62,526 bases of DNA from an uncultured Treponema sp. (GTDB taxonomy: Bacteria; Spirochaetota; Spirochaetia; Treponematales; Treponemataceae), in assembly GCA_934691925.1 (NCBI GenBank), contig CAKUTI010000007.1, positions 1 to 62,526 of the forward strand. Direction: 5' to 3'. Made by a program: the position numbers and the translations under genes. Below the pieces are notes generated by a model, which was not told the DNA's origin, made no database searches, and was given only the letters and a program-made list of their open reading frames with translations. Below, piece by piece: positions 1 through 62,526 of this stretch (the first letter of the stretch is position 1; each line of letters starts with the position of its first letter).

Positions 1-33
1 GGCGGATTTGCAATCCACTTGAAGAGAGCGTAA
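1..33 (+). CDS. 3' end of a CDS entering from the left (partial, unidentified)
   Basis: Frame 1 is open from the window edge to a TAA at 31-33 and reads GGFAIHLKRA then stop. It is followed by two hairpins, the second a convincing terminator, which fits the end of a real plus-strand gene. Ten residues are too few to assign a family, so no function is proposed. Confidence 0.4.
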   Translation, partial: GGFAIHLKRA

Positions 34-61
34 GTTTTTTAGAAAAAACATATGACAAAAC

Positions 62-124
62 TTAGGAGCTAGTCTCCTAAAACAAAAAGAGAAGCGCTAA
101 AAAATCCAGCGCTTCTCTTTTTTT
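62..124 (+). terminator. Rho-independent terminator (tandem hairpins)
   Basis: A first hairpin pairs TTAGGAG (62-68) with CTCCTAA (74-80). A second pairs AGAGAAGCGCT (88-98) with AGCGCTTCTCT (108-118) around a 9-nt loop and runs into a long T tract from 118. It ends the plus-strand gene that stops at 33. Confidence 0.8.
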
Positions 125-178
125 ATTTTAAAGGAGCAAATCATTCTCACAAACCGGTCTATTTTCTGTTCCGCTTAG

Positions 179-290
179 AACAGGAAGATGCTTTTTGTTC
201 TAACAGGAAAGGGATTCCTATTATGACAGGAATGGAATTCCGACTAGAGCGGAAAAGGGATTCCAGCTAGAAGAGGAAGCAGCATTGCTA
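179..290. repeat. 23-bp tandem repeat array, about five units
   Basis: The motif (A)CAGGAA recurs in phase at 181, 204, 227, 250 and 273, a strict 23-bp period. Units 2 to 4 contain imperfect palindromes of the form GGAA-N5/6-TTCC (205-219, 229-241, 251-264). An additional palindrome CTGTTC...GAACAG lies at 166-183. The array sits in the 370-bp gap between two convergent genes. No coding potential was seen here. Confidence 0.6.
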
Positions 291-402
291 TAATCAAAAA
301 ACTGAAAATTATATAGCGCGAGAACCTAAAAAAATATCAAAAAAATAGTTCTGCCCTCGGCTTCACATATTTCATATAAAAAGTTGAAAATCAGCGTTTT
401 TG

Positions 403-2070
403 TCAAAAAGTCTGGACTATTGTGTAAACAAAATCGCCTGCGTTTTCAATTTTGCGCACAAGGTCGATGTATGAAAGCTCGGATTTCACATCGCTTCCGG
501 CTTCAAGCCGCTTTCGGCTCTCGTGCTTAAGCTCTTTTTTGTTTTCGTCAATCTCGTCTTCAAGAAGTCCGTACTCGCTTTTCTGCTCGCCCGACATTCC
601 AACCGCGAAATTCACGCAGACTCTTTCGTAAAACGAGCGCACTGATTCAAGATAATCTGAAATCTTTTTTGTCTGCGCAGATTCAGGCGAAAAAGTCTCG
701 CTTTCAATATATTTTTTGAGCGTGTAAATAATCGAAGAACATTCATCGCTCAAATTTTCCAAAGTGTCAGTGATTGTGATTAAATGCGAAAAATGAACAC
801 GGTCGTCGTGGTTTGCGTTCGGCAGGCGCGAGCAACGCTGCAAAAAATGCGTGATTGCCTCTGTCATCTCGTCAACGTAATTTTCAGTCTCGGAAACGCT
901 TTCAATCGCCTTTTCAATATCAACCGAAGAAGATTTCAGCCCAGCATTTCTAAGCGAATTTGAGATTGAATCGAACATTTCCATTATTTTTGCCGCCATT
1001 TTTGAAATTTCGCGCTGGGTCTGAAAAAGATAGACGTCTGCGGAAACGTGGCTGTTTGGAAGAATCGCCGGAAATTTGTAATGTGAATTTTTGTCTTTTT
1101 CGCTTTCCTTTATGATTTTTGTCGCAAGAAAAGCGATTTTGTCAACGAACGGAAGAAAGATAAGCGACGCACAAACGTTAAAAACAGTGTGAAGCATCGC
1201 TATGTGAGTTGTAATGTCAGACTCAGGAGTTCCAGGCACAATCAAGTCAACGAGATGCAAGAAAGGCTGGAAAAAGCAAAGCGCGATTGCAGTTCCAATC
1301 ACGTTGAATGAAACGTGGACAAGCGCCGTGCGTTTTGCATTTGTGGAAGCTCCGAAAGCGGACATAACAGCGTCGATTGTCGAGCCGATATTGCTTCCAA
1401 GAACGATTGCCGCCGAAAGCTCCCAGCTAAGGCTTTTGCTCGCCGCCATTGTCAAAACGATTGCGGTCATCGCGGAAGACGAATGAATCAGCGCGGTTAT
1501 AAAAGCTCCGATAAAAACACCAAGAAGAAGCCCGGCAAATCCGAAATCTGAAAGCCGAAGAAGAAACGCCGCAGAAGCCGGACTTAAATTAAGCGCGGTT
1601 TTCAAAAGGTCAAGCCCCATAAAAAGAAGCGCGAATCCCATAAAACAGTCGGCAAAATTATGAATCTTGAATTTTTTGAGCTTTTTCAAGATAAATCCAA
1701 GTCCGAAAAGCGGAACTGCCACCGCAGAAATTGAAAAGCTGAATCCAAAAAACGAGACAACCCAAGCAGTTACAGTTGTTCCGATGTTCGCGCCGAAAAT
1801 CACGCCGATTGCCTGATTCAGTGTCAAAATCTCCGCGTTTACAAAACTCACGACCATTACGGTTGTCGCGCCGGAAGACTGGATAATCGCTGTGATTCCA
1901 AGCCCGGTCAAAAGAGCCGTGAACGGCGTTCCTGTGATTTTTCCAAGAAGTTTTTGAAGATTGCTGCCCGCCCCTTTTTGAATTCCGTCAGAAAGCATAT
2001 TCATTCCGAAAAGCAAAAGGCAAAGCGAGCCGATAAAGCCGCAAATCTGACCGGCGATATTAAAAATCAT
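403..2070 (-). CDS. Na/Pi cotransporter family protein with PhoU-like C-terminal domain
   Basis: About 555 residues. The N-terminal half is a polytopic membrane domain carrying the two inverted Na_Pi_cotrans signature repeats: QSSGATT at residues 64-70 and HSSSAMT near residue 200. The C-terminal 220 residues are soluble, helical and charged, resembling the PhoU domain fused to bacterial NptA/YjbB-like transporters. The expected role is sodium-coupled phosphate transport in the inner membrane; in E. coli the YjbB homologue has been linked to phosphate export, so direction is uncertain. The start is placed at ATG 2070 rather than an in-frame TTG at 2082 because it directly precedes the first hydrophobic segment. 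The gene stands alone, convergent with the gene to its left. Confidence 0.88.
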   Translation of the reverse strand: MIFNIAGQICGFIGSLCLLLFGMNMLSDGIQKGAGSNLQKLLGKITGTPFTALLTGLGITAIIQSSGATTVMVVSFVNAEILTLNQAIGVIFGANIGTTVTAWVVSFFGFSFSISAVAVPLFGLGFILKKLKKFKIHNFADCFMGFALLFMGLDLLKTALNLSPASAAFLLRLSDFGFAGLLLGVFIGAFITALIHSSSAMTAIVLTMAASKSLSWELSAAIVLGSNIGSTIDAVMSAFGASTNAKRTALVHVSFNVIGTAIALCFFQPFLHLVDLIVPGTPESDITTHIAMLHTVFNVCASLIFLPFVDKIAFLATKIIKESEKDKNSHYKFPAILPNSHVSADVYLFQTQREISKMAAKIMEMFDSISNSLRNAGLKSSSVDIEKAIESVSETENYVDEMTEAITHFLQRCSRLPNANHDDRVHFSHLITITDTLENLSDECSSIIYTLKKYIESETFSPESAQTKKISDYLESVRSFYERVCVNFAVGMSGEQKSEYGLLEDEIDENKKELKHESRKRLEAGSDVKSELSYIDLVRKIENAGDFVYTIVQTF

Positions 2071-2185
2071 ATAAAACCGCAAAAATTGGATTGAATTAAC
2101 AAGAAAAACTTGCCAAAATCTGCCGCGATTATAAACTTTTGCAAAGCGACTTGAATATTAGGATTTTGTAAAATTTAAGTAAAAT

Positions 2186-2902
2186 TTAAATTTTCTTGCA
2201 GAACGCAATCCTCTCAGCATCGTAATCGCGTTTTGAGTTTTCTGAATCTTCAATGCTTTTGCAAAAAGCCAGACTTCCAGTCTGACTTTCAGTCTGACAT
2301 TCTGTCTTGTTTGTTATTTTTTCTTCAAAACGGACTTCATCAAAATAATAGCATTTTCCGCAGTAAGCGTAGCCAAATTTTTTCAGGAGATTTTGCATTG
2401 GAATGTTGTTTTTGTGCGTGTCAACTTTTATGCAATGAACGCCGGGCTGTTTCTCGCACCATTCAAAGCAGAAAGTCGCAGCTCCGCGGGCTTTCATCGA
2501 CGACGCAAACGAGTGAATCACAAAGTAATCTTCCGTGTTTTCAGGCCAGTTTCCGTCTTCCAAGTTATTGTAAGCTTCTTCAGGTCCCGGCAAAAACAAG
2601 AATGTCGCAGCGATTTCCTCTAGCTTCTTGATTTTATCGGATTTTTCAGATTCTCCAAGTCCTAAAGATTTTCCGAGATTTTCGTTTTCGCTGTTACTTT
2701 CATTTTGATTTCCGATTTTAAAGCACGCGACAAGCTGCTTTTTCTCATCGATATTTTTCTCAATGTCTTCGTCCAAAGGCCAGCTGTCGCCCCACTGCGT
2801 CGGATTTCCGTTTTTCTTCATAAACTCGCGCGCGCCGGCATAAATCTTCAAGATTTCTTCAAAATCGGACTTTTCAGCTTTTCTAATGTAAAAATTTGAC
2901 AT
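2186..2902 (-). CDS. GNAT family N-acetyltransferase
   Basis: 238 residues. It begins IRKAEKSDFEEILKIY, typical of GNAT helix 1, and retains the acetyl-CoA site region and C-terminal motif with a run of N, LLKKFGY and YCGKCYYFDE near residues 165-190. This resembles small-molecule acetyltransferases of the YhfO/RimI-like type found in Firmicutes and Treponema; the substrate is unknown. A low-complexity Ser/Asn/Glu/Lys segment (about residues 67-95) interrupts the fold, and another charged tail follows the domain. An upstream GGAG supports the ATG start. It is the last gene of the apt-HEPN relic-MNT-GNAT run, 50 bp after the MNT gene, so probably cotranscribed. Confidence 0.75.
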   Translation of the reverse strand: MSNFYIRKAEKSDFEEILKIYAGAREFMKKNGNPTQWGDSWPLDEDIEKNIDEKKQLVACFKIGNQNESNSENENLGKSLGLGESEKSDKIKKLEEIAATFLFLPGPEEAYNNLEDGNWPENTEDYFVIHSFASSMKARGAATFCFEWCEKQPGVHCIKVDTHKNNIPMQNLLKKFGYAYCGKCYYFDEVRFEEKITNKTECQTESQTGSLAFCKSIEDSENSKRDYDAERIAFCKKI

Positions 2903-2952
2903 TCTGATTTTTCTCCACGATTTTTTTGATTTTCTGAAACGATTTTTTATCT

Positions 2953-3267
2953 TTAATTTTTCCGCTGATACAAAATTTTCCCGGCACGGTCAATATGTTC
3001 AATTAAATCAGGATTTTGCAGCTTTGAATAATCGGAAATGTCAACGAGATAAGGAAGCTCCGACTCGTAAAAGTCATTGTTGATTTTCAGAAGGTCTTCG
3101 CGGGAAAAATCAGGCGTTCCCTTTATCGTCATGTCGATGTCAGATCCTTCTCGAAAATTTCCTTTCGCGCGGCTTCCATAAACCACAACTTCCCGAACCG
3201 ACGGATATTTTTCATAGATTCCAGAAATTATTCTCATCGATTTTTCAGAAAGCCCAAATTCATTCAT
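2953..3267 (-). CDS. MNT-type nucleotidyltransferase (MntA-like antitoxin)
   Basis: 104 residues with the full minimal nucleotidyltransferase signature GSX10DXD: GS at residues 31-32 then DID after ten residues (GSRAKGNFREGSDID). Members of this family act as antitoxins in type VII HEPN/MNT pairs, attaching AMP groups to a tyrosine of the HEPN toxin. The gene is intact and its ATG would overlap the reconstructed HEPN stop codon (TGA at 3262-3260) by 8 nt, the usual translationally coupled arrangement. Its partner gene upstream is broken, so this copy may be an orphan antitoxin. Family identification is firm from the motif; the current role is inferred. Confidence 0.85.
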   Translation of the reverse strand: MNEFGLSEKSMRIISGIYEKYPSVREVVVYGSRAKGNFREGSDIDMTIKGTPDFSREDLLKINNDFYESELPYLVDISDYSKLQNPDLIEHIDRAGKILYQRKN

Positions 3268-3671
3268 AGGATTTTAATTTCCCGCAAAAATCATTAAAAA
3301 TCGAAACATATTTCGAGCAAATTTTCTCGGCAAGCTCATCGGCAGTTTTTCCATATATGTACGCGAGGAAAGATTTCTATCGGAAATTGACTCCATCCAA
3401 ATTTCCGCATTTGAAACAAGCCCATTGCTAAAAGCCTGCCGAACAGCGTCTCTGCTTCCTATAATTCCTGAAATTCCGTTATATTCAAGAAAATCTTTCA
3501 TAACTTTCCAAGCAAGCTCGTGCATAAATTCAAAATTTTGGACAAGCCCCTGTTTTTCAAACTCTGAAAGTTTTCGTTTTTGAGAAAGCTCAACGGCAGA
3601 ATTCAAATTTGAAAGAGCCTTTTGTAATTTGAAAAACGCTGCTTCCAGCGAATGTCTTTTTCACCGTCCAT
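3260..3671 (-). pseudogene. HEPN-domain toxin relic (HI0074/HepT-like nucleotidyltransferase-binding protein), two frameshifts
   Basis: The coding signal is spread over three frames. From ATG 3671 the reading is DIRWKQRFSNY, the normal N-terminus of this family, then a stop. Adding one A to the A4 run complementary to 3620-3623 joins it to KALSNLNSAVELSQ and on through FEKQGLVQNFEF and IIGSRDAVRQAF. Adding one A to the A5 run complementary to 3346-3350 restores TADELAEKICSKYV and the end KLKSYE-stop at 3260. The catalytic RX4HXY motif is RNLSSRTY here, with Arg in place of His. Only a 110-residue middle ORF (TTG start, 3606-3274) is open. Gene lies 7 bp after apt and overlaps the MNT gene. 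Sequencing error cannot be excluded, but two shifts plus the His loss argue for a decayed toxin. Confidence 0.85.
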
Positions 3672-3677
3672 AAAACT

Positions 3678-4223
3678 TTACTCGCCGTCAAAATCAATTA
3701 GCGTAGTTACGGGAACTGGAGCGAGCAGTTTTTTAAAGCCTAGCCCCGGCAAGCCGATTACGCCTGCGATTTCAACGACTTTTGCGCCAGCCGCCGCGAA
3801 GAGTTTTTTGCTCGCGTCAAGTGTTCCGCCGGTTGCAATCAGGTCGTCAATCAGGAGAACTTTGTCGTCGCTTTTTACGTCAGCCTTGTGGATTTCAATT
3901 TCGGCGGTTCCGTATTCAAGCGAATAAGACTGCCTGTAGACTTCGCCCGGGAGCTTGCCTTTTTTTCGGATTAAGATTAGAGGAAGAGAAAGACGGTCGG
4001 CGAGCGGAGCTGCAAACAAGAAGCCCCGGCTTTCCGCGCCTGCAATCGCGTTGATTTTGCCTTTTTCCACAAGCGGACGGAATTTTTTCTCGAACGAGTC
4101 AAGGCAGAATTTAAAAGCTTCCGGATTTGTGAAAATGCTCGTGACATCATAAAAAAGGATTCCCGGTTTTGGAAAGTCCGGCACGTGGCGGATTGCCTTG
4201 TCTAAAATTTCATTGTCTTTCAT
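3678..4223 (-). CDS. apt: Adenine phosphoribosyltransferase
   Basis: 181 residues, the normal family length. It has the N-terminal FPKPGILFYDVT block, the SRGFLFAAPLA loop and the PRPP-binding motif VLLIDDLIATGGT near residues 122-134. It converts adenine and PRPP to AMP in purine salvage, in the cytoplasm. It is the first gene of a minus-strand run continuing into the HEPN/MNT locus and the GNAT gene. The ATG at 4223 gives the standard N-terminus. Confidence 0.96.
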   Translation of the reverse strand: MKDNEILDKAIRHVPDFPKPGILFYDVTSIFTNPEAFKFCLDSFEKKFRPLVEKGKINAIAGAESRGFLFAAPLADRLSLPLILIRKKGKLPGEVYRQSYSLEYGTAEIEIHKADVKSDDKVLLIDDLIATGGTLDASKKLFAAAGAKVVEIAGVIGLPGLGFKKLLAPVPVTTLIDFDGE

Positions 4224-4429
4224 AAAGTCCTCAAGTTTTGTTTTTTATTTTTTGATACAATTTTTTCGTTATGAATCGCAAGCACGCGGAATACAAGCGA
4301 GTGCAAGTTTTTATTCTGAAACGTCCGAATTCTGAAATTTTTGTCTCAAAAATAGATGTCGTAGAAACTTCGTTTCAGAAAAGCAAGCTTCATAAATGTC
4401 CAGATTCAAATCTTTCAGAAACGGCAGAT

Positions 4430-5335
4430 TCACTTTTTCGCAACAGTTCTGATTGACCCCATTTTTATTCGCTTTTCTCTGCTTTCTTCCATCAAATCCA
4501 TCAGGGCGGTTTTGTCCTCGTTTTTGATTGCGGTCTTAAACTTGTCAATTTCTTTCTCGAAATTTTCAATATGAGAAACAAGTTTTTCCTTGTTCGACGT
4601 GAAAAGCTCAGTCCAAAGAGGCGCGTTTATCATTGCGATTCTCGTCAAGTCCTCGAAGCTGCCGCCGCCGAACGCTGTGATTTGCTCGTCTTTCGCGCTG
4701 TCAACGAGCGAGCAGGCAATTACATGGCAGAGCTGGCTTGTGAAGCCGATTTTGTAGTCGTGAATATCGCAGGTTGTCTCGGTGATTCTCGTGAATCCGA
4801 TTTCGGAGATGAATTCGCGCATCAAGTCGAGATTCTCACTTTTGTTGCTCGGAATCGGACACAAAATATAGTTGTGGTTTATGAACATTTTCGCGGTTGA
4901 ATTCACGTAGCCTTCCTTTTCGCCGCCTGCCATCGGATGTCCGATTATGAAGTCAACGTCGGAACGCAAAATTGACGGAAGAGATTTTTCGAAAATGCCT
5001 TTCACGCCGGAAATGTCCGTCACAATCGCGCCGCTTTTGAAAAACTGCTTGTTCTGCTCCAAAAAGTCGATTGTAGCGTGAGGATAAAGGCAAACGTAGA
5101 CAAAATCACATTCAGGAAGAAACTTTTCGTACTCGGTTGAAGTAAAAGCCTTGTCCGCAACTCCATCGTTGAGAGCCTGAGTCAAGCAGGAAGTGCTTCG
5201 GTTGCAGACGTAGATTTTTCCTGTTGCTCCGCTTTGGCACAAAATATTCTCGCGGATTGCCTTTGCGATTGAGCCACCCATTATTCCCAAGCCCACGATT
5301 CCATATGTCAAATCTTTTAGGTTGCGAGTCGTCAT
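4430..5335 (-). CDS. tyrA: Prephenate dehydrogenase
   Basis: 301 residues from ATG 5335. An in-frame start at 5377 would extend into tsaD and lacks a ribosome site, whereas a GGAGG lies 7 nt before 5335. The N-terminus is a Rossmann fold with GIVGLGIMGGS at residues 10-20. The HPMAGGEKEG block (about residues 137-146) is the prephenate-binding signature of TyrA, and TSQLCHVIA follows. It makes 4-hydroxyphenylpyruvate for tyrosine. No chorismate mutase or ACT domain is fused. It follows tsaD closely on the same strand. Confidence 0.93.
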   Translation of the reverse strand: MTTRNLKDLTYGIVGLGIMGGSIAKAIRENILCQSGATGKIYVCNRSTSCLTQALNDGVADKAFTSTEYEKFLPECDFVYVCLYPHATIDFLEQNKQFFKSGAIVTDISGVKGIFEKSLPSILRSDVDFIIGHPMAGGEKEGYVNSTAKMFINHNYILCPIPSNKSENLDLMREFISEIGFTRITETTCDIHDYKIGFTSQLCHVIACSLVDSAKDEQITAFGGGSFEDLTRIAMINAPLWTELFTSNKEKLVSHIENFEKEIDKFKTAIKNEDKTALMDLMEESREKRIKMGSIRTVAKK

Positions 5336-5354
5336 TTTACAGCCTCCGTTGTTT

Positions 5355-6395
5355 TTATCGTCGTCCAAAATATTCAAGATTTTTTAGACCGCGCTTGAAC
5401 TGAGGAATTCTCGCGCTTGCAGTCGTGTCGAGAGGACTTGTGTCTCCCCTTTTCAAGAAATGATAAGCCACTCCAGCAATCATCGCGCCGTTGTCTCCGC
5501 AGAGTTTCAATGGCGGAAAAATACAGTTCAAATCCGTGCGCTCAGCAAGCATCGAGCGAAGCCTTGAATTTGCAGCGACTCCGCCTCCGGCAACAACCGT
5601 TTTTAGACCGGTGTCGTCAACAGCGCGCAAAAGCCGTGAGACAATCGTCTTGCAAGCAGTTTCCTGAAATGACGCGCAAAGATTCTCGTTTGTCTTCTCG
5701 TAGCCCGGCTTTAAGAACATATCCGCCTGATGAATAACGGCTGTTTTAAGCCCGGAAAATGAGACATCATATCTGTGGTCTTCGCCCTTGTCGAGTTTCG
5801 GAACTGGAAAACTGAACGCCTTTGGGTCGCCTTTCTGTGCTAGACGGTCGATAATCACGCCTCCCGGATAGCCAAGCCCGTAAAATTTTGCGACTTTATC
5901 GAAAGCCTCGCCGATTGAGTCGTCAATCGTTGTTCCGAGAACTTCCAAATCGTCAAAACCGTTCACCTTCGCGATAATCGAGTGCCCGCCGCTCACGAGC
6001 AAGCCAATGTAAGGATAAGGAATTTCATTCTGAAGATGCGCCGCATACATATGGCCAAGCATATGGTTCACAGCGATAAAAGGCTTGTTTGCCGCCCACG
6101 CAAGCGTTTTTCCAAAAGTAAGACCGACAAGAAGAGCACCCATAAGTCCGGGGCGGTTCGTTGCAGCAATCGCGTCAACTTCGTCCAAAGTCAAATTCGC
6201 TTCTTTTAAAGCCTCGCGCACAACCGGCAAAATCCATTCAGCGTGCTTGCGGCTTGCAATTTCAGGCACAACGCCTTTATAAATCTGATGAAAAGGAATC
6301 TGAGTCGCAACAACGTTGCTCAAAATATTTTTTCCGTCCTCCACAATTGCGCAGGCGGTTTCGTCACAAGAACTTTCTATACCAAGAACTTTCAT
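5355..6395 (-). CDS. tsaD: tRNA N6-adenosine threonylcarbamoyltransferase
   Basis: 346 residues from ATG 6395, giving the expected start MKVLGIESSCDETA. The ATG is preceded by AGGA. Kae1/TsaD hallmarks are present: NHMLGHMYAAHL with metal-binding His residues near 110, LVSGGHS, and GGGVAANSRLR near residue 270. It transfers the threonylcarbamoyl group to A37 of ANN-decoding tRNAs. The ORF can be extended 12 codons upstream but without family support. It sits between tyrA and the YibQ-like gene on the same strand, 11 bp after the stop of the latter. Confidence 0.96.
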   Translation of the reverse strand: MKVLGIESSCDETACAIVEDGKNILSNVVATQIPFHQIYKGVVPEIASRKHAEWILPVVREALKEANLTLDEVDAIAATNRPGLMGALLVGLTFGKTLAWAANKPFIAVNHMLGHMYAAHLQNEIPYPYIGLLVSGGHSIIAKVNGFDDLEVLGTTIDDSIGEAFDKVAKFYGLGYPGGVIIDRLAQKGDPKAFSFPVPKLDKGEDHRYDVSFSGLKTAVIHQADMFLKPGYEKTNENLCASFQETACKTIVSRLLRAVDDTGLKTVVAGGGVAANSRLRSMLAERTDLNCIFPPLKLCGDNGAMIAGVAYHFLKRGDTSPLDTTASARIPQFKRGLKNLEYFGRR

Positions 6396-6405
6396 AATCC
6401 TAATT

Positions 6406-8016
6406 CTAACGAAGCGTTGAAGGAGTTGCAAACCGATAGCCGGCCGCCCGCATATAAGGATACATTTCAGAAAGCAAGTCCGGCAGAATATTCACGCTTT
6501 TGTCCACATGGCCGATTACAATCGCGTGGCCGTGGTTGTTCGCGTAACGCAAAGTCTCGTAAAGCCGCTCAAGCATTTTTTCTCGCGAAAGCTCGTTGTC
6601 AATGTAAGGTCCGGCTTTTTCAAAAATCGTCATGTCGCGCTCAAGAGCCGCCTGCGGAGCTTTTGTCTGCGCCGTCGTTCTGGAGTCAAGAAAATAAATT
6701 CTGTTTTCAAGGCAAGCGTCCAAAACCGCGCCGATTCTCAAAACATCGCCTGTAACTTCGCTTCCCTCGTGATTATTCATTCCTTTCACGCCAGGACCAA
6801 GAGACGCAAGATTTTCTTTTATAATTGAAGAAATTTCCGAAAAACTCATATCAACGGAAATTTTTCCAGGCCCCGGGTCAAGATTATGATTCACCGACTG
6901 CATCGGCTGATGAAGAATCACTTCCTTTCCGAGATTTCTCGAAATTTGCGCGCACTCGCGGCTGTTGGCAAGGCGCGGCAAAACCGCAATCGTAAGCGGA
7001 AAAGGCAAAGCAGCGTAACGCTTCACATTTTCCACGCTCCGCCCCGCGTCATCAATCACGATAACGACCGTCGCGCCGTTCACAGCTTTCGGAATGTCAA
7101 ACCGAGAATTTTTCAAAGCCTGATTCTGCGCATTTTCATTTTGATTCAGATTTGAAACAGCAGCGATTTTTTGCGGATATTTTTCGATTTTCACAGATTT
7201 TGACGAAGAATTTGTGGAAACAGGACTTTCGGAAACAAAATTTCCGGAAGACAATTTTCTAGAAGATGGTTTTTCAAATTTTTTTTCCGTTTTCAAAGCA
7301 GACGAATTTTTCACGGAAGAATTTTTTGCAGGAGATGATTCTGAAAGTTTTTTTGAATCAAGATTTTTCTGAATATTTTGACTTGAAGGAATTGAATTTT
7401 GAGTTTTTAAAGATTCAGCAGGCTTCAAATTGTCAGACGATTTCGAATTATCAAACGATTTTGAATTGCTAGACAATTTTACATTTTCCGCAGTTTTCAA
7501 AGCCGAATTATTTTTTGCATTTTGACTCTGCGCCGCATTCTTAGAAACGTCAGGTTTCAAATCTACAAGAGATTTTGAGCTAGAAACAGTTTTAGAATCA
7601 TTTTTACCGGAAGATTTTGAATTGCTGGAAAATTTCGAATCATAAGCAAAATTTTCATTTCGCTCAGAAAATTTTCCGTTTGGCTCAACAATTTTTGTCG
7701 CCTGAGACTCCATCCTTTTTTGATTTTTTGGCTTTTCCGCAGTTTTTTCAAAAAATTTCTCAGTTTTTTTATCAGAAACCGCCGCGACTTTTTCATTTTT
7801 TTCTGGAGAAAGTTTTTCGTGATTTTCATTCAAGACAACGCTCAATCCCAAGAAAACAGCGCAAAAGCAGCAGACGCACGCCGAAAAAACAGCGACTTTT
7901 TTTGTCGAAAGAACAACCTTCGGCTTTTTCGGCTTTTTCGCCTTTTTTTTCCGTGATTTTGCACTCGGTTTTGAATTTGTTTTTCCCGCAGATTTCGTTT
8001 TTCTAATAGCAGCCAT
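6406..8016 (-). CDS. Divergent polysaccharide deacetylase family protein (YibQ/DUF610-like)
   Basis: 536 residues in three parts. Residues 1-35 are Lys-rich and cytoplasmic; a membrane anchor follows at about 40-65; residues 70-310 form a low-complexity Ser/Asn/Lys/Glu linker; and residues 315-535 are the Polysacc_deac_2 domain with VVIVIDDAG, HQPMQS, and GMNNHEGSE motifs. The domain is expected in the periplasm and probably acts on glycans, although activity for this family is not established. The linker is far longer than in typical homologues and has strongly biased composition. Gene order places it upstream of tsaD. Confidence 0.85.
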   Translation of the reverse strand: MAAIRKTKSAGKTNSKPSAKSRKKKAKKPKKPKVVLSTKKVAVFSACVCCFCAVFLGLSVVLNENHEKLSPEKNEKVAAVSDKKTEKFFEKTAEKPKNQKRMESQATKIVEPNGKFSERNENFAYDSKFSSNSKSSGKNDSKTVSSSKSLVDLKPDVSKNAAQSQNAKNNSALKTAENVKLSSNSKSFDNSKSSDNLKPAESLKTQNSIPSSQNIQKNLDSKKLSESSPAKNSSVKNSSALKTEKKFEKPSSRKLSSGNFVSESPVSTNSSSKSVKIEKYPQKIAAVSNLNQNENAQNQALKNSRFDIPKAVNGATVVIVIDDAGRSVENVKRYAALPFPLTIAVLPRLANSRECAQISRNLGKEVILHQPMQSVNHNLDPGPGKISVDMSFSEISSIIKENLASLGPGVKGMNNHEGSEVTGDVLRIGAVLDACLENRIYFLDSRTTAQTKAPQAALERDMTIFEKAGPYIDNELSREKMLERLYETLRYANNHGHAIVIGHVDKSVNILPDLLSEMYPYMRAAGYRFATPSTLR

Positions 8017-8139
8017 AAAGTCCGAATATTTTAGACTTTTTAGCGTCTGTTGTCTATTTTCAAGATTTTTCCCGATTTTTCTTCAAAGACTCTTCTATAT
8101 ATTTTCATCAATTTTTTTGATTTCTTCAGAAATCAAAAA

Positions 8140-8985
8140 TCACGCCGGCTTATCGTAGGCGGACTCAAATTCTTCATAAACTTTTTGCTCGATTGCAATC
8201 GCCTTTAGCTTCCGAATCGCGCGCATTTCAATCTGGCGCACAGTTTCCGCAGAAACTCCAAGCGCAAAGCTGATTTCGCGCAGAGTCGGCACGGAAGTTT
8301 TTCCATGAAAATTGTATCTTTCCATAATTATTTTCTGCTCTTTTTCAGAAAGCGAGCCGACCAAATCGTGAACCCGGCGGACATTTTCCTTTTTTATAAG
8401 CGAAAACTCAGGATTAAAAGTGTAGTCAGGAATCAGCTCGCCAAAAGTCACATCGTTTTCATCACCGCAAAACGCGTCAAGGCTTGTAAAAGAATAATCA
8501 AACGCGGAAATTTCGTTAAGCTCGCTTCTTTTTATTTTCAAAATTGCGCAAATTTCAGATTTTGAGGGAAATCTTCCATATTTTTGAACAAAAAGATTCT
8601 GCGCCTTTGAAAGATTTCTCAAAAGAATTTCCTTGCGCTGAGGAATCGAAATCATCGAATTTTTGTTGTGGACAAAACGCAACATATATTGAAGAATCCA
8701 CGGATAAGCATAAGTTGAAAATTTCGTGTTGAAAACGTGCGAGAATTTTTCAGCCGCGGCAATCAGCCCCAAGTTTCCTTCCTGAATTAAATCCATAATC
8801 GGAATTTTGTAGTTTTTCACGACTTTTCCGGCAACGCTCACGACGAGCCGAAGATTCGAGTTTACAAGCTCGTTCACAGCGGCGCGGCTTCCTTTTTCAA
8901 TCTTTTTTGAAAGCTCTTTTTCCTCATCAGAAGTCAAAAGCTTGAATTTGTTAATCTGGCAAACGTAATTATCCAAAATATTCAT
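8140..8985 (-). CDS. Sigma-70 family RNA polymerase sigma factor (RpoD-like, no region 1.1)
   Basis: 281 residues. Region 1.2/2 spans about residues 1-125 with SNLRLVVSVAGKV, DLIQEGNLGLIAA and the aromatic-rich STYAYPWILQYM segment of region 2.3-2.4. Region 3 lies at about 130-200 and region 4 at about 205-270, ending with a helix-turn-helix TLREISFALGVSAETVRQ and MRAIRKLK. It lacks the acidic region 1.1 of primary sigma factors, so it is probably an alternative or group 2-like sigma. AAGGA lies before the ATG. Upstream is a 470-bp AT-rich gap shared with guaA, suggesting a divergent regulatory region. Which regulon it serves cannot be told. Confidence 0.9.
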   Translation of the reverse strand: MNILDNYVCQINKFKLLTSDEEKELSKKIEKGSRAAVNELVNSNLRLVVSVAGKVVKNYKIPIMDLIQEGNLGLIAAAEKFSHVFNTKFSTYAYPWILQYMLRFVHNKNSMISIPQRKEILLRNLSKAQNLFVQKYGRFPSKSEICAILKIKRSELNEISAFDYSFTSLDAFCGDENDVTFGELIPDYTFNPEFSLIKKENVRRVHDLVGSLSEKEQKIIMERYNFHGKTSVPTLREISFALGVSAETVRQIEMRAIRKLKAIAIEQKVYEEFESAYDKPA

Positions 8986-9455
8986 AATTTTTCCTTCTTT
9001 AAGCGATAAAAAAATCTAAAACGCAGCAATTTTTTCTCGTAAAAGACAAAAATCATTTAGCAAATTCTGTGCCAAGTTCAGAAATAAATTAACCTTTTGA
9101 AGACAAATCAGAAACATTTTCTTGCATTATAAAGAAATAAAAACCAAATTTTCTTCTTAACTCATAAAAAAAATTTTTCACGGATTTTATGATAATATTT
9201 CTCTCATAATCGCTTTTGTGCAATTTTTTAGACAGGTGTAAACTTTTTTTCTAATCATTTTGAAACCGCAACGTATAAAAAAATGCACACAACTTTTGCG
9301 TTGTAAAGCCTCTCTTCAAAATATTTTACAAACCGCTTAAAATCATTTCGCAAATTTTCCATCAAAAAAATCTCTTGAGCTCAAAGCGTTTCTTTTTTTA
9401 TCAAACTTCGCTATAATTTTCTTCAATTCTATTCTTCTTATTTTGGAGATTTTAA
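8986..9455. other. 470-bp AT-rich divergent intergenic region
   Basis: The region separates the minus-strand sigma factor from plus-strand guaA. Candidate -10 hexamers TATAAT are seen at 9412-9417 (plus, toward guaA) and at 9126-9131 (minus, toward the sigma gene), both with poor -35 elements. No conserved purine-riboswitch core or long hairpin was found and no ORF is convincing. Its length leaves room for regulation that cannot be recognised by eye. Confidence 0.35.
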
Positions 9456-11336
9456 ATGGCACGTTCAAAAATAGTTGTCCTGGATTTTGGCTCGCAGTAC
9501 GCTCACTTGATTGCAAAACGTTTCCGCGCGCTTGGTTTTTATTCTGAAATCGCGCTTCCGTCTGCACCGCTTTCCACTTTTGAAAATGCAAAAGGCGTTG
9601 TTCTTAGCGGCGGTCCGGCTTCTGTTTACGACGAAAATGTGCCGGAATTCAACAGTGAAATCTTAAATCTTGACTTGCCGATTCTCGGGCTTTGCTACGG
9701 TCATCAGCTGATGGCAAAATCTTACGGCGGAAAAGTCGGAAAAGCTGAGACGGGCGAATTCGGCCACGCGACTCTTGTTTTAAGCGACGCAGGAAAATCT
9801 TCTCCGCTTTTCAAAAATCTTTCTCCAGAAACTCAAGTTTGGATGAGCCATCAGGACGAAGTTTTGGAGACTGGAAATGGCTTTGAAATCATCGGCTCAA
9901 CAAAAGACTGCAAAAATGCCGCAGTTCAGAATCTTGAAAAAAAGAGATTTTCGCTTCAGTTCCATTGCGAAGTAAAAGACACGCCGGAAGGAAACAAAAT
10001 CTTCCAGAATTTCGCTGAAATTTGCGGAATGGAAGTGAACTGGGACGAGGACACGGTTTTAAATCATATTCTTGAATCAATCAAAAAAGACGCTGGCGAC
10101 AAAAATGTTCTCTTGTTTTTGAGCGGTGGAGTTGACTCGACAGTCGCATTCGCGCTTTTGAACAAGGCTTTGGGGCAGAATCGAGTTCTCGGGCTTCACA
10201 TCGACAACGGATTTATGCGCAAAAATGAATCGAAAAACGTCGAGAAGGCTTATCACGAGCACGGATTCAAAAATTTCGTTGTGAAAGACGCTTCCGAAAG
10301 TTTCTTGAACGCAATCAAAGGACTTACCGACCCGCAGAAAAAGCGGATGGCAGTCGGCGAGAATTTTATCACGGTTCGTGACGCATTTGTAAAAGAGCAA
10401 AACCTTGATGAAAGCAAATGGATGCTCGCTCAAGGAACGCTTTATCCTGATATTATCGAGTCAGGCGGAACAAAAAATTCAAAGACGATAAAGACTCATC
10501 ATAACCGTGTTGACGGAATTCAAAAGCTCATCGCGCAGGGAATGATTATTGAGCCGCTTAAAGACTTGTACAAGGACGAAGTCCGCGCAATCGGAAAAAA
10601 ACTCGCTCTTGCTGACGAGCTTGTAATGCGACATCCATTCCCAGGACCAGGACTTTCTATCAACGTTCTTTGCTCCGACGGAAAATTCACAGAAAAAGAC
10701 GAGGACGAAATCAAAAAAGCGCAGGAAGAGCTTAACAACGTTGTAATCGACCAGTTCTGCCAGCATTGCACAGCGGACTTGAAGCGTTCTGTCTTGCCAG
10801 TCCGCTCGGTTGGAGTTCAAGGAGATTTCAGAACTTACAGATTCCCGGCTTGCCTCACGTTCAGAAGCGAGGGAGACGGATTCTATCACATTCCGAAAAT
10901 TCGCGATAAAATTGAAAGCTGCTCGACAAGAATCACAAACGACGCGCAATATCTTAACAGAACTGTGATTAAACTTTACCAGAAGCCAGAACTCAAAGAT
11001 GAGGATTTGAAACTTCAGGAAGGATACTGCGACCGCCGTCGCCTTGACCAGCTTCGCGAAGTTGACAACATCGTGCTTACAGAGCTTCACAAGAACAATC
11101 TTTACAGCTCGATTTTCCAGCATCTTACAATTGATTTGCCTTACGCTTCAAAAGCAGAAAACGCGAGCTTTGTTTTGCGTCCGGTCTGCTCGGAAGATGT
11201 TATGACAGCGCGCTTCGCCTGGCTTCCAATGGACGTTTTCAAGGAAATCATCAGGCAGATTGCACAGCTTCCGTTTGTTGACGCGCTTTATTTTGACGCG
11301 ACAAACAAGCCGCCTGCAACATTCGGCTGGGAGTAA
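9456..11336 (+). CDS. guaA: GMP synthase (glutamine-hydrolysing), long eukaryote-like form
   Basis: 626 residues against about 515-525 for typical bacterial enzymes. Residues 1-195 form the class I glutaminase: GLCYGHQLMA holds the nucleophile Cys and QFHCEV the His/Glu pair. The ATP pyrophosphatase domain starts with the P-loop LFLSGGVDST near residue 222. The extra length lies in an enlarged C-terminal dimerisation region after RSVGVQGD, and the protein ends TNKPPATFGWE, closely resembling the TSKPPGTTEWE end of human GMPS. It aminates XMP to GMP. A TTGGAGATT ribosome site precedes the ATG and a TATAAT lies at 9412-9417. Confidence 0.95.
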   Translation: MARSKIVVLDFGSQYAHLIAKRFRALGFYSEIALPSAPLSTFENAKGVVLSGGPASVYDENVPEFNSEILNLDLPILGLCYGHQLMAKSYGGKVGKAETGEFGHATLVLSDAGKSSPLFKNLSPETQVWMSHQDEVLETGNGFEIIGSTKDCKNAAVQNLEKKRFSLQFHCEVKDTPEGNKIFQNFAEICGMEVNWDEDTVLNHILESIKKDAGDKNVLLFLSGGVDSTVAFALLNKALGQNRVLGLHIDNGFMRKNESKNVEKAYHEHGFKNFVVKDASESFLNAIKGLTDPQKKRMAVGENFITVRDAFVKEQNLDESKWMLAQGTLYPDIIESGGTKNSKTIKTHHNRVDGIQKLIAQGMIIEPLKDLYKDEVRAIGKKLALADELVMRHPFPGPGLSINVLCSDGKFTEKDEDEIKKAQEELNNVVIDQFCQHCTADLKRSVLPVRSVGVQGDFRTYRFPACLTFRSEGDGFYHIPKIRDKIESCSTRITNDAQYLNRTVIKLYQKPELKDEDLKLQEGYCDRRRLDQLREVDNIVLTELHKNNLYSSIFQHLTIDLPYASKAENASFVLRPVCSEDVMTARFAWLPMDVFKEIIRQIAQLPFVDALYFDATNKPPATFGWE

Positions 11337-11411
11337 CCGAAAAACTGATTTCTTTCGGTTTTCGACACAGAAATAGCAAATTTGCTTCTTGCAATTTTAT
11401 GGAGAATTTTT

Positions 11412-12233
11412 ATGCCAGATGATAAATACAAGTCAATTTCTGGAAGAAAGGTCTTTTTCATCAATCCGACGATTTCTATCGAGAATTTTGTGATAGGCCG
11501 GCTTCAGACAATGGAATATGAAGTCTACGTTATAAAAGACTATCGGATTGCAAAAAGCCTTTTCGCCGAAATTCAGGAAGGAATTTGCTTTGTCTGCCCC
11601 GATGCTGGACTAAGCAAAACCGGCTGGCATAATTTCATAAAATATTTTGAGAATAATATAGTTTTCAAGAATTTCGACTTTGGAATTTTTTCCGAGTCGA
11701 TTGCAGAAAATAAAAAAGCTGAAATCACAAAAGACTTGAAGCTAACCGCAGGATTTTTTTCAATACTTGAAACGGAAGAGCTTGTGCGCGAGCTTGTAAA
11801 ATCTTTAGACAAGCTTTCCGCAAAAGGAATGAGAAAATATGTCCGCGTTTCGTGCATGGACGCAACGGAAACTGAGCTTTACTGGTTCACGAAGCAGCAG
11901 AAAATGTTCCGCGCAAAGCTGCTCGACATAAGCAACGCGGGAATCGCAGTGAAGCTCAACGCCTCGCTTTCAAAAGAAGTTTTCGTGAACCAGCTCATTT
12001 CAGAGGCGACACTTATTCTCGCAGGAAAGCAAGTTCCAGTTTCGGTGAAAGTTACAGGAATCAAGGCTGTTTCCGGCGTTCTTCTCGTAATTATGATGTA
12101 CGGAATGGACACGCACGTTTCGGCGCAAAATCAAATCCGCACGTATGTGACCGAAAAATTAAAGTCGAATCTTGAAGCGAAAATCAAAAATGTTCCGCTG
12201 GACAAGACAAATTACGAAAATATGGAAATCTAA
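11412..12233 (+). CDS. PilZ-like domain protein with N-terminal receiver-like region
   Basis: 273 residues from ATG 11412, chosen because GGAGA lies 7 nt before it. Residues 1-130 resemble a response-regulator-like alpha/beta fold without a clear phosphoacceptor pattern. Residues 145-240 look PilZ-like: KYVRV in the RxxxR position and DISNAGIAVKL matching the D/NxSxxG motif. PilZ domains bind cyclic di-GMP; loss of the first Arg of RxxxR makes binding uncertain. The gene converges on the M16 gene, their stop codons overlapping by 4 bp. Confidence 0.6.
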   Translation: MPDDKYKSISGRKVFFINPTISIENFVIGRLQTMEYEVYVIKDYRIAKSLFAEIQEGICFVCPDAGLSKTGWHNFIKYFENNIVFKNFDFGIFSESIAENKKAEITKDLKLTAGFFSILETEELVRELVKSLDKLSAKGMRKYVRVSCMDATETELYWFTKQQKMFRAKLLDISNAGIAVKLNASLSKEVFVNQLISEATLILAGKQVPVSVKVTGIKAVSGVLLVIMMYGMDTHVSAQNQIRTYVTEKLKSNLEAKIKNVPLDKTNYENMEI

Positions 12234-13648
12234 AATCCGAAAGTTTTAACAGTCTCCGCTCCGCTCACGACAATCCACGACGAGCCGCCTTCAAGAGCCG
12301 CTTTTTTGATGTATTTTTCATAAGCCGCGTTCACTTGCTTTGCCGTAACTTTCTGGACTTTTTCAGAGCGTTTTAAGTACGCGCTTTCAGAGCCGTAATT
12401 TTCAAGGCTTGAAACGATATTTCCCGCAATTCCAGAGGCATTTTGAGACGACGAGAACAGGCTTGTTATGTACTTGTTTTTGTACTGCTCAAGTTTTCCG
12501 GCAGTTTTTCCAGAATCAAAAGACAAAACCGCAGAATTTATCACTTCTTTCAGATTTTTTGAATTGTTTCCTTTGTAAACTGAAATAGCTCCGAGCATTT
12601 GCCGGCCGCCAATCACGCCGGTTCCAATCGAATAAACCGCCCCCGCTTTTTCCCGAACTTGGTCAAAGAAAATGTCATCAAGATACATTGTCGCAATTGC
12701 AAACGGAATGTAATCCGCAGAATTTCGCTCCGGGCAAGAAAAAATTCCTGCAATGTAGCCGCTTTCGCCCGCCGCCGGATTTTCCGCATAAACAGTCTCG
12801 CCTGCAATTTCAAGCGGCGGAATCACAGGCTTTGTCCAAGATTTTTTTTCTATCGAGCCGAAATATTTTTCAAGCAAAGCAGAATATTCTTTTGTCTCGT
12901 CAACGTTCATATCCGCAACAACGACAAATTTTATTCTTTCAGAATTCAAAAGCGAAGCAAAATGATTTTTCAAATCCTCAAGCGTAATCGAAGAAAAAGT
13001 CTCCTCGCGCGCAGAAGGCGAAATCTCATAAGGATGATTCTTGAACGCGAGTTTTGAAAGCTCCAGCCCCAAAATTCCAGTCGGCTCGGCCTTTCTTCTT
13101 GAAATCGAGTCGAGAGTTTCCGTCGCAATCTGATTAAAAATCTTCTCTTCCATATTCGGATTCAAAATCGCGTCCGCAAAAACAGAAGTCACTTCGTCCA
13201 AATCGCGTGAAATGCACAAAAATCCGGCTGTTGAATAATCGCGTCCGGCAGAATAATTCATCGAGAAACTTTTTTCATATTCGAGTTTTTGAATTTCATC
13301 GTAAGAAAAATTTTTGCTTCCATGAAAAGCAAGCTCCAGCGCAAAATCCTCAATTCCGTCTTTTTTGATTTCGTAAGACGCGACTCCGCCCTCAAAAATC
13401 ATCTTCAAGACGACAACTTTGCTTCCGCGGTTCTGCTTGAAAAAAACAGGAATTCCGTTTGAAAGTTTTTCAGTTCTAAAATCCGAAATATTGTCCGCAT
13501 AAAAATTCGCGCCGCCAAAATTTTCAGAATTTGAAGCGCAGGAAACAAAAAAAACGCAAATCGACAAGAAAAAAGCGAGAAAAACGGATTTCAAGAGCGA
13601 ATTTTGAATTAAAATCCTGAAACTATTTTTTTTAATTTTGTCTATCAT
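12230..13648 (-). CDS. M16 family peptidase-like lipoprotein, zinc motif lost
   Basis: 472 residues. A charged start and hydrophobic stretch (about residues 20-36) end in VSCASN, a plausible spirochaete lipobox with Cys at about residue 37. The fold matches M16B: LSNGIPVFFKQN, then two repeats. The catalytic HxxEH is replaced by IEDFALELAFHGS, so zinc-dependent catalysis is unlikely. Inactive M16 subunits often pair with active ones, as in mitochondrial processing peptidase. The active-type homologue lies 82 bp upstream on the same strand, making a likely heteropair. AGGAG precedes the ATG. Confidence 0.85.
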   Translation of the reverse strand: MIDKIKKNSFRILIQNSLLKSVFLAFFLSICVFFVSCASNSENFGGANFYADNISDFRTEKLSNGIPVFFKQNRGSKVVVLKMIFEGGVASYEIKKDGIEDFALELAFHGSKNFSYDEIQKLEYEKSFSMNYSAGRDYSTAGFLCISRDLDEVTSVFADAILNPNMEEKIFNQIATETLDSISRRKAEPTGILGLELSKLAFKNHPYEISPSAREETFSSITLEDLKNHFASLLNSERIKFVVVADMNVDETKEYSALLEKYFGSIEKKSWTKPVIPPLEIAGETVYAENPAAGESGYIAGIFSCPERNSADYIPFAIATMYLDDIFFDQVREKAGAVYSIGTGVIGGRQMLGAISVYKGNNSKNLKEVINSAVLSFDSGKTAGKLEQYKNKYITSLFSSSQNASGIAGNIVSSLENYGSESAYLKRSEKVQKVTAKQVNAAYEKYIKKAALEGGSSWIVVSGAETVKTFGF

Positions 13649-13730
13649 AAAGTCTCCTAAAAATTCAATGAATCAGCGAAATAAAAGCGCAAAGCGATTT
13701 ACAGGCACGAACGCAATTTTTTATCTCGCA

Positions 13731-15215
13731 TTATTTTATCCAGAACGCGTTTTCCGCTGTGATTTCCTTGTATCCGGCTTTTTCAAAATCCGCCTTGTAT
13801 TTTTGCCAAATTCCAGGGCTCACAGAAACAAGATAAACGCCGTTCTTTCCTTCAATATAATTTTTCACAAACGAAACAACGTCATCTTCCGTAACTTTCG
13901 AGATATTTTCATCATAGGAAAAGAAATAATCCGCGTCCACGCTCGACCAGACCGAAGAAATTCCCGAAACAAGAGCCTCCGCAGACTCAAGCTCATAAAT
14001 TCTTGAATCTTCAAGCTGCTGGACAACGGAGTTCAGCGTGTTTTCATCAAAAAAACGATTTTTGTCCGTCATCAGCGGAACAAGTTTTTCATCGATGACC
14101 GAAAGGAATTTTTCAGATTTTTCAACAGGATTCAAGCCGACGGAAGCAAGCATCGCAGCGGAAATTCCAGCCATCGCGCTTGCCCTTCTCGTTGAATAAA
14201 ATCCGCTCACGTAGTCGCTGTCTGGAATTTCAAGACTTTTCTCAGAAACAAGCGATTTTGCAAACTCGCCCGAAGGATTTGAAACCACATTCGACCAGAC
14301 ATCGGCCGCATAAGTCTCGTCCGCATTTTCCTCGCCGTCAGGCCCGCGCAAATAAAGCCCGGCAGTGATTATGCTGTCGGAATTTCCAGAGTTCACAAAA
14401 ACATATTTTTCAGTTTTTTCGACAGAATTTTTTGAAGGAACGCCGTAGTCAGGCACTGGATTTTCCGATTTTTTCCAGTCTCCGAAAATTTCCTTTACGT
14501 ATTTGAAAACTTCCTCGTGACGAACATCTCCGCCGATAAAAATCGCCGAATTTTCAGGAACGTAAAAAGTCTGCTGCATTTTTTTCAAGTCGGAAACTGC
14601 CGCATTTTTTACAACATCAGGATTTCCGCCCGGATCAAGCCGCCACGGGCAAGCTGGAAACAACGCTTTCATCAAGCCAGAAGAACGGATTTTTGAAGGA
14701 TTTGAAAAATCAGCCTCGATTTCAGACAAAACAACTTTTTTTTCGTTTTCAAGCTCGTTTTCATCAAGTTTCGGAGTTCTAACTGCGTAAGACCAAAATT
14801 CAAGTCCTTCTTTGACTTTTGAAGACGGAATCGTGAAAAAATAATTTACGCGGTCAAGTCCTGTTGTGCCGTTGTAGTCGCTCACGCCAAGCTTGTTCAT
14901 CGCCTCTGTGAATTCAACCTGATTTGAATATTTCGCGTTGCCCTTGAAAAGCATATGCTCGTAAAGATGAAAAAGCCCGGCAGTCTCTTTTGTGTGAGAA
15001 ACCGCGCCGGCACGCACCGCAATTTCAATGTAGACAAGCGGAGCCGCCGAATTTTCAGCGACAAAAAGCTCAAGTCCGTTTTCAAGCGCGTAACGGTAAA
15101 CGCCAGAATAATTTGTCTCTTGGGAAAAAACAAAAGGATTTTGAAAGATTTGAATCAGGACAAAAAACAGGAAAAAAAGTTTTTTATGATTTTTCACAAA
15201 GTTCAGATTAAACAT
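13731..15215 (-). CDS. M16B zinc metallopeptidase, catalytically competent type
   Basis: 494 residues with a signal peptide (about residues 1-31, FLFFVLIQIFQ core ending VFSQ). The zinc site HLYEH occurs near residue 85 within GLFHLYEHMLFKG, and the distal glutamate lies in ENEKKVVLSEIEADF, about 75 residues on, as expected for inverzincins. Substrates are probably periplasmic or surface peptides. It precedes the motif-less M16 lipoprotein in one operon. No clear ribosome site precedes the chosen ATG, but the signal peptide supports it. Confidence 0.92.
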   Translation of the reverse strand: MFNLNFVKNHKKLFFLFFVLIQIFQNPFVFSQETNYSGVYRYALENGLELFVAENSAAPLVYIEIAVRAGAVSHTKETAGLFHLYEHMLFKGNAKYSNQVEFTEAMNKLGVSDYNGTTGLDRVNYFFTIPSSKVKEGLEFWSYAVRTPKLDENELENEKKVVLSEIEADFSNPSKIRSSGLMKALFPACPWRLDPGGNPDVVKNAAVSDLKKMQQTFYVPENSAIFIGGDVRHEEVFKYVKEIFGDWKKSENPVPDYGVPSKNSVEKTEKYVFVNSGNSDSIITAGLYLRGPDGEENADETYAADVWSNVVSNPSGEFAKSLVSEKSLEIPDSDYVSGFYSTRRASAMAGISAAMLASVGLNPVEKSEKFLSVIDEKLVPLMTDKNRFFDENTLNSVVQQLEDSRIYELESAEALVSGISSVWSSVDADYFFSYDENISKVTEDDVVSFVKNYIEGKNGVYLVSVSPGIWQKYKADFEKAGYKEITAENAFWIK

Positions 15216-15250
15216 ATAAAATAGAACAAAAGACTTTTAGGATTGATACA

Positions 15251-15296
15251 AAAACGCGTCCGAAAAATGAATAAAATCGCTTTCCGAACGCGTTTT
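15251..15296 (-). terminator. Inverted repeat downstream of leuA
   Basis: AAAACGCGTCCGAAA at 15251-15265 pairs imperfectly with TTTCCGAACGCGTTTT at 15281-15296. It lies between leuA and the M16 gene and likely ends the leuA transcript; the A-rich left flank gives a T tract on the minus strand only in part. Confidence 0.5.
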
Positions 15297-15312
15297 CAAA
15301 AAAAATGAATTT

Positions 15313-16995
15313 TTACTGGTTTATCGCGCTTACAACCGCCGCAATTCCGGCGCGTCCAACGTTGCTTGATTTTCCGACGCCCCATTTCTGGCTTCCGTCA
15401 TCTTCGGTAATCAAAACGTACGCAACCGCCTGAGTGTCGCTTCCTTTTCCGACCGAGTGCTCGTGGAAAGCTGAAATATTGAATTTCGGAACATTCGTCT
15501 CGCGGAGAGCGGCAACAAATCCGTCAAGAGGACCGTTTCCTTTTCCGCCGATTGGAATTTTTTCTCCGTTGTAATTTATCACGCCGCGCACAGAAACAAC
15601 TTCCTCGTTTCCAGCCGAGCCGACCATAGTCGTTGCAAGGTCGAGAATTTCAAGCCGGGTTTTGTTTTCAAGCCACTGCTTCTCAAAATAATGGAGAATT
15701 TCCTCGGGATGAAGCTCGCGCTGCGCCTTGTCGCTTTCCTCTTTTATCAGATTGCCGATTGCAGGCTGCATCGCTTTTGGAATCGCGTAGCCAAAATTGT
15801 GCTCAAGAATAAAGCTCGCGCCGCCTTTTCCAGACTGCGAGTTGATTCTGATGATTCCCTCGTATTTTCTTCCGATGTCTTTCGGGTCGATAAGAAGATA
15901 AGGAACGTCCCAAACAGCATTTTCCGCCATATTTTCACGCGCTTTAAGGCCTTTCGCAATCGCGTCCTGATGACCACCGGAAAGCGCCGTGTAAGCCAAG
16001 CCGCCAGCGTAAGGAGTTCGCGGATAAATATCCATTTTTGTATATTCCTGATAAGCATCCGCAATTTCCGGCAAGTCAGAAAAATCAAGCTCCGGGTCAA
16101 CGCCCTCGCTGAACATATTCAAAGCGACCGTAACAACATCAAGATTTCCAGTGCGCTCGCCGTTTCCAAAAAGGCAGCCTTCAACTCTGTCTGCTCCAGC
16201 CAAAATTCCAAGCTCGCAAGAAGCGACTCCAGTTCCCCTGTCATTGTGGCAGTGAGTTGAGATAATGCAGGCATCGCGGCGTGAAATATTCTTTGCGAAA
16301 TATTCGATTGCGTCCGCGTAAATGTTCGGAGTGTAACATTCAACGGTCGTCGGAAGATTGAAGATAATCGGCTTTTCGCTTGACCAGCCCCACTCGTTTC
16401 CGACAGCCTCGCAAATTTCAATCGCGTAGTCGATTTCTGTCATCGAAAAACTTTCAGGAGAATATTCAAGCCGGATTTTCTCTCGTTCCGATTCCGGCAA
16501 GTCTTTCATACATTCTTTAATGCATTTTACGCCATCAACCGCAATCTTGATGATTTCTTCTTTTGACTTATTGAAAGTGTATTTTCTCTGAGCCGGAGAA
16601 GTCGAATTGTAAATATGGAAAATGACGTTCGGCGCGCCTTTAATCGCTTCCATTGTGCGGCGGATCAGCTTTTCGCGCGCCTGGCAAAGCACCTGAATCG
16701 TAACATCTTCAGGAATGTGATTTTCCTCGATAAGACGGCGGCAAAAGTCAAATTCCGTCTCAGAAGCCGAAGGAAAGCAAATTTCAATCTCTTTAAATCC
16801 GATTTTTACAAGCAAATCAAAGAACGCAAGCTTTGTCTCAATTCCCATCGGGTCAATCAAGGCCTGATTTCCATCTCGCAAATCAACCGAACACCAGATT
16901 GGGGCTTTTGTAATACGTTTTTCAGGCCAGTCCCTGTTTTTTAACGGAATCGCTGGGAAAGGTTTGTACTTAGACGCGTTCATCGATGCTTTCAT
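15313..16995 (-). CDS. leuA: 2-isopropylmalate synthase (long, yeast/actinobacterial-type LeuA)
   Basis: 560 residues. The N-terminal TIM barrel starts with APIWCSVDLRDGNQAL (about residues 31-46), the long-form LeuA signature, and contains THCHNDRGTG near residue 240, with metal-binding His residues. The C-terminal regulatory LeuA dimer domain (about 430-560) should mediate leucine feedback inhibition. It condenses acetyl-CoA with 2-oxoisovalerate, the first committed step to leucine. AAGGAGA lies 7 nt before the ATG. A leucine-rich leader peptide and a terminator lie directly upstream, indicating transcription attenuation. No leuBCD genes are in the window. Confidence 0.95.
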   Translation of the reverse strand: MKASMNASKYKPFPAIPLKNRDWPEKRITKAPIWCSVDLRDGNQALIDPMGIETKLAFFDLLVKIGFKEIEICFPSASETEFDFCRRLIEENHIPEDVTIQVLCQAREKLIRRTMEAIKGAPNVIFHIYNSTSPAQRKYTFNKSKEEIIKIAVDGVKCIKECMKDLPESEREKIRLEYSPESFSMTEIDYAIEICEAVGNEWGWSSEKPIIFNLPTTVECYTPNIYADAIEYFAKNISRRDACIISTHCHNDRGTGVASCELGILAGADRVEGCLFGNGERTGNLDVVTVALNMFSEGVDPELDFSDLPEIADAYQEYTKMDIYPRTPYAGGLAYTALSGGHQDAIAKGLKARENMAENAVWDVPYLLIDPKDIGRKYEGIIRINSQSGKGGASFILEHNFGYAIPKAMQPAIGNLIKEESDKAQRELHPEEILHYFEKQWLENKTRLEILDLATTMVGSAGNEEVVSVRGVINYNGEKIPIGGKGNGPLDGFVAALRETNVPKFNISAFHEHSVGKGSDTQAVAYVLITEDDGSQKWGVGKSSNVGRAGIAAVVSAINQ

Positions 16996-17010
16996 AAAAA
17001 AATCTCCTTA

Positions 17011-17045
17011 AAAAAAAAGACCTGCCGCAAAAAAGCAACAGGTCT
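17011..17045 (-). terminator. leuA attenuator terminator hairpin
   Basis: On the minus strand AGACCTG (complement of 17039-17045) pairs with CAGGTCT (complement of 17018-17024), with an inner GC pair, followed by an uninterrupted run of eight or more T. It lies between the leucine leader peptide and leuA, 16 bp before the leuA ATG, exactly where an attenuator is expected. Confidence 0.85.
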
Positions 17046-17070
17046 GTTAATTACTAAATAAATAACACCA

Positions 17071-17127
17071 CTACCGAAGCTTTTTTAGCTTTTTGTTTAG
17101 AGAAAGGTTAGATAGTAGTAGTGTCAT
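17071..17127 (-). CDS. Leucine leader peptide of the leuA attenuator
   Basis: 18 codons, MTLLLSNLSLNKKLKKLR, then TAG. Seven residues are Leu, three of them consecutive CTA codons near the start. An in-frame ATG at 17133 could add two residues (MF). The RNA segment around the CTA run can pair with UAGUGGUGU overlapping the stop codon, giving a region 1:2 helix, and the terminator follows. This is the layout of classical leader-peptide attenuation: ribosome stalling at Leu codons when charged tRNA-Leu is scarce should prevent terminator formation. Confidence 0.8.
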   Translation of the reverse strand: MTLLLSNLSLNKKLKKLR

Positions 17128-17139
17128 AAACATATTAGC

Positions 17140-17168
17140 AGTATGAAACTTTGCAGAATTTTAGTCAA
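17140..17168 (-). promoter_or_regulatory. Candidate leuA leader promoter
   Basis: On the minus strand TTGACT (17168-17163) is followed after 17 bp by CATACT (17145-17140). Transcription would begin near 17133, right at the leader peptide, implying a very short 5' end. The promoter lies across the stop codon of the upstream DUF4954 gene. Confidence 0.5.
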
Positions 17169-19326
17169 GATTCGCGAAAATTTTATGAAGATTTTTCTCG
17201 AACGACTCAACTTCAGGCTTCATCTCGTAGATAAATTCGTTGTCCTCAAAACTTCCGATAACCGCATTCATCTCGTGGGAATCGTCAAAAGTCAACATTC
17301 TAAAGTCATCGTCAAAATCTTTCATTCTCGAAATCAAAGTTGACTCGTACATCTCGTTGTTGATTGCGGAAACATCGTCCTCAATGTCCTTGAAAATCTC
17401 GCGTGTGAATTTGTGAATCGGGCGCGAGTAAAGTTTTTCAAGAAGATTGAGCGCGTAGGAAAGCCGCCATGCTTCATAATGATTTTCGCACTCGTCGTAA
17501 AATTTATGGACTTCGCCCCAAGTCTGAACCGAATATTCCTTTATCATTCCGAAAAGCTCGCGGATTTTTTTTTCAGGAATAATCTGACCGCCAGCGTTCA
17601 CCCATTTTGTGTAAAGCGGAATCTGCAAAATCTCGTCAAAATCGTCTTTTGAAAGATTCTCCTTTCCTTTTTTCTGGCAATATTCAACAAGGCAGCGAAC
17701 GGCAAAATATTTTGCGATTTTCCGATATTCCCTGTAGGCTTTTACAGGCTTTAAAATCACCGCCCCGTATTTTTTCTGCGCGGAATTATCTTTTAAAGTA
17801 AATTTCGCGTCAGGATTCTGATGAAGAAAATCTTTCGCAGTCTGATAAAGAGCTTCCTTGTCATTTTTGCACGCGAGAATTTTCTCATTTTTTTCCGAAA
17901 GAAGATAATCTCTCGTAAGCTCGATGATTTTACGCAAAGCCGCCTCGACTTCCTGCATTGTGTCAGGCGCGAGCGGGTCGGTTTCAATGTGCTGAATCTT
18001 TACAACGCGCTTGTCGCGCTTCTGGAACTTGCTTTTGTTCCGCGCAACTGAATACATATTGTAAAGGAAAGAATATGCCGGAATTATGTTCACAGGCTTC
18101 ATGTCGCCGTTTGAGCAGACGAGCGCGAAAGGATAAGCGATGTTAAGCTCGTGCTGATAGCTTCCTTTTGCGACTAAAACAAAGCTTGCGAATTTAGAAT
18201 TGAATTTAAAGTCAGTGCAAAGCCCCGGCCAGAATCCGCGTCCTGCAAACATTTCTCCATCTGGCGAGCGCGAGTTGTGGTTTGAGCCGATTGTCGCGTT
18301 TGAAGCGATGTTCGACTGACCGCAAACCGTTGACGCAATCAAAAATGATGAATTGTGATGCTGCTCATGAAAAGGAAAAATCAGATTGTTCAAAAGCTCG
18401 CAGCATGAAACTGTGGAATTGTCGCCAAGAACAGAATTCAAAAGCCTTGCGCCGTATTTTAGCTGGCAGTTTCTTCCGATTACAAAGCGAACCGCCACCG
18501 CCTGATAAAAAACTTTCGAGCCGTAGCCCAAAATTCCGTTCACAAGCTCCACGCCTTCTCCAATCTGGCTTGGCTCGTCAGCAGACGAAAGAACCGTGAC
18601 ATTTTTCAGCTTGAAAGCGCCTTTTATGTAAGCGTTCTGCCCGATTTTCACATCTTTTAGAAGAGTCGTGTTTTTAATCACAACGTCATCGGCGACATTT
18701 CCGAAAGTGTCGAGCGAAACCGGCTGATTTTCTTCCGTAAGCTCAAGAAAACGCCGTTGCAAAACCTTGTCTCCTCTGTATTTTGACCAGATAAAAGCGT
18801 CCGCAGGAATCATCTCCTCAAAAGGCAAGATTGCGCGTCCGTCATTCTCGTTCCCAACTCCAATCCAGATTCTGTTTGACTCAGGCTCGCCCGTCTTTAA
18901 GATTCCGTTCCCAAATTTTGAATGAACCGTGCAGCTCATCTCGGTGATGTTGAAAAGAATGTCGTGGCTTCCGATTTTATAATTTGAAAGATAGCTCACG
19001 TTTCTGATGACAGAATCATCTCCTACAACGACATTTTCAAGATAAGAATCATAAAATCCTGCCGCCAAAATCAAATCGTGATATTTCAGCGAGATTTTCC
19101 GAAGCTTTCCGACAACAAAAAATCCGAAAATCTGGCAGTTTTGAATAAGGCTCGCGTCAAAATCGTTTTTATCAACCCAAATATTTTTCCAAGTCGGGTC
19201 AGAATTTCTATTTGTTTTTTTCAGCTCTTCAATCTCGTTTTCTGAGAGCTGTCGTTTTCCGTCCAAAAAATCCGTGTAAAACTGAGGAAGCGAAGAAGAA
19301 TTTTCCTCTTTAATAATTGATACCAT
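17161..19326 (-). CDS. DUF4954 family protein, predicted left-handed beta-helix
   Basis: 721 residues without a signal peptide. Residues 60-330 show hexapeptide-like repetition, for example VVGDDSVIRNVSYLSNYKIG and VVIKNTTLLKDVKIG, typical of left-handed beta-helix nucleotidyl/acyltransferases. The rest is helical and charged. The overall pattern recalls the DUF4954 proteins annotated in Treponema and Bacteroides, whose function is unknown. An activity on sugar nucleotides would be a guess. It lies upstream of leuA on the same strand, but the leuA promoter and attenuator are separate. Confidence 0.6.
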   Translation of the reverse strand: MVSIIKEENSSSLPQFYTDFLDGKRQLSENEIEELKKTNRNSDPTWKNIWVDKNDFDASLIQNCQIFGFFVVGKLRKISLKYHDLILAAGFYDSYLENVVVGDDSVIRNVSYLSNYKIGSHDILFNITEMSCTVHSKFGNGILKTGEPESNRIWIGVGNENDGRAILPFEEMIPADAFIWSKYRGDKVLQRRFLELTEENQPVSLDTFGNVADDVVIKNTTLLKDVKIGQNAYIKGAFKLKNVTVLSSADEPSQIGEGVELVNGILGYGSKVFYQAVAVRFVIGRNCQLKYGARLLNSVLGDNSTVSCCELLNNLIFPFHEQHHNSSFLIASTVCGQSNIASNATIGSNHNSRSPDGEMFAGRGFWPGLCTDFKFNSKFASFVLVAKGSYQHELNIAYPFALVCSNGDMKPVNIIPAYSFLYNMYSVARNKSKFQKRDKRVVKIQHIETDPLAPDTMQEVEAALRKIIELTRDYLLSEKNEKILACKNDKEALYQTAKDFLHQNPDAKFTLKDNSAQKKYGAVILKPVKAYREYRKIAKYFAVRCLVEYCQKKGKENLSKDDFDEILQIPLYTKWVNAGGQIIPEKKIRELFGMIKEYSVQTWGEVHKFYDECENHYEAWRLSYALNLLEKLYSRPIHKFTREIFKDIEDDVSAINNEMYESTLISRMKDFDDDFRMLTFDDSHEMNAVIGSFEDNEFIYEMKPEVESFEKNLHKIFANLD

Positions 19327-19432
19327 ATTCCTATCATTTTAATTAGAAAATTCACAATTAACAATGCAAAACGAGAAAAAATCTGATAGATTAGCTTTCA
19401 GGCGGCTTTTAGCGCGCGAAATCAAAACCGAT

Positions 19433-22276
19433 ATGAAAAAACGTTTTTTACTTTTAATTTTTTTTGCAGTTCAAAAATTTTTGTTCGCATTCAGTGCGGA
19501 CGACATAAAGCATTTTACGCTTGAAAACGGGCTTGAAATCTATTTTTTGCAGGACATTTCCTCTCCGGTGATTCATCTTGAACTTGACGTGAAGGCCGGA
19601 TTTTCGCGCCAGACTGAAAAAAACGCCGGATATTTTTCTTTCTATGCGAAGATGAAAGGCGCGGAAGCAGGAGCGGACATCGTTTCGTTCACAAAAACGG
19701 CTTCGCCGGACGGAGTTGAAAAAGCGATTCTTGAGCTTTCCGAAGTTATGCGGCCGATTTCTCTTTCTGATGACGAGCTAAAAACGCAGATTGAAAACAC
19801 AAAAAACGCGCTTGAAAAATATTTTTCTGAGCCGGCAGGTTTTATAAACAGCGCAATTGACTCGAAAATTTTTCCTGAAAATCCGTGGAAACGCTCTAGC
19901 GGAGCCGTTCCGTCTCTTTTTGAGCCAAAATCGGCGGCGGAAAGCAGAACGATTCTTTCTTCAATCGCAAAAAATTATTACACGCCGTCAAATTCCATGC
20001 TTTTTGTGAGCGGAAACATCACTGAAAATTCGGTTCTGGAGCTTGCAGAAAAATATTTCGGAGAATATGGCGGAATTTCAAGAAGTCAAAAAATCGAAAA
20101 AAAATCTGATGAAAACGGAAAAAAATCATCAAATTTTTCAGAAAATCTTTTGGAATCGCAAAAATCTTCGGGAGTCTCAAAATCCAAACAGAAAAGATTC
20201 GTTATTCACGACAAAAGTTTTGCAGACGAGATGACTCAAATCTGCGTCCAGTACAAAAATCTTGGAAAAAACGAGACTGAAATTCTCTCTGAAATCTGGA
20301 ACGACAACGAATCTGTGTTCAAAAAAACACTTTTGCGCCAGCGGAATCTGAAAATCTTGGGCGCGGAATACATCGACGCTTCGTCTGCGAAAGATTCAAT
20401 GGCGGCAAGGCTAATAATCCAGTCGCTTCTGGGAATTGTAAAAGTTAATCCGGTTGTTCAGGCGGACTTGTTTCTTTCAAAATCGCGCGAAGACGAGGAA
20501 ATTTCAGACGAAATGATTCAGAACGCGGTAAAAAAACGCAAAGCGGAAAATCTCAAAATTTATGAGAATTCCGCAAAACTGATGGCAAATCTTGCGGCTT
20601 TTGTTTCAAATTGCGACGAAGAAGATAAAGAAGACAAAATTGCAGCTTTTTTCAATCAAAATGAAAAGCTCGGCGAAATTTCAGCGGAAAATTTACAGCA
20701 GGCGGTTCAAAACGAAGAGCCTTACGTTTTTGTTCTGGTGAATTCAAATGTCTACAATAAAAATGCGAAAAATTTCAAAAACGCGGGCTATAACGTGATA
20801 ACTTCAAAAAACGCGCTTTGGTTTCAAAATCCTGAGTACAAAAATCTTTTCGCAAAAAAAGAGATTCAAAACGCGCAAAAAAATTTTTCTTTGCAGGAAG
20901 ATATTTTAAAATCCGCAGACAGATTTATCCAAAAATCAAAATCGGAAATCGCAGTTCTCTCGCTTGAAAATGAAATTCCAGTTGTCTTAAAACAAAATCC
21001 AAATTCGAGCCAAGTTGAGGCCAGCTTGATAATCGCGGGCGGAGACTTGCTTTTTGCCGACAAAACTCCGGGGCTTGCTTCTGTTTTGACAGGCGCAATC
21101 GCGGCGAACATCAGAAATCAGCTTGACTTGTTCGCGGCAAACGGCGCGATTTCAAAAGATTCTTATGAAGTGAGGGCGAAAACGAGCGCGACGCAATCCG
21201 TAATCGACACAATAATTCCGGCAAAGAATTTGAATTTCGCTTTTCAGGCAATGTACACCGCGCTTATTTTTTGCGACATAACGCCAGCCACCGCCGACAT
21301 GATGACTTACGACGAGCGCACAAAATGGCGGCTAAAATCAGGAACTGCGGAATTTCAGCTTTTGTGCAACGCAATGCGAATTCTTTACAAAGACACAAAA
21401 TATCCGAAACTTTTTGAAGACGAAAAGGACAAGCCAGCCGATATGAATTTCACGAAAATTCTCGAGGCTTATCCTTCGATTCTCGACGCAACGCGATTCT
21501 CTTTCGCTGTAACAGGCGGATTTTCTGACCAAGGAAAACTTCTTTCATATCTGAACAAGACTTTCGGAACGCTTGAAACGCATCCTGAAACAAGAATTTT
21601 CGAGACAGGGCTTCCAAAAACGCAAATCAAGGAGACAGAAAAAAAATTCGCGCTACGGCATTTGTTTTTGACAGACATTCCAAAAGAAAAAGCCGGTCCA
21701 ATGCCAGCCATTCTGATTCCGACGACGAAATTTTTAGACCCGGTTTTGTATTGCATCTCTTCTCCAGACATTTCCGCTCCTGATTCAAGCCTTTTCAACG
21801 CGCTTTTGCTTGAAATCGGAAAAAAAATGAATGAAAAAGCTGCAAAAGCAGGAAGCGAAAGCAAAGTGAAAATCGCTCTTCCTGAAGCCGACATTCCGTT
21901 TGCGCGGATTTTTGTCTCGAATGTTGAGCGGACTTCCGGCGCGGACAAAATTTACAAGGAAAGCGTTGACGAGATAAAATCTGAAATCAGAAAGCAGCTT
22001 GAGCTAAAGACAGAAGGCGTTTTTGACCTTGAAAAAAATGAGCTTCTGGCGCGTCTCGAAAACAACTGGATTACGGAAGTTTTGCCTGAAGCAGGAACAA
22101 ACGAAGGCTTAGCCGAGCTTGTAAAAAGCAGCTTTATCCTCGGAAATCCGAATCTTTATCTTGAACAGTACAATTCTGTGGACAAGGCGAGCCTCGAAGA
22201 TTACTTTTTGATTGCCGAAAGCTATTTTTCAGACAAGCCGCCGATGAGACTTTACTCAAAAGACAGCAATAAATGA
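19433..22276 (+). CDS. Double-length M16 peptidase homologue, catalytic motif absent
   Basis: About 947 residues from ATG 19433, chosen because MKKRFLLLIFFAVQKFLFAFS is a good signal peptide; the frame opens at 19364. Two tandem M16 halves are visible, the first starting FTLENGLEIYFLQDISSPV and the second near residue 510 (VLSLENEIPVVLKQ). Where HxxEH should be, the first half has AGYFSFYAKMKG and the second has TPGLASVLTGAI, so neither half is catalytic. A Ser/Lys/Asn-rich insert interrupts the first half at about residues 210-250. The nearby active M16 peptidase suggests a structural or substrate-binding partner. Confidence 0.8.
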   Translation: MKKRFLLLIFFAVQKFLFAFSADDIKHFTLENGLEIYFLQDISSPVIHLELDVKAGFSRQTEKNAGYFSFYAKMKGAEAGADIVSFTKTASPDGVEKAILELSEVMRPISLSDDELKTQIENTKNALEKYFSEPAGFINSAIDSKIFPENPWKRSSGAVPSLFEPKSAAESRTILSSIAKNYYTPSNSMLFVSGNITENSVLELAEKYFGEYGGISRSQKIEKKSDENGKKSSNFSENLLESQKSSGVSKSKQKRFVIHDKSFADEMTQICVQYKNLGKNETEILSEIWNDNESVFKKTLLRQRNLKILGAEYIDASSAKDSMAARLIIQSLLGIVKVNPVVQADLFLSKSREDEEISDEMIQNAVKKRKAENLKIYENSAKLMANLAAFVSNCDEEDKEDKIAAFFNQNEKLGEISAENLQQAVQNEEPYVFVLVNSNVYNKNAKNFKNAGYNVITSKNALWFQNPEYKNLFAKKEIQNAQKNFSLQEDILKSADRFIQKSKSEIAVLSLENEIPVVLKQNPNSSQVEASLIIAGGDLLFADKTPGLASVLTGAIAANIRNQLDLFAANGAISKDSYEVRAKTSATQSVIDTIIPAKNLNFAFQAMYTALIFCDITPATADMMTYDERTKWRLKSGTAEFQLLCNAMRILYKDTKYPKLFEDEKDKPADMNFTKILEAYPSILDATRFSFAVTGGFSDQGKLLSYLNKTFGTLETHPETRIFETGLPKTQIKETEKKFALRHLFLTDIPKEKAGPMPAILIPTTKFLDPVLYCISSPDISAPDSSLFNALLLEIGKKMNEKAAKAGSESKVKIALPEADIPFARIFVSNVERTSGADKIYKESVDEIKSEIRKQLELKTEGVFDLEKNELLARLENNWITEVLPEAGTNEGLAELVKSSFILGNPNLYLEQYNSVDKASLEDYFLIAESYFSDKPPMRLYSKDSNK

Positions 22277-22312
22277 AAAAATGCGGGACGAAGACGCGAA
22301 ATTAAAAAATCT

Positions 22313-23065
22313 TCAATAAATCACGCGGTCAACTTTTCTGTCGAATTCGTCGCATGGAATATCGTCTGCAATCTGGCAAGGAAGGCAAAATCCGCAGCGG
22401 AAAACGTCAAGTCCGGCTTTTTCAAGTCGCTCAAAATAACGGTCGTAAAAGCCCTTCCCCTTTCCGAGCCGTTTTCCGTTGTCCGAAAATGCAAGACAAG
22501 GAACAATCATAAAGATTTTCAAGGCCAAAAACGATTTTTTTGATTCAAAGTCGAGGGAAAATTTTTCAAGAGAAGAAACCGGCTCCAAAATTCCAAACGC
22601 GCCCTTTTCAAGCTGTTCTTCAACCGGCAAATCTTTTCTCAAAACATAAAAATCCATCGTGCCAGTCGCCGCCTCGGTCTTAGTTCCGTTTTCCTCGGAT
22701 GATTTCGTGCCGACATCGGTCTTAGCATCGACAAATTCCGAAGATTCTGCCACGCAAGATTCAAAACTGCATTTTGGAACTGCGACAGTTTTCCCGGATT
22801 TCAAGGCGGCTTCAATCGCAAAAAAGCAGTCCGCCTCGTTTTTCATCGGAACATAGGCGAGCAAAACATCGGATTTTTTGTATTCTTCAAGAGAAATGAT
22901 TTTCTCGCATGCCAATGCGGAAATTTTCTCCAAATTATTCGAAGAAATCCATTCCTTTATTTTTCCGCGCATAAGTTTTCTAAGATTCGATTTTTGATTT
23001 TTGATTTCGTTTTTATCGATTTTGACAGAAAAATCAGAAGAATTTTCAAAAGATTCGGTTTTCAT
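22313..23065 (-). CDS. 5-formyltetrahydrofolate cyclo-ligase family protein
   Basis: About 250 residues against about 190 for typical members. The N-terminal KSNLRKLMRGKIKEW block, the YVPMKNEADCF segment, and the ATP-site signature RLGKGKGFYDRYFE near residue 210 are present. It would convert 5-formyl-THF to 5,10-methenyl-THF with ATP. The extra length is a Thr/Glu-rich low-complexity insert at about residues 110-145. The start at ATG 23065 is preferred over an in-frame GTG at 23074. The gene lies directly after the tRNA cluster on the same strand. Confidence 0.88.
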   Translation of the reverse strand: MKTESFENSSDFSVKIDKNEIKNQKSNLRKLMRGKIKEWISSNNLEKISALACEKIISLEEYKKSDVLLAYVPMKNEADCFFAIEAALKSGKTVAVPKCSFESCVAESSEFVDAKTDVGTKSSEENGTKTEAATGTMDFYVLRKDLPVEEQLEKGAFGILEPVSSLEKFSLDFESKKSFLALKIFMIVPCLAFSDNGKRLGKGKGFYDRYFERLEKAGLDVFRCGFCLPCQIADDIPCDEFDRKVDRVIY

Positions 23066-23083
23066 AGCACGCACGATTTAAAA

Positions 23084-23115
23084 TAAAAAAACACTCGACC
23101 AAAACAGTCAAGTGT
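23084..23115 (-). terminator. Terminator after tRNA-Asn copy 2
   Basis: ACACT-GAC (23091-23099) pairs with GTC-AGTGT (23107-23115); the minus strand then runs into a T tract over 23084-23090. It ends the tRNA transcript before the cyclo-ligase gene. Confidence 0.7.
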
Positions 23116-23122
23116 CCAAAGA

Positions 23123-23195
23123 CGACCCCTGCTGGGCTTGAACCAGCGACACATGGATTAACAGTCCATTGCTCTACCAACTGAGCTAAGGGATC
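23123..23195 (-). tRNA. tRNA-Asn (anticodon GTT), copy 2
   Basis: 73 nt with complete cloverleaf: acceptor GATCCCT/AGGGGTC, D arm TAGCTCAGTTGGTAGAGC, anticodon loop CTGTTAA with GTT, T arm GCTGGTTCAAGCCCAGC, discriminator G. CCA is not encoded. Identical in the tRNA body to the copy 60 bp upstream. Confidence 0.95.
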
Positions 23196-23220
23196 ATTTT
23201 TTAATGATTCAAGAAAGAAA

Positions 23221-23249
23221 AAGCACTCAACCAAGGAAGTTAAGTGCTT
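23221..23249 (-). terminator. Terminator-like hairpin between the two tRNA-Asn genes
   Basis: AAGCACT-AAC (23221-23230) pairs with GTT-AGTGCTT (23239-23249); the minus-strand flank is T-rich. It has the same shape as, but different sequence from, the hairpin after copy 2. Confidence 0.55.
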
Positions 23250-23254
23250 AATCA

Positions 23255-23327
23255 CGACCCCTGCTGGGCTTGAACCAGCGACACATGGATTAACAGTCCA
23301 TTGCTCTACCAACTGAGCTAAGGGATC
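23255..23327 (-). tRNA. tRNA-Asn (anticodon GTT), copy 1
   Basis: 73 nt, sequence identical to the tRNA at 23123-23195, same fold and GTT anticodon. Followed by its own terminator-like hairpin. Confidence 0.95.
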
Positions 23328-23354
23328 ATCTCTGATTTTTTTGAAAATCAGAAG

Positions 23355-23428
23355 CGGGATGTGCGGGGCTCGAACCCGCGATCTCCGGCGTGACAGGCCA
23401 GCGCGATAACCAGCTTCGCTAACACCCC
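23355..23428 (-). tRNA. tRNA-Asp (anticodon GTC)
   Basis: 74 nt: acceptor GGGGTGT/ACATCCC, anticodon stem CTGGC/GCCGG with loop CTGTCAC (GTC), T arm CGCGGGTTCGAGCCCCGC, discriminator G. It is the first of three tRNA genes on the minus strand. Confidence 0.95.
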
Positions 23429-23842
23429 AATCAACGTTCAACGTGAGTATTATGTTATAGAAATCGCAAAAAACAGTCAATATCTCAAAACAGAAATTTT
23501 GATTATTTTTCAATTTTTTTTGAAATTTTCTCTTTTTATCGCTTTGTTTTTATGATGTTAAGATTTCAGGGATTCCACCTTTCATAAATCAAAATCAGAA
23601 TCCAAAATCATCTTCCTGTTAAAAAAACGCGATTTTTCAAAATCGATAGAGTTCTAAAGCTTTATGGAATATAATTATTGAAGATTTTAATGATTTTTTC
23701 AATTTTCTGAGAAAACGATAAACAATCATTAAAAAATGCGGCTTTAAATGCGATTTTCAGAAAGTAAAATCACACGCGGCAAAATCGGCTTTGCGGAATT
23801 TTTGGCAAAGCAACCGCCGCACAAATCAAAATGGAGAATAAA
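23429..23842. other. 414-bp AT-rich divergent intergenic region
   Basis: It lies between the tRNA cluster and the first SLH gene. A TATAAT at 23670-23675 on the plus strand has no good -35. A G/C-richer stretch with imperfect repeats (GCGGCTTTAAATGCG, GCGGCAAAATCGGC, TTTGCGGAATTTTTGGC) lies at 23738-23815 and may form a leader structure. No ORF is supported. Confidence 0.3.
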
Positions 23843-26170
23843 ATGAAAAAAACAGCTTACAGGATTTTTATCTTAATCGGCGCGCTGGCGGTGATTCAAG
23901 TTTTTCCAGCTTTTTCACAGACGAAACAGACGCAGTCTCAAAACGGCAAGGCGATTTATTCAATTCCAAAATTCGAGCTAAAAATAAATGAAAAAGGAAT
24001 GCCGGGCGCAGTTTCAGGAAAAAGCGCGCAGTGCGAAATCAGCTCGGTTGTTTACGAGCCGAAAGGCAAGCTTGAGCCAGACACGCTTTTTTATGCGACT
24101 GTAACTTACAGGGCGATTGGCGAAAATTATTTTACGGAGCAGACAAAAACTTCTCCTTTAAACAAGACAGAGGCGAAAATCATAAAAGGCGGCAAAAAAA
24201 CGCTCGTTGTAAAATACACAAGAACGAAGACTCAAAAAGATGAAGAATCTAAGGCAGAAAAAAGAAACATAAAGCAAGAAAGAGAAATTGCAAAAGCAAA
24301 AACGCTCGCAAGCGGCGATTCAGCGCAAGAGCAATGGAAAGGCGCGCCTGCAATTTTAAGGCAGACTCCGTTTGAATTTGAAGGCGGAAACGGCACTGTT
24401 GAAAATCCGTTCTTAATCAAAACTCCAGAGCAGCTAAATTCTGTAAGATTCGGGCTTGATTTTCATTACAAGCTGATTTCGGACATCGACCTTTCAAAAT
24501 GGGGCAACTGGATTCCAATCGGCGGAACTCCATCTTATGGCGGCTCGCATGGCGGACAAACTTATCAGGAAGCGGATGAAGGCGGCGGAAGGTTCACAGG
24601 CTCGCTTGACGGAAACGGACACGTAATCTCAGGAATGACTATAATCGACCATAGAGATGACATCTTTATGGGAACAAATGAAGCAGAACGTTCCTATGCG
24701 CTTTTCGCAGAAATGATAGCCCCGAAAGATTTCAGGCAAAAGCAAAACGGCTTTATAAAAAATCTCGGAATCGTAAACTACACAATCGATGTGAGCTACA
24801 CAAATCTAAAATACAAATGCACTCTCAATGCGGCGGCGCTTTCAACATCGGCGGCAAGCAGAACTTTTGAAAACTGCTATTCTTCAGGCGGAAAAATCAA
24901 AATCCGCACAAGCCGGGAAGATGAAGAGGAAACTTTTGTGACAATTTACGCAGGAGGACTTGTCTCGTCGGCAATCCACACAAAAGTCATAAACTGCTAC
25001 AACACATCTCCGCTAATAATCACAACAAGCGACACGGACTATATAAACACACAAATCGGAAGCAAGCGGATGGTCATGGCAGGCGGAATCACCGCGCAAA
25101 CAGCATACAGCGACTTTATCGGCTGCATGAACTCAGGCGAAATTTCAGTTCCTTACGCAAACTGGGGACTCGCGGCTCTTTCGGCTGGAATCGTGGCAAG
25201 GGTTACAATCGACGACGCGCCGGAAAACATTTACAGCGCGTCGCCGTCTGGAGCGACAAACATCACAAGCTGCTACAACATCGGAACAATCCGCGGAACT
25301 TACGTTGCAGGCGTTATGGGCTACACAGGAACAGACTGCTACATAAGCGACTGCTACAACGCTGGAAATCTTGAAATCGACGAGCAGAATCCAAACAAAG
25401 AGCCTTCCCTGATAATAAAAGCCGACATCGCGCTTCCAATCTGCAAGATTTTTAACTACGGCAAAAAATACGTTCACGACAACGGAATAAAAGATGTTTC
25501 AGGCGAAATGTGGACAGATTCTCCTAAGCTCGGAAGAAAAATCCTAAAGGCGATTCCAGAAGACAAACTTGGAATCAAACCAAGCGTGCTGGAAGCTCCA
25601 GTTCAAGTCGGAGAATTTTCAGACGTGATGTCAAACGACATTTTCGCGCTTTCCGTTCCCTGGGCAGTTGAAAAAGGAATCGCGAAGCCTTCGTCAAAAA
25701 CAAAATTCTCACCAGACGAGCCTTGCACACGCGGACAAGTTCTCACTTACATTTACCGCTGGAACGGCTCGCCAAAAACTTCGATAAAAAATCCGTTCAA
25801 AGACGCAAAGCCAAGCGACAGTTTTTACAGCGCGGCTCTCTGGGCTTACGAAAAAGGAATTTTCAAAGGAATCACGCTCAACGGAAACGCTCCTTGCACA
25901 AGAGGAGACGCAGTCGAATTCTTATGGAAATACGCGAATTCCTATCCGATGAATCCGGCGGACAATTTTACCGATGTTCCGCGCACGTCAAAATATCATT
26001 CTGCCGTCTCCTGGGCTTACTGGATGAGAGTCGCGACAGGAATCACACCGACAATGTTCGAGCCGGATTCAGCCTGCACAAAAGCGCAAATCGTAACGTT
26101 CATTTATAATCTTGAGCACTCGCACTTTATGGACTGGCTAAAAATGGCTTTGGAACAATCAGGACAATAA
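23843..26170 (+). CDS. Secreted GLUG-repeat protein with three C-terminal SLH domains (paralogue 1)
   Basis: 775 residues from ATG 23843. The frame opens 12 nt earlier, but GGAGAATAAA just before 23843 is the ribosome site and is conserved before the paralogue. Residues 1-28 form a signal peptide ending PAFSQ. Residues 165-520 carry GLUG-like beta-helix repeats (GSLDGNGHVISGMTI, then several N-CYN-G and AGG-I units). Three S-layer homology domains occupy about 585-765, with FSDVMSND, CTRGQVLTYIYRW and CTRGDAVEFLWKY. SLH domains usually bind cell-wall polymers, so a cell-envelope role is inferred. A near-copy follows. Confidence 0.85.
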   Translation: MKKTAYRIFILIGALAVIQVFPAFSQTKQTQSQNGKAIYSIPKFELKINEKGMPGAVSGKSAQCEISSVVYEPKGKLEPDTLFYATVTYRAIGENYFTEQTKTSPLNKTEAKIIKGGKKTLVVKYTRTKTQKDEESKAEKRNIKQEREIAKAKTLASGDSAQEQWKGAPAILRQTPFEFEGGNGTVENPFLIKTPEQLNSVRFGLDFHYKLISDIDLSKWGNWIPIGGTPSYGGSHGGQTYQEADEGGGRFTGSLDGNGHVISGMTIIDHRDDIFMGTNEAERSYALFAEMIAPKDFRQKQNGFIKNLGIVNYTIDVSYTNLKYKCTLNAAALSTSAASRTFENCYSSGGKIKIRTSREDEEETFVTIYAGGLVSSAIHTKVINCYNTSPLIITTSDTDYINTQIGSKRMVMAGGITAQTAYSDFIGCMNSGEISVPYANWGLAALSAGIVARVTIDDAPENIYSASPSGATNITSCYNIGTIRGTYVAGVMGYTGTDCYISDCYNAGNLEIDEQNPNKEPSLIIKADIALPICKIFNYGKKYVHDNGIKDVSGEMWTDSPKLGRKILKAIPEDKLGIKPSVLEAPVQVGEFSDVMSNDIFALSVPWAVEKGIAKPSSKTKFSPDEPCTRGQVLTYIYRWNGSPKTSIKNPFKDAKPSDSFYSAALWAYEKGIFKGITLNGNAPCTRGDAVEFLWKYANSYPMNPADNFTDVPRTSKYHSAVSWAYWMRVATGITPTMFEPDSACTKAQIVTFIYNLEHSHFMDWLKMALEQSGQ

Positions 26171-26237
26171 AAATGGAAAAAACGGTCATTTAGCCAAGAA
26201 AAATGGCAAAAACCCAAAATCAAAATTGGAGAATAAA

Positions 26238-28979
26238 ATGAAAAAAACAGCTTTCAGGATTTTTATCTTAATCGGCGCGCTGGCGTTTCTAACAAATCCA
26301 GTTTTCGCTCAGACAAAGAGAACTCAGTCCTCAAAAACTCAGACCGCAACGCAAAGAAAAACGGCTTCATCGTCGCAAACAAAGTCGAAAACGCAATCCT
26401 CGCAGTCGCAAACACAAAATCAAGCAACGAAAAGTCAACCGCAAATTTCGCAAAGTCAAAACGGAACGGCGATTGATTCCATCTACGGATTCGAGCTTAA
26501 AATCGATGAAAAAGGCATGCCTAATCTGGCTTCAACCGAAAAATCAAAATACAAAGTCGAGTCTGTCGTCTACGAGCCGGAAGGCCAGCTTGAGCCAAAC
26601 TCTTTCGTTTCTGCCACAGCAACGCTAAAAGCCGTGAACGGAAATTATTTTATGCCTCAGACAAAAACAATCAGAGGAAGCAAAACCGCCCCGAAAATCG
26701 TAAAGCTTTCAAAAACAACTGCTGTCGTAAAATATTCCGCTTGGGTTGAAGCAAAAAACGAGCTTTCTGAACGGGAATTAAAAGAAAAAAACAAAGAGCT
26801 TGGAAAAGGAGAAATTCCGCATCCGAGAGTGCGCGTTGCAAAAGGCAAAAAATACGACCCGGTGTCAAGCATTTATGAAAACGCGAAAACGTTCCAGCCG
26901 TCTGTAATCCGAAATTATCCCACTACGAAAAGCATAAGCTCACGGCCGCTTCCAAACACTGTGGAAATTTACGATCTCAACGCGGAAAGAGATTTTCCTG
27001 GAGCTGTGGGAAACTGGTATCTGATTCAGGACGGAAACAAATACGGCTACGTTCCGGCATCTTGCGTAAAAGATGTTGTAAAAGAAAATTTCTGGGAAGG
27101 CGCGCCGGCAGTTCTAAAGGAAACTCCGTTCAAATTCGAGGGCGGAAACGGAACTGAAGAAAATCCGTTCTTAATCAAGACACCAGAGCAGCTAAATTCA
27201 ATCAGATTCGGGCTTTCAAGGCACTACAAGCTGGTTTCAGATATCGACCTTTCAAAATGGGGCAACTGGATTCCAATCGGCGGCACTCCGGCTTATGGCG
27301 GCTCTTACGGCGGCCAGGGCGAGCATGAGGGCGACTACGACAGCGGAAAATTCACAGGCTCGCTCGACGGAAACGGCCACGTAATCTCAGGAATGACGAT
27401 AATCGACCACAGAGACGATATCTTTATGGGAAAAAACGAGGCAAGCCGCTCCTACGCTCTCTTTGCGCAAACGAGTCCGCAGCCAGTCAACAAAGAACTG
27501 AAGGACGCAGTCATAAAAAATCTCGGAGTCGTAAACTACACAATCGATTTGAGCTACACAAAAATGAAATACAACTGCTATCTCAATGTGGCAGCTCTTT
27601 CAAGCTATCCAACAATGCTAACAGTAGAAAACTGCTACACTTCAGGCGGAAAAATCAAAATCCACACAGGACGCGCTGGAAGTCAAAGCAACAGAGTATG
27701 TATTCTTGCAGGAGGAATGTTCGCCGAAGTTTCATACGCGAATATCACAAACTGCTACAACACATCTCCGCTCATCGTAACGACAAGCGACACAGACTAT
27801 ATGAACTACAATTATTTAAGCAATTTCACAGGAAACCGCTCTGCAATCGCAGGAGGAATAGCAGGGCGGATGGAATACACGCACATCACAAGCTGCATGA
27901 ACGCAGGCGAAGTCAACGTTCCTTACTCAAATTTCGGAGCGGGAAACGCGCTTGTAGGCGGAATCGTCGCAAAAGTTACGATTGGAGACGGCTCACATGC
28001 CATTTACGACTTGCCTCCAGAAAAAGCAAGCACAATAACAAGCTGCTACAACATCGGAAAACTTACAGGAACTGTAGTCGGCGGAATCATGGGCAACACA
28101 GGAACAGACTGCTACGTAAGCGACTGCTACAACGTTGGCGAGCTTGTAATCGACGAGGACAATCCGCAAATAGACCATCTCGCGATTTTCAAGGACGACA
28201 TAATCTGCAAAGGAAGCGCGACTCTCGACTACGGCAAAAAATACGTTCACGACAACGGAATAAATGTTGTTCATGGCAGCAGATGGATAGATTCACCAAC
28301 GCTCGGAAGAAAAATCCTAAAGGCTATCCCAGAAGACAAGCTCGGAATCAAGCCAAGCGAGAGTGAAAAAGAGACGCAAGTCGGAAATTTTTCAGATGTG
28401 ATGTCAAACGACTATTTTGCGCGTTCTGTTCCGTGGGCGGTTGAAAAAGGAATCGCAAAGCCTTCATCAAAAACGAAATTCTCTCCAAACGAGCCTTGCA
28501 CTCGCGGCCAAGTTTTCACATACATTTACCGCTGGCAAGGCTCTCCAAAAGTTTCAGTCACAAATCCGTTCAAAGACCTAAAGACTAGCGACTATTTTTA
28601 TGATGCGGCTCTTTGGGCTTATAAAGAAGGACTTTTAGGCGGAGACACATTCAACGGAAACAAGCCTTGCACTCGCGGCGAAGCCCTCGAAATCTTGTGG
28701 AAATACACAGGCTCAATGGAGATGATTGCGATTGACGAATTTACCGACGTTCCGCGCTCGTCAAAATATCAGCAGCCGGTCGCGTGGGCGTACTACGGCG
28801 CAATCGCAAGGCCAATCACAAAAACCACGTTCGAGCCGGAATCAGTCTGCACAAAAGGCCAGATTGTAACGTTCATTTACCAAACTGAGCACACAGGCCT
28901 TATGGACTGGAAAACCATGCAAAATATGGCTCCAGACGATATAAATCCAGCAGAAATACTTAAAAAGCTCGGGCTTTAA
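26238..28979 (+). CDS. Secreted GLUG-repeat protein with SH3-like and three SLH domains (paralogue 2)
   Basis: 913 residues from ATG 26238, with the same GGAGAATAAA ribosome site and nearly identical signal peptide as paralogue 1. After it comes a Gln/Ser/Thr/Lys-rich linker (about residues 25-75) absent from paralogue 1. An SH3b-like segment follows near 215-275, ending WYLIQDGNKYGYVPASCVK, also absent from the first gene. The GLUG region and three SLH domains (FSDVMSNDYFARSVPWAV, CTRGQVFTYIYRW, CTRGEALEILWKY) then match closely. It lies 67 bp after its paralogue, so the pair probably arose by tandem duplication and is cotranscribed. Confidence 0.85.
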   Translation: MKKTAFRIFILIGALAFLTNPVFAQTKRTQSSKTQTATQRKTASSSQTKSKTQSSQSQTQNQATKSQPQISQSQNGTAIDSIYGFELKIDEKGMPNLASTEKSKYKVESVVYEPEGQLEPNSFVSATATLKAVNGNYFMPQTKTIRGSKTAPKIVKLSKTTAVVKYSAWVEAKNELSERELKEKNKELGKGEIPHPRVRVAKGKKYDPVSSIYENAKTFQPSVIRNYPTTKSISSRPLPNTVEIYDLNAERDFPGAVGNWYLIQDGNKYGYVPASCVKDVVKENFWEGAPAVLKETPFKFEGGNGTEENPFLIKTPEQLNSIRFGLSRHYKLVSDIDLSKWGNWIPIGGTPAYGGSYGGQGEHEGDYDSGKFTGSLDGNGHVISGMTIIDHRDDIFMGKNEASRSYALFAQTSPQPVNKELKDAVIKNLGVVNYTIDLSYTKMKYNCYLNVAALSSYPTMLTVENCYTSGGKIKIHTGRAGSQSNRVCILAGGMFAEVSYANITNCYNTSPLIVTTSDTDYMNYNYLSNFTGNRSAIAGGIAGRMEYTHITSCMNAGEVNVPYSNFGAGNALVGGIVAKVTIGDGSHAIYDLPPEKASTITSCYNIGKLTGTVVGGIMGNTGTDCYVSDCYNVGELVIDEDNPQIDHLAIFKDDIICKGSATLDYGKKYVHDNGINVVHGSRWIDSPTLGRKILKAIPEDKLGIKPSESEKETQVGNFSDVMSNDYFARSVPWAVEKGIAKPSSKTKFSPNEPCTRGQVFTYIYRWQGSPKVSVTNPFKDLKTSDYFYDAALWAYKEGLLGGDTFNGNKPCTRGEALEILWKYTGSMEMIAIDEFTDVPRSSKYQQPVAWAYYGAIARPITKTTFEPESVCTKGQIVTFIYQTEHTGLMDWKTMQNMAPDDINPAEILKKLGL

Positions 28980-28990
28980 GGAATTTTAAA

Positions 28991-29246
28991 ACGCACTGAG
29001 TACGAAAGGAGATTCTAGAGCCTTGAATCGTACTGAGTACAAAGCTCATTTTCTGTGCTTTTTGTGAATCGTACTCAGTACGAATCCTGACTTTTCGATT
29101 TTTGTGAATCGTACCCAATACGAATGTCGTTTTTCACGATTTTCTAAAATCGTACTCAATACGAATGTCGTTTTTCACGATTTTCTTGAATCGTACTGAG
29201 TACGAAGCTAGACTTTTTAATTTTTATGAATCGTACTGAATAAAAA
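28991..29246. repeat. Array A: seven palindromes TCGTACTNAGTACGA-like at 40-41 bp spacing
   Basis: Units of about 19 bp, consensus GAATCGTACTSAGTACGAA, start at 29025, 29066, 29106, 29147, 29188 and 29228 (steps 41, 40, 41, 41, 40); a truncated copy is at 28991-29006. The arms are palindromic with a variable centre (CTGAG, CTCAG, CCCAA, CTCAA). The 22-nt spacers are T-rich and differ, except that those of units 4 and 5 share TGTCGTTTTTCACGATTTTCT. The array fills the gap between two convergent genes. It encodes no ORF; 41 is not a multiple of three. Confidence 0.85.
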
Positions 29247-29274
29247 AAGCTCCGCTGGCTTTTCTGCGGAGCTT
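29241..29274 (-). terminator. Terminator of the small lipoprotein gene
   Basis: AAGCTCCGC (29247-29255) pairs with GCGGAGCTT (29266-29274). On the minus strand it is followed by a seven-T run (29248-29242). It lies 24 bp after the lipoprotein stop codon and abuts the last unit of array A. Confidence 0.85.
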
Positions 29275-29297
29275 AAAATTATTCAGTAAAGAAAGAG

Positions 29298-29741
29298 TTA
29301 TTTTTTAATATAAACAGTTTCATCATCATCAGCAGCAACAGCCATTGTATTTCCACTAATTGTAGCTTTCCAAATAAATTCTGAAGCATATTCTGATGGA
29401 ACAGCAACAAGTTCTAATGATTCTGAATCCTCAAGCATGCCTTTTACAACTTTCTTTATTGTTATTACAACGTTGCCCTCTTTTGTTGTATCACCAGTAT
29501 AAGTTCCAGTCGCCAAAGTAATATTTAAACCTTCAGAAGATTCAACAACCTTAAATGTGCTGTCGTCATAGAAATAAACAGTTTCTGTAACAACAGAACC
29601 GTCATCTTCATCCTTTTCTGTGCAGTACCAAGTTGTTACAACGCTTGGATCGTCGTCATCATCGTCATCGCTGCATCCTACAAATGCAAGCGCAAGAACC
29701 ATAGCAGCCAAAACAGCCGAAATTTTAGCAAACTTCCTCAT
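29298..29741 (-). CDS. Small secreted lipoprotein with poly-Asp after the lipidated Cys
   Basis: 147 residues from ATG 29741, chosen over an upstream in-frame start because GGGAG precedes it and MRKFAKISAVLAAMVLAL is a lipoprotein signal. The lipobox is AFVGC with Cys at about residue 23, followed by Ser and seven Asp, which may act as a sorting spacer. The rest is Thr/Val/Asp/Glu-rich beta-strand sequence (WYCTEKDEDD, TGTYTGDTT) resembling lipocalin-like or DUF-type spirochaete lipoproteins; no family is recognised. Its promoter carries a G8 tract. Confidence 0.75.
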   Translation of the reverse strand: MRKFAKISAVLAAMVLALAFVGCSDDDDDDDPSVVTTWYCTEKDEDDGSVVTETVYFYDDSTFKVVESSEGLNITLATGTYTGDTTKEGNVVITIKKVVKGMLEDSESLELVAVPSEYASEFIWKATISGNTMAVAADDDETVYIKK

Positions 29742-29795
29742 AATAAGTTTACTCCCTATAAAATTAGAAATCGCCAATCAAAAATTGGCTAGACA

Positions 29796-29821
29796 AGTGT
29801 ACCCCCCCCGAAAAAAGTCAA
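29796..29821 (-). promoter_or_regulatory. Promoter with G8 homopolymer in the -35/-10 spacer
   Basis: On the minus strand TTGACT (29821-29816) and TACACT (29801-29796) are separated by 14 bp, of which eight are consecutive G (29809-29802). Eleven G would give the optimal 17-bp spacing. The promoter lies 55 bp before the lipoprotein ATG. Confidence 0.6.
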
Positions 29822-29959
29822 GAGGTTTTACAAAATTTTCTAATTTTTCTTTATTCCACTAAGAAACTTCCAACAAAATCCGATTTATCGCCAAGAAAAA
29901 ATGATGTAGTATTGTAGAAACTTAAAATTCACGCTAGCAAAACCAAAAAGGAACAAAAT

Positions 29960-30715
29960 ATGAAATTCATTTCGTGGAACGTGAACGGACTTCGAGCCGT
30001 GATGGGAAAAAACTTTATGGAGGCGTTCGCCTCGCTCGACGCGGACTTTTTCTGCCTGCAAGAGACAAAGCTCCAAGCCGGGCAGATTCAGCTGGAACTC
30101 CCTGGCTATCATCAGTTCTGGAACTACGCCGAAAAAAAAGGATATTCGGGAACTGCGATTTTCGCGAAGCACGAGCCGATTTGTGCAAGCTATGGAATCG
30201 GAACGCCTGAGCACGACACGGAAGGACGCGTAATCACTCTTGAATACGAAAAGTTTTTCCTTGTGACGGTCTACACGCCGAATTCTCAGGACGAGCTTCG
30301 CCGCCTTGAATACAGAATGAAATGGGAAGATGACTTCCGCGCTTATCTTAAAACGCTCGCACAAAAAAAAGGCGTGATTGTCTGCGGAGACATGAACGTT
30401 GCCCACGAGGAAATCGACATCAAGAATCCGAAGACGAACCACCGCAACGCCGGATTCACGGACGAGGAGCGCGGAAAAATGACCGAGCTGCTTTCGTCAG
30501 GATTCACCGACAGCTTCCGCCACTTCTACCCCGACACAGCCGAAGCCTACAGCTGGTGGTCGTACAGATTCCATGCCCGCGAGCGCAACACAGGCTGGCG
30601 AATCGACTATTTTCTCGTTTCCGACAGCATAAAAGACAAGATGGCCGGCGCGAAAATCCACACGGAAATTCTTGGAAGCGACCACTGTCCTGTTGAGCTG
30701 GACATGGAATTTTAA
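29960..30715 (+). CDS. xthA: Exodeoxyribonuclease III
   Basis: 251 residues. All active-site blocks of the AP endonuclease/exonuclease family are present: SWNVNGLRA near residue 5, the metal-binding Glu in LQETKLQ near 35, GDMNVAHEEID near 148, and the terminal SDHCPVELD near 240. It incises abasic sites and degrades 3' ends in base excision repair. AAGGA lies 8 nt before the ATG. It stands alone, followed by an inverted repeat and a terminator. Confidence 0.95.
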   Translation: MKFISWNVNGLRAVMGKNFMEAFASLDADFFCLQETKLQAGQIQLELPGYHQFWNYAEKKGYSGTAIFAKHEPICASYGIGTPEHDTEGRVITLEYEKFFLVTVYTPNSQDELRRLEYRMKWEDDFRAYLKTLAQKKGVIVCGDMNVAHEEIDIKNPKTNHRNAGFTDEERGKMTELLSSGFTDSFRHFYPDTAEAYSWWSYRFHARERNTGWRIDYFLVSDSIKDKMAGAKIHTEILGSDHCPVELDMEF

Positions 30716-30743
30716 TTTTGAACACACCTGTAAGAAAGCGCTT

Positions 30744-30774
30744 TGCGTGCAAAAACATTTTCTTTTTGCACGCA
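30744..30774. repeat. Perfect 12-bp inverted repeat after xthA
   Basis: TGCGTGCAAAAA (30744-30755) pairs with TTTTTGCACGCA (30763-30774). No T tract follows, so it could stabilise the transcript end or be a protein site. Confidence 0.5.
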
Positions 30775-30816
30775 GAACATTTTTCAATACAATCGCTGCA
30801 AAATCCTATTGGCAAG

Positions 30817-30856
30817 CGCTGACTTTTCCATTCGCGTTGAATCAGCGTTTTTTTTT
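30817..30856 (+). terminator. Terminator between xthA and thrA
   Basis: CGCTGA (30817-30822) pairs with TCAGCG (30842-30847), followed by nine T. Because the thrA promoter overlaps and lies beyond it, this ends xthA rather than acting as a thr attenuator. Confidence 0.7.
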
Positions 30857-30865
30857 CATTATAAT
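30837..30865 (+). promoter_or_regulatory. thrA promoter
   Basis: TTGAAT (30837-30842), 17-bp spacer, TATAAT (30860-30865). Transcription would start near 30872 and give a 5' leader of about 26 nt with the ribosome site AGAGG. No room for a leader peptide. Confidence 0.65.
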
Positions 30866-30897
30866 GACCGCATTATTTTAAAAAAAAGAGGAATCTT

Positions 30898-33393
30898 ATG
30901 CTTACTTTGAAATTTGGCGGAACATCGATGGGAAGCGCGCGCAGGATTTTGGATTCTGTGAACATTATGATTGGACGCGCCCAGCAAGACCGTATTTCTG
31001 TTATTGTTTCAGCTGTCGCTGGAGTTTCAAACGCTCTTCAGGCCGCGATTGACGGCTGCGTTACCGGCGGAAATCCAAATTCTTACGTTGAAAGCATAAG
31101 AAAAACCCATTCTGACATCTGCGCGGAAATCGCTTCTTCAATTCAGGGATTTGACGCGAAAGAAGTCTTGAAGAAAATCGAGCTTAACTTTGAGGAGCTT
31201 GAAAAACTTTTGAACGGAGTCGCTTCGTTCGGCGAGTGTCCAGAGTCGATTCACTGCAGAATAATGGGAATGGGCGAGCTTTGCTGCGTTCCAATCGTGA
31301 ATGCGGTTTTGCAGGCGAAAAATCAGAATGTGCTTCTTCTCGATTCAAGAAGATTTATTTTTACAACAGGAAGCCAAAAGGAAGGCGACCCTGACTATGC
31401 GAGAAGCTCCACTGCCCTTGCCCGCTACCGCGACGGAGCTGAGCCTGAGCAGGCGCGGATTCTGCTTTTTCCGGGATTTGTCTGCTCATGGATTAGCCAT
31501 GCCGACGCAGAGCCAAAAATGGGGCTTTTAGGACGAAACGGCTCGGATTTTTCCGCGGCGATTATCGGAGCGGGCTTAGGCTCGTCAAAAGTTGAATTCT
31601 GGACTGACGTTGACGGAATCTACACTGCCGACCCTCGGATTGTCTCAGACGCGATTCTTGTTGAGGATATGACTTATGAGGAGGCGATGGAGCTTTCGTT
31701 CTTCGGCTCGAAAGTTCTTCACCCGAAAACGCTTGCGCCGCTTGCGGCAAAAGGAATTGAGGCATGGAGCTTGAATTCTCACAATCCGTCTGCAAGAGGA
31801 ACTAGAATCGGAAAAGGCCCGTTTGAGTCTGAAAAAGGAATGGGGCCTGTGCGCGGAGTCTCGTGCCTTAAAAATATCTCGCTGATTTCAGTTTCTGGAA
31901 GCGGAATGAAAGGCAAGGCTGGAATGGCCTCGAGAATTTTCGCGACTGTAACACGCGCCGGAGTCTCGGTTCTTTTGATTACTCAGTCTTCATCTGAATA
32001 CACGATTTCTTTCTGCGTAAGGCAGTCGGAATCATTGATTGTAAAGGAAGTTCTCTCTCAGGAATTCTCGCTTGAAATCAGAGACGGCGAAATCAACAAG
32101 ATTAAAGTTCAGGACTACACGGCGATTGTCTCGATTGTAGGCGACAACATGAAGAAAAACTGCGGAGTCGCTGCAAAATTCCTAAACGCTCTTTCTGCGC
32201 GCGGAATCAACATTCTTGCGATTGCGCAGGGCTCAAGCGAACGCTCAATCTCGGTTGTAATCGACGGAGAATTTGGAGACACAGCGGTCAAGGCGACACA
32301 TCTTTTCTTCTTCAACACCGCCCAGCCAATCGAAGTTTTCGCGTTTGGAGCGGGAACAATCGGCGGCGCGCTTATCGACCAGATTCGTGACCAGCACGAA
32401 AAGCTTCTTAAGCAGAATGTTGACATCAAAGTTCTTTGCATCTCTACTGCGGACGGAATGGTTCTTGACGGAAACGGAATCGATTTGAGCTGCTGGCGCG
32501 ACCTTTCAAGAAAGGCGACAGACAAATCGAACGTTGACGAGATTCTGGACTTTGTAAAGGAAGCAAAGCCTCTGAATCCTGTTTTTGTTGACTGCACTGC
32601 GAGCTACGCTTTGCCTGAGCGTTATCTTGACATATTGAATGCGGGAATGAACATTGCGACTCCGAACAAGAGGGCAAATTCAATGGGAATGGACTTCTAT
32701 AAGAAGCTTCGCCAGACTGCGAACAAGAACCACGTGCGTTTCCTTTACGAGACAAACGTGGGCGCGGGACTTCCAATCATCGACACTTTGCAGAATCTCT
32801 TCAAGTCAGGAGACTCGCTCGTCGGCTTCAACGGAATTATGTCCGGCTCTCTTTCATATATTTTTGGAAAGCTCGACGAGGGCAAAAAGTTCAGCGAGGC
32901 TGTAAAAGAGGCGAAAGAGCTTAAATTCACAGAGCCAGACCCGAGAGACGACCTTAAAGGAACTGACGTTGCAAGAAAGGCCTTGATTATCGCGCGTGAG
33001 TCTGGAATGTCGATTGAGCTTTCAGACATCAAGATGAATTCGATTTTCCCGGCGGATTTTTCGATTGAGGGAACTGTCGATGAATTTATGGCGAATCTTC
33101 CGAAAGTTGACGCTTATTTTGACGAGAAAATGGCGCAGCTTAAAAAAGAGGGAAAAGTTCTTAGGATGGGAGCCTCAATCAGAGACGGAAAAGTTTCCGT
33201 TGGAATGCTCGAAGTCGGAAGCGACAATCCGCTTTACGGCGTAAAGGGCGGCGAAAACGCGTTTGTCTTTGAGACTGCGCGCTACACGCCGATTCCGCTT
33301 ACAGTGCGCGGCTACGGAGCCGGCGCTGGAGTTACGGCGGCAGGCGTTTTCGGAGACATTCTCCGCACCGTAAGCTTCAATCCAAGCAAATAA
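30898..33393 (+). CDS. thrA: Bifunctional aspartate kinase/homoserine dehydrogenase I
   Basis: 831 residues, the usual length. Residues 1-290 are aspartate kinase, starting LKFGGTSMGSARRI and containing FGSKVLHPKT near 262. Residues 310-465 hold two ACT repeats (VSVSGSGMKGKAG, VSIVGDNMKK), expected to bind threonine. Residues 475-825 are homoserine dehydrogenase with FAFGAGTIGGALIDQ and GTDVARKALIIARE. It catalyses steps 1 and 3 of the aspartate pathway towards threonine, methionine and isoleucine. GAGG precedes the ATG. Confidence 0.97.
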   Translation: MLTLKFGGTSMGSARRILDSVNIMIGRAQQDRISVIVSAVAGVSNALQAAIDGCVTGGNPNSYVESIRKTHSDICAEIASSIQGFDAKEVLKKIELNFEELEKLLNGVASFGECPESIHCRIMGMGELCCVPIVNAVLQAKNQNVLLLDSRRFIFTTGSQKEGDPDYARSSTALARYRDGAEPEQARILLFPGFVCSWISHADAEPKMGLLGRNGSDFSAAIIGAGLGSSKVEFWTDVDGIYTADPRIVSDAILVEDMTYEEAMELSFFGSKVLHPKTLAPLAAKGIEAWSLNSHNPSARGTRIGKGPFESEKGMGPVRGVSCLKNISLISVSGSGMKGKAGMASRIFATVTRAGVSVLLITQSSSEYTISFCVRQSESLIVKEVLSQEFSLEIRDGEINKIKVQDYTAIVSIVGDNMKKNCGVAAKFLNALSARGINILAIAQGSSERSISVVIDGEFGDTAVKATHLFFFNTAQPIEVFAFGAGTIGGALIDQIRDQHEKLLKQNVDIKVLCISTADGMVLDGNGIDLSCWRDLSRKATDKSNVDEILDFVKEAKPLNPVFVDCTASYALPERYLDILNAGMNIATPNKRANSMGMDFYKKLRQTANKNHVRFLYETNVGAGLPIIDTLQNLFKSGDSLVGFNGIMSGSLSYIFGKLDEGKKFSEAVKEAKELKFTEPDPRDDLKGTDVARKALIIARESGMSIELSDIKMNSIFPADFSIEGTVDEFMANLPKVDAYFDEKMAQLKKEGKVLRMGASIRDGKVSVGMLEVGSDNPLYGVKGGENAFVFETARYTPIPLTVRGYGAGAGVTAAGVFGDILRTVSFNPSK

Positions 33394-33407
33394 GTTTTAA
33401 GGCAACG

Positions 33408-33440
33408 GCCGGCGCGCTTTATTTTTGCGCCGGCTTTTTT
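33408..33440 (+). terminator. thrA terminator
   Basis: GCCGGCGC (33408-33415) pairs with GCGCCGGC (33427-33434), followed by six T, 15 bp after the thrA stop. Confidence 0.9.
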
Positions 33441-33472
33441 GTTTTAAATAGCGGTGTGCAAAACACGTCATT

Positions 33473-33504
33473 CGTCATTGCGAGCCGAAACGACGACGCA
33501 ATCC
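33473..33504. repeat. Interspersed GTCATTGCGAG...GCAATCC element, copy 1
   Basis: CGTCATTGCGAG, a divergent centre and GACGCAATCCA match the widely distributed CGTCATTGCGAG...GAAGCAATCC palindromic element seen between genes in many bacteria. A second copy lies at 33770-33804, so two copies flank array B. Confidence 0.6.
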
Positions 33505-33510
33505 AGCTGC

Positions 33511-33766
33511 CCGGCACGATGCCGAAGAACAGCCGCATTTTTCCTTTTCGGCATGACGCCGAAGAGTCAGGATTCTGCAAAAATAGCGTTCGGCAAAACG
33601 CCGAATGTTGCTTTATAAGATTTTTCTCAATCGGCAAAACGCCGAAAGCTAAAAAATTTCAGAAACAGCAATCGGCACCGCGCCGAATCAAGACTTCTAT
33701 AAAAAACGGCAATCGGCACCGCGCCGAATCACAACTTTCATAAAAAGGCAGTCGGCAAAGTCAGCC
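33511..33766. repeat. Array B: seven palindromes TCGGCANNNCGCCGA-like at 38-42 bp spacing
   Basis: Fifteen-bp cores at about 33511, 33548, 33590, 33631, 33672, 33713 and 33752 (the inner steps are 42, 41, 41, 41). Cores read TCGGC-ATGAC-GCCGA, TCGGC-AAAAC-GCCGA (twice) and TCGGC-ACCGC-GCCGA (twice); the outer copies are degenerate. The inner spacers are 26-27 bp, A/T-rich and all different. As RNA each core could form a 5-bp hairpin. It lies between thrA and the DAHPS gene in a 526-bp gap without genes. Confidence 0.85.
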
Positions 33767-33769
33767 ATT

Positions 33770-33804
33770 CGTCATTGAGAGGAGCAAAGCGACGAAGCAA
33801 TCCA
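33770..33804. repeat. Interspersed GTCATTG...GCAATCC element, copy 2
   Basis: CGTCATTGAGAGGAGCAAAG then CGACGAAGCAATCCA. Same class as the copy at 33473 but with the more typical GGAGC/AAGCGACGAAGC centre. A related fragment GTCATTCCGAACGTGCTCCGG follows at about 33812. Confidence 0.65.
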
Positions 33805-33919
33805 AAAACGTGTCATTCCGAACGTGCTCCGGCATTCCATAAAAAAGACAGCCCAAGCAGCTGGCAAAGCTAAAAATCCTCTATTTCCTAAAAACCTTGC
33901 TTTGCTGTAAAATAAGATT

Positions 33920-35884
33920 ATGGTTATTGTTCTCAAAAATGACGCTTCTGAATCAGAAAAAAAGAATATAAAATCGCTTTTAAAGTCGAAAAGCTTCAAG
34001 ATTAACGAAGTAAAGGGCGAGGAATCCACAATTCTTGCGGCGGTGGGAAAGCTTGCGATGGACACGCGCGAAGTTGAAGTTCTGCCGGGAGTCGAGAAAG
34101 TAGTTCCGATTTCAAAGCCTTACAAAATGGCGAGCCGCGAATTCAAGCCGGAAAACACGATTGTTGAAGTTCCGAACAACCGCGGGCAGATTATCCGCGT
34201 GGGAGGAAGCCGACTTGTCTCAATCGGCGGGCCTTGCGCTGTGGAAAGCCGGGAGCAAATGCTTGAAGCGGCCCAGGCAGTTGCGCAGGCTGGCGCGACA
34301 ATGCTTAGAGGCGGCGCGTACAAGCCGAGAACATCTCCATATTCATTTCAGGGTCTTGGCGAAGAAGGCCTTAAATATTTAAAGGAAGCTGGCGACAAGT
34401 ACGGTCTTCCGGTTGTCACGGAAATCGTGGCGGCGGAATATATTCCGGCAATGGAAAACAACGGCGTTGACGTTTATCAGGTTGGCGCGCGGAATATGCA
34501 GAATTTCGAGCTTTTAAAGCGTTTGGGAAAACTCGGAAAGCCAGTTATTCTAAAACGCGGACTTTGCGCGACAATTGAGGAATGGCTGATGAGCGCGGAA
34601 TATCTTCTTTCTAGCGGAACTGAAAAAGTAATCCTGTGCGAAAGAGGAATCAGAACATATGAGACCGCAACCCGAAACACTCTTGATTTAAGCTCAGTTC
34701 CAGTTTTAAGAAGCCTGACACACCTTCCGATTATCGTTGACCCGAGCCACGCTCTTGGCGTGCGCGACAAAATTCCTCCGATGGCACTTGCAGCGATTGC
34801 GGCAGGCGCAGACGGAATCATTGTTGAAGTTCATTGCCACCCTGAGCAGGCTTTGAGCGATGCGGCGCAGGCACTTTATCCGGCGCAGTTTGACAAAATC
34901 ATGCGCGACATTGAGGCTCTCGCCCCAGTGATTGGAAAGGAAGTTGCCCATATAAGAGCGGCTGAAAATCACGAGTCGCAAGGCGAGCAAACTTCAGAAA
35001 ATCTAAAATCAGAGAATTCGAAGCCTCAAAAGTTCAAATGCGCTTTCTCAGGAAAAAAAGGCGCATACGCAGAGCAGGCGATTTTCAACTATTTTGACGA
35101 CACGGCAGAAGCGGTCGAGACAAATTCTTTCGACGAGATTTTTCAGGAAGTTGTTGACGGCAAAGTTGACTTTGGAATGATTCCAATTGAAAACTCTACG
35201 GCAGGCTCAATATACAACAATTACGACAATCTTACGCGCTACGAGGACATTTCGATTGCGGGCGCGGTAACAATCAGAATTGAGCACAGCCTTCTTGCCC
35301 CGAAAGGCGCGGCTCTTGAAAGCGTTAAAAACGTTTACTCGCATCCGCAGGGGCTTGCCCAATGCTCGAATTTCATAAAAAAGCACGGTCTTCATTGCGT
35401 TGACACGGTTTCAACAGCGACTGGAGCGGAGCTTGTGGCGAAAAAGAACGACATTTCATGCGCGGCGATTGCAAACGCAAGAAACGCAAAAATCTACGGG
35501 CTTCAAATTCTTGCGCAGGGAATTGAAAACAATCCGACAAACTACACAAGATTTGTGGTAATCGCGGCGAACCACGTAAAAGGAATGGAAAAGAAAATTC
35601 GGCAGCTCGGAGAGAAAAAGCCGAACCGCGCGAGCATTTTGTTCACGACAAAAAACGAGGCCGGCGCGCTGTTTGACGCTCTCGGGATTTTCAAGGAAGC
35701 GAATCTTAGCATGAACCGCCTTGAGTCCCGCCCGATTGCAGGAAAGCCGTGGAAATACTGGTTTTACAGCGATGTTGTAATTCCACAGGAAGCAAAAAAT
35801 CCTGTAAAATACGTGGAAGATTTTACGGAAAAGCTAAAGACAGCAGCCGAGGACATCAGGCTTTTGGGAGTTTACGCGGAGTAA
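33920..35884 (+). CDS. DAHP synthase-prephenate dehydratase fusion with ACT domain
   Basis: 654 residues. Residues 1-75 are a ferredoxin-like regulatory domain as in AroF-I enzymes; residues 85-345 are DAHP synthase with GPCAVESREQ, LRGGAYKPRTSPYSFQG, and the DPSHALG and EVHCHPEQALSD metal/substrate blocks. After a short linker, residues 368-545 are prephenate dehydratase (FSGKKGAYAEQA, MIPIENSTAGSI, and TRFVVIA with the catalytic Thr region), and residues 570-654 an ACT domain with the ESRP motif (NRLESRPIAG). One polypeptide thus joins the first shikimate step to the phenylalanine branch. No chorismate mutase domain is visible. No strong ribosome site was found before the ATG. Confidence 0.92.
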   Translation: MVIVLKNDASESEKKNIKSLLKSKSFKINEVKGEESTILAAVGKLAMDTREVEVLPGVEKVVPISKPYKMASREFKPENTIVEVPNNRGQIIRVGGSRLVSIGGPCAVESREQMLEAAQAVAQAGATMLRGGAYKPRTSPYSFQGLGEEGLKYLKEAGDKYGLPVVTEIVAAEYIPAMENNGVDVYQVGARNMQNFELLKRLGKLGKPVILKRGLCATIEEWLMSAEYLLSSGTEKVILCERGIRTYETATRNTLDLSSVPVLRSLTHLPIIVDPSHALGVRDKIPPMALAAIAAGADGIIVEVHCHPEQALSDAAQALYPAQFDKIMRDIEALAPVIGKEVAHIRAAENHESQGEQTSENLKSENSKPQKFKCAFSGKKGAYAEQAIFNYFDDTAEAVETNSFDEIFQEVVDGKVDFGMIPIENSTAGSIYNNYDNLTRYEDISIAGAVTIRIEHSLLAPKGAALESVKNVYSHPQGLAQCSNFIKKHGLHCVDTVSTATGAELVAKKNDISCAAIANARNAKIYGLQILAQGIENNPTNYTRFVVIAANHVKGMEKKIRQLGEKKPNRASILFTTKNEAGALFDALGIFKEANLSMNRLESRPIAGKPWKYWFYSDVVIPQEAKNPVKYVEDFTEKLKTAAEDIRLLGVYAE

Positions 35885-35934
35885 GCAAAAATATTTTGCC
35901 CTTGCTGGCAGATTTTTAGAAAAAGGGGATTTTT

Positions 35935-36426
35935 ATGGAACGTTATGTACTTTCGGTTTTGGTTGAGGACCACGCAGGAGTTTTGAGCCGCGTTTCTGGA
36001 CTTTTCAGCCGGCGCGGATTCAATATCGACTCGCTCACAGTTTGCGAGACGCACAATCCAGGGCAGTCGCGAATGACGATTGTGGTTGTGGGAGACGAGC
36101 ATATTTTGGAGCAGATTATCAAGCAGCTTTCAAAGCTCGTTGAAGTGATTTCGGTTTCGCACAGTCTGCCTTCCGAGACAACTCAGCGCGAAATGGCTTT
36201 GATAAAAGTAAAGGCTTCGGGAACTGACCGTGCTGTAATCATTGAGACCTGCGAGATTTTCCGCGCGCATATTGTCGATGTGGCGCAGAATTCTGTGATT
36301 GTGGAGTCAACAGGAAGCGAGGACAAAATCAAGAGCCTTATCCGCCTGCTCGAGCCTTACGGAATTCTGGAGCTTTGCAAGACAGGACTTTGCTCGATGG
36401 ACCGCGGAGAAAAAGTTCTTAAATAA
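35935..36426 (+). CDS. ilvN: Acetolactate synthase small (regulatory) subunit
   Basis: 163 residues, normal length. The N-terminal ACT domain reads VEDHAGVLSRVSGLFSRRGFNI with the valine-binding NID/SLTV segment, followed by the C-terminal ALS_ss_C domain (ETCEIFRAHIVDV). It binds the catalytic IlvB subunit and confers valine feedback. The large subunit gene is not in the window. It lies 50 bp after the DAHPS-PDT gene on the same strand and is followed by a terminator. Confidence 0.95.
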   Translation: MERYVLSVLVEDHAGVLSRVSGLFSRRGFNIDSLTVCETHNPGQSRMTIVVVGDEHILEQIIKQLSKLVEVISVSHSLPSETTQREMALIKVKASGTDRAVIIETCEIFRAHIVDVAQNSVIVESTGSEDKIKSLIRLLEPYGILELCKTGLCSMDRGEKVLK

Positions 36427-36512
36427 TTTTGGGATTTTAGATTTTTGCGGCTGGCGATTTTTGTGACAGCAAAAACATTGAAAGCCGCGAAAAATATTTT
36501 TTCTAAAGAAAT

Positions 36513-36559
36513 TCGCCGGGCAAGATGAATTGAAACTTCCTGTTTCCGGCGATTTTTTT
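36513..36559 (+). terminator. Terminator after ilvN
   Basis: TCGCCGG (36513-36519) pairs with CCGGCGA (36546-36552), followed by a seven-T run, with a long loop. It lies in the gap between convergent ilvN and the AraC gene. Confidence 0.65.
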
Positions 36560-36587
36560 GTCTTACGAACGTTTAGCGATTTTTTAT

Positions 36588-37421
36588 TTACGGATTTTGA
36601 ATTTTATACTTGTGCGGACTTTTTCCTGTTAGTTTTTTGAACCAGCGGTCAAACTGCGTGATTGAGCCGAATCCGCACTGCAAAGCAACTTCCATAACAG
36701 AGCAGTTTTTCCCAAGAAGCGAGCACGACTTTGCGATTCTCAGCGAATTCACGTACTCAACAAAAGTAAAATCCGTGAACTGCTTAAAGCTGCGGCTCAA
36801 ATGGCTTGCCGTCATATTGAAGCGCGATGCGGTTTGTGAAAGATTCAAGTCCTCAGAAAAATGCGTGTTCACCCACTCGATGATTTCAGAAAAACGCTCG
36901 TTCATTATGAACGCCGGAAGCGAGTCGCTTTTGTTTTCAACGCTGTGGCGGCTAGCAAAAACCAAAATTTCAGTCAAAATGCTCCACGAAAGAGCCTGAT
37001 AATTTTTTTTCTGCCCTGAAAGCTCTTCTTCAAGGCGCAAAAACATCGAATTTATGATTTTCTGGTCTTCCTCATCAAACTGAATCAGAACGTTCATATT
37101 TTTCAGGATATTTCCGACCTCGCTTGAATGGGAATTTTTTGAGAACGGCAAATGGCTTTCATCGTCAAAAAAAATATTGAAAAGCGAGCAGATTTCGCCC
37201 TGAGCGTTTATCGCGCGGTGAAGAACGCCGGGAGCAACAACGATAAACGCGCCTGCCTTCGCCTGAATCGTCTTGTTTCCGTAAAAAAACGCTCGCTCGC
37301 CTGAAACAATATACAAAACTTCCCACCACGGATGAAAATGCCTTCGTGGATTCGTTTTTGCTTTTGATTTTTCAACGAGAGTAAAGCCGAGACTTTCCGA
37401 AGTGAACCTGAAATCGTCCAT
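36588..37421 (-). CDS. AraC family transcriptional regulator with cupin sensor domain
   Basis: 277 residues. Residues 1-130 form an AraC-type cupin (RRHFHPWWEVLYIVSGE, GAFIVVAPGVLHRA), and residues 175-275 two helix-turn-helices with LNLSQTASRFNMTASHLSRSF and the ending FDRWFKKLTGKSPHKYK. Such proteins sense a small ligand through the cupin. It is divergent from the MATE transporter with a 92-bp gap that holds repeated half-sites, so it likely regulates that gene or itself. Confidence 0.93.
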   Translation of the reverse strand: MDDFRFTSESLGFTLVEKSKAKTNPRRHFHPWWEVLYIVSGERAFFYGNKTIQAKAGAFIVVAPGVLHRAINAQGEICSLFNIFFDDESHLPFSKNSHSSEVGNILKNMNVLIQFDEEDQKIINSMFLRLEEELSGQKKNYQALSWSILTEILVFASRHSVENKSDSLPAFIMNERFSEIIEWVNTHFSEDLNLSQTASRFNMTASHLSRSFKQFTDFTFVEYVNSLRIAKSCSLLGKNCSVMEVALQCGFGSITQFDRWFKKLTGKSPHKYKIQNP

Positions 37422-37447
37422 AAAAATGATTCTACATCAAAATCTGC

Positions 37448-37474
37448 ACAAATTCCGCAAAAAACGACAAATTC
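37448..37474. promoter_or_regulatory. Candidate AraC operator: direct repeats ACAAATTC
   Basis: ACAAATTC occurs at 37448-37455 and 37467-37474, 19 bp apart, between the divergent AraC and MATE genes. An inverted AAAATCTG/CAGATTTT pair flanks them. Direct repeats about two helical turns apart suit an AraC dimer; this is inference. Confidence 0.3.
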
Positions 37475-37513
37475 TGAACAGATTTTATCATCAAAATGGA
37501 TTAAATTAATCAT

Positions 37514-38959
37514 ATGGAATCAATTAAATCAAATTCATCTGAACAAAATTCTATCGAGCTTAACAAAAAGGAAAGCAGCCGCCGATTATTGATGATTTCG
37601 GGCAGCCAAATTAAAGCTCTTGTCCTGATTTCGCTTCCGCTTGTTTTTTACGCCTGCATCGGGCAGATTTTCCAGCTGATTGACACGATTATCGCGGCGA
37701 ATATGAGCGCGAATACGGTTTCAACCGTGAGTTTTGTTGCGCAGCTTGAAAAAATGATTGTCGCAATCGCAACGGCTCTTTCCGTTGGCGGCGGAGTTTT
37801 AATCGGGCGGACTTTCGGCTCTGGAGATATGCGGAAATTCCACCACGAAGTGAACACGCTCTTTTTCCTCGGAATTTTCGCTGGTCTTGCAATTCTTATT
37901 CTCACGATTCCTGGAATGCACACAATCCTGAAACTTCTGAAAATGCCGGACGAGCTTTTGCTCCAGGGAACGGTTTATTCTTCGCTTCTGATTGGAAGCT
38001 GCCTTTTTCAGTTTATAAACACGATTTTTTTCGCAATCCAAAAAGCTAAAGGAACGACAAAAATCATAATGTTTGGAAACCTGCTCGTTCTTGCAATCAA
38101 GACTTCGCTGAACATTCTCACTATGAATCTTATCAAGATGAACATAATTTCTTCAGACGCGGGAATCTATTTTTTGCCGGTTGCGACAATTCTCGCGCAT
38201 TTTACGCTCACCGTAATCGCATTCTTCAATATGACGAGCAAGAAAAATCCGTTCAGGCTTGATTTTAAGCTCTGCGAATTCAAGAGTTTTTTCTTAAAGC
38301 CGGTCGCAAATTTGAGCATTCCGGTTTTCTTCGAGAAATTTATTTTCGCGTTCGGAAAAGCGATTGTAAATTCAATGTGCGCCTCGCTCGGCACAACCGT
38401 AATCGGCGCGCTTGGAGTAAGCGACAGAATCTGCGGTCTTTCCACAAACCCGATTTCAGGATTTCAAGAAGCGGAATCGAGCCTTGTCTCAAACAACATC
38501 GGCGCAAAGCAGATTGAGCGGGCAGTCAGCTTTTTTTACCGCACGCTGATTCTCACGATGAGCTACACAATCACATTTTTCTTAATCACAGGAATTTTCA
38601 AAAGCCAAATAATCGGAACTTTCGCAAAAGGAGACGCGAATTTTGCGGCGGAAATCTCGCAAATCTACAACTGGGAGCGTTTCGACACGATTCTTGTCGC
38701 GCTGAACACTTCGGTGATGGGTCTTTTGTACGGATTCGGAAAAACGAAAGTGAGCATGGTCATCAATATCTCGCGGCTTTTCGTCTTTAGAATTCCGTTT
38801 CTGCTGCTTTTCTTGTACGCTCCGGGACTTTACGCGAATGTCGGGCTTGCAGGAATCGGAATGGCGATGTGCATTTCAAACAGCTGCACTGGAATTACCG
38901 CAGGAATTTACGCATTCTGCTTTATTAGAAAGCTAAAGAAATCAGACAAGCAAAATTAA
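37514..38959 (+). CDS. MATE family efflux transporter
   Basis: 481 residues with about twelve predicted membrane segments in two halves. The first half starts LVLISLPLVFYACIGQIFQLIDTIIAA and has GGGVLIGRTFG; the second begins ANLSIPVFFEKFIFAFGKA. It would export drugs or toxic compounds with Na+ or H+ antiport in the inner membrane. The first 35 residues are soluble and Ser/Asn-rich. It is divergent from an AraC regulator. Confidence 0.92.
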   Translation: MESIKSNSSEQNSIELNKKESSRRLLMISGSQIKALVLISLPLVFYACIGQIFQLIDTIIAANMSANTVSTVSFVAQLEKMIVAIATALSVGGGVLIGRTFGSGDMRKFHHEVNTLFFLGIFAGLAILILTIPGMHTILKLLKMPDELLLQGTVYSSLLIGSCLFQFINTIFFAIQKAKGTTKIIMFGNLLVLAIKTSLNILTMNLIKMNIISSDAGIYFLPVATILAHFTLTVIAFFNMTSKKNPFRLDFKLCEFKSFFLKPVANLSIPVFFEKFIFAFGKAIVNSMCASLGTTVIGALGVSDRICGLSTNPISGFQEAESSLVSNNIGAKQIERAVSFFYRTLILTMSYTITFFLITGIFKSQIIGTFAKGDANFAAEISQIYNWERFDTILVALNTSVMGLLYGFGKTKVSMVINISRLFVFRIPFLLLFLYAPGLYANVGLAGIGMAMCISNSCTGITAGIYAFCFIRKLKKSDKQN

Positions 38960-38996
38960 AGTCTCTTAAATCTGAATTGGCAAAACGAGGAAACGT

Positions 38997-39039
38997 GGCT
39001 GGCGAAATGAAGCGCATTTCATTTCGCCAGCCTTTTTTT
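38997..39039 (+). terminator. Terminator after the MATE gene
   Basis: GGCTGGCGAAATGAA (38997-39011) pairs with TTTCATTTCGCCAGCC (39017-39032) around a short loop and runs into seven T. Very stable. Confidence 0.92.
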
Positions 39040-39129
39040 GTGTTCCGCAAGTAAAAATCTTCCTGAATAGAATTTCATAATTTTTTTCGATATAATTTTC
39101 TTATTCTTGAAGAAGAATTGGAGGAAAAA

Positions 39130-39711
39130 ATGAAAGTATTGCTTATAAACGGAAGCCGGCGCGACAACGGCTGCACATTCACAGGACTTTCAATCGTTGC
39201 AAAAGCGTTGAACGAGAACGGAATCGAGTCTGAAATCTTCAATGTTGGAAACCGCGTTCACAACGGACAAATCGAGGACGTTCTAAAAGAAGCCGCAGAA
39301 AAAATCAAAGATTCAGACGGAATTGTTGTCGGCTCGCCAGTTTATTATGCTTCTCCAAGCGGCGAGCTTGTCTATTTTCTCGACAGATTTTTTGGACGCT
39401 GCGTTGACGATTTGCGCTACAAGCCAGCGGCGGCGATTTCCTCTTGCAGACGCGCGGGAAACACAGCTTGCCTTGACGTTCTTCTAAAATATTTTTCCTA
39501 CAACCAGATGCCGATTGTCTCTTCAAGATACTGGAACGAGATTCACGGCTCAAAGCCAGAAGACATCTTGAAAGATGTGGAAGGCGTTCAGATTATGAAA
39601 ATTCTAGGACAAAACATGGCGTGGATTCTAAAGTCAATCGAGGCAGGAAAAAAAGCTGGAATCGCACAGCCGCAGACAGAAGATAACATCTACACGAATT
39701 TTATAAGATAG
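39130..39711 (+). CDS. Flavodoxin-like NADPH-dependent FMN reductase family protein
   Basis: 193 residues from ATG 39130, with GGAGG 6 nt upstream (an in-frame TTG at 39118 is not preferred). The N-terminal LLINGSRRDNGCT is the FMN phosphate loop, and VGSPVYYASPSGELVYFLDR near residues 73-92 is the second flavin-binding block of this family. Probably a cytoplasmic flavin-dependent oxidoreductase; the electron donor and substrate are unknown. The cysteines do not form the iron-sulfur motif of Isf. It precedes aroC by about 30 bp. Confidence 0.85.
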   Translation: MKVLLINGSRRDNGCTFTGLSIVAKALNENGIESEIFNVGNRVHNGQIEDVLKEAAEKIKDSDGIVVGSPVYYASPSGELVYFLDRFFGRCVDDLRYKPAAAISSCRRAGNTACLDVLLKYFSYNQMPIVSSRYWNEIHGSKPEDILKDVEGVQIMKILGQNMAWILKSIEAGKKAGIAQPQTEDNIYTNFIR

Positions 39712-39742
39712 AAATTCTTAATTTTGCATTGTGAATAAAAAA

Positions 39743-40852
39743 ATGGCACAGAACACATTTGGAACAATTTTTAAGGTTACGACTTTTGGAGAAAGCCACG
39801 GCGCAGGCTTGGGATGCATTGTTGACGGAGTTCCGGCGGGAGCGAAAATCGACGCGGAGAAAATTCAGGCGGCACTTGACCGGAGAAAGCCTGGGCAAAG
39901 CTTCGGCGGAAAAAACAACGCGTCCGTAACCTCCCGAAAGGAAGACGACAAAGCGGAAATCTTGAGCGGAATTTTTGAAGGAAAAGCCGAAGGAACTCCA
40001 ATCGGAATCGTAATTCGAAACACAAGCCAGCACTCAAAAGACTATGGAAACCTTGCAAACACTTTTAGACCCGGACACGCTGACTTTTCCTTTTACGCAA
40101 AATACGGCTTCCGCGACTACAGAGGCGGCGGACGCTCCAGCGGAAGAGAAACGGCTGCCCGCGTTGCAGCAGGCGAAATCGCGCGGCAAGTTCTAGAGCA
40201 GCTTTGCGGAATAAAAATCACGGCTTACACAGAACGCGCGGCTGGAATTTCAATTGAAAAAGTAGATTTTTCAGAAATCGAGCAGAATTCGCTTCGTGCG
40301 GCAGACTCAAAAGCAGCCGAGAAAATGAATGAGAAAATCGAGGAAATCCGGGCGAACAAGGACAGCGCAGGCGGAGTTATCGCCTGCAAAATCCAAAACG
40401 TTCCAGCAGGGCTTGGCGAGCCAGTTTTTGGAAAGCTCGACGCGGAGCTTGCAAAAGCGATTGTCGGAATCGGAGCTGTTAAAGGAATTGAATTCGGAGA
40501 CGGATTTGACGCGGCAGATTCAACAGGAAGCGTGAACAATGACAAAATGCGCGCCTCAAAAGACGGAAAATCCGTGGAATTTGAATCGAACCACGCAGGC
40601 GGAATTATAGGCGGAATTTCAAACGGAAACGAGATTTTCTTCCGCGTTGCGGTAAAGCCAGTTCCAAGCATTTTCAGAAGCCAAGAGACGATTTCTGTTG
40701 ACGAGGCAGGAAAATACACAGACTCCGACCTTGTGATTGAAGGCAGGCACGACGTTTGCCTTTGCCCGAGAATCGTGCCGGTAATCGAAGCGATGGCGGC
40801 AATCACATTGCTGGATTTGTATTTGCAGAACAGGGCAAGCAAGCTGCGTTAG
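39743..40852 (+). CDS. aroC: Chorismate synthase
   Basis: 369 residues from ATG 39743, which gives the conserved MAQNTFGTIFKVTTFGESHG start; a GTG at 39731 is in frame. Signature blocks GESHGAGLGCIVDGVPAG, RPGHADFSFYAKYGFRDYRGGGRSSGRETAARVAAG and the DVCLCPRIVPVIEAMAA end are all present (each quoted in part by position: residues 15-32, 110-145 and 340-357). It converts EPSP to chorismate using reduced FMN. The preceding gene encodes a flavoprotein, which may or may not be functionally related. Confidence 0.96.
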   Translation: MAQNTFGTIFKVTTFGESHGAGLGCIVDGVPAGAKIDAEKIQAALDRRKPGQSFGGKNNASVTSRKEDDKAEILSGIFEGKAEGTPIGIVIRNTSQHSKDYGNLANTFRPGHADFSFYAKYGFRDYRGGGRSSGRETAARVAAGEIARQVLEQLCGIKITAYTERAAGISIEKVDFSEIEQNSLRAADSKAAEKMNEKIEEIRANKDSAGGVIACKIQNVPAGLGEPVFGKLDAELAKAIVGIGAVKGIEFGDGFDAADSTGSVNNDKMRASKDGKSVEFESNHAGGIIGGISNGNEIFFRVAVKPVPSIFRSQETISVDEAGKYTDSDLVIEGRHDVCLCPRIVPVIEAMAAITLLDLYLQNRASKLR

Positions 40853-41052
40853 GCAATGAAGCAACGCCGCAGGCGACCGGCCACTGGACTGAAGCGGAGC
40901 GTAAGGAAGCGGCTGGAGCGAAAGCGGAATTGCGGAACTGCCGCCGCCGTTTTTCGCGGGTTGTTCCCCGCGAAAACGCGAACGCCCAAATTTTTCTTTC
41001 CCTATAATTACGTTTTTTATAAATATCAGCAAAAACTCGACTTTTAGATTTT

Positions 41053-42525
41053 CTACAGTTTCCAGCTGACGAGCGCGCCTAAAAGTCTTCCGAAAATGCC
41101 GGATTTTTCCTGCGTGCGGTCGGCGATGAGAGGAACGGTTTCAAGCACTGTGTTTTCCGAAATGTACTGAATCTGGCCGTATTGCTCGCCCTCTTTCACG
41201 CCGCCGTAAATGAATTTTGGAAGCTGAACCGAGATTTTGATTTTTCCGGCTTTCTCTTTCGCGCTTAAAGCCTCTGATTTTTTGACCGTGAGCGAATTTT
41301 CCCATGCTGGAACGAGCTCTACAAATTTTCCTGAATCGTTTTTCGAGCCGATTGCAGGCACAACAAAGCCTTTTTCAAATCCTTCGGCAAGTTTTTCAGA
41401 CGGAAAAAAGTCCGCGAAGTTTGAAAAAGCCCATTCCATCATCTCTTCGCCGTCGTGAACGCGGCCTGCGTTTCCCTGCTTTGAGCCGATTCCGCGACCG
41501 CGCAAAGTAACGGAGATAAACCGCGTTCCGTCGCGCTTTGCAGTGAGCGCAAGATTGTAGCCGCTTTCGTAAATGAATCCAGTCTTGATTCCGTCGCAGC
41601 CTTCGAGAACGCCAAGAAGCGGATTCGTGTTCCGCTGGTAAATTGCAAGAGAGTCGCCTTTTTCCTTTTGCCAGCTCGGAAGATTTTTTTCAAGCGGATA
41701 TTTTATGCTCGTAGCGGAGTGAAATTCCTCGATTCCCTGCGGGTATTTTTTCACATATTCAAAGCAGAATGACGCAAGCTCGCGCGCAGTCGTAAGATTA
41801 TGCTCGTCGTAGCCGCTCGGCTCAACAAAATGAGTTTTTTCAAGACCGAGATTTTTGCAAGTTTCGTTCATCCGCTCTACAAACGAGCTTGTGCTGCCTG
41901 AAACGTAATTCGCCACAGCCAAAGCCGCGTCGTTTCCGGAAGCAACGGCAAGCCCTTTCAAAAGCTCGCGGAGCGTTACAGTCTGCCCCTGCCCCAAAAA
42001 CATAAGCGAAGCGTCTCGCGGCATATTCACAGCCCAGCTTTTCTCGGGAAGCGGCACAACATCATCAAGCGTGAATCTGCCGGAAGCGACATCCTCAAAA
42101 ACGAGATACATAACAAAAAGTTTCGTTAAAGACGCAGGCGGAATCACCTCGTCGGCGTTTTTTTCAAAAAGAATGTTCCCATTGGAAGCGTCAATCAAAA
42201 TCGCAGAGCCGGCCCACACGTCAAGGTTCGCGCCTGTTTCAAAAGAAGGATTTTTCAGCAGCTTTGTCCGCTCGTCAGGATATTTTTGGTCAAGAAGAGA
42301 ATTAAGCGCGGATTTTGATTCCGCTGAAAGCTCCACGAAATTCTGTTTTTTCGTGAAAGACGCGGCGTAAATATTGAAAGAAATCACCGCGGCGAAAACT
42401 AAGACCAGCGCGCCAAGCGCAAAAGCAAGATATTTTTTTGTCTTTAATGATTTTTTATTTTTATCCGCGCCGTTTTTAAGGCTCACAAATTCGCCGGAAA
42501 CGTCATTTTTATCATCGTAAAGCAT
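41053..42525 (-). CDS. D-alanyl-D-alanine carboxypeptidase (PBP5/DacA type)
   Basis: 490 residues with an N-terminal membrane segment (about residues 30-54). The serine penicillin-recognising motifs are present: PASLTKLFV (SxxK) near residue 132, ASGND (SxN) near 195, and GIKTGFIY (KTG) near 318. The C-terminal PBP5_C-like beta domain (about 385-460) and a terminal amphipathic tail follow. It trims pentapeptide side chains of peptidoglycan in the periplasm. The Lys-rich cytoplasmic head is longer than usual. Confidence 0.93.
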   Translation of the reverse strand: MLYDDKNDVSGEFVSLKNGADKNKKSLKTKKYLAFALGALVLVFAAVISFNIYAASFTKKQNFVELSAESKSALNSLLDQKYPDERTKLLKNPSFETGANLDVWAGSAILIDASNGNILFEKNADEVIPPASLTKLFVMYLVFEDVASGRFTLDDVVPLPEKSWAVNMPRDASLMFLGQGQTVTLRELLKGLAVASGNDAALAVANYVSGSTSSFVERMNETCKNLGLEKTHFVEPSGYDEHNLTTARELASFCFEYVKKYPQGIEEFHSATSIKYPLEKNLPSWQKEKGDSLAIYQRNTNPLLGVLEGCDGIKTGFIYESGYNLALTAKRDGTRFISVTLRGRGIGSKQGNAGRVHDGEEMMEWAFSNFADFFPSEKLAEGFEKGFVVPAIGSKNDSGKFVELVPAWENSLTVKKSEALSAKEKAGKIKISVQLPKFIYGGVKEGEQYGQIQYISENTVLETVPLIADRTQEKSGIFGRLLGALVSWKL

Positions 42526-42627
42526 AGGAAGATTTTAGCAGAAAAGGAGAATGTGGGAAAGAAAGGGGACTGAGGGATGAGGGATGAGGAACAAGGAATG
42601 AGGGACACGGAGTGCGAGATGAGGAAC

Positions 42628-42844
42628 AAGGGAAAATCCCGATTGCTTATTTTTAATATTTTGAGATTCGGGACGTTCCCGATTTGCGTTTTTAAAGAAA
42701 AACAGGCTTCGGGAAGCTCCCGATTATCAATTTCTGACAAAAACGGCTTTCGGGATAATCCCGATTGCCTCTTTTTGAGATTTCAAGTTTCGGGACGTTC
42801 CCGATTTGCGATTTTTCCAAAGTTGCATTTCGGGAAAATTCAGG
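42628..42844. repeat. Array C: six palindromes TCGGGANNNTCCCGA at 40-41 bp spacing
   Basis: Fifteen-bp cores at 42628, 42668, 42709, 42750, 42790 and 42830 (steps 40, 41, 41, 40, 40). The arms are constant while the centre varies: CGT, AGC, TAA, CGT; the first and last copies are degenerate. Right flanks are ATTTGCG/ATTGCC-like; spacers of about 26 bp are A/T-rich and differ. It lies upstream of DacA and downstream of the pectin esterase gene, within a 392-bp gene-free gap. A purine-rich stretch with GATGAGG repeats precedes it at 42545-42627. Confidence 0.85.
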
Positions 42845-42917
42845 CGGCTCGTGCTTGGCATATGCCAGCACGAGCCGCAACGCCCTGCTTTTTTATCGCT
42901 TTGGAAGCTGGACTTTT

Positions 42918-45900
42918 CTACTTTGCCATCGAGTCAATCACGCTTTGCTCGTATTTAGTCCAATAGTCGCTTTTGCATGAGAAGCGGCTTTCAGAATCGA
43001 CTTTAAACATTATTTCTCCGTCGTTGTTCTCGCCGATTGCCTTTGCAGGCTTTGCAATGTTCTTTCCAAGCACCGGAATCGAAGTTTTTATGGCTTTTGC
43101 GAACTCGCCTGCAATAACAAAGCCGCCGAGCTTGTTGTTGTGTGTGCTTTCGCCTTGCGCCATAAGCTCGCGGGCAGCTAAGTCGTCGCCTTTGTCGGCG
43201 TACGCTTTTTCGTAAAGCGATTTTGTGATTTCAAATCCGTCAATCAAAGCGACATTTTCCTCTTTTGCAAGCTGGCGGACTGCCTCAACGTAGGCGTTGT
43301 TTGAAGTAACCTGCGTTTTTGTTGTTGTGTCGGTTGAGTCGTGGTGAGGGCGGATTTTTCCGTCTGCCTCAAAATAAAGGCGTGAAACCGGCGTTACGAG
43401 AACTGGAGTCGCGCCCGCTTTTCTTGCGGCTTCGATGTACTGCTTAAGATACCATTTGTAAGTTCCGCCGCAGTCATAAGAATAGAAAGTGTCTCCATAT
43501 TTTGACTTGTAGCTGTCCGGAGTTTTTACTTTTTTGCCCTCGCTTACAGGATAAACGCCTTTCGCGTCCGGCTTTCCAAGCGGAACGTAGCGGTCTTCAA
43601 GATAGCCTGATGAATTTGAGCAGTCGTTGTGTCCGAACTGGATAAAAAGATAGTCGCCTTTTCCTATGTTCTCGGCGATTTTTTCAAGGGTTCCTTCGTT
43701 GATGAAGTTTCTTGCAGAGCGTCCGCCGTTCGCGTAGTTCTGGACTGCAACTCCGTTGTTGAACCAGTTCTGCAAAAATTCTCCCCACGCGCCTTCGTTC
43801 CGTGTCTGGCCTGCGCTCCACATTCCGCCTGCAGAATAATCTTTTACAGTTGAGTCGCCTGCAAGAAAGATGTTTGTCGCATCGGCTGTTCTAGGCCTGG
43901 TTGCTGCGGCTTTTGAAGGATAAGCGTAGCCTTCGAGAACTGCGCGGTCGAGCTTTGCAGAAACCGCATTGCCAGTTTCTCCGCTTCGTAGCTTTGGAGT
44001 TACAACGCACTTGATTATGAATCCTGAATCCTCTTTTGTGAGGAGATAAGATTTGTCCGCGTAGCCTGCGCTTTGCTTTACGAGAGTCTCTTTCGCGTCT
44101 TTTTTGACGTTTTCAACTCTGTACCATCGAATTAAAGATTCGTCCTCATCTTCTGAAATTTTTCCAAGAGAATAATGAACTGTGATTGTGTGCCCCGGAT
44201 AAGGCGTGTTGATGTCGTCATCTGTTGTGAAGCTTACCTTTTTCGCCTTGATTTTCGCCTTTGCAGGAGATGAATAGAATGCCGGTTTCCAGTCTCCGAA
44301 GAAATCTTTTGGAGAATATAAATAATCTGACTTCAAGGCTGTTTTTCCGATTCTGTCGCTTAGGTCGAGCGGCTTTCCGTTCCAGATTGTGTTGAACTCG
44401 CGGAAATTCGCGTTTTCAGGCTTGTTTCCGCTCATTGAAGTCCAGCCGTCGTCCGCGATTATGTATTCGTTTCCAACAACTGTGTTAATCCAAGCGACGC
44501 GCGCGTCTTTTCCCCACGGGCGGCCGAGAAAGCAGACTGTCTGCTCCGTTCCAGTCTCCTGGCTCAAAACGCAGTTGTAGAACAAATATCCTTTTGATGT
44601 TGAAGTTCTTGCGGCTGTGGCGTATCCGCCTGAAGCGCGGTCTGTGTAGCCAGCAAATCTGATTTCGCAGTTTTCAAACACAACATCTCCGTCTCCAAAG
44701 ATAAAGTCTGTGTTTCCTTCGATGTAGCAGTTCTTGAAATATGCGTTTACAGCGGCTGTATAAAGCGTGTCCTGGCTTCCCAAGAAACGGCAGTTTTTGA
44801 ATTCTGAATCTTTTGCCTCAACAGCGATTGCGGCAGAGCGTTCTGTCGCGGCTTTTGAGCGAACGTCGGAATTGAGCTTGCGCTGGAAAGGGAAACTTCC
44901 GTCCATTTCAACGCCGTCTTCAATTTCCTCGTCTGTAACATATTTGTTGAATGAAGTCTCGAATGTGATTCCTTCTGCGCGGAATGCGGTTGCGGCCGGC
45001 TTTACGTAAGTTGCAACGCCCCATTTTGCCGCGATGTGCTTTGCGAATTTGTCGTAAGCCAAATCTTCATCGAAATATCCGTTTTCGCTTGCTGAATAAT
45101 AATAATATCCGATTCCGTAGTACCAAGTGAGCTTGACTTCTTTTGAGATGTCGTCATTTTTGAGAGTGATGTAAGGAGAATCAACAAAAATCTGCTCGCG
45201 GTAAACGCCCGGCTCAATGTGGATTGTGATTCTTTCCTTCTCGCTTTTCGGATTCATTGCGGCAGCGGCTTTCAAGGCTGCGTTCACCGTTTTGAATTCA
45301 TCTTTTTTTCCGACTTTAAGATTTTGTCTAAGAGGATGAACAACCGGAAGCGATTCCTTTTTCTTGTATTTAATGTCTTTTTTAACATTCGCGCCGTTCA
45401 CAACAACGTGATTTTCAGAAATTGTCGTGTCGGTCTCAGAAAGAACGAGATATTTTCCGTCGCGGAGACTTGCAGAATATTCTTTTGCAATCAGTTTCGC
45501 AGGATAAACGTAGCCGTCCTCAAGATTTTTGAAAGAAATTTCAGATGGAAAAACCGAAACGTCTCCAAACTGCTTTCCAGAAACTTCGTAAACAGGCTTT
45601 GCCTTTACTTCAACATTTTTTTCAAGATTTGAAAGAGAATCGAAAATTCTGTCAGATGAAATTTCGTAGTCGTTCGCGCCTTTTAGAGAAGCCGTGTATT
45701 TTACAGCAGGCTCAAGCTCGCCTGAAAAAGAAAAATCCGGCTCGATTTCAATTTCAACCGGCTGATAATTTGAATTTTCCGGCGGAACAAATTCAAGAGC
45801 GAGCTTTTCAAATTTGTAGTCAGAAGCCAATCCGCTTAGTTTTCCTGTCAATTTGTAAGTTTTTGACTCGGCAACAGCAACGTTGAATTTTACGTTTTTT

Positions 45901-46745
45901 CCGCTGTCAGATTTTGATGTCTTTAAGATTTTTGTCTCGCTTGCAACTCCAAAGCCTTTCATTCCAGACAAAACGGCAGTAAGCTCGTAGCCCGCAGGAA
46001 GATTCGCAGAATAGTTTTTTCCATTGATTGTTGCAACGATTTCCTGATTTGTGTCTTTCACAACGAATTTGAGAGCTGCCCCGGAAGCCGCGCCCGCAAA
46101 ATTTCCTGAAACCTGAGCCGCAGGAAATCTTGAAACCCTGTAATAGACCGGTTTTCCGGCAGTTTTTCCCGGAAAAATTTTATAAGAGCCGTCGTAAGAC
46201 GCAATCCAAGAATACAAGACAGACTCGTTTTTAAGAGACGCCTCTTCAAGCTGCTTTCCGTCTTTCGCGCCTGAATCATCCGTGCTGACAAAGTAAATTT
46301 TCTCGTCCGCAGCGTTTGAAGTTCTCGCGTAAAGATTGATGATGTCGCCTGATTTTACGTTTTTAATCAAAATGCAGCGTTTTGACTCGTCGCCTTTTCC
46401 GTTGCAGTACCAAATTCCGTTTGCCTCGTAGCCGTCATCAAAAGAAAAAGCCGCATAGCCTTGATTTCCGTAGTTTTTCTTCCCCGAATAATAAGCGCGG
46501 TCGTTGTTGTCAGGATAAATCGTAACGTCGCCGAAAGTGATTTCCGACTTTGTGAATTTTCCGTCAGAAGCGATTTCCGCCAAATTGTCGATGTCGGAAA
46601 CTGAAATATGGTTCACAGCGTTTTTCTCGCTGACTCCTCCAAAATCCCAGACCTCAACTTTTCGGTTCTGGGCAGAAAGCGCGCAAAACGAGACCGCAGC
46701 CCCGATAAAGCACAAAACTTTTTTAACAAAACTGATTTTTTTCAT
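42918..46745 (-). CDS. Secreted pectin methylesterase (CE8) - rhamnogalacturonan acetylesterase (CE12-like) fusion
   Basis: 1275 residues. Signal peptide about 1-25 (FIGAAVSFCALSAQ). Residues 30-470 hold beta-rich and FN3-like segments. Residues 480-850 are a CE8 pectinesterase: FKTVNAALKAA start, GSQDTLY, DFIFGDGDVVFENC and FLGRPWG, including catalytic Asp residues. An Ig-like linker follows (870-980). Residues 985-1245 form an SGNH esterase: IFLAGDSTVKDYS (block I Ser), GGRSARNF, IQFGHNDCS, and a terminal Asp/His in GESTHNNKLGG. It should remove methyl and acetyl esters from pectin outside the cytoplasm. It stands alone on the minus strand. Confidence 0.92.
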   Translation of the reverse strand: MKKISFVKKVLCFIGAAVSFCALSAQNRKVEVWDFGGVSEKNAVNHISVSDIDNLAEIASDGKFTKSEITFGDVTIYPDNNDRAYYSGKKNYGNQGYAAFSFDDGYEANGIWYCNGKGDESKRCILIKNVKSGDIINLYARTSNAADEKIYFVSTDDSGAKDGKQLEEASLKNESVLYSWIASYDGSYKIFPGKTAGKPVYYRVSRFPAAQVSGNFAGAASGAALKFVVKDTNQEIVATINGKNYSANLPAGYELTAVLSGMKGFGVASETKILKTSKSDSGKNVKFNVAVAESKTYKLTGKLSGLASDYKFEKLALEFVPPENSNYQPVEIEIEPDFSFSGELEPAVKYTASLKGANDYEISSDRIFDSLSNLEKNVEVKAKPVYEVSGKQFGDVSVFPSEISFKNLEDGYVYPAKLIAKEYSASLRDGKYLVLSETDTTISENHVVVNGANVKKDIKYKKKESLPVVHPLRQNLKVGKKDEFKTVNAALKAAAAMNPKSEKERITIHIEPGVYREQIFVDSPYITLKNDDISKEVKLTWYYGIGYYYYSASENGYFDEDLAYDKFAKHIAAKWGVATYVKPAATAFRAEGITFETSFNKYVTDEEIEDGVEMDGSFPFQRKLNSDVRSKAATERSAAIAVEAKDSEFKNCRFLGSQDTLYTAAVNAYFKNCYIEGNTDFIFGDGDVVFENCEIRFAGYTDRASGGYATAARTSTSKGYLFYNCVLSQETGTEQTVCFLGRPWGKDARVAWINTVVGNEYIIADDGWTSMSGNKPENANFREFNTIWNGKPLDLSDRIGKTALKSDYLYSPKDFFGDWKPAFYSSPAKAKIKAKKVSFTTDDDINTPYPGHTITVHYSLGKISEDEDESLIRWYRVENVKKDAKETLVKQSAGYADKSYLLTKEDSGFIIKCVVTPKLRSGETGNAVSAKLDRAVLEGYAYPSKAAATRPRTADATNIFLAGDSTVKDYSAGGMWSAGQTRNEGAWGEFLQNWFNNGVAVQNYANGGRSARNFINEGTLEKIAENIGKGDYLFIQFGHNDCSNSSGYLEDRYVPLGKPDAKGVYPVSEGKKVKTPDSYKSKYGDTFYSYDCGGTYKWYLKQYIEAARKAGATPVLVTPVSRLYFEADGKIRPHHDSTDTTTKTQVTSNNAYVEAVRQLAKEENVALIDGFEITKSLYEKAYADKGDDLAARELMAQGESTHNNKLGGFVIAGEFAKAIKTSIPVLGKNIAKPAKAIGENNDGEIMFKVDSESRFSCKSDYWTKYEQSVIDSMAK

Positions 46746-46866
46746 TAGAAAACCTCTTTAAAAAGACTTCGGTTTTTGATTCTAATGAAAACAAGCCGTA
46801 ATTTACATATCAGAATTTTTCAAAAAGTGTTGTTAATAGGAAAATAAGAAAATCTTAAAAAACTTG

Positions 46867-46916
46867 CGTCATTCCGAATTTAAGGCGAGCAAGAAACTTG
46901 CTCGATTTCGGAATCT
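46867..46916. repeat. Interspersed GTCATTCCGAA inverted repeat
   Basis: CGTCATTCCGAATTT and AATTTAAGGCGAGCAAG...CTTGCTCGATTTCGGAATCT form a long hairpin between two minus-strand genes. Related fragments occur at 33812 and 58156. Confidence 0.6.
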
Positions 46917-46927
46917 GTAAAAAAACT

Positions 46928-49204
46928 TTATCTTATATTTCTCAAAAGCGTGAATTCAAATCCTTCATCGAGCAAATCTCCAATCAAAAGGCTGAGCTTT
47001 TCATAGAGAAAGTCGTTTCGTTTTCCTTTTGAAATGCCGGTGCTTACAGGAATCACCATTTTGTCTTCCGCGTTTGAGACAAAAAACTCAACAAGGCTTT
47101 CCGCGCTCAAATACCATTGTTTTTTGTCGCCGTCGAGCGTCGCTGTGTCAAGGCTAAGGCGGCCGCAGTCAATGTATTTGTAGCCGCTTTTCTCGCCGTA
47201 GGATTTTATTTTTTCGTCCGCAATGTAATTTGGCGCGTGCCACATTAAAGAAAGCTCCGAGCCTGTCGCCGCAAAAAATTCGTCCTCGTTTCTTGCAAGC
47301 CCGCGCCGCACAAATTCCTCGTCAATAACAAAGCCTTTCTCGTTAAAATCCGTGAGCGTAAAAAACATTGAAGCGCAGTCGTGTCCGCTCATAACAATCT
47401 GCTTAGTCTCTTTTGGATAACGCCGGATAAATTCTCCGTTCAGAAAAAAAGTCGCCTTTATATTGCAGTCATTTAAAACCGACAGGATTTTTGGAATTCC
47501 GTCCGCGCTGTCCAAAGCGTCAAAGACCAAAGCCGCGCGCCTGCGAGCCGGAGCTTTTCTCACAGAATCTGCAAAAACAGGAGCTGTCGTTCCGTTTCCG
47601 GTCAAATTGCGGATGTAAAGAGCGTTTTCAAAAAGAAGATTGTCTGTCGGGCCGCAGTAAACGCGGAATTTTCCGTTTTGCGCAACTTGCGCTTGTCTAG
47701 CCGCTTTTTTCATAAATTCAAAAGATGCGCGGTTGTCTTCCGCTGTTTTCCGCCAGATGTTTTTATAGGAATCATAATCATAAAAAACTGAGCCGTCCGC
47801 AGAACTTTGCGCCGTAACGACATTTTCTGCGCCGAGCTTCCAGAATGCGGAATTTATAGAAGACAAGAACAAAATTCTTCCGTCTCCAGCAAATTTTCCG
47901 TCATCGTTCATCGTCCATTTTTTTACAGAAGAGCTTCCGCCCGCAAAAACCGTCTCGTTTCCGCTCCAGACGTAAGAAACAGATTTTTCTCCGCCCAAGT
48001 CTCCTATTTTTTTCCAGCTGTCGATTTCATAAACAAAAAGATGATTTTCCGCGCCGAACGCAAGTTTTTTTCCGTCTGGAGAAAGCACGGGAGTTTTCGC
48101 CTGCTCAAAAATTCCAATCAGCTCAATAAGCGAAGAAAGCCTGTAGACACATGATTTTTTCTTTCCGTCATCGCTTCCGACGAGATTTACCCACAAAATT
48201 TCGCTTCCGTTTGAAGCCCAGTAAAGATTGTAATCGACAACCGAGCCTTTTACCGTGCTAAAAGGCTTTGAATAAGTGTCTGAAAAATTTTTAGAGCTAG
48301 TTCCGTCAATCTCGTAAACAGAAATCACAGAATTCGCCTTTATCATAAGAAGCCGGCTCGCCTGCGGATTTATCCAGAATTTGTCTTTTCCTTCTTCAAA
48401 TTCGAGAGGAAGTTTTCCGACAACAACGCCAGTTCCAACGATATTTGAATACAATGCGCGCGTGTAAAGCTCGTTTGTTCCAATTTTGTAGATTAAGCCG
48501 CCGTCAATGTAGATAAAATATTTTGAATTCGCCCAAGAGACGCTGTTTATGCCGCCATCGCCTATTTTTCTGAACTCGTCGCTCATCTGAAGATTCTGCT
48601 CGCAGGCTTTCGGGTCGCAAAAATAAACGCCTTTTGATTTTTCGCCTTTTTTTTCGTAAAGAAAAAGCTCTTTTTCAGGACACCATTTCACAGGAATTTT
48701 TTCATAGTCGAATTCCGCGTCCTCGTCGATAACAAATTCCTGAAATGTGAAGGAATTTTTCAAAATCAGCTTTGCGGAAGCCGGACCAGTTTTTTTCAAG
48801 AAGCAAATCCATTTTCCGCTTGTGCTTGCGAGAGCGGGAGTCATTCCTTTTGCGGCGGTTGGAATCGACTCTTCCTGAACAATCCAAGTGAGATTTTCGT
48901 CCGCAACGGAATAGCGCGCAGTTCCGTAACGGTTTCTAATCTGCAAGACAGCTCCGCCAGAAAGCAGCTCCATTTTTTCAGGATAGCAAGTGAGAATTTT
49001 TGTGTTTTGGGATTTTGTCGCGTCGGTCAAAAAAAGAGTCTTGTAATTTTCGCCGCCGACAAGATTATGCTCGATTGTGTAAAGAATTTTGCTTTCGCTG
49101 TTTATCTGCGGATTTTCAAATTTTATTAGATTTGAAGCCGAAAATCCGCAAAATTCTGAGAACAAAACAAAAATGCTAAAAAATGATTTTTTCAAATTTT
49201 TCAT
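46928..49204 (-). CDS. Exported beta-propeller protein with degenerate NodB-type polysaccharide deacetylase domain
   Basis: 758 residues from ATG 49204, giving a signal peptide MKNLKKSFFSIFVLFSEF ending near FSAS. Residues 30-510 contain WD40/PD40-like repeats (VLSPDGKKLAFGAENHLFVYE, and several W-G/S-N segments). Residues 550-755 resemble NodB: AALVFDALDSAD, ATFFLNGEFIRRYP, MWHAPNY, and GFEFTLL. The usual FDDGP is FDALDS and the HxxxH zinc motif is absent (GHDCASMFFTL), so catalysis is doubtful. The frame opens at a TTG at 49216. It follows the zinc-ribbon gene by 14 bp. Confidence 0.7.
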   Translation of the reverse strand: MKNLKKSFFSIFVLFSEFCGFSASNLIKFENPQINSESKILYTIEHNLVGGENYKTLFLTDATKSQNTKILTCYPEKMELLSGGAVLQIRNRYGTARYSVADENLTWIVQEESIPTAAKGMTPALASTSGKWICFLKKTGPASAKLILKNSFTFQEFVIDEDAEFDYEKIPVKWCPEKELFLYEKKGEKSKGVYFCDPKACEQNLQMSDEFRKIGDGGINSVSWANSKYFIYIDGGLIYKIGTNELYTRALYSNIVGTGVVVGKLPLEFEEGKDKFWINPQASRLLMIKANSVISVYEIDGTSSKNFSDTYSKPFSTVKGSVVDYNLYWASNGSEILWVNLVGSDDGKKKSCVYRLSSLIELIGIFEQAKTPVLSPDGKKLAFGAENHLFVYEIDSWKKIGDLGGEKSVSYVWSGNETVFAGGSSSVKKWTMNDDGKFAGDGRILFLSSINSAFWKLGAENVVTAQSSADGSVFYDYDSYKNIWRKTAEDNRASFEFMKKAARQAQVAQNGKFRVYCGPTDNLLFENALYIRNLTGNGTTAPVFADSVRKAPARRRAALVFDALDSADGIPKILSVLNDCNIKATFFLNGEFIRRYPKETKQIVMSGHDCASMFFTLTDFNEKGFVIDEEFVRRGLARNEDEFFAATGSELSLMWHAPNYIADEKIKSYGEKSGYKYIDCGRLSLDTATLDGDKKQWYLSAESLVEFFVSNAEDKMVIPVSTGISKGKRNDFLYEKLSLLIGDLLDEGFEFTLLRNIR

Positions 49205-49218
49205 CGCGAACCGCAAAA

Positions 49219-49479
49219 TCAGGCGTTTTTTTTCGGTTTTGCCCCCGACTGCATTTTTTCAGTAAGCTCGCCAAGCTCTTTTTCAAGTTCTTCTATTTTA
49301 TGCTGAATTTTCTGAACGCGGCTCACTCTGTTTTCCGTCTGCTTTGCTTCAAGCTGGCTGAAAACATTTTCCAGAATCATTTTGTCGTCCGCTTCCTTAC
49401 GCTGTTTTCCGCACCACGGGCAGTAAATAAAAGATTCATCGATAGGGCGGCCGCAGTCGCAAAAAGTTATAAAATCCAT
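49219..49479 (-). CDS. Small zinc-ribbon protein
   Basis: 86 residues. Residues 8-25 carry CDCGRPI...CPWCG, a CxC-x13-CxxC zinc ribbon. The rest is a charged coiled-coil (EELEKELGELTEKMQ). Function is unknown; it may bind nucleic acid or protein. Its stop is close to the start of the propeller-NodB gene, so the two are likely cotranscribed and translationally coupled. Confidence 0.65.
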   Translation of the reverse strand: MDFITFCDCGRPIDESFIYCPWCGKQRKEADDKMILENVFSQLEAKQTENRVSRVQKIQHKIEELEKELGELTEKMQSGAKPKKNA

Positions 49480-49637
49480 TTTCCGTTTCCGTTTTTCCGC
49501 GCCAATTTTATGGCCATTCTATGGCAAATTCAGCGTTTTATAAATCTCATTTTTAAATAATTTTTATTAAATAAATCAAAAAATTGGTTTTTCCGATTTT
49601 CACTTTTTCTCGCTTTTCAGTCATCAAAATGTCAAAA

Positions 49638-50807
49638 TCATTTTATCAGACTAAGCGGATCGACAAGTTTTCCGTTTTTGTAGACCGTAAAATGAAGATG
49701 CGGGCCGGTTGAATATCCTGTAGAGCCTACAAGCCCGATTTTCGTGCTTTGGTCAACATAAGTTCCAGTTTTTGCAAGCGTTTTTAGCATATGCGCGTAC
49801 AAAGTCTGGTAGCCGTTTCCGTGGTTTATGATAACATAATTTCCAAAAATATTGCTCCAGCCAACATAAGCAACTTTTCCGCTCATCGCAGAATAAATCT
49901 GAGTTCCCTGCGGACACGCCATATCGATTCCAGTGTGGTTTGAAGGCGCGCCAGTGAAAGGGTCTTTTCTGTGCCCAAAATAAGAAGAAATTCTGTATTT
50001 TGTTTTTAGAGGACAAACGAAAAGCTCGCCCATCGCTTTTTTAAGGCTCGCAGAATCCATTTTCGCGCCCGGAATAAAAAGCTCCATTCCTTTTGAAAGA
50101 ACGTCGGAAGTCAAATCGTTTGCGTCAAGAATTTCCTCAACGCTCACGTGATATTTCACAGAAATCGCATTCAAAGAATCTCCGGCAGAAACTTTGTGAA
50201 TCAAGCCGTCCTGAGAAGGAATCCTTAAAATCTGCCCGGCTCTTAAAGCGCGAACGTTTCCAATATTGTTCACTGCAATCAAAGTTGAGATATTTGAAAG
50301 CCCGAAACGCCTTGTAATCGTGGAAATTGCGTCTCCTGAGCGGACTTTGTAATCCTGAAAAACGACTTTCTGTCCGATTCCAATACTCGCCGCAGTCAAA
50401 ATCTTTCCGTTTTCATCAAGAACGTTTCCATTTTCGTCAACATCGGAAACAATATCTTCCATTGCGAATTTCGACATCGCAATATCCAAAAAATCAAAAT
50501 CGACAGAAGAATCAGGATTGAATTTTAAAGAAAGAGTATGAGACTCAAAATATGAAAGCGCGTTAAAAACAGTAACCGGCACAACGAGCAAAATCAAAGC
50601 GAGCAAAAAAAGCGGAAAATAAAAAACGGCTTTTTTGCCGAATTCAGAAAGCGATTTTTTCTCTTTTTGTCTCGGAGAAGCCTTTGCAGCGGTTCTCACA
50701 CCGGTTTTCATACCGGTCCTCACAAGCGAATAATTGAAATTGAATTCCGTTTCCGTCCGGGTTGTCTGTTTTCTGGCAGCCGAGCCAACATAACTGAATA
50801 CTTCCAT
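49638..50807 (-). CDS. LysM-containing M23 family metallopeptidase
   Basis: 389 residues. After a cytoplasmic head (1-65) comes one membrane segment (about 70-95). Two LysM domains follow: YKVRSGDAISTITRRFGLS near 155-200 and HKVSAGDSLNAISVKYHVS near 205-250. The C-terminal peptidase (285-385) has FGHRKDPFTGAPSNHTGIDM with the zinc His/Asp pair, HLHFTVYKNG and the final DPLSLI. It would cleave or remodel peptidoglycan in the periplasm. Divergent from lepB with an 81-bp gap. Confidence 0.95.
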   Translation of the reverse strand: MEVFSYVGSAARKQTTRTETEFNFNYSLVRTGMKTGVRTAAKASPRQKEKKSLSEFGKKAVFYFPLFLLALILLVVPVTVFNALSYFESHTLSLKFNPDSSVDFDFLDIAMSKFAMEDIVSDVDENGNVLDENGKILTAASIGIGQKVVFQDYKVRSGDAISTITRRFGLSNISTLIAVNNIGNVRALRAGQILRIPSQDGLIHKVSAGDSLNAISVKYHVSVEEILDANDLTSDVLSKGMELFIPGAKMDSASLKKAMGELFVCPLKTKYRISSYFGHRKDPFTGAPSNHTGIDMACPQGTQIYSAMSGKVAYVGWSNIFGNYVIINHGNGYQTLYAHMLKTLAKTGTYVDQSTKIGLVGSTGYSTGPHLHFTVYKNGKLVDPLSLIK

Positions 50808-50888
50808 ATATCTTTTATCGGAAAAATGCTAATATGAATTTAGATTTTAGGAGATGAAAATAAAAAGCTCCGGCAAAATCTGAAAATT

Positions 50889-51410
50889 ATGGAAGAAGAA
50901 AAATCAAAAAAAAATAAATATTCCGCGCTGATATTTTTTGTCTGTGTGGGGCTTGCTCTCGGACTTTTGATAAAGCTTTTCGCGTTTGAAATTCTGACGG
51001 TTTCTGGCCGCTCAATGTTTCCGGCTCTTCACGACGGAGACAAAATTTTCATAAACAAGCTCGCGTTCGGAATCGCCGAGCCTTACGGAAGCAAGCTGCT
51101 TGTCCAATGGGCAAAGCCAAAAAAAGGCGACATCGTGATTTATCTTTACGATGACAAAATCGTCGTGAAACGCTGCGTGGCGGTCTCAGGCGACAAGCTG
51201 GAATATTCAAAAAATTCTGAATATATTTTAAAGACAGACGGAAAAGAAATTCCTCTGACAAAAATTCAATACGAAAATCTGAAAAATTCTGATTCAGTTC
51301 CAGAAGGCTATATTCTCGCAATCGGAGACAACTACGAGGAGTCGGTAGATTCTCGCGCTTACGGTTTTGTTTCGGCGCGAAACGTGCTTGGAAAAGTTAT
51401 ATGCAAATGA
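50889..51410 (+). CDS. lepB: Signal peptidase I
   Basis: 173 residues with one N-terminal membrane segment (about 14-34). The catalytic Ser lies in SGRSMFPAL (residues 38-46) and the general-base Lys in VVKRCVAVSGD near residue 95; box E reads GDNYEESVDSRAYG. It removes signal peptides on the outer face of the inner membrane. Only one membrane span is predicted, the short type. It overlaps the next gene by 10 bp, implying translational coupling. Confidence 0.94.
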   Translation: MEEEKSKKNKYSALIFFVCVGLALGLLIKLFAFEILTVSGRSMFPALHDGDKIFINKLAFGIAEPYGSKLLVQWAKPKKGDIVIYLYDDKIVVKRCVAVSGDKLEYSKNSEYILKTDGKEIPLTKIQYENLKNSDSVPEGYILAIGDNYEESVDSRAYGFVSARNVLGKVICK

Positions 51411-53284
51411 ACGGATACATCAAAAAAAAGCCGCTTTATGTTTTGGTCGGGCTTGCGGCCGCATTCTCAATTTTTGTGATTTCAAGATACGCGTTTTACG
51501 CTTTTAGAACGCCAGAAAAACGCGACCCGAAGGAAATTCCTACTCAGCGAGGCTCGATTCTCGACAGAAACGGAAAAGCTCTTGCGGTTCCGGCGAATTA
51601 TTATGACTTTACAGTAACGCCTTCAGCAGTCAAAGACGAAAAAAAAGCGTTGTTCGCATCTGTTGTCGCGCCACACGTCGGACAAAGCGAGAAGAAAATT
51701 CTTGAAATTCTCGAAACTCAGCAAGGAAAAACTTTCGTCTATCTCAAAAAAAATATAAATCAGGAAGCGGCAGACGCATTGCGCCAAGACTGCCTTAAAA
51801 ACGGATTCGGCTCGGCAGTCCGATTTGACAAGACAGAACGCCGCGTTTACCCGGAAAATAATCTCGCTTCCCAGCTGATTGGATTTTTGGGCGTTGACAA
51901 CAAAGGTCTCGCTGGAATTGAATTTTCAATGCAGGACATTCTCGCGCCCACAAAAGATGAAAACAACGAGTCAAAGCCGGGAAAAAATATTTTTCTTACA
52001 ATTGACGCAAATCTCCAGTCAAGCCTTGAAAAAATCACCGAAAACGCGATGGAGAAAACAAAGGCGGAAAATATCATGCTGATTGCAGCGGAAGCAAAAA
52101 CCGGCGAAATTCTTTCTTATATCAGCTTGCCTTCCGCGAACCTTAACGAATACACAAAAGCGACTCCAGATCAGATGAAAAACCGACCCGCAACCGACAG
52201 CTACGAGCCAGGCTCTGTTTTCAAGATTTTCTCTGTCGCGTCTTTTCTGGATGCTGGCGTAATCAAGGAAGACGATCTTTATCTTTGCGACGGACTTTAC
52301 GAAAGGACAATGCCAAGCGGCGAAAAAATCAGAATCACTTGCCTTGACCATCACGGCTGGCAAACCGCAAGAAAAGCTCTCGAAAATTCCTGCAACGACG
52401 CGCTTGCGCAAATGAGCGAAAAAATCGAGTCGGAGCCGTTTCTTGAAAAGCTCCGCAAGCTTGGATTCGGCTCAAAACCGGGAACAGAGCTTTCAGGCGA
52501 AACGACAGGCCTTGTCAGAAGCACAAGCGACAGATACTGGTCCGCGCGCTCAAAGCCGACAATCGCAATCGGGCAGGAAATCACGGTAAGCGCGCTTCAA
52601 ATGGTTCAGGCGGCAACTGCAATCGCAAACGGCGGAGTTCCCGTCCAGCTTACTTTTGTGAGCAAAATCACGGACAACACTGGAAAAGAAGAATTTATCC
52701 ACACGCCATTTTTCAGAGACAGAGTTTTTAAATCTTCCACAGCGAACTATCTTTTGAGCTGCATGGAATCTGTCGCAAAAAACGGAACAGGACACCGCGC
52801 TTCAATCGGAGATGTCTCAATCGGCGTAAAAACTGGAACGGCGCAAATGGCAGACCCTGTGAACGGCGGATATTCAAAAACCGACTTTATCTCAAACTGC
52901 ATCGCGATGTTTCCAATCGAAAATCCTGAAATAATTCTCTACATCGTGATTGAAAAAGCTCAGGGCGAAACTTACGCAGGAAGAATCGTCGCGCCTGTAA
53001 TCGCGCAGGCTGCAAACGTGATAATCGACCATCTTGGAATGAGCCGCGGCGGAGCTTCAAGCCTTGCGCATCCGGGACTTGTATCAATTAAGGCGCAAGC
53101 TCCTGTTTCAATCGGCGAGACAGTTCCAGACTTTAATGGAATGTCAAAACGCCAGCTTCTACCGATTCTCGACCGAAAAGACATCCACGTAAAAATAAAC
53201 GGCGACGGCTGGGTCACAACCCAAAATCCTGCCGCTGGAACTCCCGTTACGGAGAACATGAACATTGAACTCTATCTGGAATAA
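51401..53284 (+). CDS. Penicillin-binding protein, transpeptidase with C-terminal PASTA domain (FtsI/SpoVD-like)
   Basis: 627 residues. Membrane anchor about 10-32; dimerisation domain about 45-230 starting RGSILDRNGKALAV; transpeptidase 245-555 with SVFKIF (SxxK) near residue 275, SCN in ENSCNDAL near 330, and GVKTGTAQM near 475. A single PASTA domain (570-627, TVPDFNGMSKRQLLPIL) ends it. Class B PBPs of this type crosslink septal peptidoglycan. Positioned after lepB and before the Maf-like gene, and overlapping both. Confidence 0.93.
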   Translation: MQMNGYIKKKPLYVLVGLAAAFSIFVISRYAFYAFRTPEKRDPKEIPTQRGSILDRNGKALAVPANYYDFTVTPSAVKDEKKALFASVVAPHVGQSEKKILEILETQQGKTFVYLKKNINQEAADALRQDCLKNGFGSAVRFDKTERRVYPENNLASQLIGFLGVDNKGLAGIEFSMQDILAPTKDENNESKPGKNIFLTIDANLQSSLEKITENAMEKTKAENIMLIAAEAKTGEILSYISLPSANLNEYTKATPDQMKNRPATDSYEPGSVFKIFSVASFLDAGVIKEDDLYLCDGLYERTMPSGEKIRITCLDHHGWQTARKALENSCNDALAQMSEKIESEPFLEKLRKLGFGSKPGTELSGETTGLVRSTSDRYWSARSKPTIAIGQEITVSALQMVQAATAIANGGVPVQLTFVSKITDNTGKEEFIHTPFFRDRVFKSSTANYLLSCMESVAKNGTGHRASIGDVSIGVKTGTAQMADPVNGGYSKTDFISNCIAMFPIENPEIILYIVIEKAQGETYAGRIVAPVIAQAANVIIDHLGMSRGGASSLAHPGLVSIKAQAPVSIGETVPDFNGMSKRQLLPILDRKDIHVKINGDGWVTTQNPAAGTPVTENMNIELYLE

Positions 53285-55511
53285 AAATATCGCGCTTTTT
53301 AAGGAACGATTTCCGTCTCTCGCAAAGATTTTTCAGAAGGAGATTCTCGATTTTTCTGAAATTTATGGAAACCAAAATAAACGCGATGAAAATGAAAAAA
53401 TAATCAAAATCGAAAATCAAAATAAGGATAGAAAATCGAATCTAAAAATTCCTGTTGAAATTTTTCCTTCAAAACTGCGGAGTCCAAATTCAGAAGATTT
53501 TTTTCCGACGGCAAAAGAAAACGGAAAATATCTTCATTCCGCTTACAATCCGCTCCGCGAAGCCGATCAGACAGCGCAGGCGATTCACAAGGAAAAACCA
53601 GACATTTTCGGAACGGCTTTTTTCGGCTTTGGGCTTGGCTACAATGCGATTTCCTACGCGCGGCTTTTTCCGAACGACACGATTATTCTCGTTGAAAGCG
53701 ACGCAAGATATTTTTTCACCGCGCTCTCAGTTCTCGACTGGAGCGATTTTTTCAAGGCAAAAAACATAATTATCGCGCTTGAAACTTCGCCAGACCAAGT
53801 GATTTCAATTCTCGAACACGCAGGCGGCTTCAAGCACATTCACATTTACGAGAATTCCGCACAAACTCAACATGCAAAAGATTATTTTTCAACGCTGAAC
53901 GCTTTAATCGAACGGAACAAAAGAAAATCTCAGATAAACAATTCCACGCTTGAAAAGTTCTCGGGGCTTTGGCTAAGAAATTCGTGCAGAAATCTTCATT
54001 ATCTTGCAGAAAAAGACGGCGTGAACATTTACAAAGGCAAGCTGACCCCGAAAATTCCGGCGTTGATTCTTGCGGCAGGTCCGACTTTGGAAGAATCGCT
54101 TCCCTATCTAAAAGAACTAAAAAAACGCTCGATTCTGATTGCGGTTGACACGGCTCTCCGCCCTTGCCTAAACGCTGGAGTTGAGCCTGACTTTATAATT
54201 CTCTGCGACCCTCAATATTACGCTTACCGGCATATCGCGGAGCTTTCTTCGCCTTCAAGCGTCCTGATTACGGAATCTGCGGCTTATCCTTCCGTTTTCA
54301 GATTCGGCTGCAGAAAAACCGTCATGTGCTCTTCGATGTTTCCGCTCGGGCAGTTTGTGGAGTCAAAAATCGGCGAAAAAGGCATTTTGAGCGCGGGCGG
54401 CTCTGTTTCAACAACGGCTTGGGATTTTGCGCGTTTAATCGGCGCGAAAAACATAATTTTTTCAGGGCTCGACCTCGGCTATCCAGATTTTCAGACACAC
54501 ATCCGCGGCTCCACTTTTGAAGAGAAAATTCACGCGATTTCAAAAAGAACAAATCCGGCTGAAAAACTCGGAATCGCGTCGCTTTTTGCGGCTGGAACAG
54601 AAAAATCGCTCGACTACAACGGCGCGGAAATCTTGACCGACTGCAAAATGAAAATGTTCGCGTGGTGGTTTGAAAGCAAACAGGAAGAATTTTCATCATC
54701 AGGCATCTCGTCATATTCGCTTTCAGAAAAATCCCTGAAAATTCCAGGATTCAAAACGCTTTCAATCGGGCAAATTCTTTCTATTCCAGATTTCTCAGAT
54801 TTGAAAAATGAGTTTTTCATCCAAAGCGAGAATCAAGAATCGGAAACTGAACGTGCAATAGAATCAGAAATCGCAGATTCCGAAAAATCAAAAAGATTCT
54901 TAGGAAACAAAAATCTCAAAAGCACAACTTCAGAAAATGAAAAAAAATTGGAAAACGAACGTGCAGCAGAAATCAAAAACGAGATTGAAACAAAATCCGA
55001 AAATAAAAGCAAAACTGAACTAAAATCTAAAGAAATCTCTTCAAAATCCTCAAACAAACGCGTAGCCGAATCAGAAAAAAATCCCGAAAACGCAAACAAA
55101 ACAAAATCACAAAATCCTGAAAACAGCGAAAACTTCAGAAAGGTTCTCGAGATGATAAAAAATGGGCTTGACGAGCTTTATCTTCTTGCAAAAAAAGGCG
55201 CGAATCTTTCAGACAAGGCGATTGCCAGCACAAATGCAGACAACTTAGCCAGCAACCTTGTAATCAAAAAACCAGAAAATCAGAAAAATTTTTCACTTGA
55301 ACTTGAAAAAATCGACTCGGCAATCTTGAATTCACAATTCAAAGATTTGGTGGCTCTTGTTTTTCCAACAGAATCGCAGCTGAACAAAATTTACGAAAAA
55401 ACGATTTTCAGCCCGGACAAGCTCGCCGCAACTTTCCAGCGTTCAAAAATCATCTACAGCGAGCTTGAAAAAAGCATAAAAAATTATCTCAAAAATTTGT
55501 CTATTAACTAA
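53265..55511 (+). CDS. Motility-associated factor (Maf)-like glycosyltransferase, DUF115
   Basis: 748 residues, TTG start overlapping the PBP gene by 20 bp with GGAG 10 nt upstream. The DUF115/MptE-like core is at about 95-500: FFGFGLGYNAISYAR, LILAAGPTLEESLPYLK near 265-281, AVDTALRPCLNAGVEPDF, and GGSVSTTAWDFARLIGAKNI. Maf proteins transfer nonulosonic acids to flagellin in several bacteria; that role is plausible for a spirochaete. Residues 525-625 form a long Glu/Ser/Lys/Asn-rich low-complexity insert. Confidence 0.82.
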   Translation: MNSIWNKNIALFKERFPSLAKIFQKEILDFSEIYGNQNKRDENEKIIKIENQNKDRKSNLKIPVEIFPSKLRSPNSEDFFPTAKENGKYLHSAYNPLREADQTAQAIHKEKPDIFGTAFFGFGLGYNAISYARLFPNDTIILVESDARYFFTALSVLDWSDFFKAKNIIIALETSPDQVISILEHAGGFKHIHIYENSAQTQHAKDYFSTLNALIERNKRKSQINNSTLEKFSGLWLRNSCRNLHYLAEKDGVNIYKGKLTPKIPALILAAGPTLEESLPYLKELKKRSILIAVDTALRPCLNAGVEPDFIILCDPQYYAYRHIAELSSPSSVLITESAAYPSVFRFGCRKTVMCSSMFPLGQFVESKIGEKGILSAGGSVSTTAWDFARLIGAKNIIFSGLDLGYPDFQTHIRGSTFEEKIHAISKRTNPAEKLGIASLFAAGTEKSLDYNGAEILTDCKMKMFAWWFESKQEEFSSSGISSYSLSEKSLKIPGFKTLSIGQILSIPDFSDLKNEFFIQSENQESETERAIESEIADSEKSKRFLGNKNLKSTTSENEKKLENERAAEIKNEIETKSENKSKTELKSKEISSKSSNKRVAESEKNPENANKTKSQNPENSENFRKVLEMIKNGLDELYLLAKKGANLSDKAIASTNADNLASNLVIKKPENQKNFSLELEKIDSAILNSQFKDLVALVFPTESQLNKIYEKTIFSPDKLAATFQRSKIIYSELEKSIKNYLKNLSIN

Positions 55512-55512
55512 A

Positions 55513-55659
55513 GTTTCCCAGCACGCCTCCGATAATAATATTGTGCCGCGCAGTGCAGGGTGTGCTTCTTTTTAGCGGAACATCCAGACATCTTGCACTG
55601 CGTTGTAGGAAACTACAATCCATGTCAGAAAGTGTGTAAGACTTTCTGACTTTTTTTTG
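55513..55659 (+). ncRNA. Candidate structured RNA or leader upstream of the HD-GYP gene
   Basis: The 197-bp gap can fold. AGTTTCC (55513-55519) pairs with GGAAACT (55609-55615); CGCAGTGCA (55550-55558) pairs with TGCACTGCG (55595-55603), inside which GGGTGT (55559-55564) pairs with ACATCC (55581-55586). A small GCAC/GTGC hairpin lies at 55522-55547. TTGTAG-GAAA-CTACAA (55604-55619) is a perfect GNRA hairpin that excludes the first helix. A strong terminator, GTCAGAAAGT/ACTTTCTGAC plus eight T, ends it at 55659. It matches no class I recognise and could be a small RNA or a riboswitch-like attenuator. Confidence 0.5.
55625..55659 (+). terminator. Terminator upstream of the HD-GYP gene
   Basis: GTCAGAAAGT (55625-55634) and ACTTTCTGAC (55642-55651) form a 10-bp stem, followed by eight T. 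It lies 62 bp before the HD-GYP ATG. Confidence 0.92.
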
Positions 55660-55720
55660 CCCTTTTCTATTTGCTTTAGTTTTTAACATTTTCTGCCGAT
55701 AAAGTGAATTGGAGATTTCT

Positions 55721-56983
55721 ATGACACCAGTTCAAATTTCAGAATTAACAGACGGCCAGCGTTTTTCAAATAATTTGGTGCTGGACAGACAATTCGTTAT
55801 TCTCGACCCGGAAATTCCTTTTTCACGAGTTCTTCAAAAAACTCTTTTGGAATGGGATTTCAAGACGGCGTATCTCGACGAGCCGGTTTCACAGACGCAA
55901 AATAATTCTCTTCAAAAAAATCAGAAATCTTCACCAATCGGAGAATTTGAGCAGGTTGATTTTGACTTGGAGACAGGCGAGCTTGTAGTCTCAAAAAAGC
56001 ATGGACTTGGCTCAGAGACTTTAGATAAAGTTTCGGCGGCGAACAAAGAAATTTCTTCAGCGGATGAAAACCGAAAAATGGAAATCGTCCAGAATGTTTA
56101 CGACGATTATCTTCAATATATAACAAAAGTTTTCACGAGATATGTTACCCACAAAGAACTCAGCGCGTCCGACCTTTCATCGGCAATGAAAGAGCTTGTT
56201 GAATTTGTAAAGCAAAATAAAAAATACATCCTGAAGATTCAGCCGAAGCCAGAGCAAAAAGTGAGCAAAAATTTTCTTGTGAGCCACTGCCTTCGCTCAA
56301 CAATTTTTTCAATCATAATCGGAATTCAGCTCCGTTTTTCAGAGCAGAAGCTAGTTGATCTTGCAGTTGCGGCGAGCATTCACGAAATCGGGCAGATTCG
56401 GCTTCCGCCTCAACTTTACATTACGAGCAAGCCGCTTTCAATGCAAGCGCGGGCATTGCTTTCAACTCACACTGTTTTAGGATTCAACATCTTAAAAGAA
56501 AATAATTTTCCGCCGACAATCCAGCTTGGAGTTCTCGAGCATCACGAGCGCGAAAACGGCGGCGGCTATCCAAGACGGCTCACAGGCGATAAAATCTCCA
56601 TTTTCGGAAAAATTCTTGCGGTTGCCTGCACTTACGAGGCAATTTCCGCTCCAAGACAATACAAGGAAGCAAAGTCAATTTACGAAGCGATGATTGAAAT
56701 GCTCAGAAATTTGAACAAGGCTTATGATGAAAACGTCGTAAAGGCTTTGGTTCAGGCAATTTCGCTCTTTCCAATCGGAAGCTACGTTTATCTTTCAAAC
56801 GGAAAAATCGCGCAGGTTGCTGACGCAAATCCAAACGACCCGCGAACGCCGCTTGTTCAGATTGTCGGAGAAAAAAACGAGCTTGGAAATCCAAAAACCG
56901 TAATGACAGACAACGACAAACTGCGGATTGTGCGCGTCGTAAACCAAGCCGAGCTAAAAGACATTCTCGCCTATCTAAAATAA
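55721..56983 (+). CDS. HD-GYP-related protein with altered metal ligands
   Basis: 420 residues from ATG 55721, with TTGGAG 6 nt upstream (an in-frame TTG at 55709 overlaps that site). Residues 1-70 look like the DUF3391 N-terminal domain. Residues 185-350 match HD-GYP: SIHEIGQIRLPPQLY, STHTVLG, and LEHHERENGGGYPRRLTG with the GYP motif. The HD pair is HE here, and the usual VAD before F/YDAL is VACTYEAI. These changes hit metal ligands, so it may bind cyclic di-GMP without hydrolysing it well. It lies downstream of the candidate structured RNA. Confidence 0.85.
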   Translation: MTPVQISELTDGQRFSNNLVLDRQFVILDPEIPFSRVLQKTLLEWDFKTAYLDEPVSQTQNNSLQKNQKSSPIGEFEQVDFDLETGELVVSKKHGLGSETLDKVSAANKEISSADENRKMEIVQNVYDDYLQYITKVFTRYVTHKELSASDLSSAMKELVEFVKQNKKYILKIQPKPEQKVSKNFLVSHCLRSTIFSIIIGIQLRFSEQKLVDLAVAASIHEIGQIRLPPQLYITSKPLSMQARALLSTHTVLGFNILKENNFPPTIQLGVLEHHERENGGGYPRRLTGDKISIFGKILAVACTYEAISAPRQYKEAKSIYEAMIEMLRNLNKAYDENVVKALVQAISLFPIGSYVYLSNGKIAQVADANPNDPRTPLVQIVGEKNELGNPKTVMTDNDKLRIVRVVNQAELKDILAYLK

Positions 56984-57281
56984 AAACAGCAAACGTTTCA
57001 AAGCCTCAAAAATTCAAAACGATTAAAATTCTCGCAAAAATGGAACGGGAACGAATTTTTAAGGGAGAAAAAGATTCGATTCACGTAAAAACAAAATAAA
57101 GCGATAAAAGATTCGGACAAAAAAGATTTCAAGGCAGATTCAAAAGATTTAGATTTTAGTGAAAGAATATAGAAAAGAAAATTAAGAAAACGGATTCGAT
57201 ACGGAATTAAAAATTGAAATCAAAAAAAGAGTTGTCACGTTTCCCGTCACGAGATCCGCGTCCAAAGTTCCTCTTCCCACG
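56984..57281. other. 298-bp gene-free region between convergent genes
   Basis: Purine-rich sequence with scattered AGATT(C) motifs (AAAGATTCGATTC, AAAGATTCGGAC, GCAGATTCAAAAGATTTAGATTTT). No regular period, terminator or ORF could be supported. Confidence 0.3.
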
Positions 57282-58046
57282 CTAATTAAAAAACGCCCTG
57301 ATTTTTTCCGCTTCCAAATAAAACTGCTCATCAAGACGCGGCGGATTCTGCGTAAAATAAAGAATCTGCTCCAATTCGCCCATATTTCTCGCGCCCCAGA
57401 CCGGCACAACATTGTCAAACGGAAGAAAAAATCCGAGCGCAAGCGGAATGTTGCTCAAAATGCCGCCACACAAAGGCTGCATCGCAATAAAGCCGATATT
57501 TTTTTCAAAGCATTTTTCCGCAAGCTTTTCAACAGACTTGTCGCAAAGCATATTGAACGGAAATTGAATCGTCTCCCACGGAAAATCCGACTCAATCACC
57601 TGATTTGCAACTTCCAAAGATTCCGTCACAACGCCAAAATGCCGCACAACGCCAGATTCTTTCAGATTCAAAAGCTTTTCCAAAAGCCCGTCGGAATCTC
57701 CCAAAGACGGAAGAAAATTCGGCCGCTCAAGCTGATACAAATCAACATAATCGGTTTTCAAATTTGTAAAGCTGTTGTCAATCGCCTCGGAAAGCTCATC
57801 GGAAGAATGTGCCGCGCTTTTTGTCGCAATAAAAACATTTTCACGGAATTTCGAAATCGCTTCGCCAAGCCGTTTTTCGCTTTCAGGCTTGTCCATCGAA
57901 GTGTCAAAAAAATTGATTCCGTCGCTGTACGCTTTTTGAATCATCGCAGCCACTTCTTCAGGATTTTCAACATCGTCAAGCCCCATCGCGCCAAACGCAG
58001 TCCTGCTCACGAGAAGATTTGTTTTTCCTAAAGAAACGTATTCCAT
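57282..58046 (-). CDS. Aldo/keto reductase family protein with non-canonical catalytic residues
   Basis: 254 residues, shorter than typical AKRs. The barrel is recognisable from LGKTNLLVSRTAFGAMGL, GINFFDTSM, RENVFIATKSA, VDLYQLERP and FNMLCDK. The catalytic Asp (FFDT) and Lys (ATKS) are kept. The Tyr normally six residues after the Asp is missing (FFDTSMDKPESE), and the His is Glu (YQLERP, usually YQLH). His-to-Glu also occurs in steroid 5-beta-reductases, but loss of Tyr is more drastic. An altered or non-enzymatic role is possible. Stand-alone. Confidence 0.82.
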   Translation of the reverse strand: MEYVSLGKTNLLVSRTAFGAMGLDDVENPEEVAAMIQKAYSDGINFFDTSMDKPESEKRLGEAISKFRENVFIATKSAAHSSDELSEAIDNSFTNLKTDYVDLYQLERPNFLPSLGDSDGLLEKLLNLKESGVVRHFGVVTESLEVANQVIESDFPWETIQFPFNMLCDKSVEKLAEKCFEKNIGFIAMQPLCGGILSNIPLALGFFLPFDNVVPVWGARNMGELEQILYFTQNPPRLDEQFYLEAEKIRAFFN

Positions 58047-58109
58047 AAATCAATTCAAAAAATGAAAATAAAAATTTTAAAGACTTAGAAGTGACTGCCT
58101 AAAAAGTAT

Positions 58110-58182
58110 CGTCATGCTGAATTTATTTCAGCATCTAAACTAAATATAGTCTAAAGATTCCGAATCCAAGTTCGGAATGACA
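58110..58182. repeat. Two interspersed inverted repeats (GTCATGCTGAA and ATTCCGAA types)
   Basis: CGTCATGCTGAATTTATTTCAGCATCT at 58110-58136 and GATTCCGAATCCAAGTTCGGAATGACA at 58156-58182 each form a hairpin (each is quoted by position; arms ATGCTGAA/TTCAGCAT and ATTCCGAA/TTCGGAAT). They belong to the same loose family as the element at 46867. Confidence 0.55.
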
Positions 58183-58281
58183 TTGATTTTTAAACTTACT
58201 AGACAGCCACCACACTGCGAAGGCACGTGCGGGCTTCAAACGCCAGCCCGCAACGCCCAGACAAAGCCTGAGCTTCACTTT

Positions 58282-59778
58282 TTATCTGTTTCTCTCAACA
58301 GGCTTGTAATTCTTGATTGCGTTGAACAAGAATGTGTGAAGCTCGGAAAGTTTTACGCGCTCCTGCGCCATTGAATCACGGAAGCGGACTGTAACAGTGT
58401 CAAAAAGAGGATTTTCAGAGCCATCATCTTTTGTCTTCTGAATTGTGTCGTAGTCAACAGTAACGCAGAACGGAGTTCCAACCTCGTCCTGACGGCGGTA
58501 TCGCTTTCCGACAGTTCCAGAAACATCAAAATCTGTAACAAAATCTTCTTTCAAGAGATGCTGAATTTCTTTCGCTTTTTCTGCAAGTCCGTCCTTTTTC
58601 ATCAACGGCAAAACAGCGACTGTAACAGGCGCAAGTCTCGGGTCAAGATGAAGAACTGTTCTGTAGTCATCTTTTCCGTCAGTTCCGACGTTCTGCTCCT
58701 CGTAAGCCTCGCACAAGAACATCAGGAAGTTGCGGTTCAAGCCTGCAGAAGTCTCGATTACATATGGAACATATTTTGTGTTGCCGTTTTCCTGATCAAT
58801 ATAAGACATATCTTTCTTTGAGAATTTCGCGTGCTGAGACAAGTCGAAATCTGTGCGCGAGTGGATTCCTTCAATCTCCTCAAAGCCAATCGGGAAGTTG
58901 TAAGTGATGTCGTAAGCGTCTTTTGCATAATGCGCAAGCTTGTCGTGATGATGCCACTTGAGCTGCTTTTCTGGAATTCCGTATTTAAGATAGAAATTCC
59001 ATCTTTCATTGCGCCATTTCTGGAAAGTCTCGTCTTCAGTTCCCGGCTTGCAGAAATATTCCATTTCCATCTGCTCAAATTCGCAAGTTCTAAAGATAAA
59101 ATTCTTGAAGATAATCTCGTTGCGGAAAGATTTTCCAACCTGAGCGACTCCAAAAGGAACTTTCATTCTGTTTGACTGAACAATGCTCTTGAAATCCGTG
59201 AAAATTCCCTGGCAAGTTTCAGGGCGGAGATAAATAAGGTGAGCGTCATCTGCGACTGGTCCCTGGTAAGTCTTGAACATCAAGTTGAACTCGCGGACAG
59301 CTGTGTATTTTCTGTTTTTTGAATGGCAAACAGGGCAGTCGATGTTCGCGTCGATGAAATCTTTCATCTCCTCGTGAGTCATTGTGTCAACTGGCTTTCC
59401 AGGATTCTTGTCCGGATTTTCAGCCACAAAGTCCTCAATCATTTTGTCTGCGCGGTGACGGGCCTGACACTCAAGACAGTCAATCATCGGGTCTGAAAAA
59501 TGTCCGACGTGGCCAGAAGCTTCCCAAGTTGTGTGGTGCTGGAAAATCGCTGAGTCCAAACCTACAACATCATCGTGAAGCTGAGTCATCTCTTTCCACC
59601 AAGCATTCTGAATATTACGCTTGAATTCTACACCGAGAGGACCGTAATCCCATGCTCCAGCCTGACCTCCGTAAATTTCCGAAGCCTGATAAACAAATCC
59701 GCGTCTTTTGCAGAGCGAAATGATTTTGTCCAAAGTGCACGCATGCTCATCAACAGGTGCTTTTCCATTTTTTGCCAT
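58282..59778 (-). CDS. glyS: Glycyl-tRNA synthetase (dimeric class II, GlyQS/GlyS type)
   Basis: 498 residues. Begins with LDKIISLCKRRGFVYQASEIYGG, and GPLGVEFKRNIQNAWW is class II motif 1. Motif 2 is FRNEIIFKNFIFRTCEFEQMEMEYF near 220-245, and motif 3 TSAGLNRNFLMFL near 360. The C-terminal anticodon-binding domain follows. It charges tRNA-Gly. An insertion with CLECQARHRAD...CPVCHSKNRK near 90-150 may bind zinc. AGGAG lies 8 nt before the ATG. No T-box was found upstream. Confidence 0.96.
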   Translation of the reverse strand: MAKNGKAPVDEHACTLDKIISLCKRRGFVYQASEIYGGQAGAWDYGPLGVEFKRNIQNAWWKEMTQLHDDVVGLDSAIFQHHTTWEASGHVGHFSDPMIDCLECQARHRADKMIEDFVAENPDKNPGKPVDTMTHEEMKDFIDANIDCPVCHSKNRKYTAVREFNLMFKTYQGPVADDAHLIYLRPETCQGIFTDFKSIVQSNRMKVPFGVAQVGKSFRNEIIFKNFIFRTCEFEQMEMEYFCKPGTEDETFQKWRNERWNFYLKYGIPEKQLKWHHHDKLAHYAKDAYDITYNFPIGFEEIEGIHSRTDFDLSQHAKFSKKDMSYIDQENGNTKYVPYVIETSAGLNRNFLMFLCEAYEEQNVGTDGKDDYRTVLHLDPRLAPVTVAVLPLMKKDGLAEKAKEIQHLLKEDFVTDFDVSGTVGKRYRRQDEVGTPFCVTVDYDTIQKTKDDGSENPLFDTVTVRFRDSMAQERVKLSELHTFLFNAIKNYKPVERNR

Positions 59779-59994
59779 AAATTTTTCTCCTGAATCCGCA
59801 ACAGGCGCGTTGCAGACGATAAAAATAATTGAAAAATCTTATCACAAATCGGCTTTAGAGAAAATAGGAACGAAAATCACAGAAAAATTTGGAGAAAAAT
59901 CGCAAATGCCCCCAAATTCCGATTGCAAACCAGCACGCGCCGACAATAGCACAATCAGAAACATTTCATTATAATATTTTCTTAACGTAATTTT

Positions 59995-60636
59995 ATGAAA
60001 ACGAACCTAAAAGAACACACAGCCGAATTAAAAGAACAGGCAGAAAACCTTATCGAACACAAAACATCGCTTTTCAAACGCATTTTTTTGATTCTTCTTT
60101 GCGTTTTTCTCGTTGGCTGCGGAATTTTTCTCATAATCGAATATAAAAACGGAAAATTTCACGACATCGACACTTTTCAGGAATTTGTGCAGTCGTTCGG
60201 ATGGGCCGGCCCGATTTTTGTAACGGTTTTTCAGTGCGTTAAAGTCGTTTACGCCGTTATTCCGGGAACTCTCGGCTATATCGTCGCGCCAAGTCTTTTC
60301 GGCACAATTCCAGGAATTTTATGCAACTACATCGGAATCTGCCTCGGCTCGTTTATCGCGTTCGCGCTTTCAAAAACTTTCGGAGTCACAATCATGAAGC
60401 AGATTTTCTCCGAAAAGCAATATTTAAAGAGCGTCAAATGGATGGAAAAATGGCACAAAAGCTATCCGGTCTTTCTTTGGATTGCGATTTTGATTCCGAT
60501 TTCGCCAGATGACTTTCTTTGCTACTTTTCAGGCCTCACAGATATGAAGTTCAAGAAATTCGCTTTGATTATCCTGACTTCAAAACCGTGGTTCATAATC
60601 GTCTACGGATTGATTTTTGGAAATCTCTTCGATTAA
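59995..60636 (+). CDS. VTT (TVP38/TMEM64) family membrane protein
   Basis: 213 residues with an N-terminal amphipathic/Lys region and about five hydrophobic segments. The VTT/SNARE-associated signature is GTIPGILCNYIGICLGSFIAF near residues 100-120, and the ILIPISPDDFLCYFSGLT end is typical. DedA/TVP38 members include lipid scramblases and flippases; here a lipid-related role is suggested by pssA starting 24 bp later on the same strand. Exact function is unknown. Confidence 0.88.
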   Translation: MKTNLKEHTAELKEQAENLIEHKTSLFKRIFLILLCVFLVGCGIFLIIEYKNGKFHDIDTFQEFVQSFGWAGPIFVTVFQCVKVVYAVIPGTLGYIVAPSLFGTIPGILCNYIGICLGSFIAFALSKTFGVTIMKQIFSEKQYLKSVKWMEKWHKSYPVFLWIAILIPISPDDFLCYFSGLTDMKFKKFALIILTSKPWFIIVYGLIFGNLFD

Positions 60637-60660
60637 ATAAATTAAGATAGAAGGAAAAAT

Positions 60661-61500
60661 ATGCAATTACTTGGTGTTTACAATTACACAGTTGTCTTGA
60701 CTTACATTGGAATGTTGATTTCGTTTGCAGGAATCCATTTTGTCTTTTCAAATTCTGACCGCAGCTTTATTCTCGCGCTTCTTTGCCTGATGGTTGCCGG
60801 CGTGATGGATATGTTCGACGGAAAAGTCGCTTCCACAAAGAAAAACCGCTCGCACGAGGAAAAGCTTTTTGGAATCCAGATTGACTCGATGGCGGACATT
60901 ATAAGCTACGGAGTTTTTCCAGCATTGATTGTCTACAAACTTGCAATCGGCGATGTTCAGTATCCGATTGAGCATCCGATGCAGGCGAGATGTGTAATCT
61001 GCATTTGCGCTTTTTATCTTTTGTGCGCGCTGATTCGGCTTTCTTATTTTAATGTTGACGAAATGGAGCGTCAGGAAAAAACCGCCGACAGCCGCCACGA
61101 ATACAGAGGACTTCCTGTAACAAGCGTCGCACTGATTCTTCCAGCAGTTTTCATAATCTCGTATTTTCTTGGAAACGCCCGACCGCCGATTCAGCCTTGC
61201 GCAATTCTTTTGATGATTATGGCGATTATGTTCATCAGCCCTTTCAAAATGCCAAAACCGGCTCTTATCGGAAAAATCATAATGATTCTGATTGGCCTGA
61301 TTGAGCTTACAATGCTGATTCTCGGAAAAGCGTACTGCGTTCCGACAACGCAAAAAGAACCGTCGGTAATGTTTGAGAACGACGCAGTAATCGAAAGCCA
61401 GTCGAGCGACACAATAAATCTCCGGGATTTGGTCAAGGAAGACTTGAAAGAGGAACGGAGAGCCGAAGAACTCAAAGGCAGAAATCATAATCAAAACTAA
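60661..61500 (+). CDS. pssA: CDP-alcohol phosphatidyltransferase, probable phosphatidylserine synthase
   Basis: 279 residues with about seven membrane segments. The CDP-alcohol motif is DMFDGKVAS then GIQIDSMAD (residues 49-84): DxxDGxxA is kept but the usual Arg of AR is Ser. Such a spacer of TKKNR between the blocks is typical of a PssA subgroup. It would condense CDP-diacylglycerol with serine. The C-terminal 40 residues are acidic and soluble. A psd gene follows, which completes phosphatidylethanolamine synthesis. GGA lies before the ATG. Confidence 0.85.
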   Translation: MQLLGVYNYTVVLTYIGMLISFAGIHFVFSNSDRSFILALLCLMVAGVMDMFDGKVASTKKNRSHEEKLFGIQIDSMADIISYGVFPALIVYKLAIGDVQYPIEHPMQARCVICICAFYLLCALIRLSYFNVDEMERQEKTADSRHEYRGLPVTSVALILPAVFIISYFLGNARPPIQPCAILLMIMAIMFISPFKMPKPALIGKIIMILIGLIELTMLILGKAYCVPTTQKEPSVMFENDAVIESQSSDTINLRDLVKEDLKEERRAEELKGRNHNQN

Positions 61501-61514
61501 AAAACAAAGTCACC

Positions 61515-61599
61515 GGCATTTCAGATTTAATTCATAAGATTCTGCTAAATGTGAAATGCCCTTCATCAAAGTCATATCGATGCATCAAAAAACGATATG
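61515..61599 (+). other. Two hairpins between pssA and psd
   Basis: GGCATTTCAGATTTA (61515-61529) pairs with TAAATGTGAAATGCC (61546-61560); CATATCG (61573-61579) pairs with CGATATG (61593-61599). Neither is followed by a T tract, so they look like processing or stability elements rather than a terminator. Confidence 0.4.
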
Positions 61600-61652
61600 G
61601 CTGCTCCCGCAAATCAAATTTCAAAATCAAGATAAAAAATCAGGAACAAAAA

Positions 61653-62526
61653 TTGAACGATATTTCTAAAAACGACAAATCCGCAGAATTTCTTTACGGA
61701 ACAAAATTCGGAAAAATAATCCTAGAGGCGATGCTTTTCACAAAAATCCCAAAACTTCTCGGCGCATTTTTACGTTCGCCAGCCTCAAAATTCTACGTAA
61801 AAAGATTCATCAGAAAAAACAGCATTGACATGTCGGACTTTCAAGGCGTGGATTTCAAAAGCTTCAACGACTTTTTCACGCGTAAAAAGGAAATTTCTTT
61901 TGATTCCAACCCGGCGCATTTTATCTCGCCAGCGGACAGCTTTCTTAGCGTTCATGAAATCACCGAAAACGCGGCTTTCCACATAAAAGGATTCGACTAC
62001 ACGCTCGAGGACTTTTTCGGAATGAACGAGAAATCGTGGGAAAAGACAGACGAAGCGAAAAAAGCGAAAGTCAAAAACATGATTCAGAAGTTCAAAGGCG
62101 GAAAGTGCCTCGTGTTTAGGCTCTGCGCAACCGACTACCACCGCTACTGCTACGTTGACGACGGATTCCACGCGGAAAACAATTTCATAGAAGGAAGCCT
62201 ATACAGCGTGCAGCCAGTCGCGCTCGAAAACTACAGAGTATTCACAAAGAACCGTCGCTCATGGACGCTGCTCGAAACAAAAAATTTCGGGGACATAGCC
62301 CAGATTGAAGTAGGCGCGTTCAGCATCGGCGGAATCTGCAACCAGCACGAAAACCACATCTTCACAAAAGGCGAGGAACAAGGACACTTTGACCTGCACG
62401 GCTCGACAATCGTCCTGCTGACAGAGAAAGGCAAGGTGTCGCTTCTTCCGGAAATAGAGGAAAATCTAAAGGAAGCCGCCGAGCGCAAAGTGAGAATCGG
62501 CCAGCAGATAGGAACAAGGGCGGAGT
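61653..62526 (+). CDS. psd: Phosphatidylserine decarboxylase (partial, runs off the window)
   Basis: 291 residues are visible without a stop. It starts at TTG 61653, after AGGA; no ATG exists in frame nearby. The sequence resembles the long Psd type: FNDFFTRKKEISF near residue 70, CATDYHRYCYVDDGFH near 160, TKNRRSW near 200, and GAFSIGGICNQH near 225, with metal/substrate residues. The LGST-like autocleavage site reads HGSTIVLL near residue 260, Ser being the pyruvoyl precursor. It makes phosphatidylethanolamine in the inner membrane, right after pssA. Confidence 0.92.
   Translation, partial: MNDISKNDKSAEFLYGTKFGKIILEAMLFTKIPKLLGAFLRSPASKFYVKRFIRKNSIDMSDFQGVDFKSFNDFFTRKKEISFDSNPAHFISPADSFLSVHEITENAAFHIKGFDYTLEDFFGMNEKSWEKTDEAKKAKVKNMIQKFKGGKCLVFRLCATDYHRYCYVDDGFHAENNFIEGSLYSVQPVALENYRVFTKNRRSWTLLETKNFGDIAQIEVGAFSIGGICNQHENHIFTKGEEQGHFDLHGSTIVLLTEKGKVSLLPEIEENLKEAAERKVRIGQQIGTRAE

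Follow-up and report, generated by a model that had tools for sequence, protein, structure and literature searches.

The neisserial NIME/dRS3 arrays are intergenic chains of short palindromes with longer, irregular spacers, and we know of no partner protein for them. The sopC locus of the F plasmid adjoins the gene for the protein that binds it. PMC6238139 describes this site, also called parS and bound by ParB/SopB, as twelve 43-bp repeats with ten 16-bp inverted repeats. REP and REPIN elements, according to PMC3733652 and PMC3116915, are chromosomal palindromic repeats with a partner gene, RAYT, beside some copies and other copies elsewhere. Type III toxin-antitoxin systems (ToxIN, CptIN, TenpIN) carry tandem repeats, described in PMC5086642 with lengths of 34-36 nt, just before a small protein gene.

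The window analyzed here, a stretch of 62,526 nucleotides from an uncultured Treponema sp. (contig CAKUTI010000007.1), contains three palindrome arrays that are orphan members of a repeat family linked, elsewhere in gut Treponema, to DUF6261 (PF19775), a protein family not found in the window itself (Table 1). The identification of a partner protein for these arrays is a new result. The family resembles sopC in being built of tandem units roughly four helical turns long, each with one short palindrome, which in sopC lie beside the binding-protein gene. The likeness is close but not an identity, as the palindromes are 15 bp long and the pitch is mostly 40-42 bp, against 16-bp inverted repeats in 43-bp units. 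Judged by sequence, DUF6261 does not belong to ParB, unlike the sopC-binding protein, and ParB was absent among ten array-flanking proteins searched against Pfam; the arrays also differ from sopC in their many chromosomal copies, in arms that change from array to array, and in lying before the gene. The family shares with REP/REPIN and RAYT chromosomal palindromes with a partner gene beside only some copies, but differs in its steady 40-42 bp arrays, and no GTAG tag was noticed in them. It shares with type III systems tandem repeats of similar length directly before a small protein gene and matched to the protein, but a terminator seldom separates array from gene, there is no overall strand preference, orphan arrays exist, and the partner protein belongs to another Pfam family and is all-helical in a predicted structure model. 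Chains of short intergenic palindromes are common to NIME/dRS3 as well, whose spacers are longer and irregular.

Table 1. Arrays of the window and the features around them
Feature	Position	Strand	Description
Array A	28991..29245	.	seven 15-bp units, arms TCGTAC/GTACGA, steps 37, 41, 40, 41, 41, 40
Array A unit starts	28991, 29028, 29069, 29109, 29150, 29191, 29231		first and last units degenerate
Perfect unit of array A	29069..29083	.	TCGTACTCAGTACGA
Perfect unit of array A	29191..29205	.	TCGTACTGAGTACGA
Left flank of array A	26226-28979	+	SLH-domain gene, convergent with right flank
Right flank of array A	29298-29777	-	ORF without Pfam match
Array B	33511..33727	.	six 15-bp units, arms TCGGC/GCCGA, steps 37, 42, 41, 41, 41; in a 526-bp gap
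Array B unit starts	33511, 33548, 33590, 33631, 33672, 33713
Left flank of array B	30898-33393		aspartokinase-homoserine dehydrogenase
Right flank of array B	33920-35884		DAHP synthase-prephenate dehydratase
Left of array B	33473..33484	+	CGTCATTGCGAG, resembles a CGTC-tagged REP at its beginning, a resemblance only
Right of array B	33770..33781	+	CGTCATTGAGAG, stretch similar to CGTCATTGCGAG
Array C	42628..42844	.	six units, four perfect, arms TCGGGA/TCCCGA, steps 40, 41, 41, 40, 40
Array C unit starts	42628, 42668, 42709, 42750, 42790, 42830
Left flank of array C	41053-42525	-	peptidase S11 carboxypeptidase
Right flank of array C	42918-46745	-	pectinesterase/GDSL protein

The original prediction placed three arrays of array-specific palindromes at these positions, and a scan for chains of 15-mers with five perfect outer arm pairs, spaced 38-44 bp apart, recovered exactly these as the only chains of at least four palindromes in the window. 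The same scan returned no arrays from shuffled sequences of the window and 79 Treponema loci (1.36 Mb; 50-base blocks, one shuffle per sequence). The predicted pitch of 40-41 bp describes most steps, but not the first of arrays A and B, nor one further step in B. The claim that the arrays hold no ORF needs a correction: mechanically defined ORFs at 33456-33743 and 42577-42966 overlap arrays B and C, respectively. An Rfam scan of the window at gathering scores returned three tRNAs only, and the arrays match no curated RNA family. The CGTC-like stretches near array B stand outside the array and not within it.

The genome scan that had been proposed as a test covered 274 genomes of the Treponema family and found the same architecture in 27, so that it did not refute the prediction. 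Each unit consists of a 6-bp arm, a 3-nt center and a second 6-bp arm, with a pitch of mostly 40-41 bp and arms specific to each array. Symmetry had been expected to be conserved instead of sequence; among 28 array pieces this applies to positions 4 and 5, which are variable and change mostly as pairs, but position 2 is C and position 3 is G nearly throughout, and position 6 is mostly A. In 54 of 65 arrays, Watson-Crick pairing scored above each of three control mappings. The TCG...CGA ends seen in A, B and C are not universal, as other arrays begin with ACG, GCG, TCC or ACC. The spacers had been described as unlike, but once oriented they show a weak consensus common to arrays with different arms. 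Steps of 37 bp recur at the ends of several further arrays, so that the array ends appear to be defined. Among open PMC papers, we found nothing apparently relevant on Treponema palindromic repeats or 41-bp palindromic repeats.

DUF6261 exceeds the Pfam cut-off in 27 of the 274 genomes, 22 of which also carry arrays (hypergeometric P=3.7e-23, uncorrected for kinship). Five array genomes have no DUF6261 match. Another five have DUF6261 without an R2 array match, and among these a palindrome array precedes the gene in G055 and G041, and a 41-42 bp period in G063 and G162. Upstream DNA was sufficient for a test of periodicity at 71 of 73 distinct DUF6261 loci: the best period was 39-42 bp at 64, with identity of at least 0.5 in all 64, and the remaining seven lacked this period. 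Control genes gave a best period of 39-42 bp in 91/708 cases, but in only 3/708 at that identity; downstream of DUF6261 the counts were 2/64 and 0/64. A later set of 20 loci, two of them set aside for lack of upstream DNA, showed a 42 bp period in 18/18. The distance from array end to DUF6261 start codon is 1-425 bp (median 132, 65 arrays). Among the ten array-flanking proteins, Pfam identified three as DUF6261 (80.8, 85.8 and 73.5 bits against a cut-off of 27), one as weakly DinB-like, one as NADase_transloc and one as VCA0040-like, with four unmatched. In open PMC papers, the name DUF6261 yields nothing related and PF19775 nothing at all.

Among DUF6261 paralogues, the part of the protein that array sequence tracks best is the dozen residues at the N-terminus. 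In subfamily 2 (30 loci), residues 5-12 show a partial correlation of 0.47 with the array when the rest is controlled for (p=0.0005), and windows from residue 13 onward reach at most 0.16. Conditioned on the N-terminus, the remainder of the protein, taken together, tracks the array too (0.39, p=0.0005), a signal that plain descent would give. Subfamily 1 gives its N-terminal windows no such prominence (partial correlations of 0.01-0.21, other windows reaching 0.38 and 0.45). The class word PL[TS] with GAGACCTC gave 12/16 versus 0/34, and FLG[NG] with CCAAACGG gave 8/9 versus 0/41, the words and the FLG class having been picked after looking at the data. In a test written beforehand, class P was matched at 3/3 later loci, two of which may be copies of one locus, and the P motif occurred in 0/15 others; class Y was matched at 1/1, with the Y motif also in 4/17 non-Y loci; class S failed (0/1, or 0/2 with one start corrected); and class L was not encountered. 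Well-supported groups of the protein tree (L195/L189, L141/L222/L204, L258/L231 and L247/L241) unite like-armed genes from different genomes, but L187, whose arms are CGGAA, falls outside L141/L222/L204. Cis linkage by itself could produce co-variation of gene and array. The sequence comparisons suggest that DUF6261 reads the repeats, its start tending to change together with the repeat sequence.

We consider it fairly probable that DUF6261 oligomers bind the arrays as helically phased DNA sites, with specificity set by the N-terminus, and we infer both the DNA binding and the reading role of the N-terminus. Each palindrome would be bound by one oligomer, with the arms read by a variable segment near the N-terminus (roughly residues 5-12). 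With units 40-42 bp apart, close to four helical turns, all sites would lie on one face of the DNA and neighboring oligomers could touch, and the upstream array may control its own DUF6261 gene or nucleate a nucleoprotein patch. Arrays A, B and C may be live sites for a DUF6261 encoded elsewhere in their genome, or else relics. Phased sites for dimeric proteins of diverging specificity were one of two readings offered originally, and this reading is now favored, with DUF6261 as the candidate family.

The arrays could instead be mobile or selfish repeats that need DUF6261 to spread as REP need RAYT, the copied unit being an array with defined ends. Homology between arrays mostly ends where the array ends (in the part of the BLAST output covered), four arrays within a single genome agree unit by unit in their order, and the gene gaps that hold arrays are of all kinds, convergent, codirectional and divergent. 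Array B in particular occupies a gap that is only 5-219 bp long in the 26 relatives where DAHP synthase comes next, and no array was found downstream of the aspartokinase-homoserine dehydrogenase gene in 65 loci. We nevertheless regard such spread as unlikely. The three DUF6261 proteins match DUF6261 alone in Pfam, and for other DUF6261 proteins PHROGs, NCBIfam and PADLOC yielded nothing significant. The IS200/IS605-type tyrosine (Y1) transposase, PF01797, was present in only 7 of the 22 genomes with both arrays and DUF6261 and was not found in the other 15. Orphans also seldom correspond to a DUF6261 array of their own genome: only 4 of 31 have their best DUF6261-linked match there (p=0.14), and in the subset of DUF6261 arrays that was read, no clear cognate exists for the ACGTTA, TCGTTA, TCCTTA and TCGGGA orphans.

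The second original reading, arrays of small RNA hairpins, is not favored, as no folding strand is consistent and arrays occur in all gap orientations. In its most developed form, a hairpin RNA chain transcribed from the array would bind and hold DUF6261, an arrangement that recalls type III systems (PMC5086642) in its layout, with tandem repeats that stand just before a small protein gene and co-vary with its product. Folding of 65 DUF6261-linked arrays, however, found the sense strand stabler in 27 and the antisense strand in 34, with no overall preference (p=0.11) and the antisense strand favored in subfamily 2 (p=0.004). In a crude scan for a simple hairpin plus T, only 2 of 57 cases had a terminator-like site separating array from gene, the Pfam matches include no toxin family, and orphan arrays without DUF6261 are common in the examined DNA; we judge this form improbable. 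Least probable are neutral minisatellites, with hairpin symmetry kept by replication template switching and units spread by unequal crossing-over. Arms are indeed alike within an array, loops occur in either orientation, and paired changes at position 5 of the TCGTTA family are no more frequent than chance, but neutrality leaves unexplained the adjacency to one protein family, the steady pitch amid diverged spacers and the N-terminal co-variation.

Binding by DUF6261 oligomers would provide a concrete partner, open to testing, for a family of hitherto obscure role that is present in two phyla, and would account for a class of intergenic repeats that otherwise passes as minisatellites. If the N-terminal segment is the reader, the aligned paralogues and arrays already make up a natural code in which about eight residues specify a short palindromic site, and they offer a case of paralogues insulated from one another inside one cell. 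Tentatively, and with somewhat less than even confidence, we see in DUF6261 a group of diversified DNA-reading proteins with a swappable N-terminal code, spanning Spirochaetota and Bacteroidota, with a dozen or more close paralogues in some genomes, each insulated by its own phased palindrome array. One of three DUF6261 records outside Treponema genomes (L239) lacks an array. In Prevotella nigrescens, from another phylum, five 15-bp palindromes such as TGCCGAGGTTCGGCA precede DUF6261 at steps of exactly 41 bp, two of them falling inside the gene as annotated, whose start lies 138 bp before the ATG used here.

The three chains of phased 15-bp palindromes in the window, arrays A, B and C, were recovered at the positions of the original prediction, and they are the only chains of at least four palindromes in its 62.5 kb (15-mers with five perfect outer arm pairs, at steps of 38-44 bp). 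The proposed scan for TCG-N9-CGA gave 25 occurrences in the window, and the ten pairs lying 38-43 bp apart all fall within A, B and C. The expectation that a single array keeps its arms while the centre varies holds for the centre, and mostly for the arms. The first step is 37 bp in arrays A and B. Rfam at gathering scores reported only three tRNAs in the window and no match for the arrays.

Phased palindromes also occur beyond the window. Searches by pattern and with two covariance models found arrays with other arms. One of the models, R2, has matches (E<=1e-4) in 27 of the 274 genomes of the family, eight of these 27 having themselves supplied pieces to the model; its per-genome array counts are lower bounds, as no more than 15 candidates were scored per genome. 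Carriers include T. berlinense (locus L009, genome G004) and T. saccharophilum (L011, G005).

BLAST comparison between arrays revealed flank homology beside several of them, and the gene in common encodes DUF6261 (PF19775), an uncharacterised protein family. DUF6261 is found in 27 of the 274 genomes, 22 of which also carry arrays (hypergeometric P=3.7e-23, kinship uncorrected), in 11/392 genomes of a phylum sample, all among those of the family search, and in none of 14 control genomes. R2 matches occur without DUF6261 in five genomes (G084, G087, G094, G040 and G069) and DUF6261 without an R2 match in five others (G162, G042, G041, G063 and G055); in the latter group, DNA upstream of DUF6261 contains palindrome arrays in G055 and G041 too, a 41-42 bp period in G063 and G162, and no such period in G042.

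We examined 73 distinct DUF6261 loci, a part of all matches, 71 of which have 200 bp or more of upstream DNA. Among shifts of 20-69, self-similarity before the gene is best at a period of 39-42 bp in 64 of the 71, with period identity of at least 0.5 in all 64. The same period was best in 91 of 708 control genes, mostly from array-free genomes, and in 2 of 64 regions downstream of DUF6261, with identity of at least 0.5 in three and none, respectively. Seven loci were first met through their array and a few others had an array match beside them beforehand; all of these were also recovered by DUF6261 profile or protein searches. Twenty later loci included 18 with enough upstream DNA, and the period is 42 in every one. 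There are two DUF6261 subfamilies, one with a period of about 41 bp, the other with 42 bp and multi-copy (at least 13 matches each in G002, G081 and G091). In 27/32 and 27/33 arrays of the two subfamilies, symmetry is higher under Watson-Crick pairing than under three control mappings; the most frequent centre in subfamily 1 is one of 3 nt (14/32), and subfamily 2 centres are various.

The array unit is a 15-mer of six pairs around three bases, followed by a spacer usually of 25-26 bp, and the pitch is mostly 40 or 41 bp despite diverged spacers; 37-bp steps lie mostly at array ends, with two in succession at the start of L193. In 28 oriented pieces of three units each, pairing is seen in 91.7% of cells versus 69.3% after shuffling, and both sides change in 14 of 18 pairs. 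Arm position 4 is half G-C and half U-A, including one U-G, and all four Watson-Crick pairs occur at arm position 5. Two arrays, L146 and L151, switch arms midway, and in each the join unit takes its left arm from one family and its right arm from the other. These loci, from two genomes (G091 and G130), have 741 bp of flank and array in common, and their chimeric arrays are made of two arm families. Unit order is common to four arrays of one genome, and among the BLAST matches listed array-array homology mostly ends at the array ends. In 39 array rows, with one locus entered twice and three arrays inside a long ORF, the gaps are convergent in 12, codirectional in 16 and divergent in 7, and one neighbour is missing in 4.

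Coordinates of arrays and associated features
Sequence	Positions	Feature
Window	23831-28979	Two tandem look-alike ORFs directly before array A, the second with SLH domains
Window	28991-29245	Array A, arms TCGTAC
Window	33440-33840	Two CGTCATTG.GAG stretches flanking array B
Window	33511-33727	Array B, arms TCGGC
Window	42628-42844	Array C, arms TCGGGA
L151	5520	Arm switch
L146	7969	Arm switch
L153	3372-4124	Longest of one set of arrays: 19 units at exactly 41 bp
L174	1339-1633	AAA and TTT centres alternating, spacers 25 and 26 bp, giving an 81-bp double unit
L010	2531-2650	AT-rich palindromes at a pitch of about 22 bp, half the usual spacing
L068	15487-15581	Three palindromes of 17 bp with a pitch of exactly 39 bp (13 codons), apparently in coding frame; the frame presumably resembles a DUF1016-type protein
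L189	888-5085	DUF6261 array with its DUF6261 gene on one side and an MmeI-type restriction-modification gene on the other
L237	3992	ATG of Prevotella nigrescens DUF6261, shorter start
L237	3854	Start of the same gene as annotated in the record

The subfamily 2 paralogues examined are on average 70-85% identical within one genome, yet their residues 5-12 vary. In 30 subfamily 2 loci, array similarity tracks these residues (p=0.0005; partial correlation 0.47 with the remainder of the protein taken into account), and windows from residue 13 on reach at most 0.16; that remainder as a whole tracks the array too (0.39, p=0.0005), an outcome expected of descent. By the same measure N-terminal windows are not the best in subfamily 1 (0.01-0.21). 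A tree of 27 proteins nevertheless has four well-supported groups in which genes from different genomes share like arms; L187 is a counterexample. Counts by N-terminal class, which pool earlier and later loci, use words and an FLG class picked after inspection and include three rows with a wrong start (one, L278, belongs to class Y), place GAGACCTC in 12/16 arrays of the PL[TS] class (P) versus 0/34 others, CCAAACGG in 8/9 of FLG[NG] versus 0/41, CATTTGAA in 3/3 of LVN versus 0/47, and AATTTGGT in 7/9 of Y[VI]GG (Y) versus 2/41. A prediction fixed before loci were fetched succeeded for class P in 3/3 (L289 and L290 are possibly copies of one locus), the P motif occurring in 0/15 other later loci, and for class Y in 1/1, the Y motif occurring also in 4/17 others; it failed for class S (0/1, or 0/2 with one start corrected), and 13 of the 18 later loci lie outside all predicted classes.

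DUF6261 is a candidate DNA-binding protein, an oligomer of which would bind the palindromic sites of the array: a protein segment changes together with the palindrome, the sites are about four helical turns apart, array folding has no preferred strand, and the array lies close before the gene. For one subfamily 1 protein AlphaFold2 predicts an all-helical structure (mean pLDDT 92.6, pTM 0.69) whose first nine residues lie outside the helices, and fold searches gave no significant match. Autoregulation and formation of a nucleoprotein patch are both possible roles. The system resembles sopC, REPtrons and type III toxin-antitoxin loci in its pairing of a protein with cognate repeats, but each of the three has a tested defining feature that does not fit here, for type III loci, by a crude test, the terminator. 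Searches of open PMC papers turned up no account of DUF6261 or of such arrays.

When six-frame ORFs of at least 60 aa were searched with the DUF6261 profile, the window with its arrays A, B and C gave no match, and the DNA around the dispersed arrays gave none beyond those listed by the same search. For the 31 orphan arrays (arrays without a DUF6261 gene beside them) whose genome has a known DUF6261 array, the best-matching such array is in the same genome in four cases (p=0.14). Likeness to known DUF6261 arrays is seen in TCGTAA, TCCGCA, ACGGAA and most ACGGCA orphans, weakly in TCCTTA orphans, and not clearly in ACGTTA, TCGTTA and TCGGGA orphans. By shared-word score, array B comes nearest to the T. 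berlinense array with TCGGCA arms (L140, 0.21), and A and C are near no known DUF6261 array (at most 0.15). The three may be live sites of DUF6261 genes elsewhere, or relics. Among 79 Treponema loci from a scan with aspartokinase-homoserine dehydrogenase, the gene beside array B, the 700 bp after this gene contain an array in 0 of the 65 with enough DNA, and the gap to DAHP synthase is 5-219 bp in the 26 where that gene is next, against 526 bp in the window. Because the gap in relatives is short and array-free, array B looks like a local addition. The stretches flanking it resemble CGTC-tagged REPs (PMC3733652), as if the array had been placed into a REP-like element of that kind; the 12-mer scan itself gave no excess over chance.

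Outside Treponema, Prevotella nigrescens also has DUF6261, and close before the shorter start of the gene lie five palindromes of 15 bp, spaced exactly 41 bp apart. The annotated start would place the last two units inside the gene; we prefer the shorter one because there are homologues, 98-99% identical, with the same length of 271 aa. No array is visible in L239, the second and more distant of two faecal, phage-labelled records; the other, L238, carries TTGATT..AATCAA repeats at about 42 bp.
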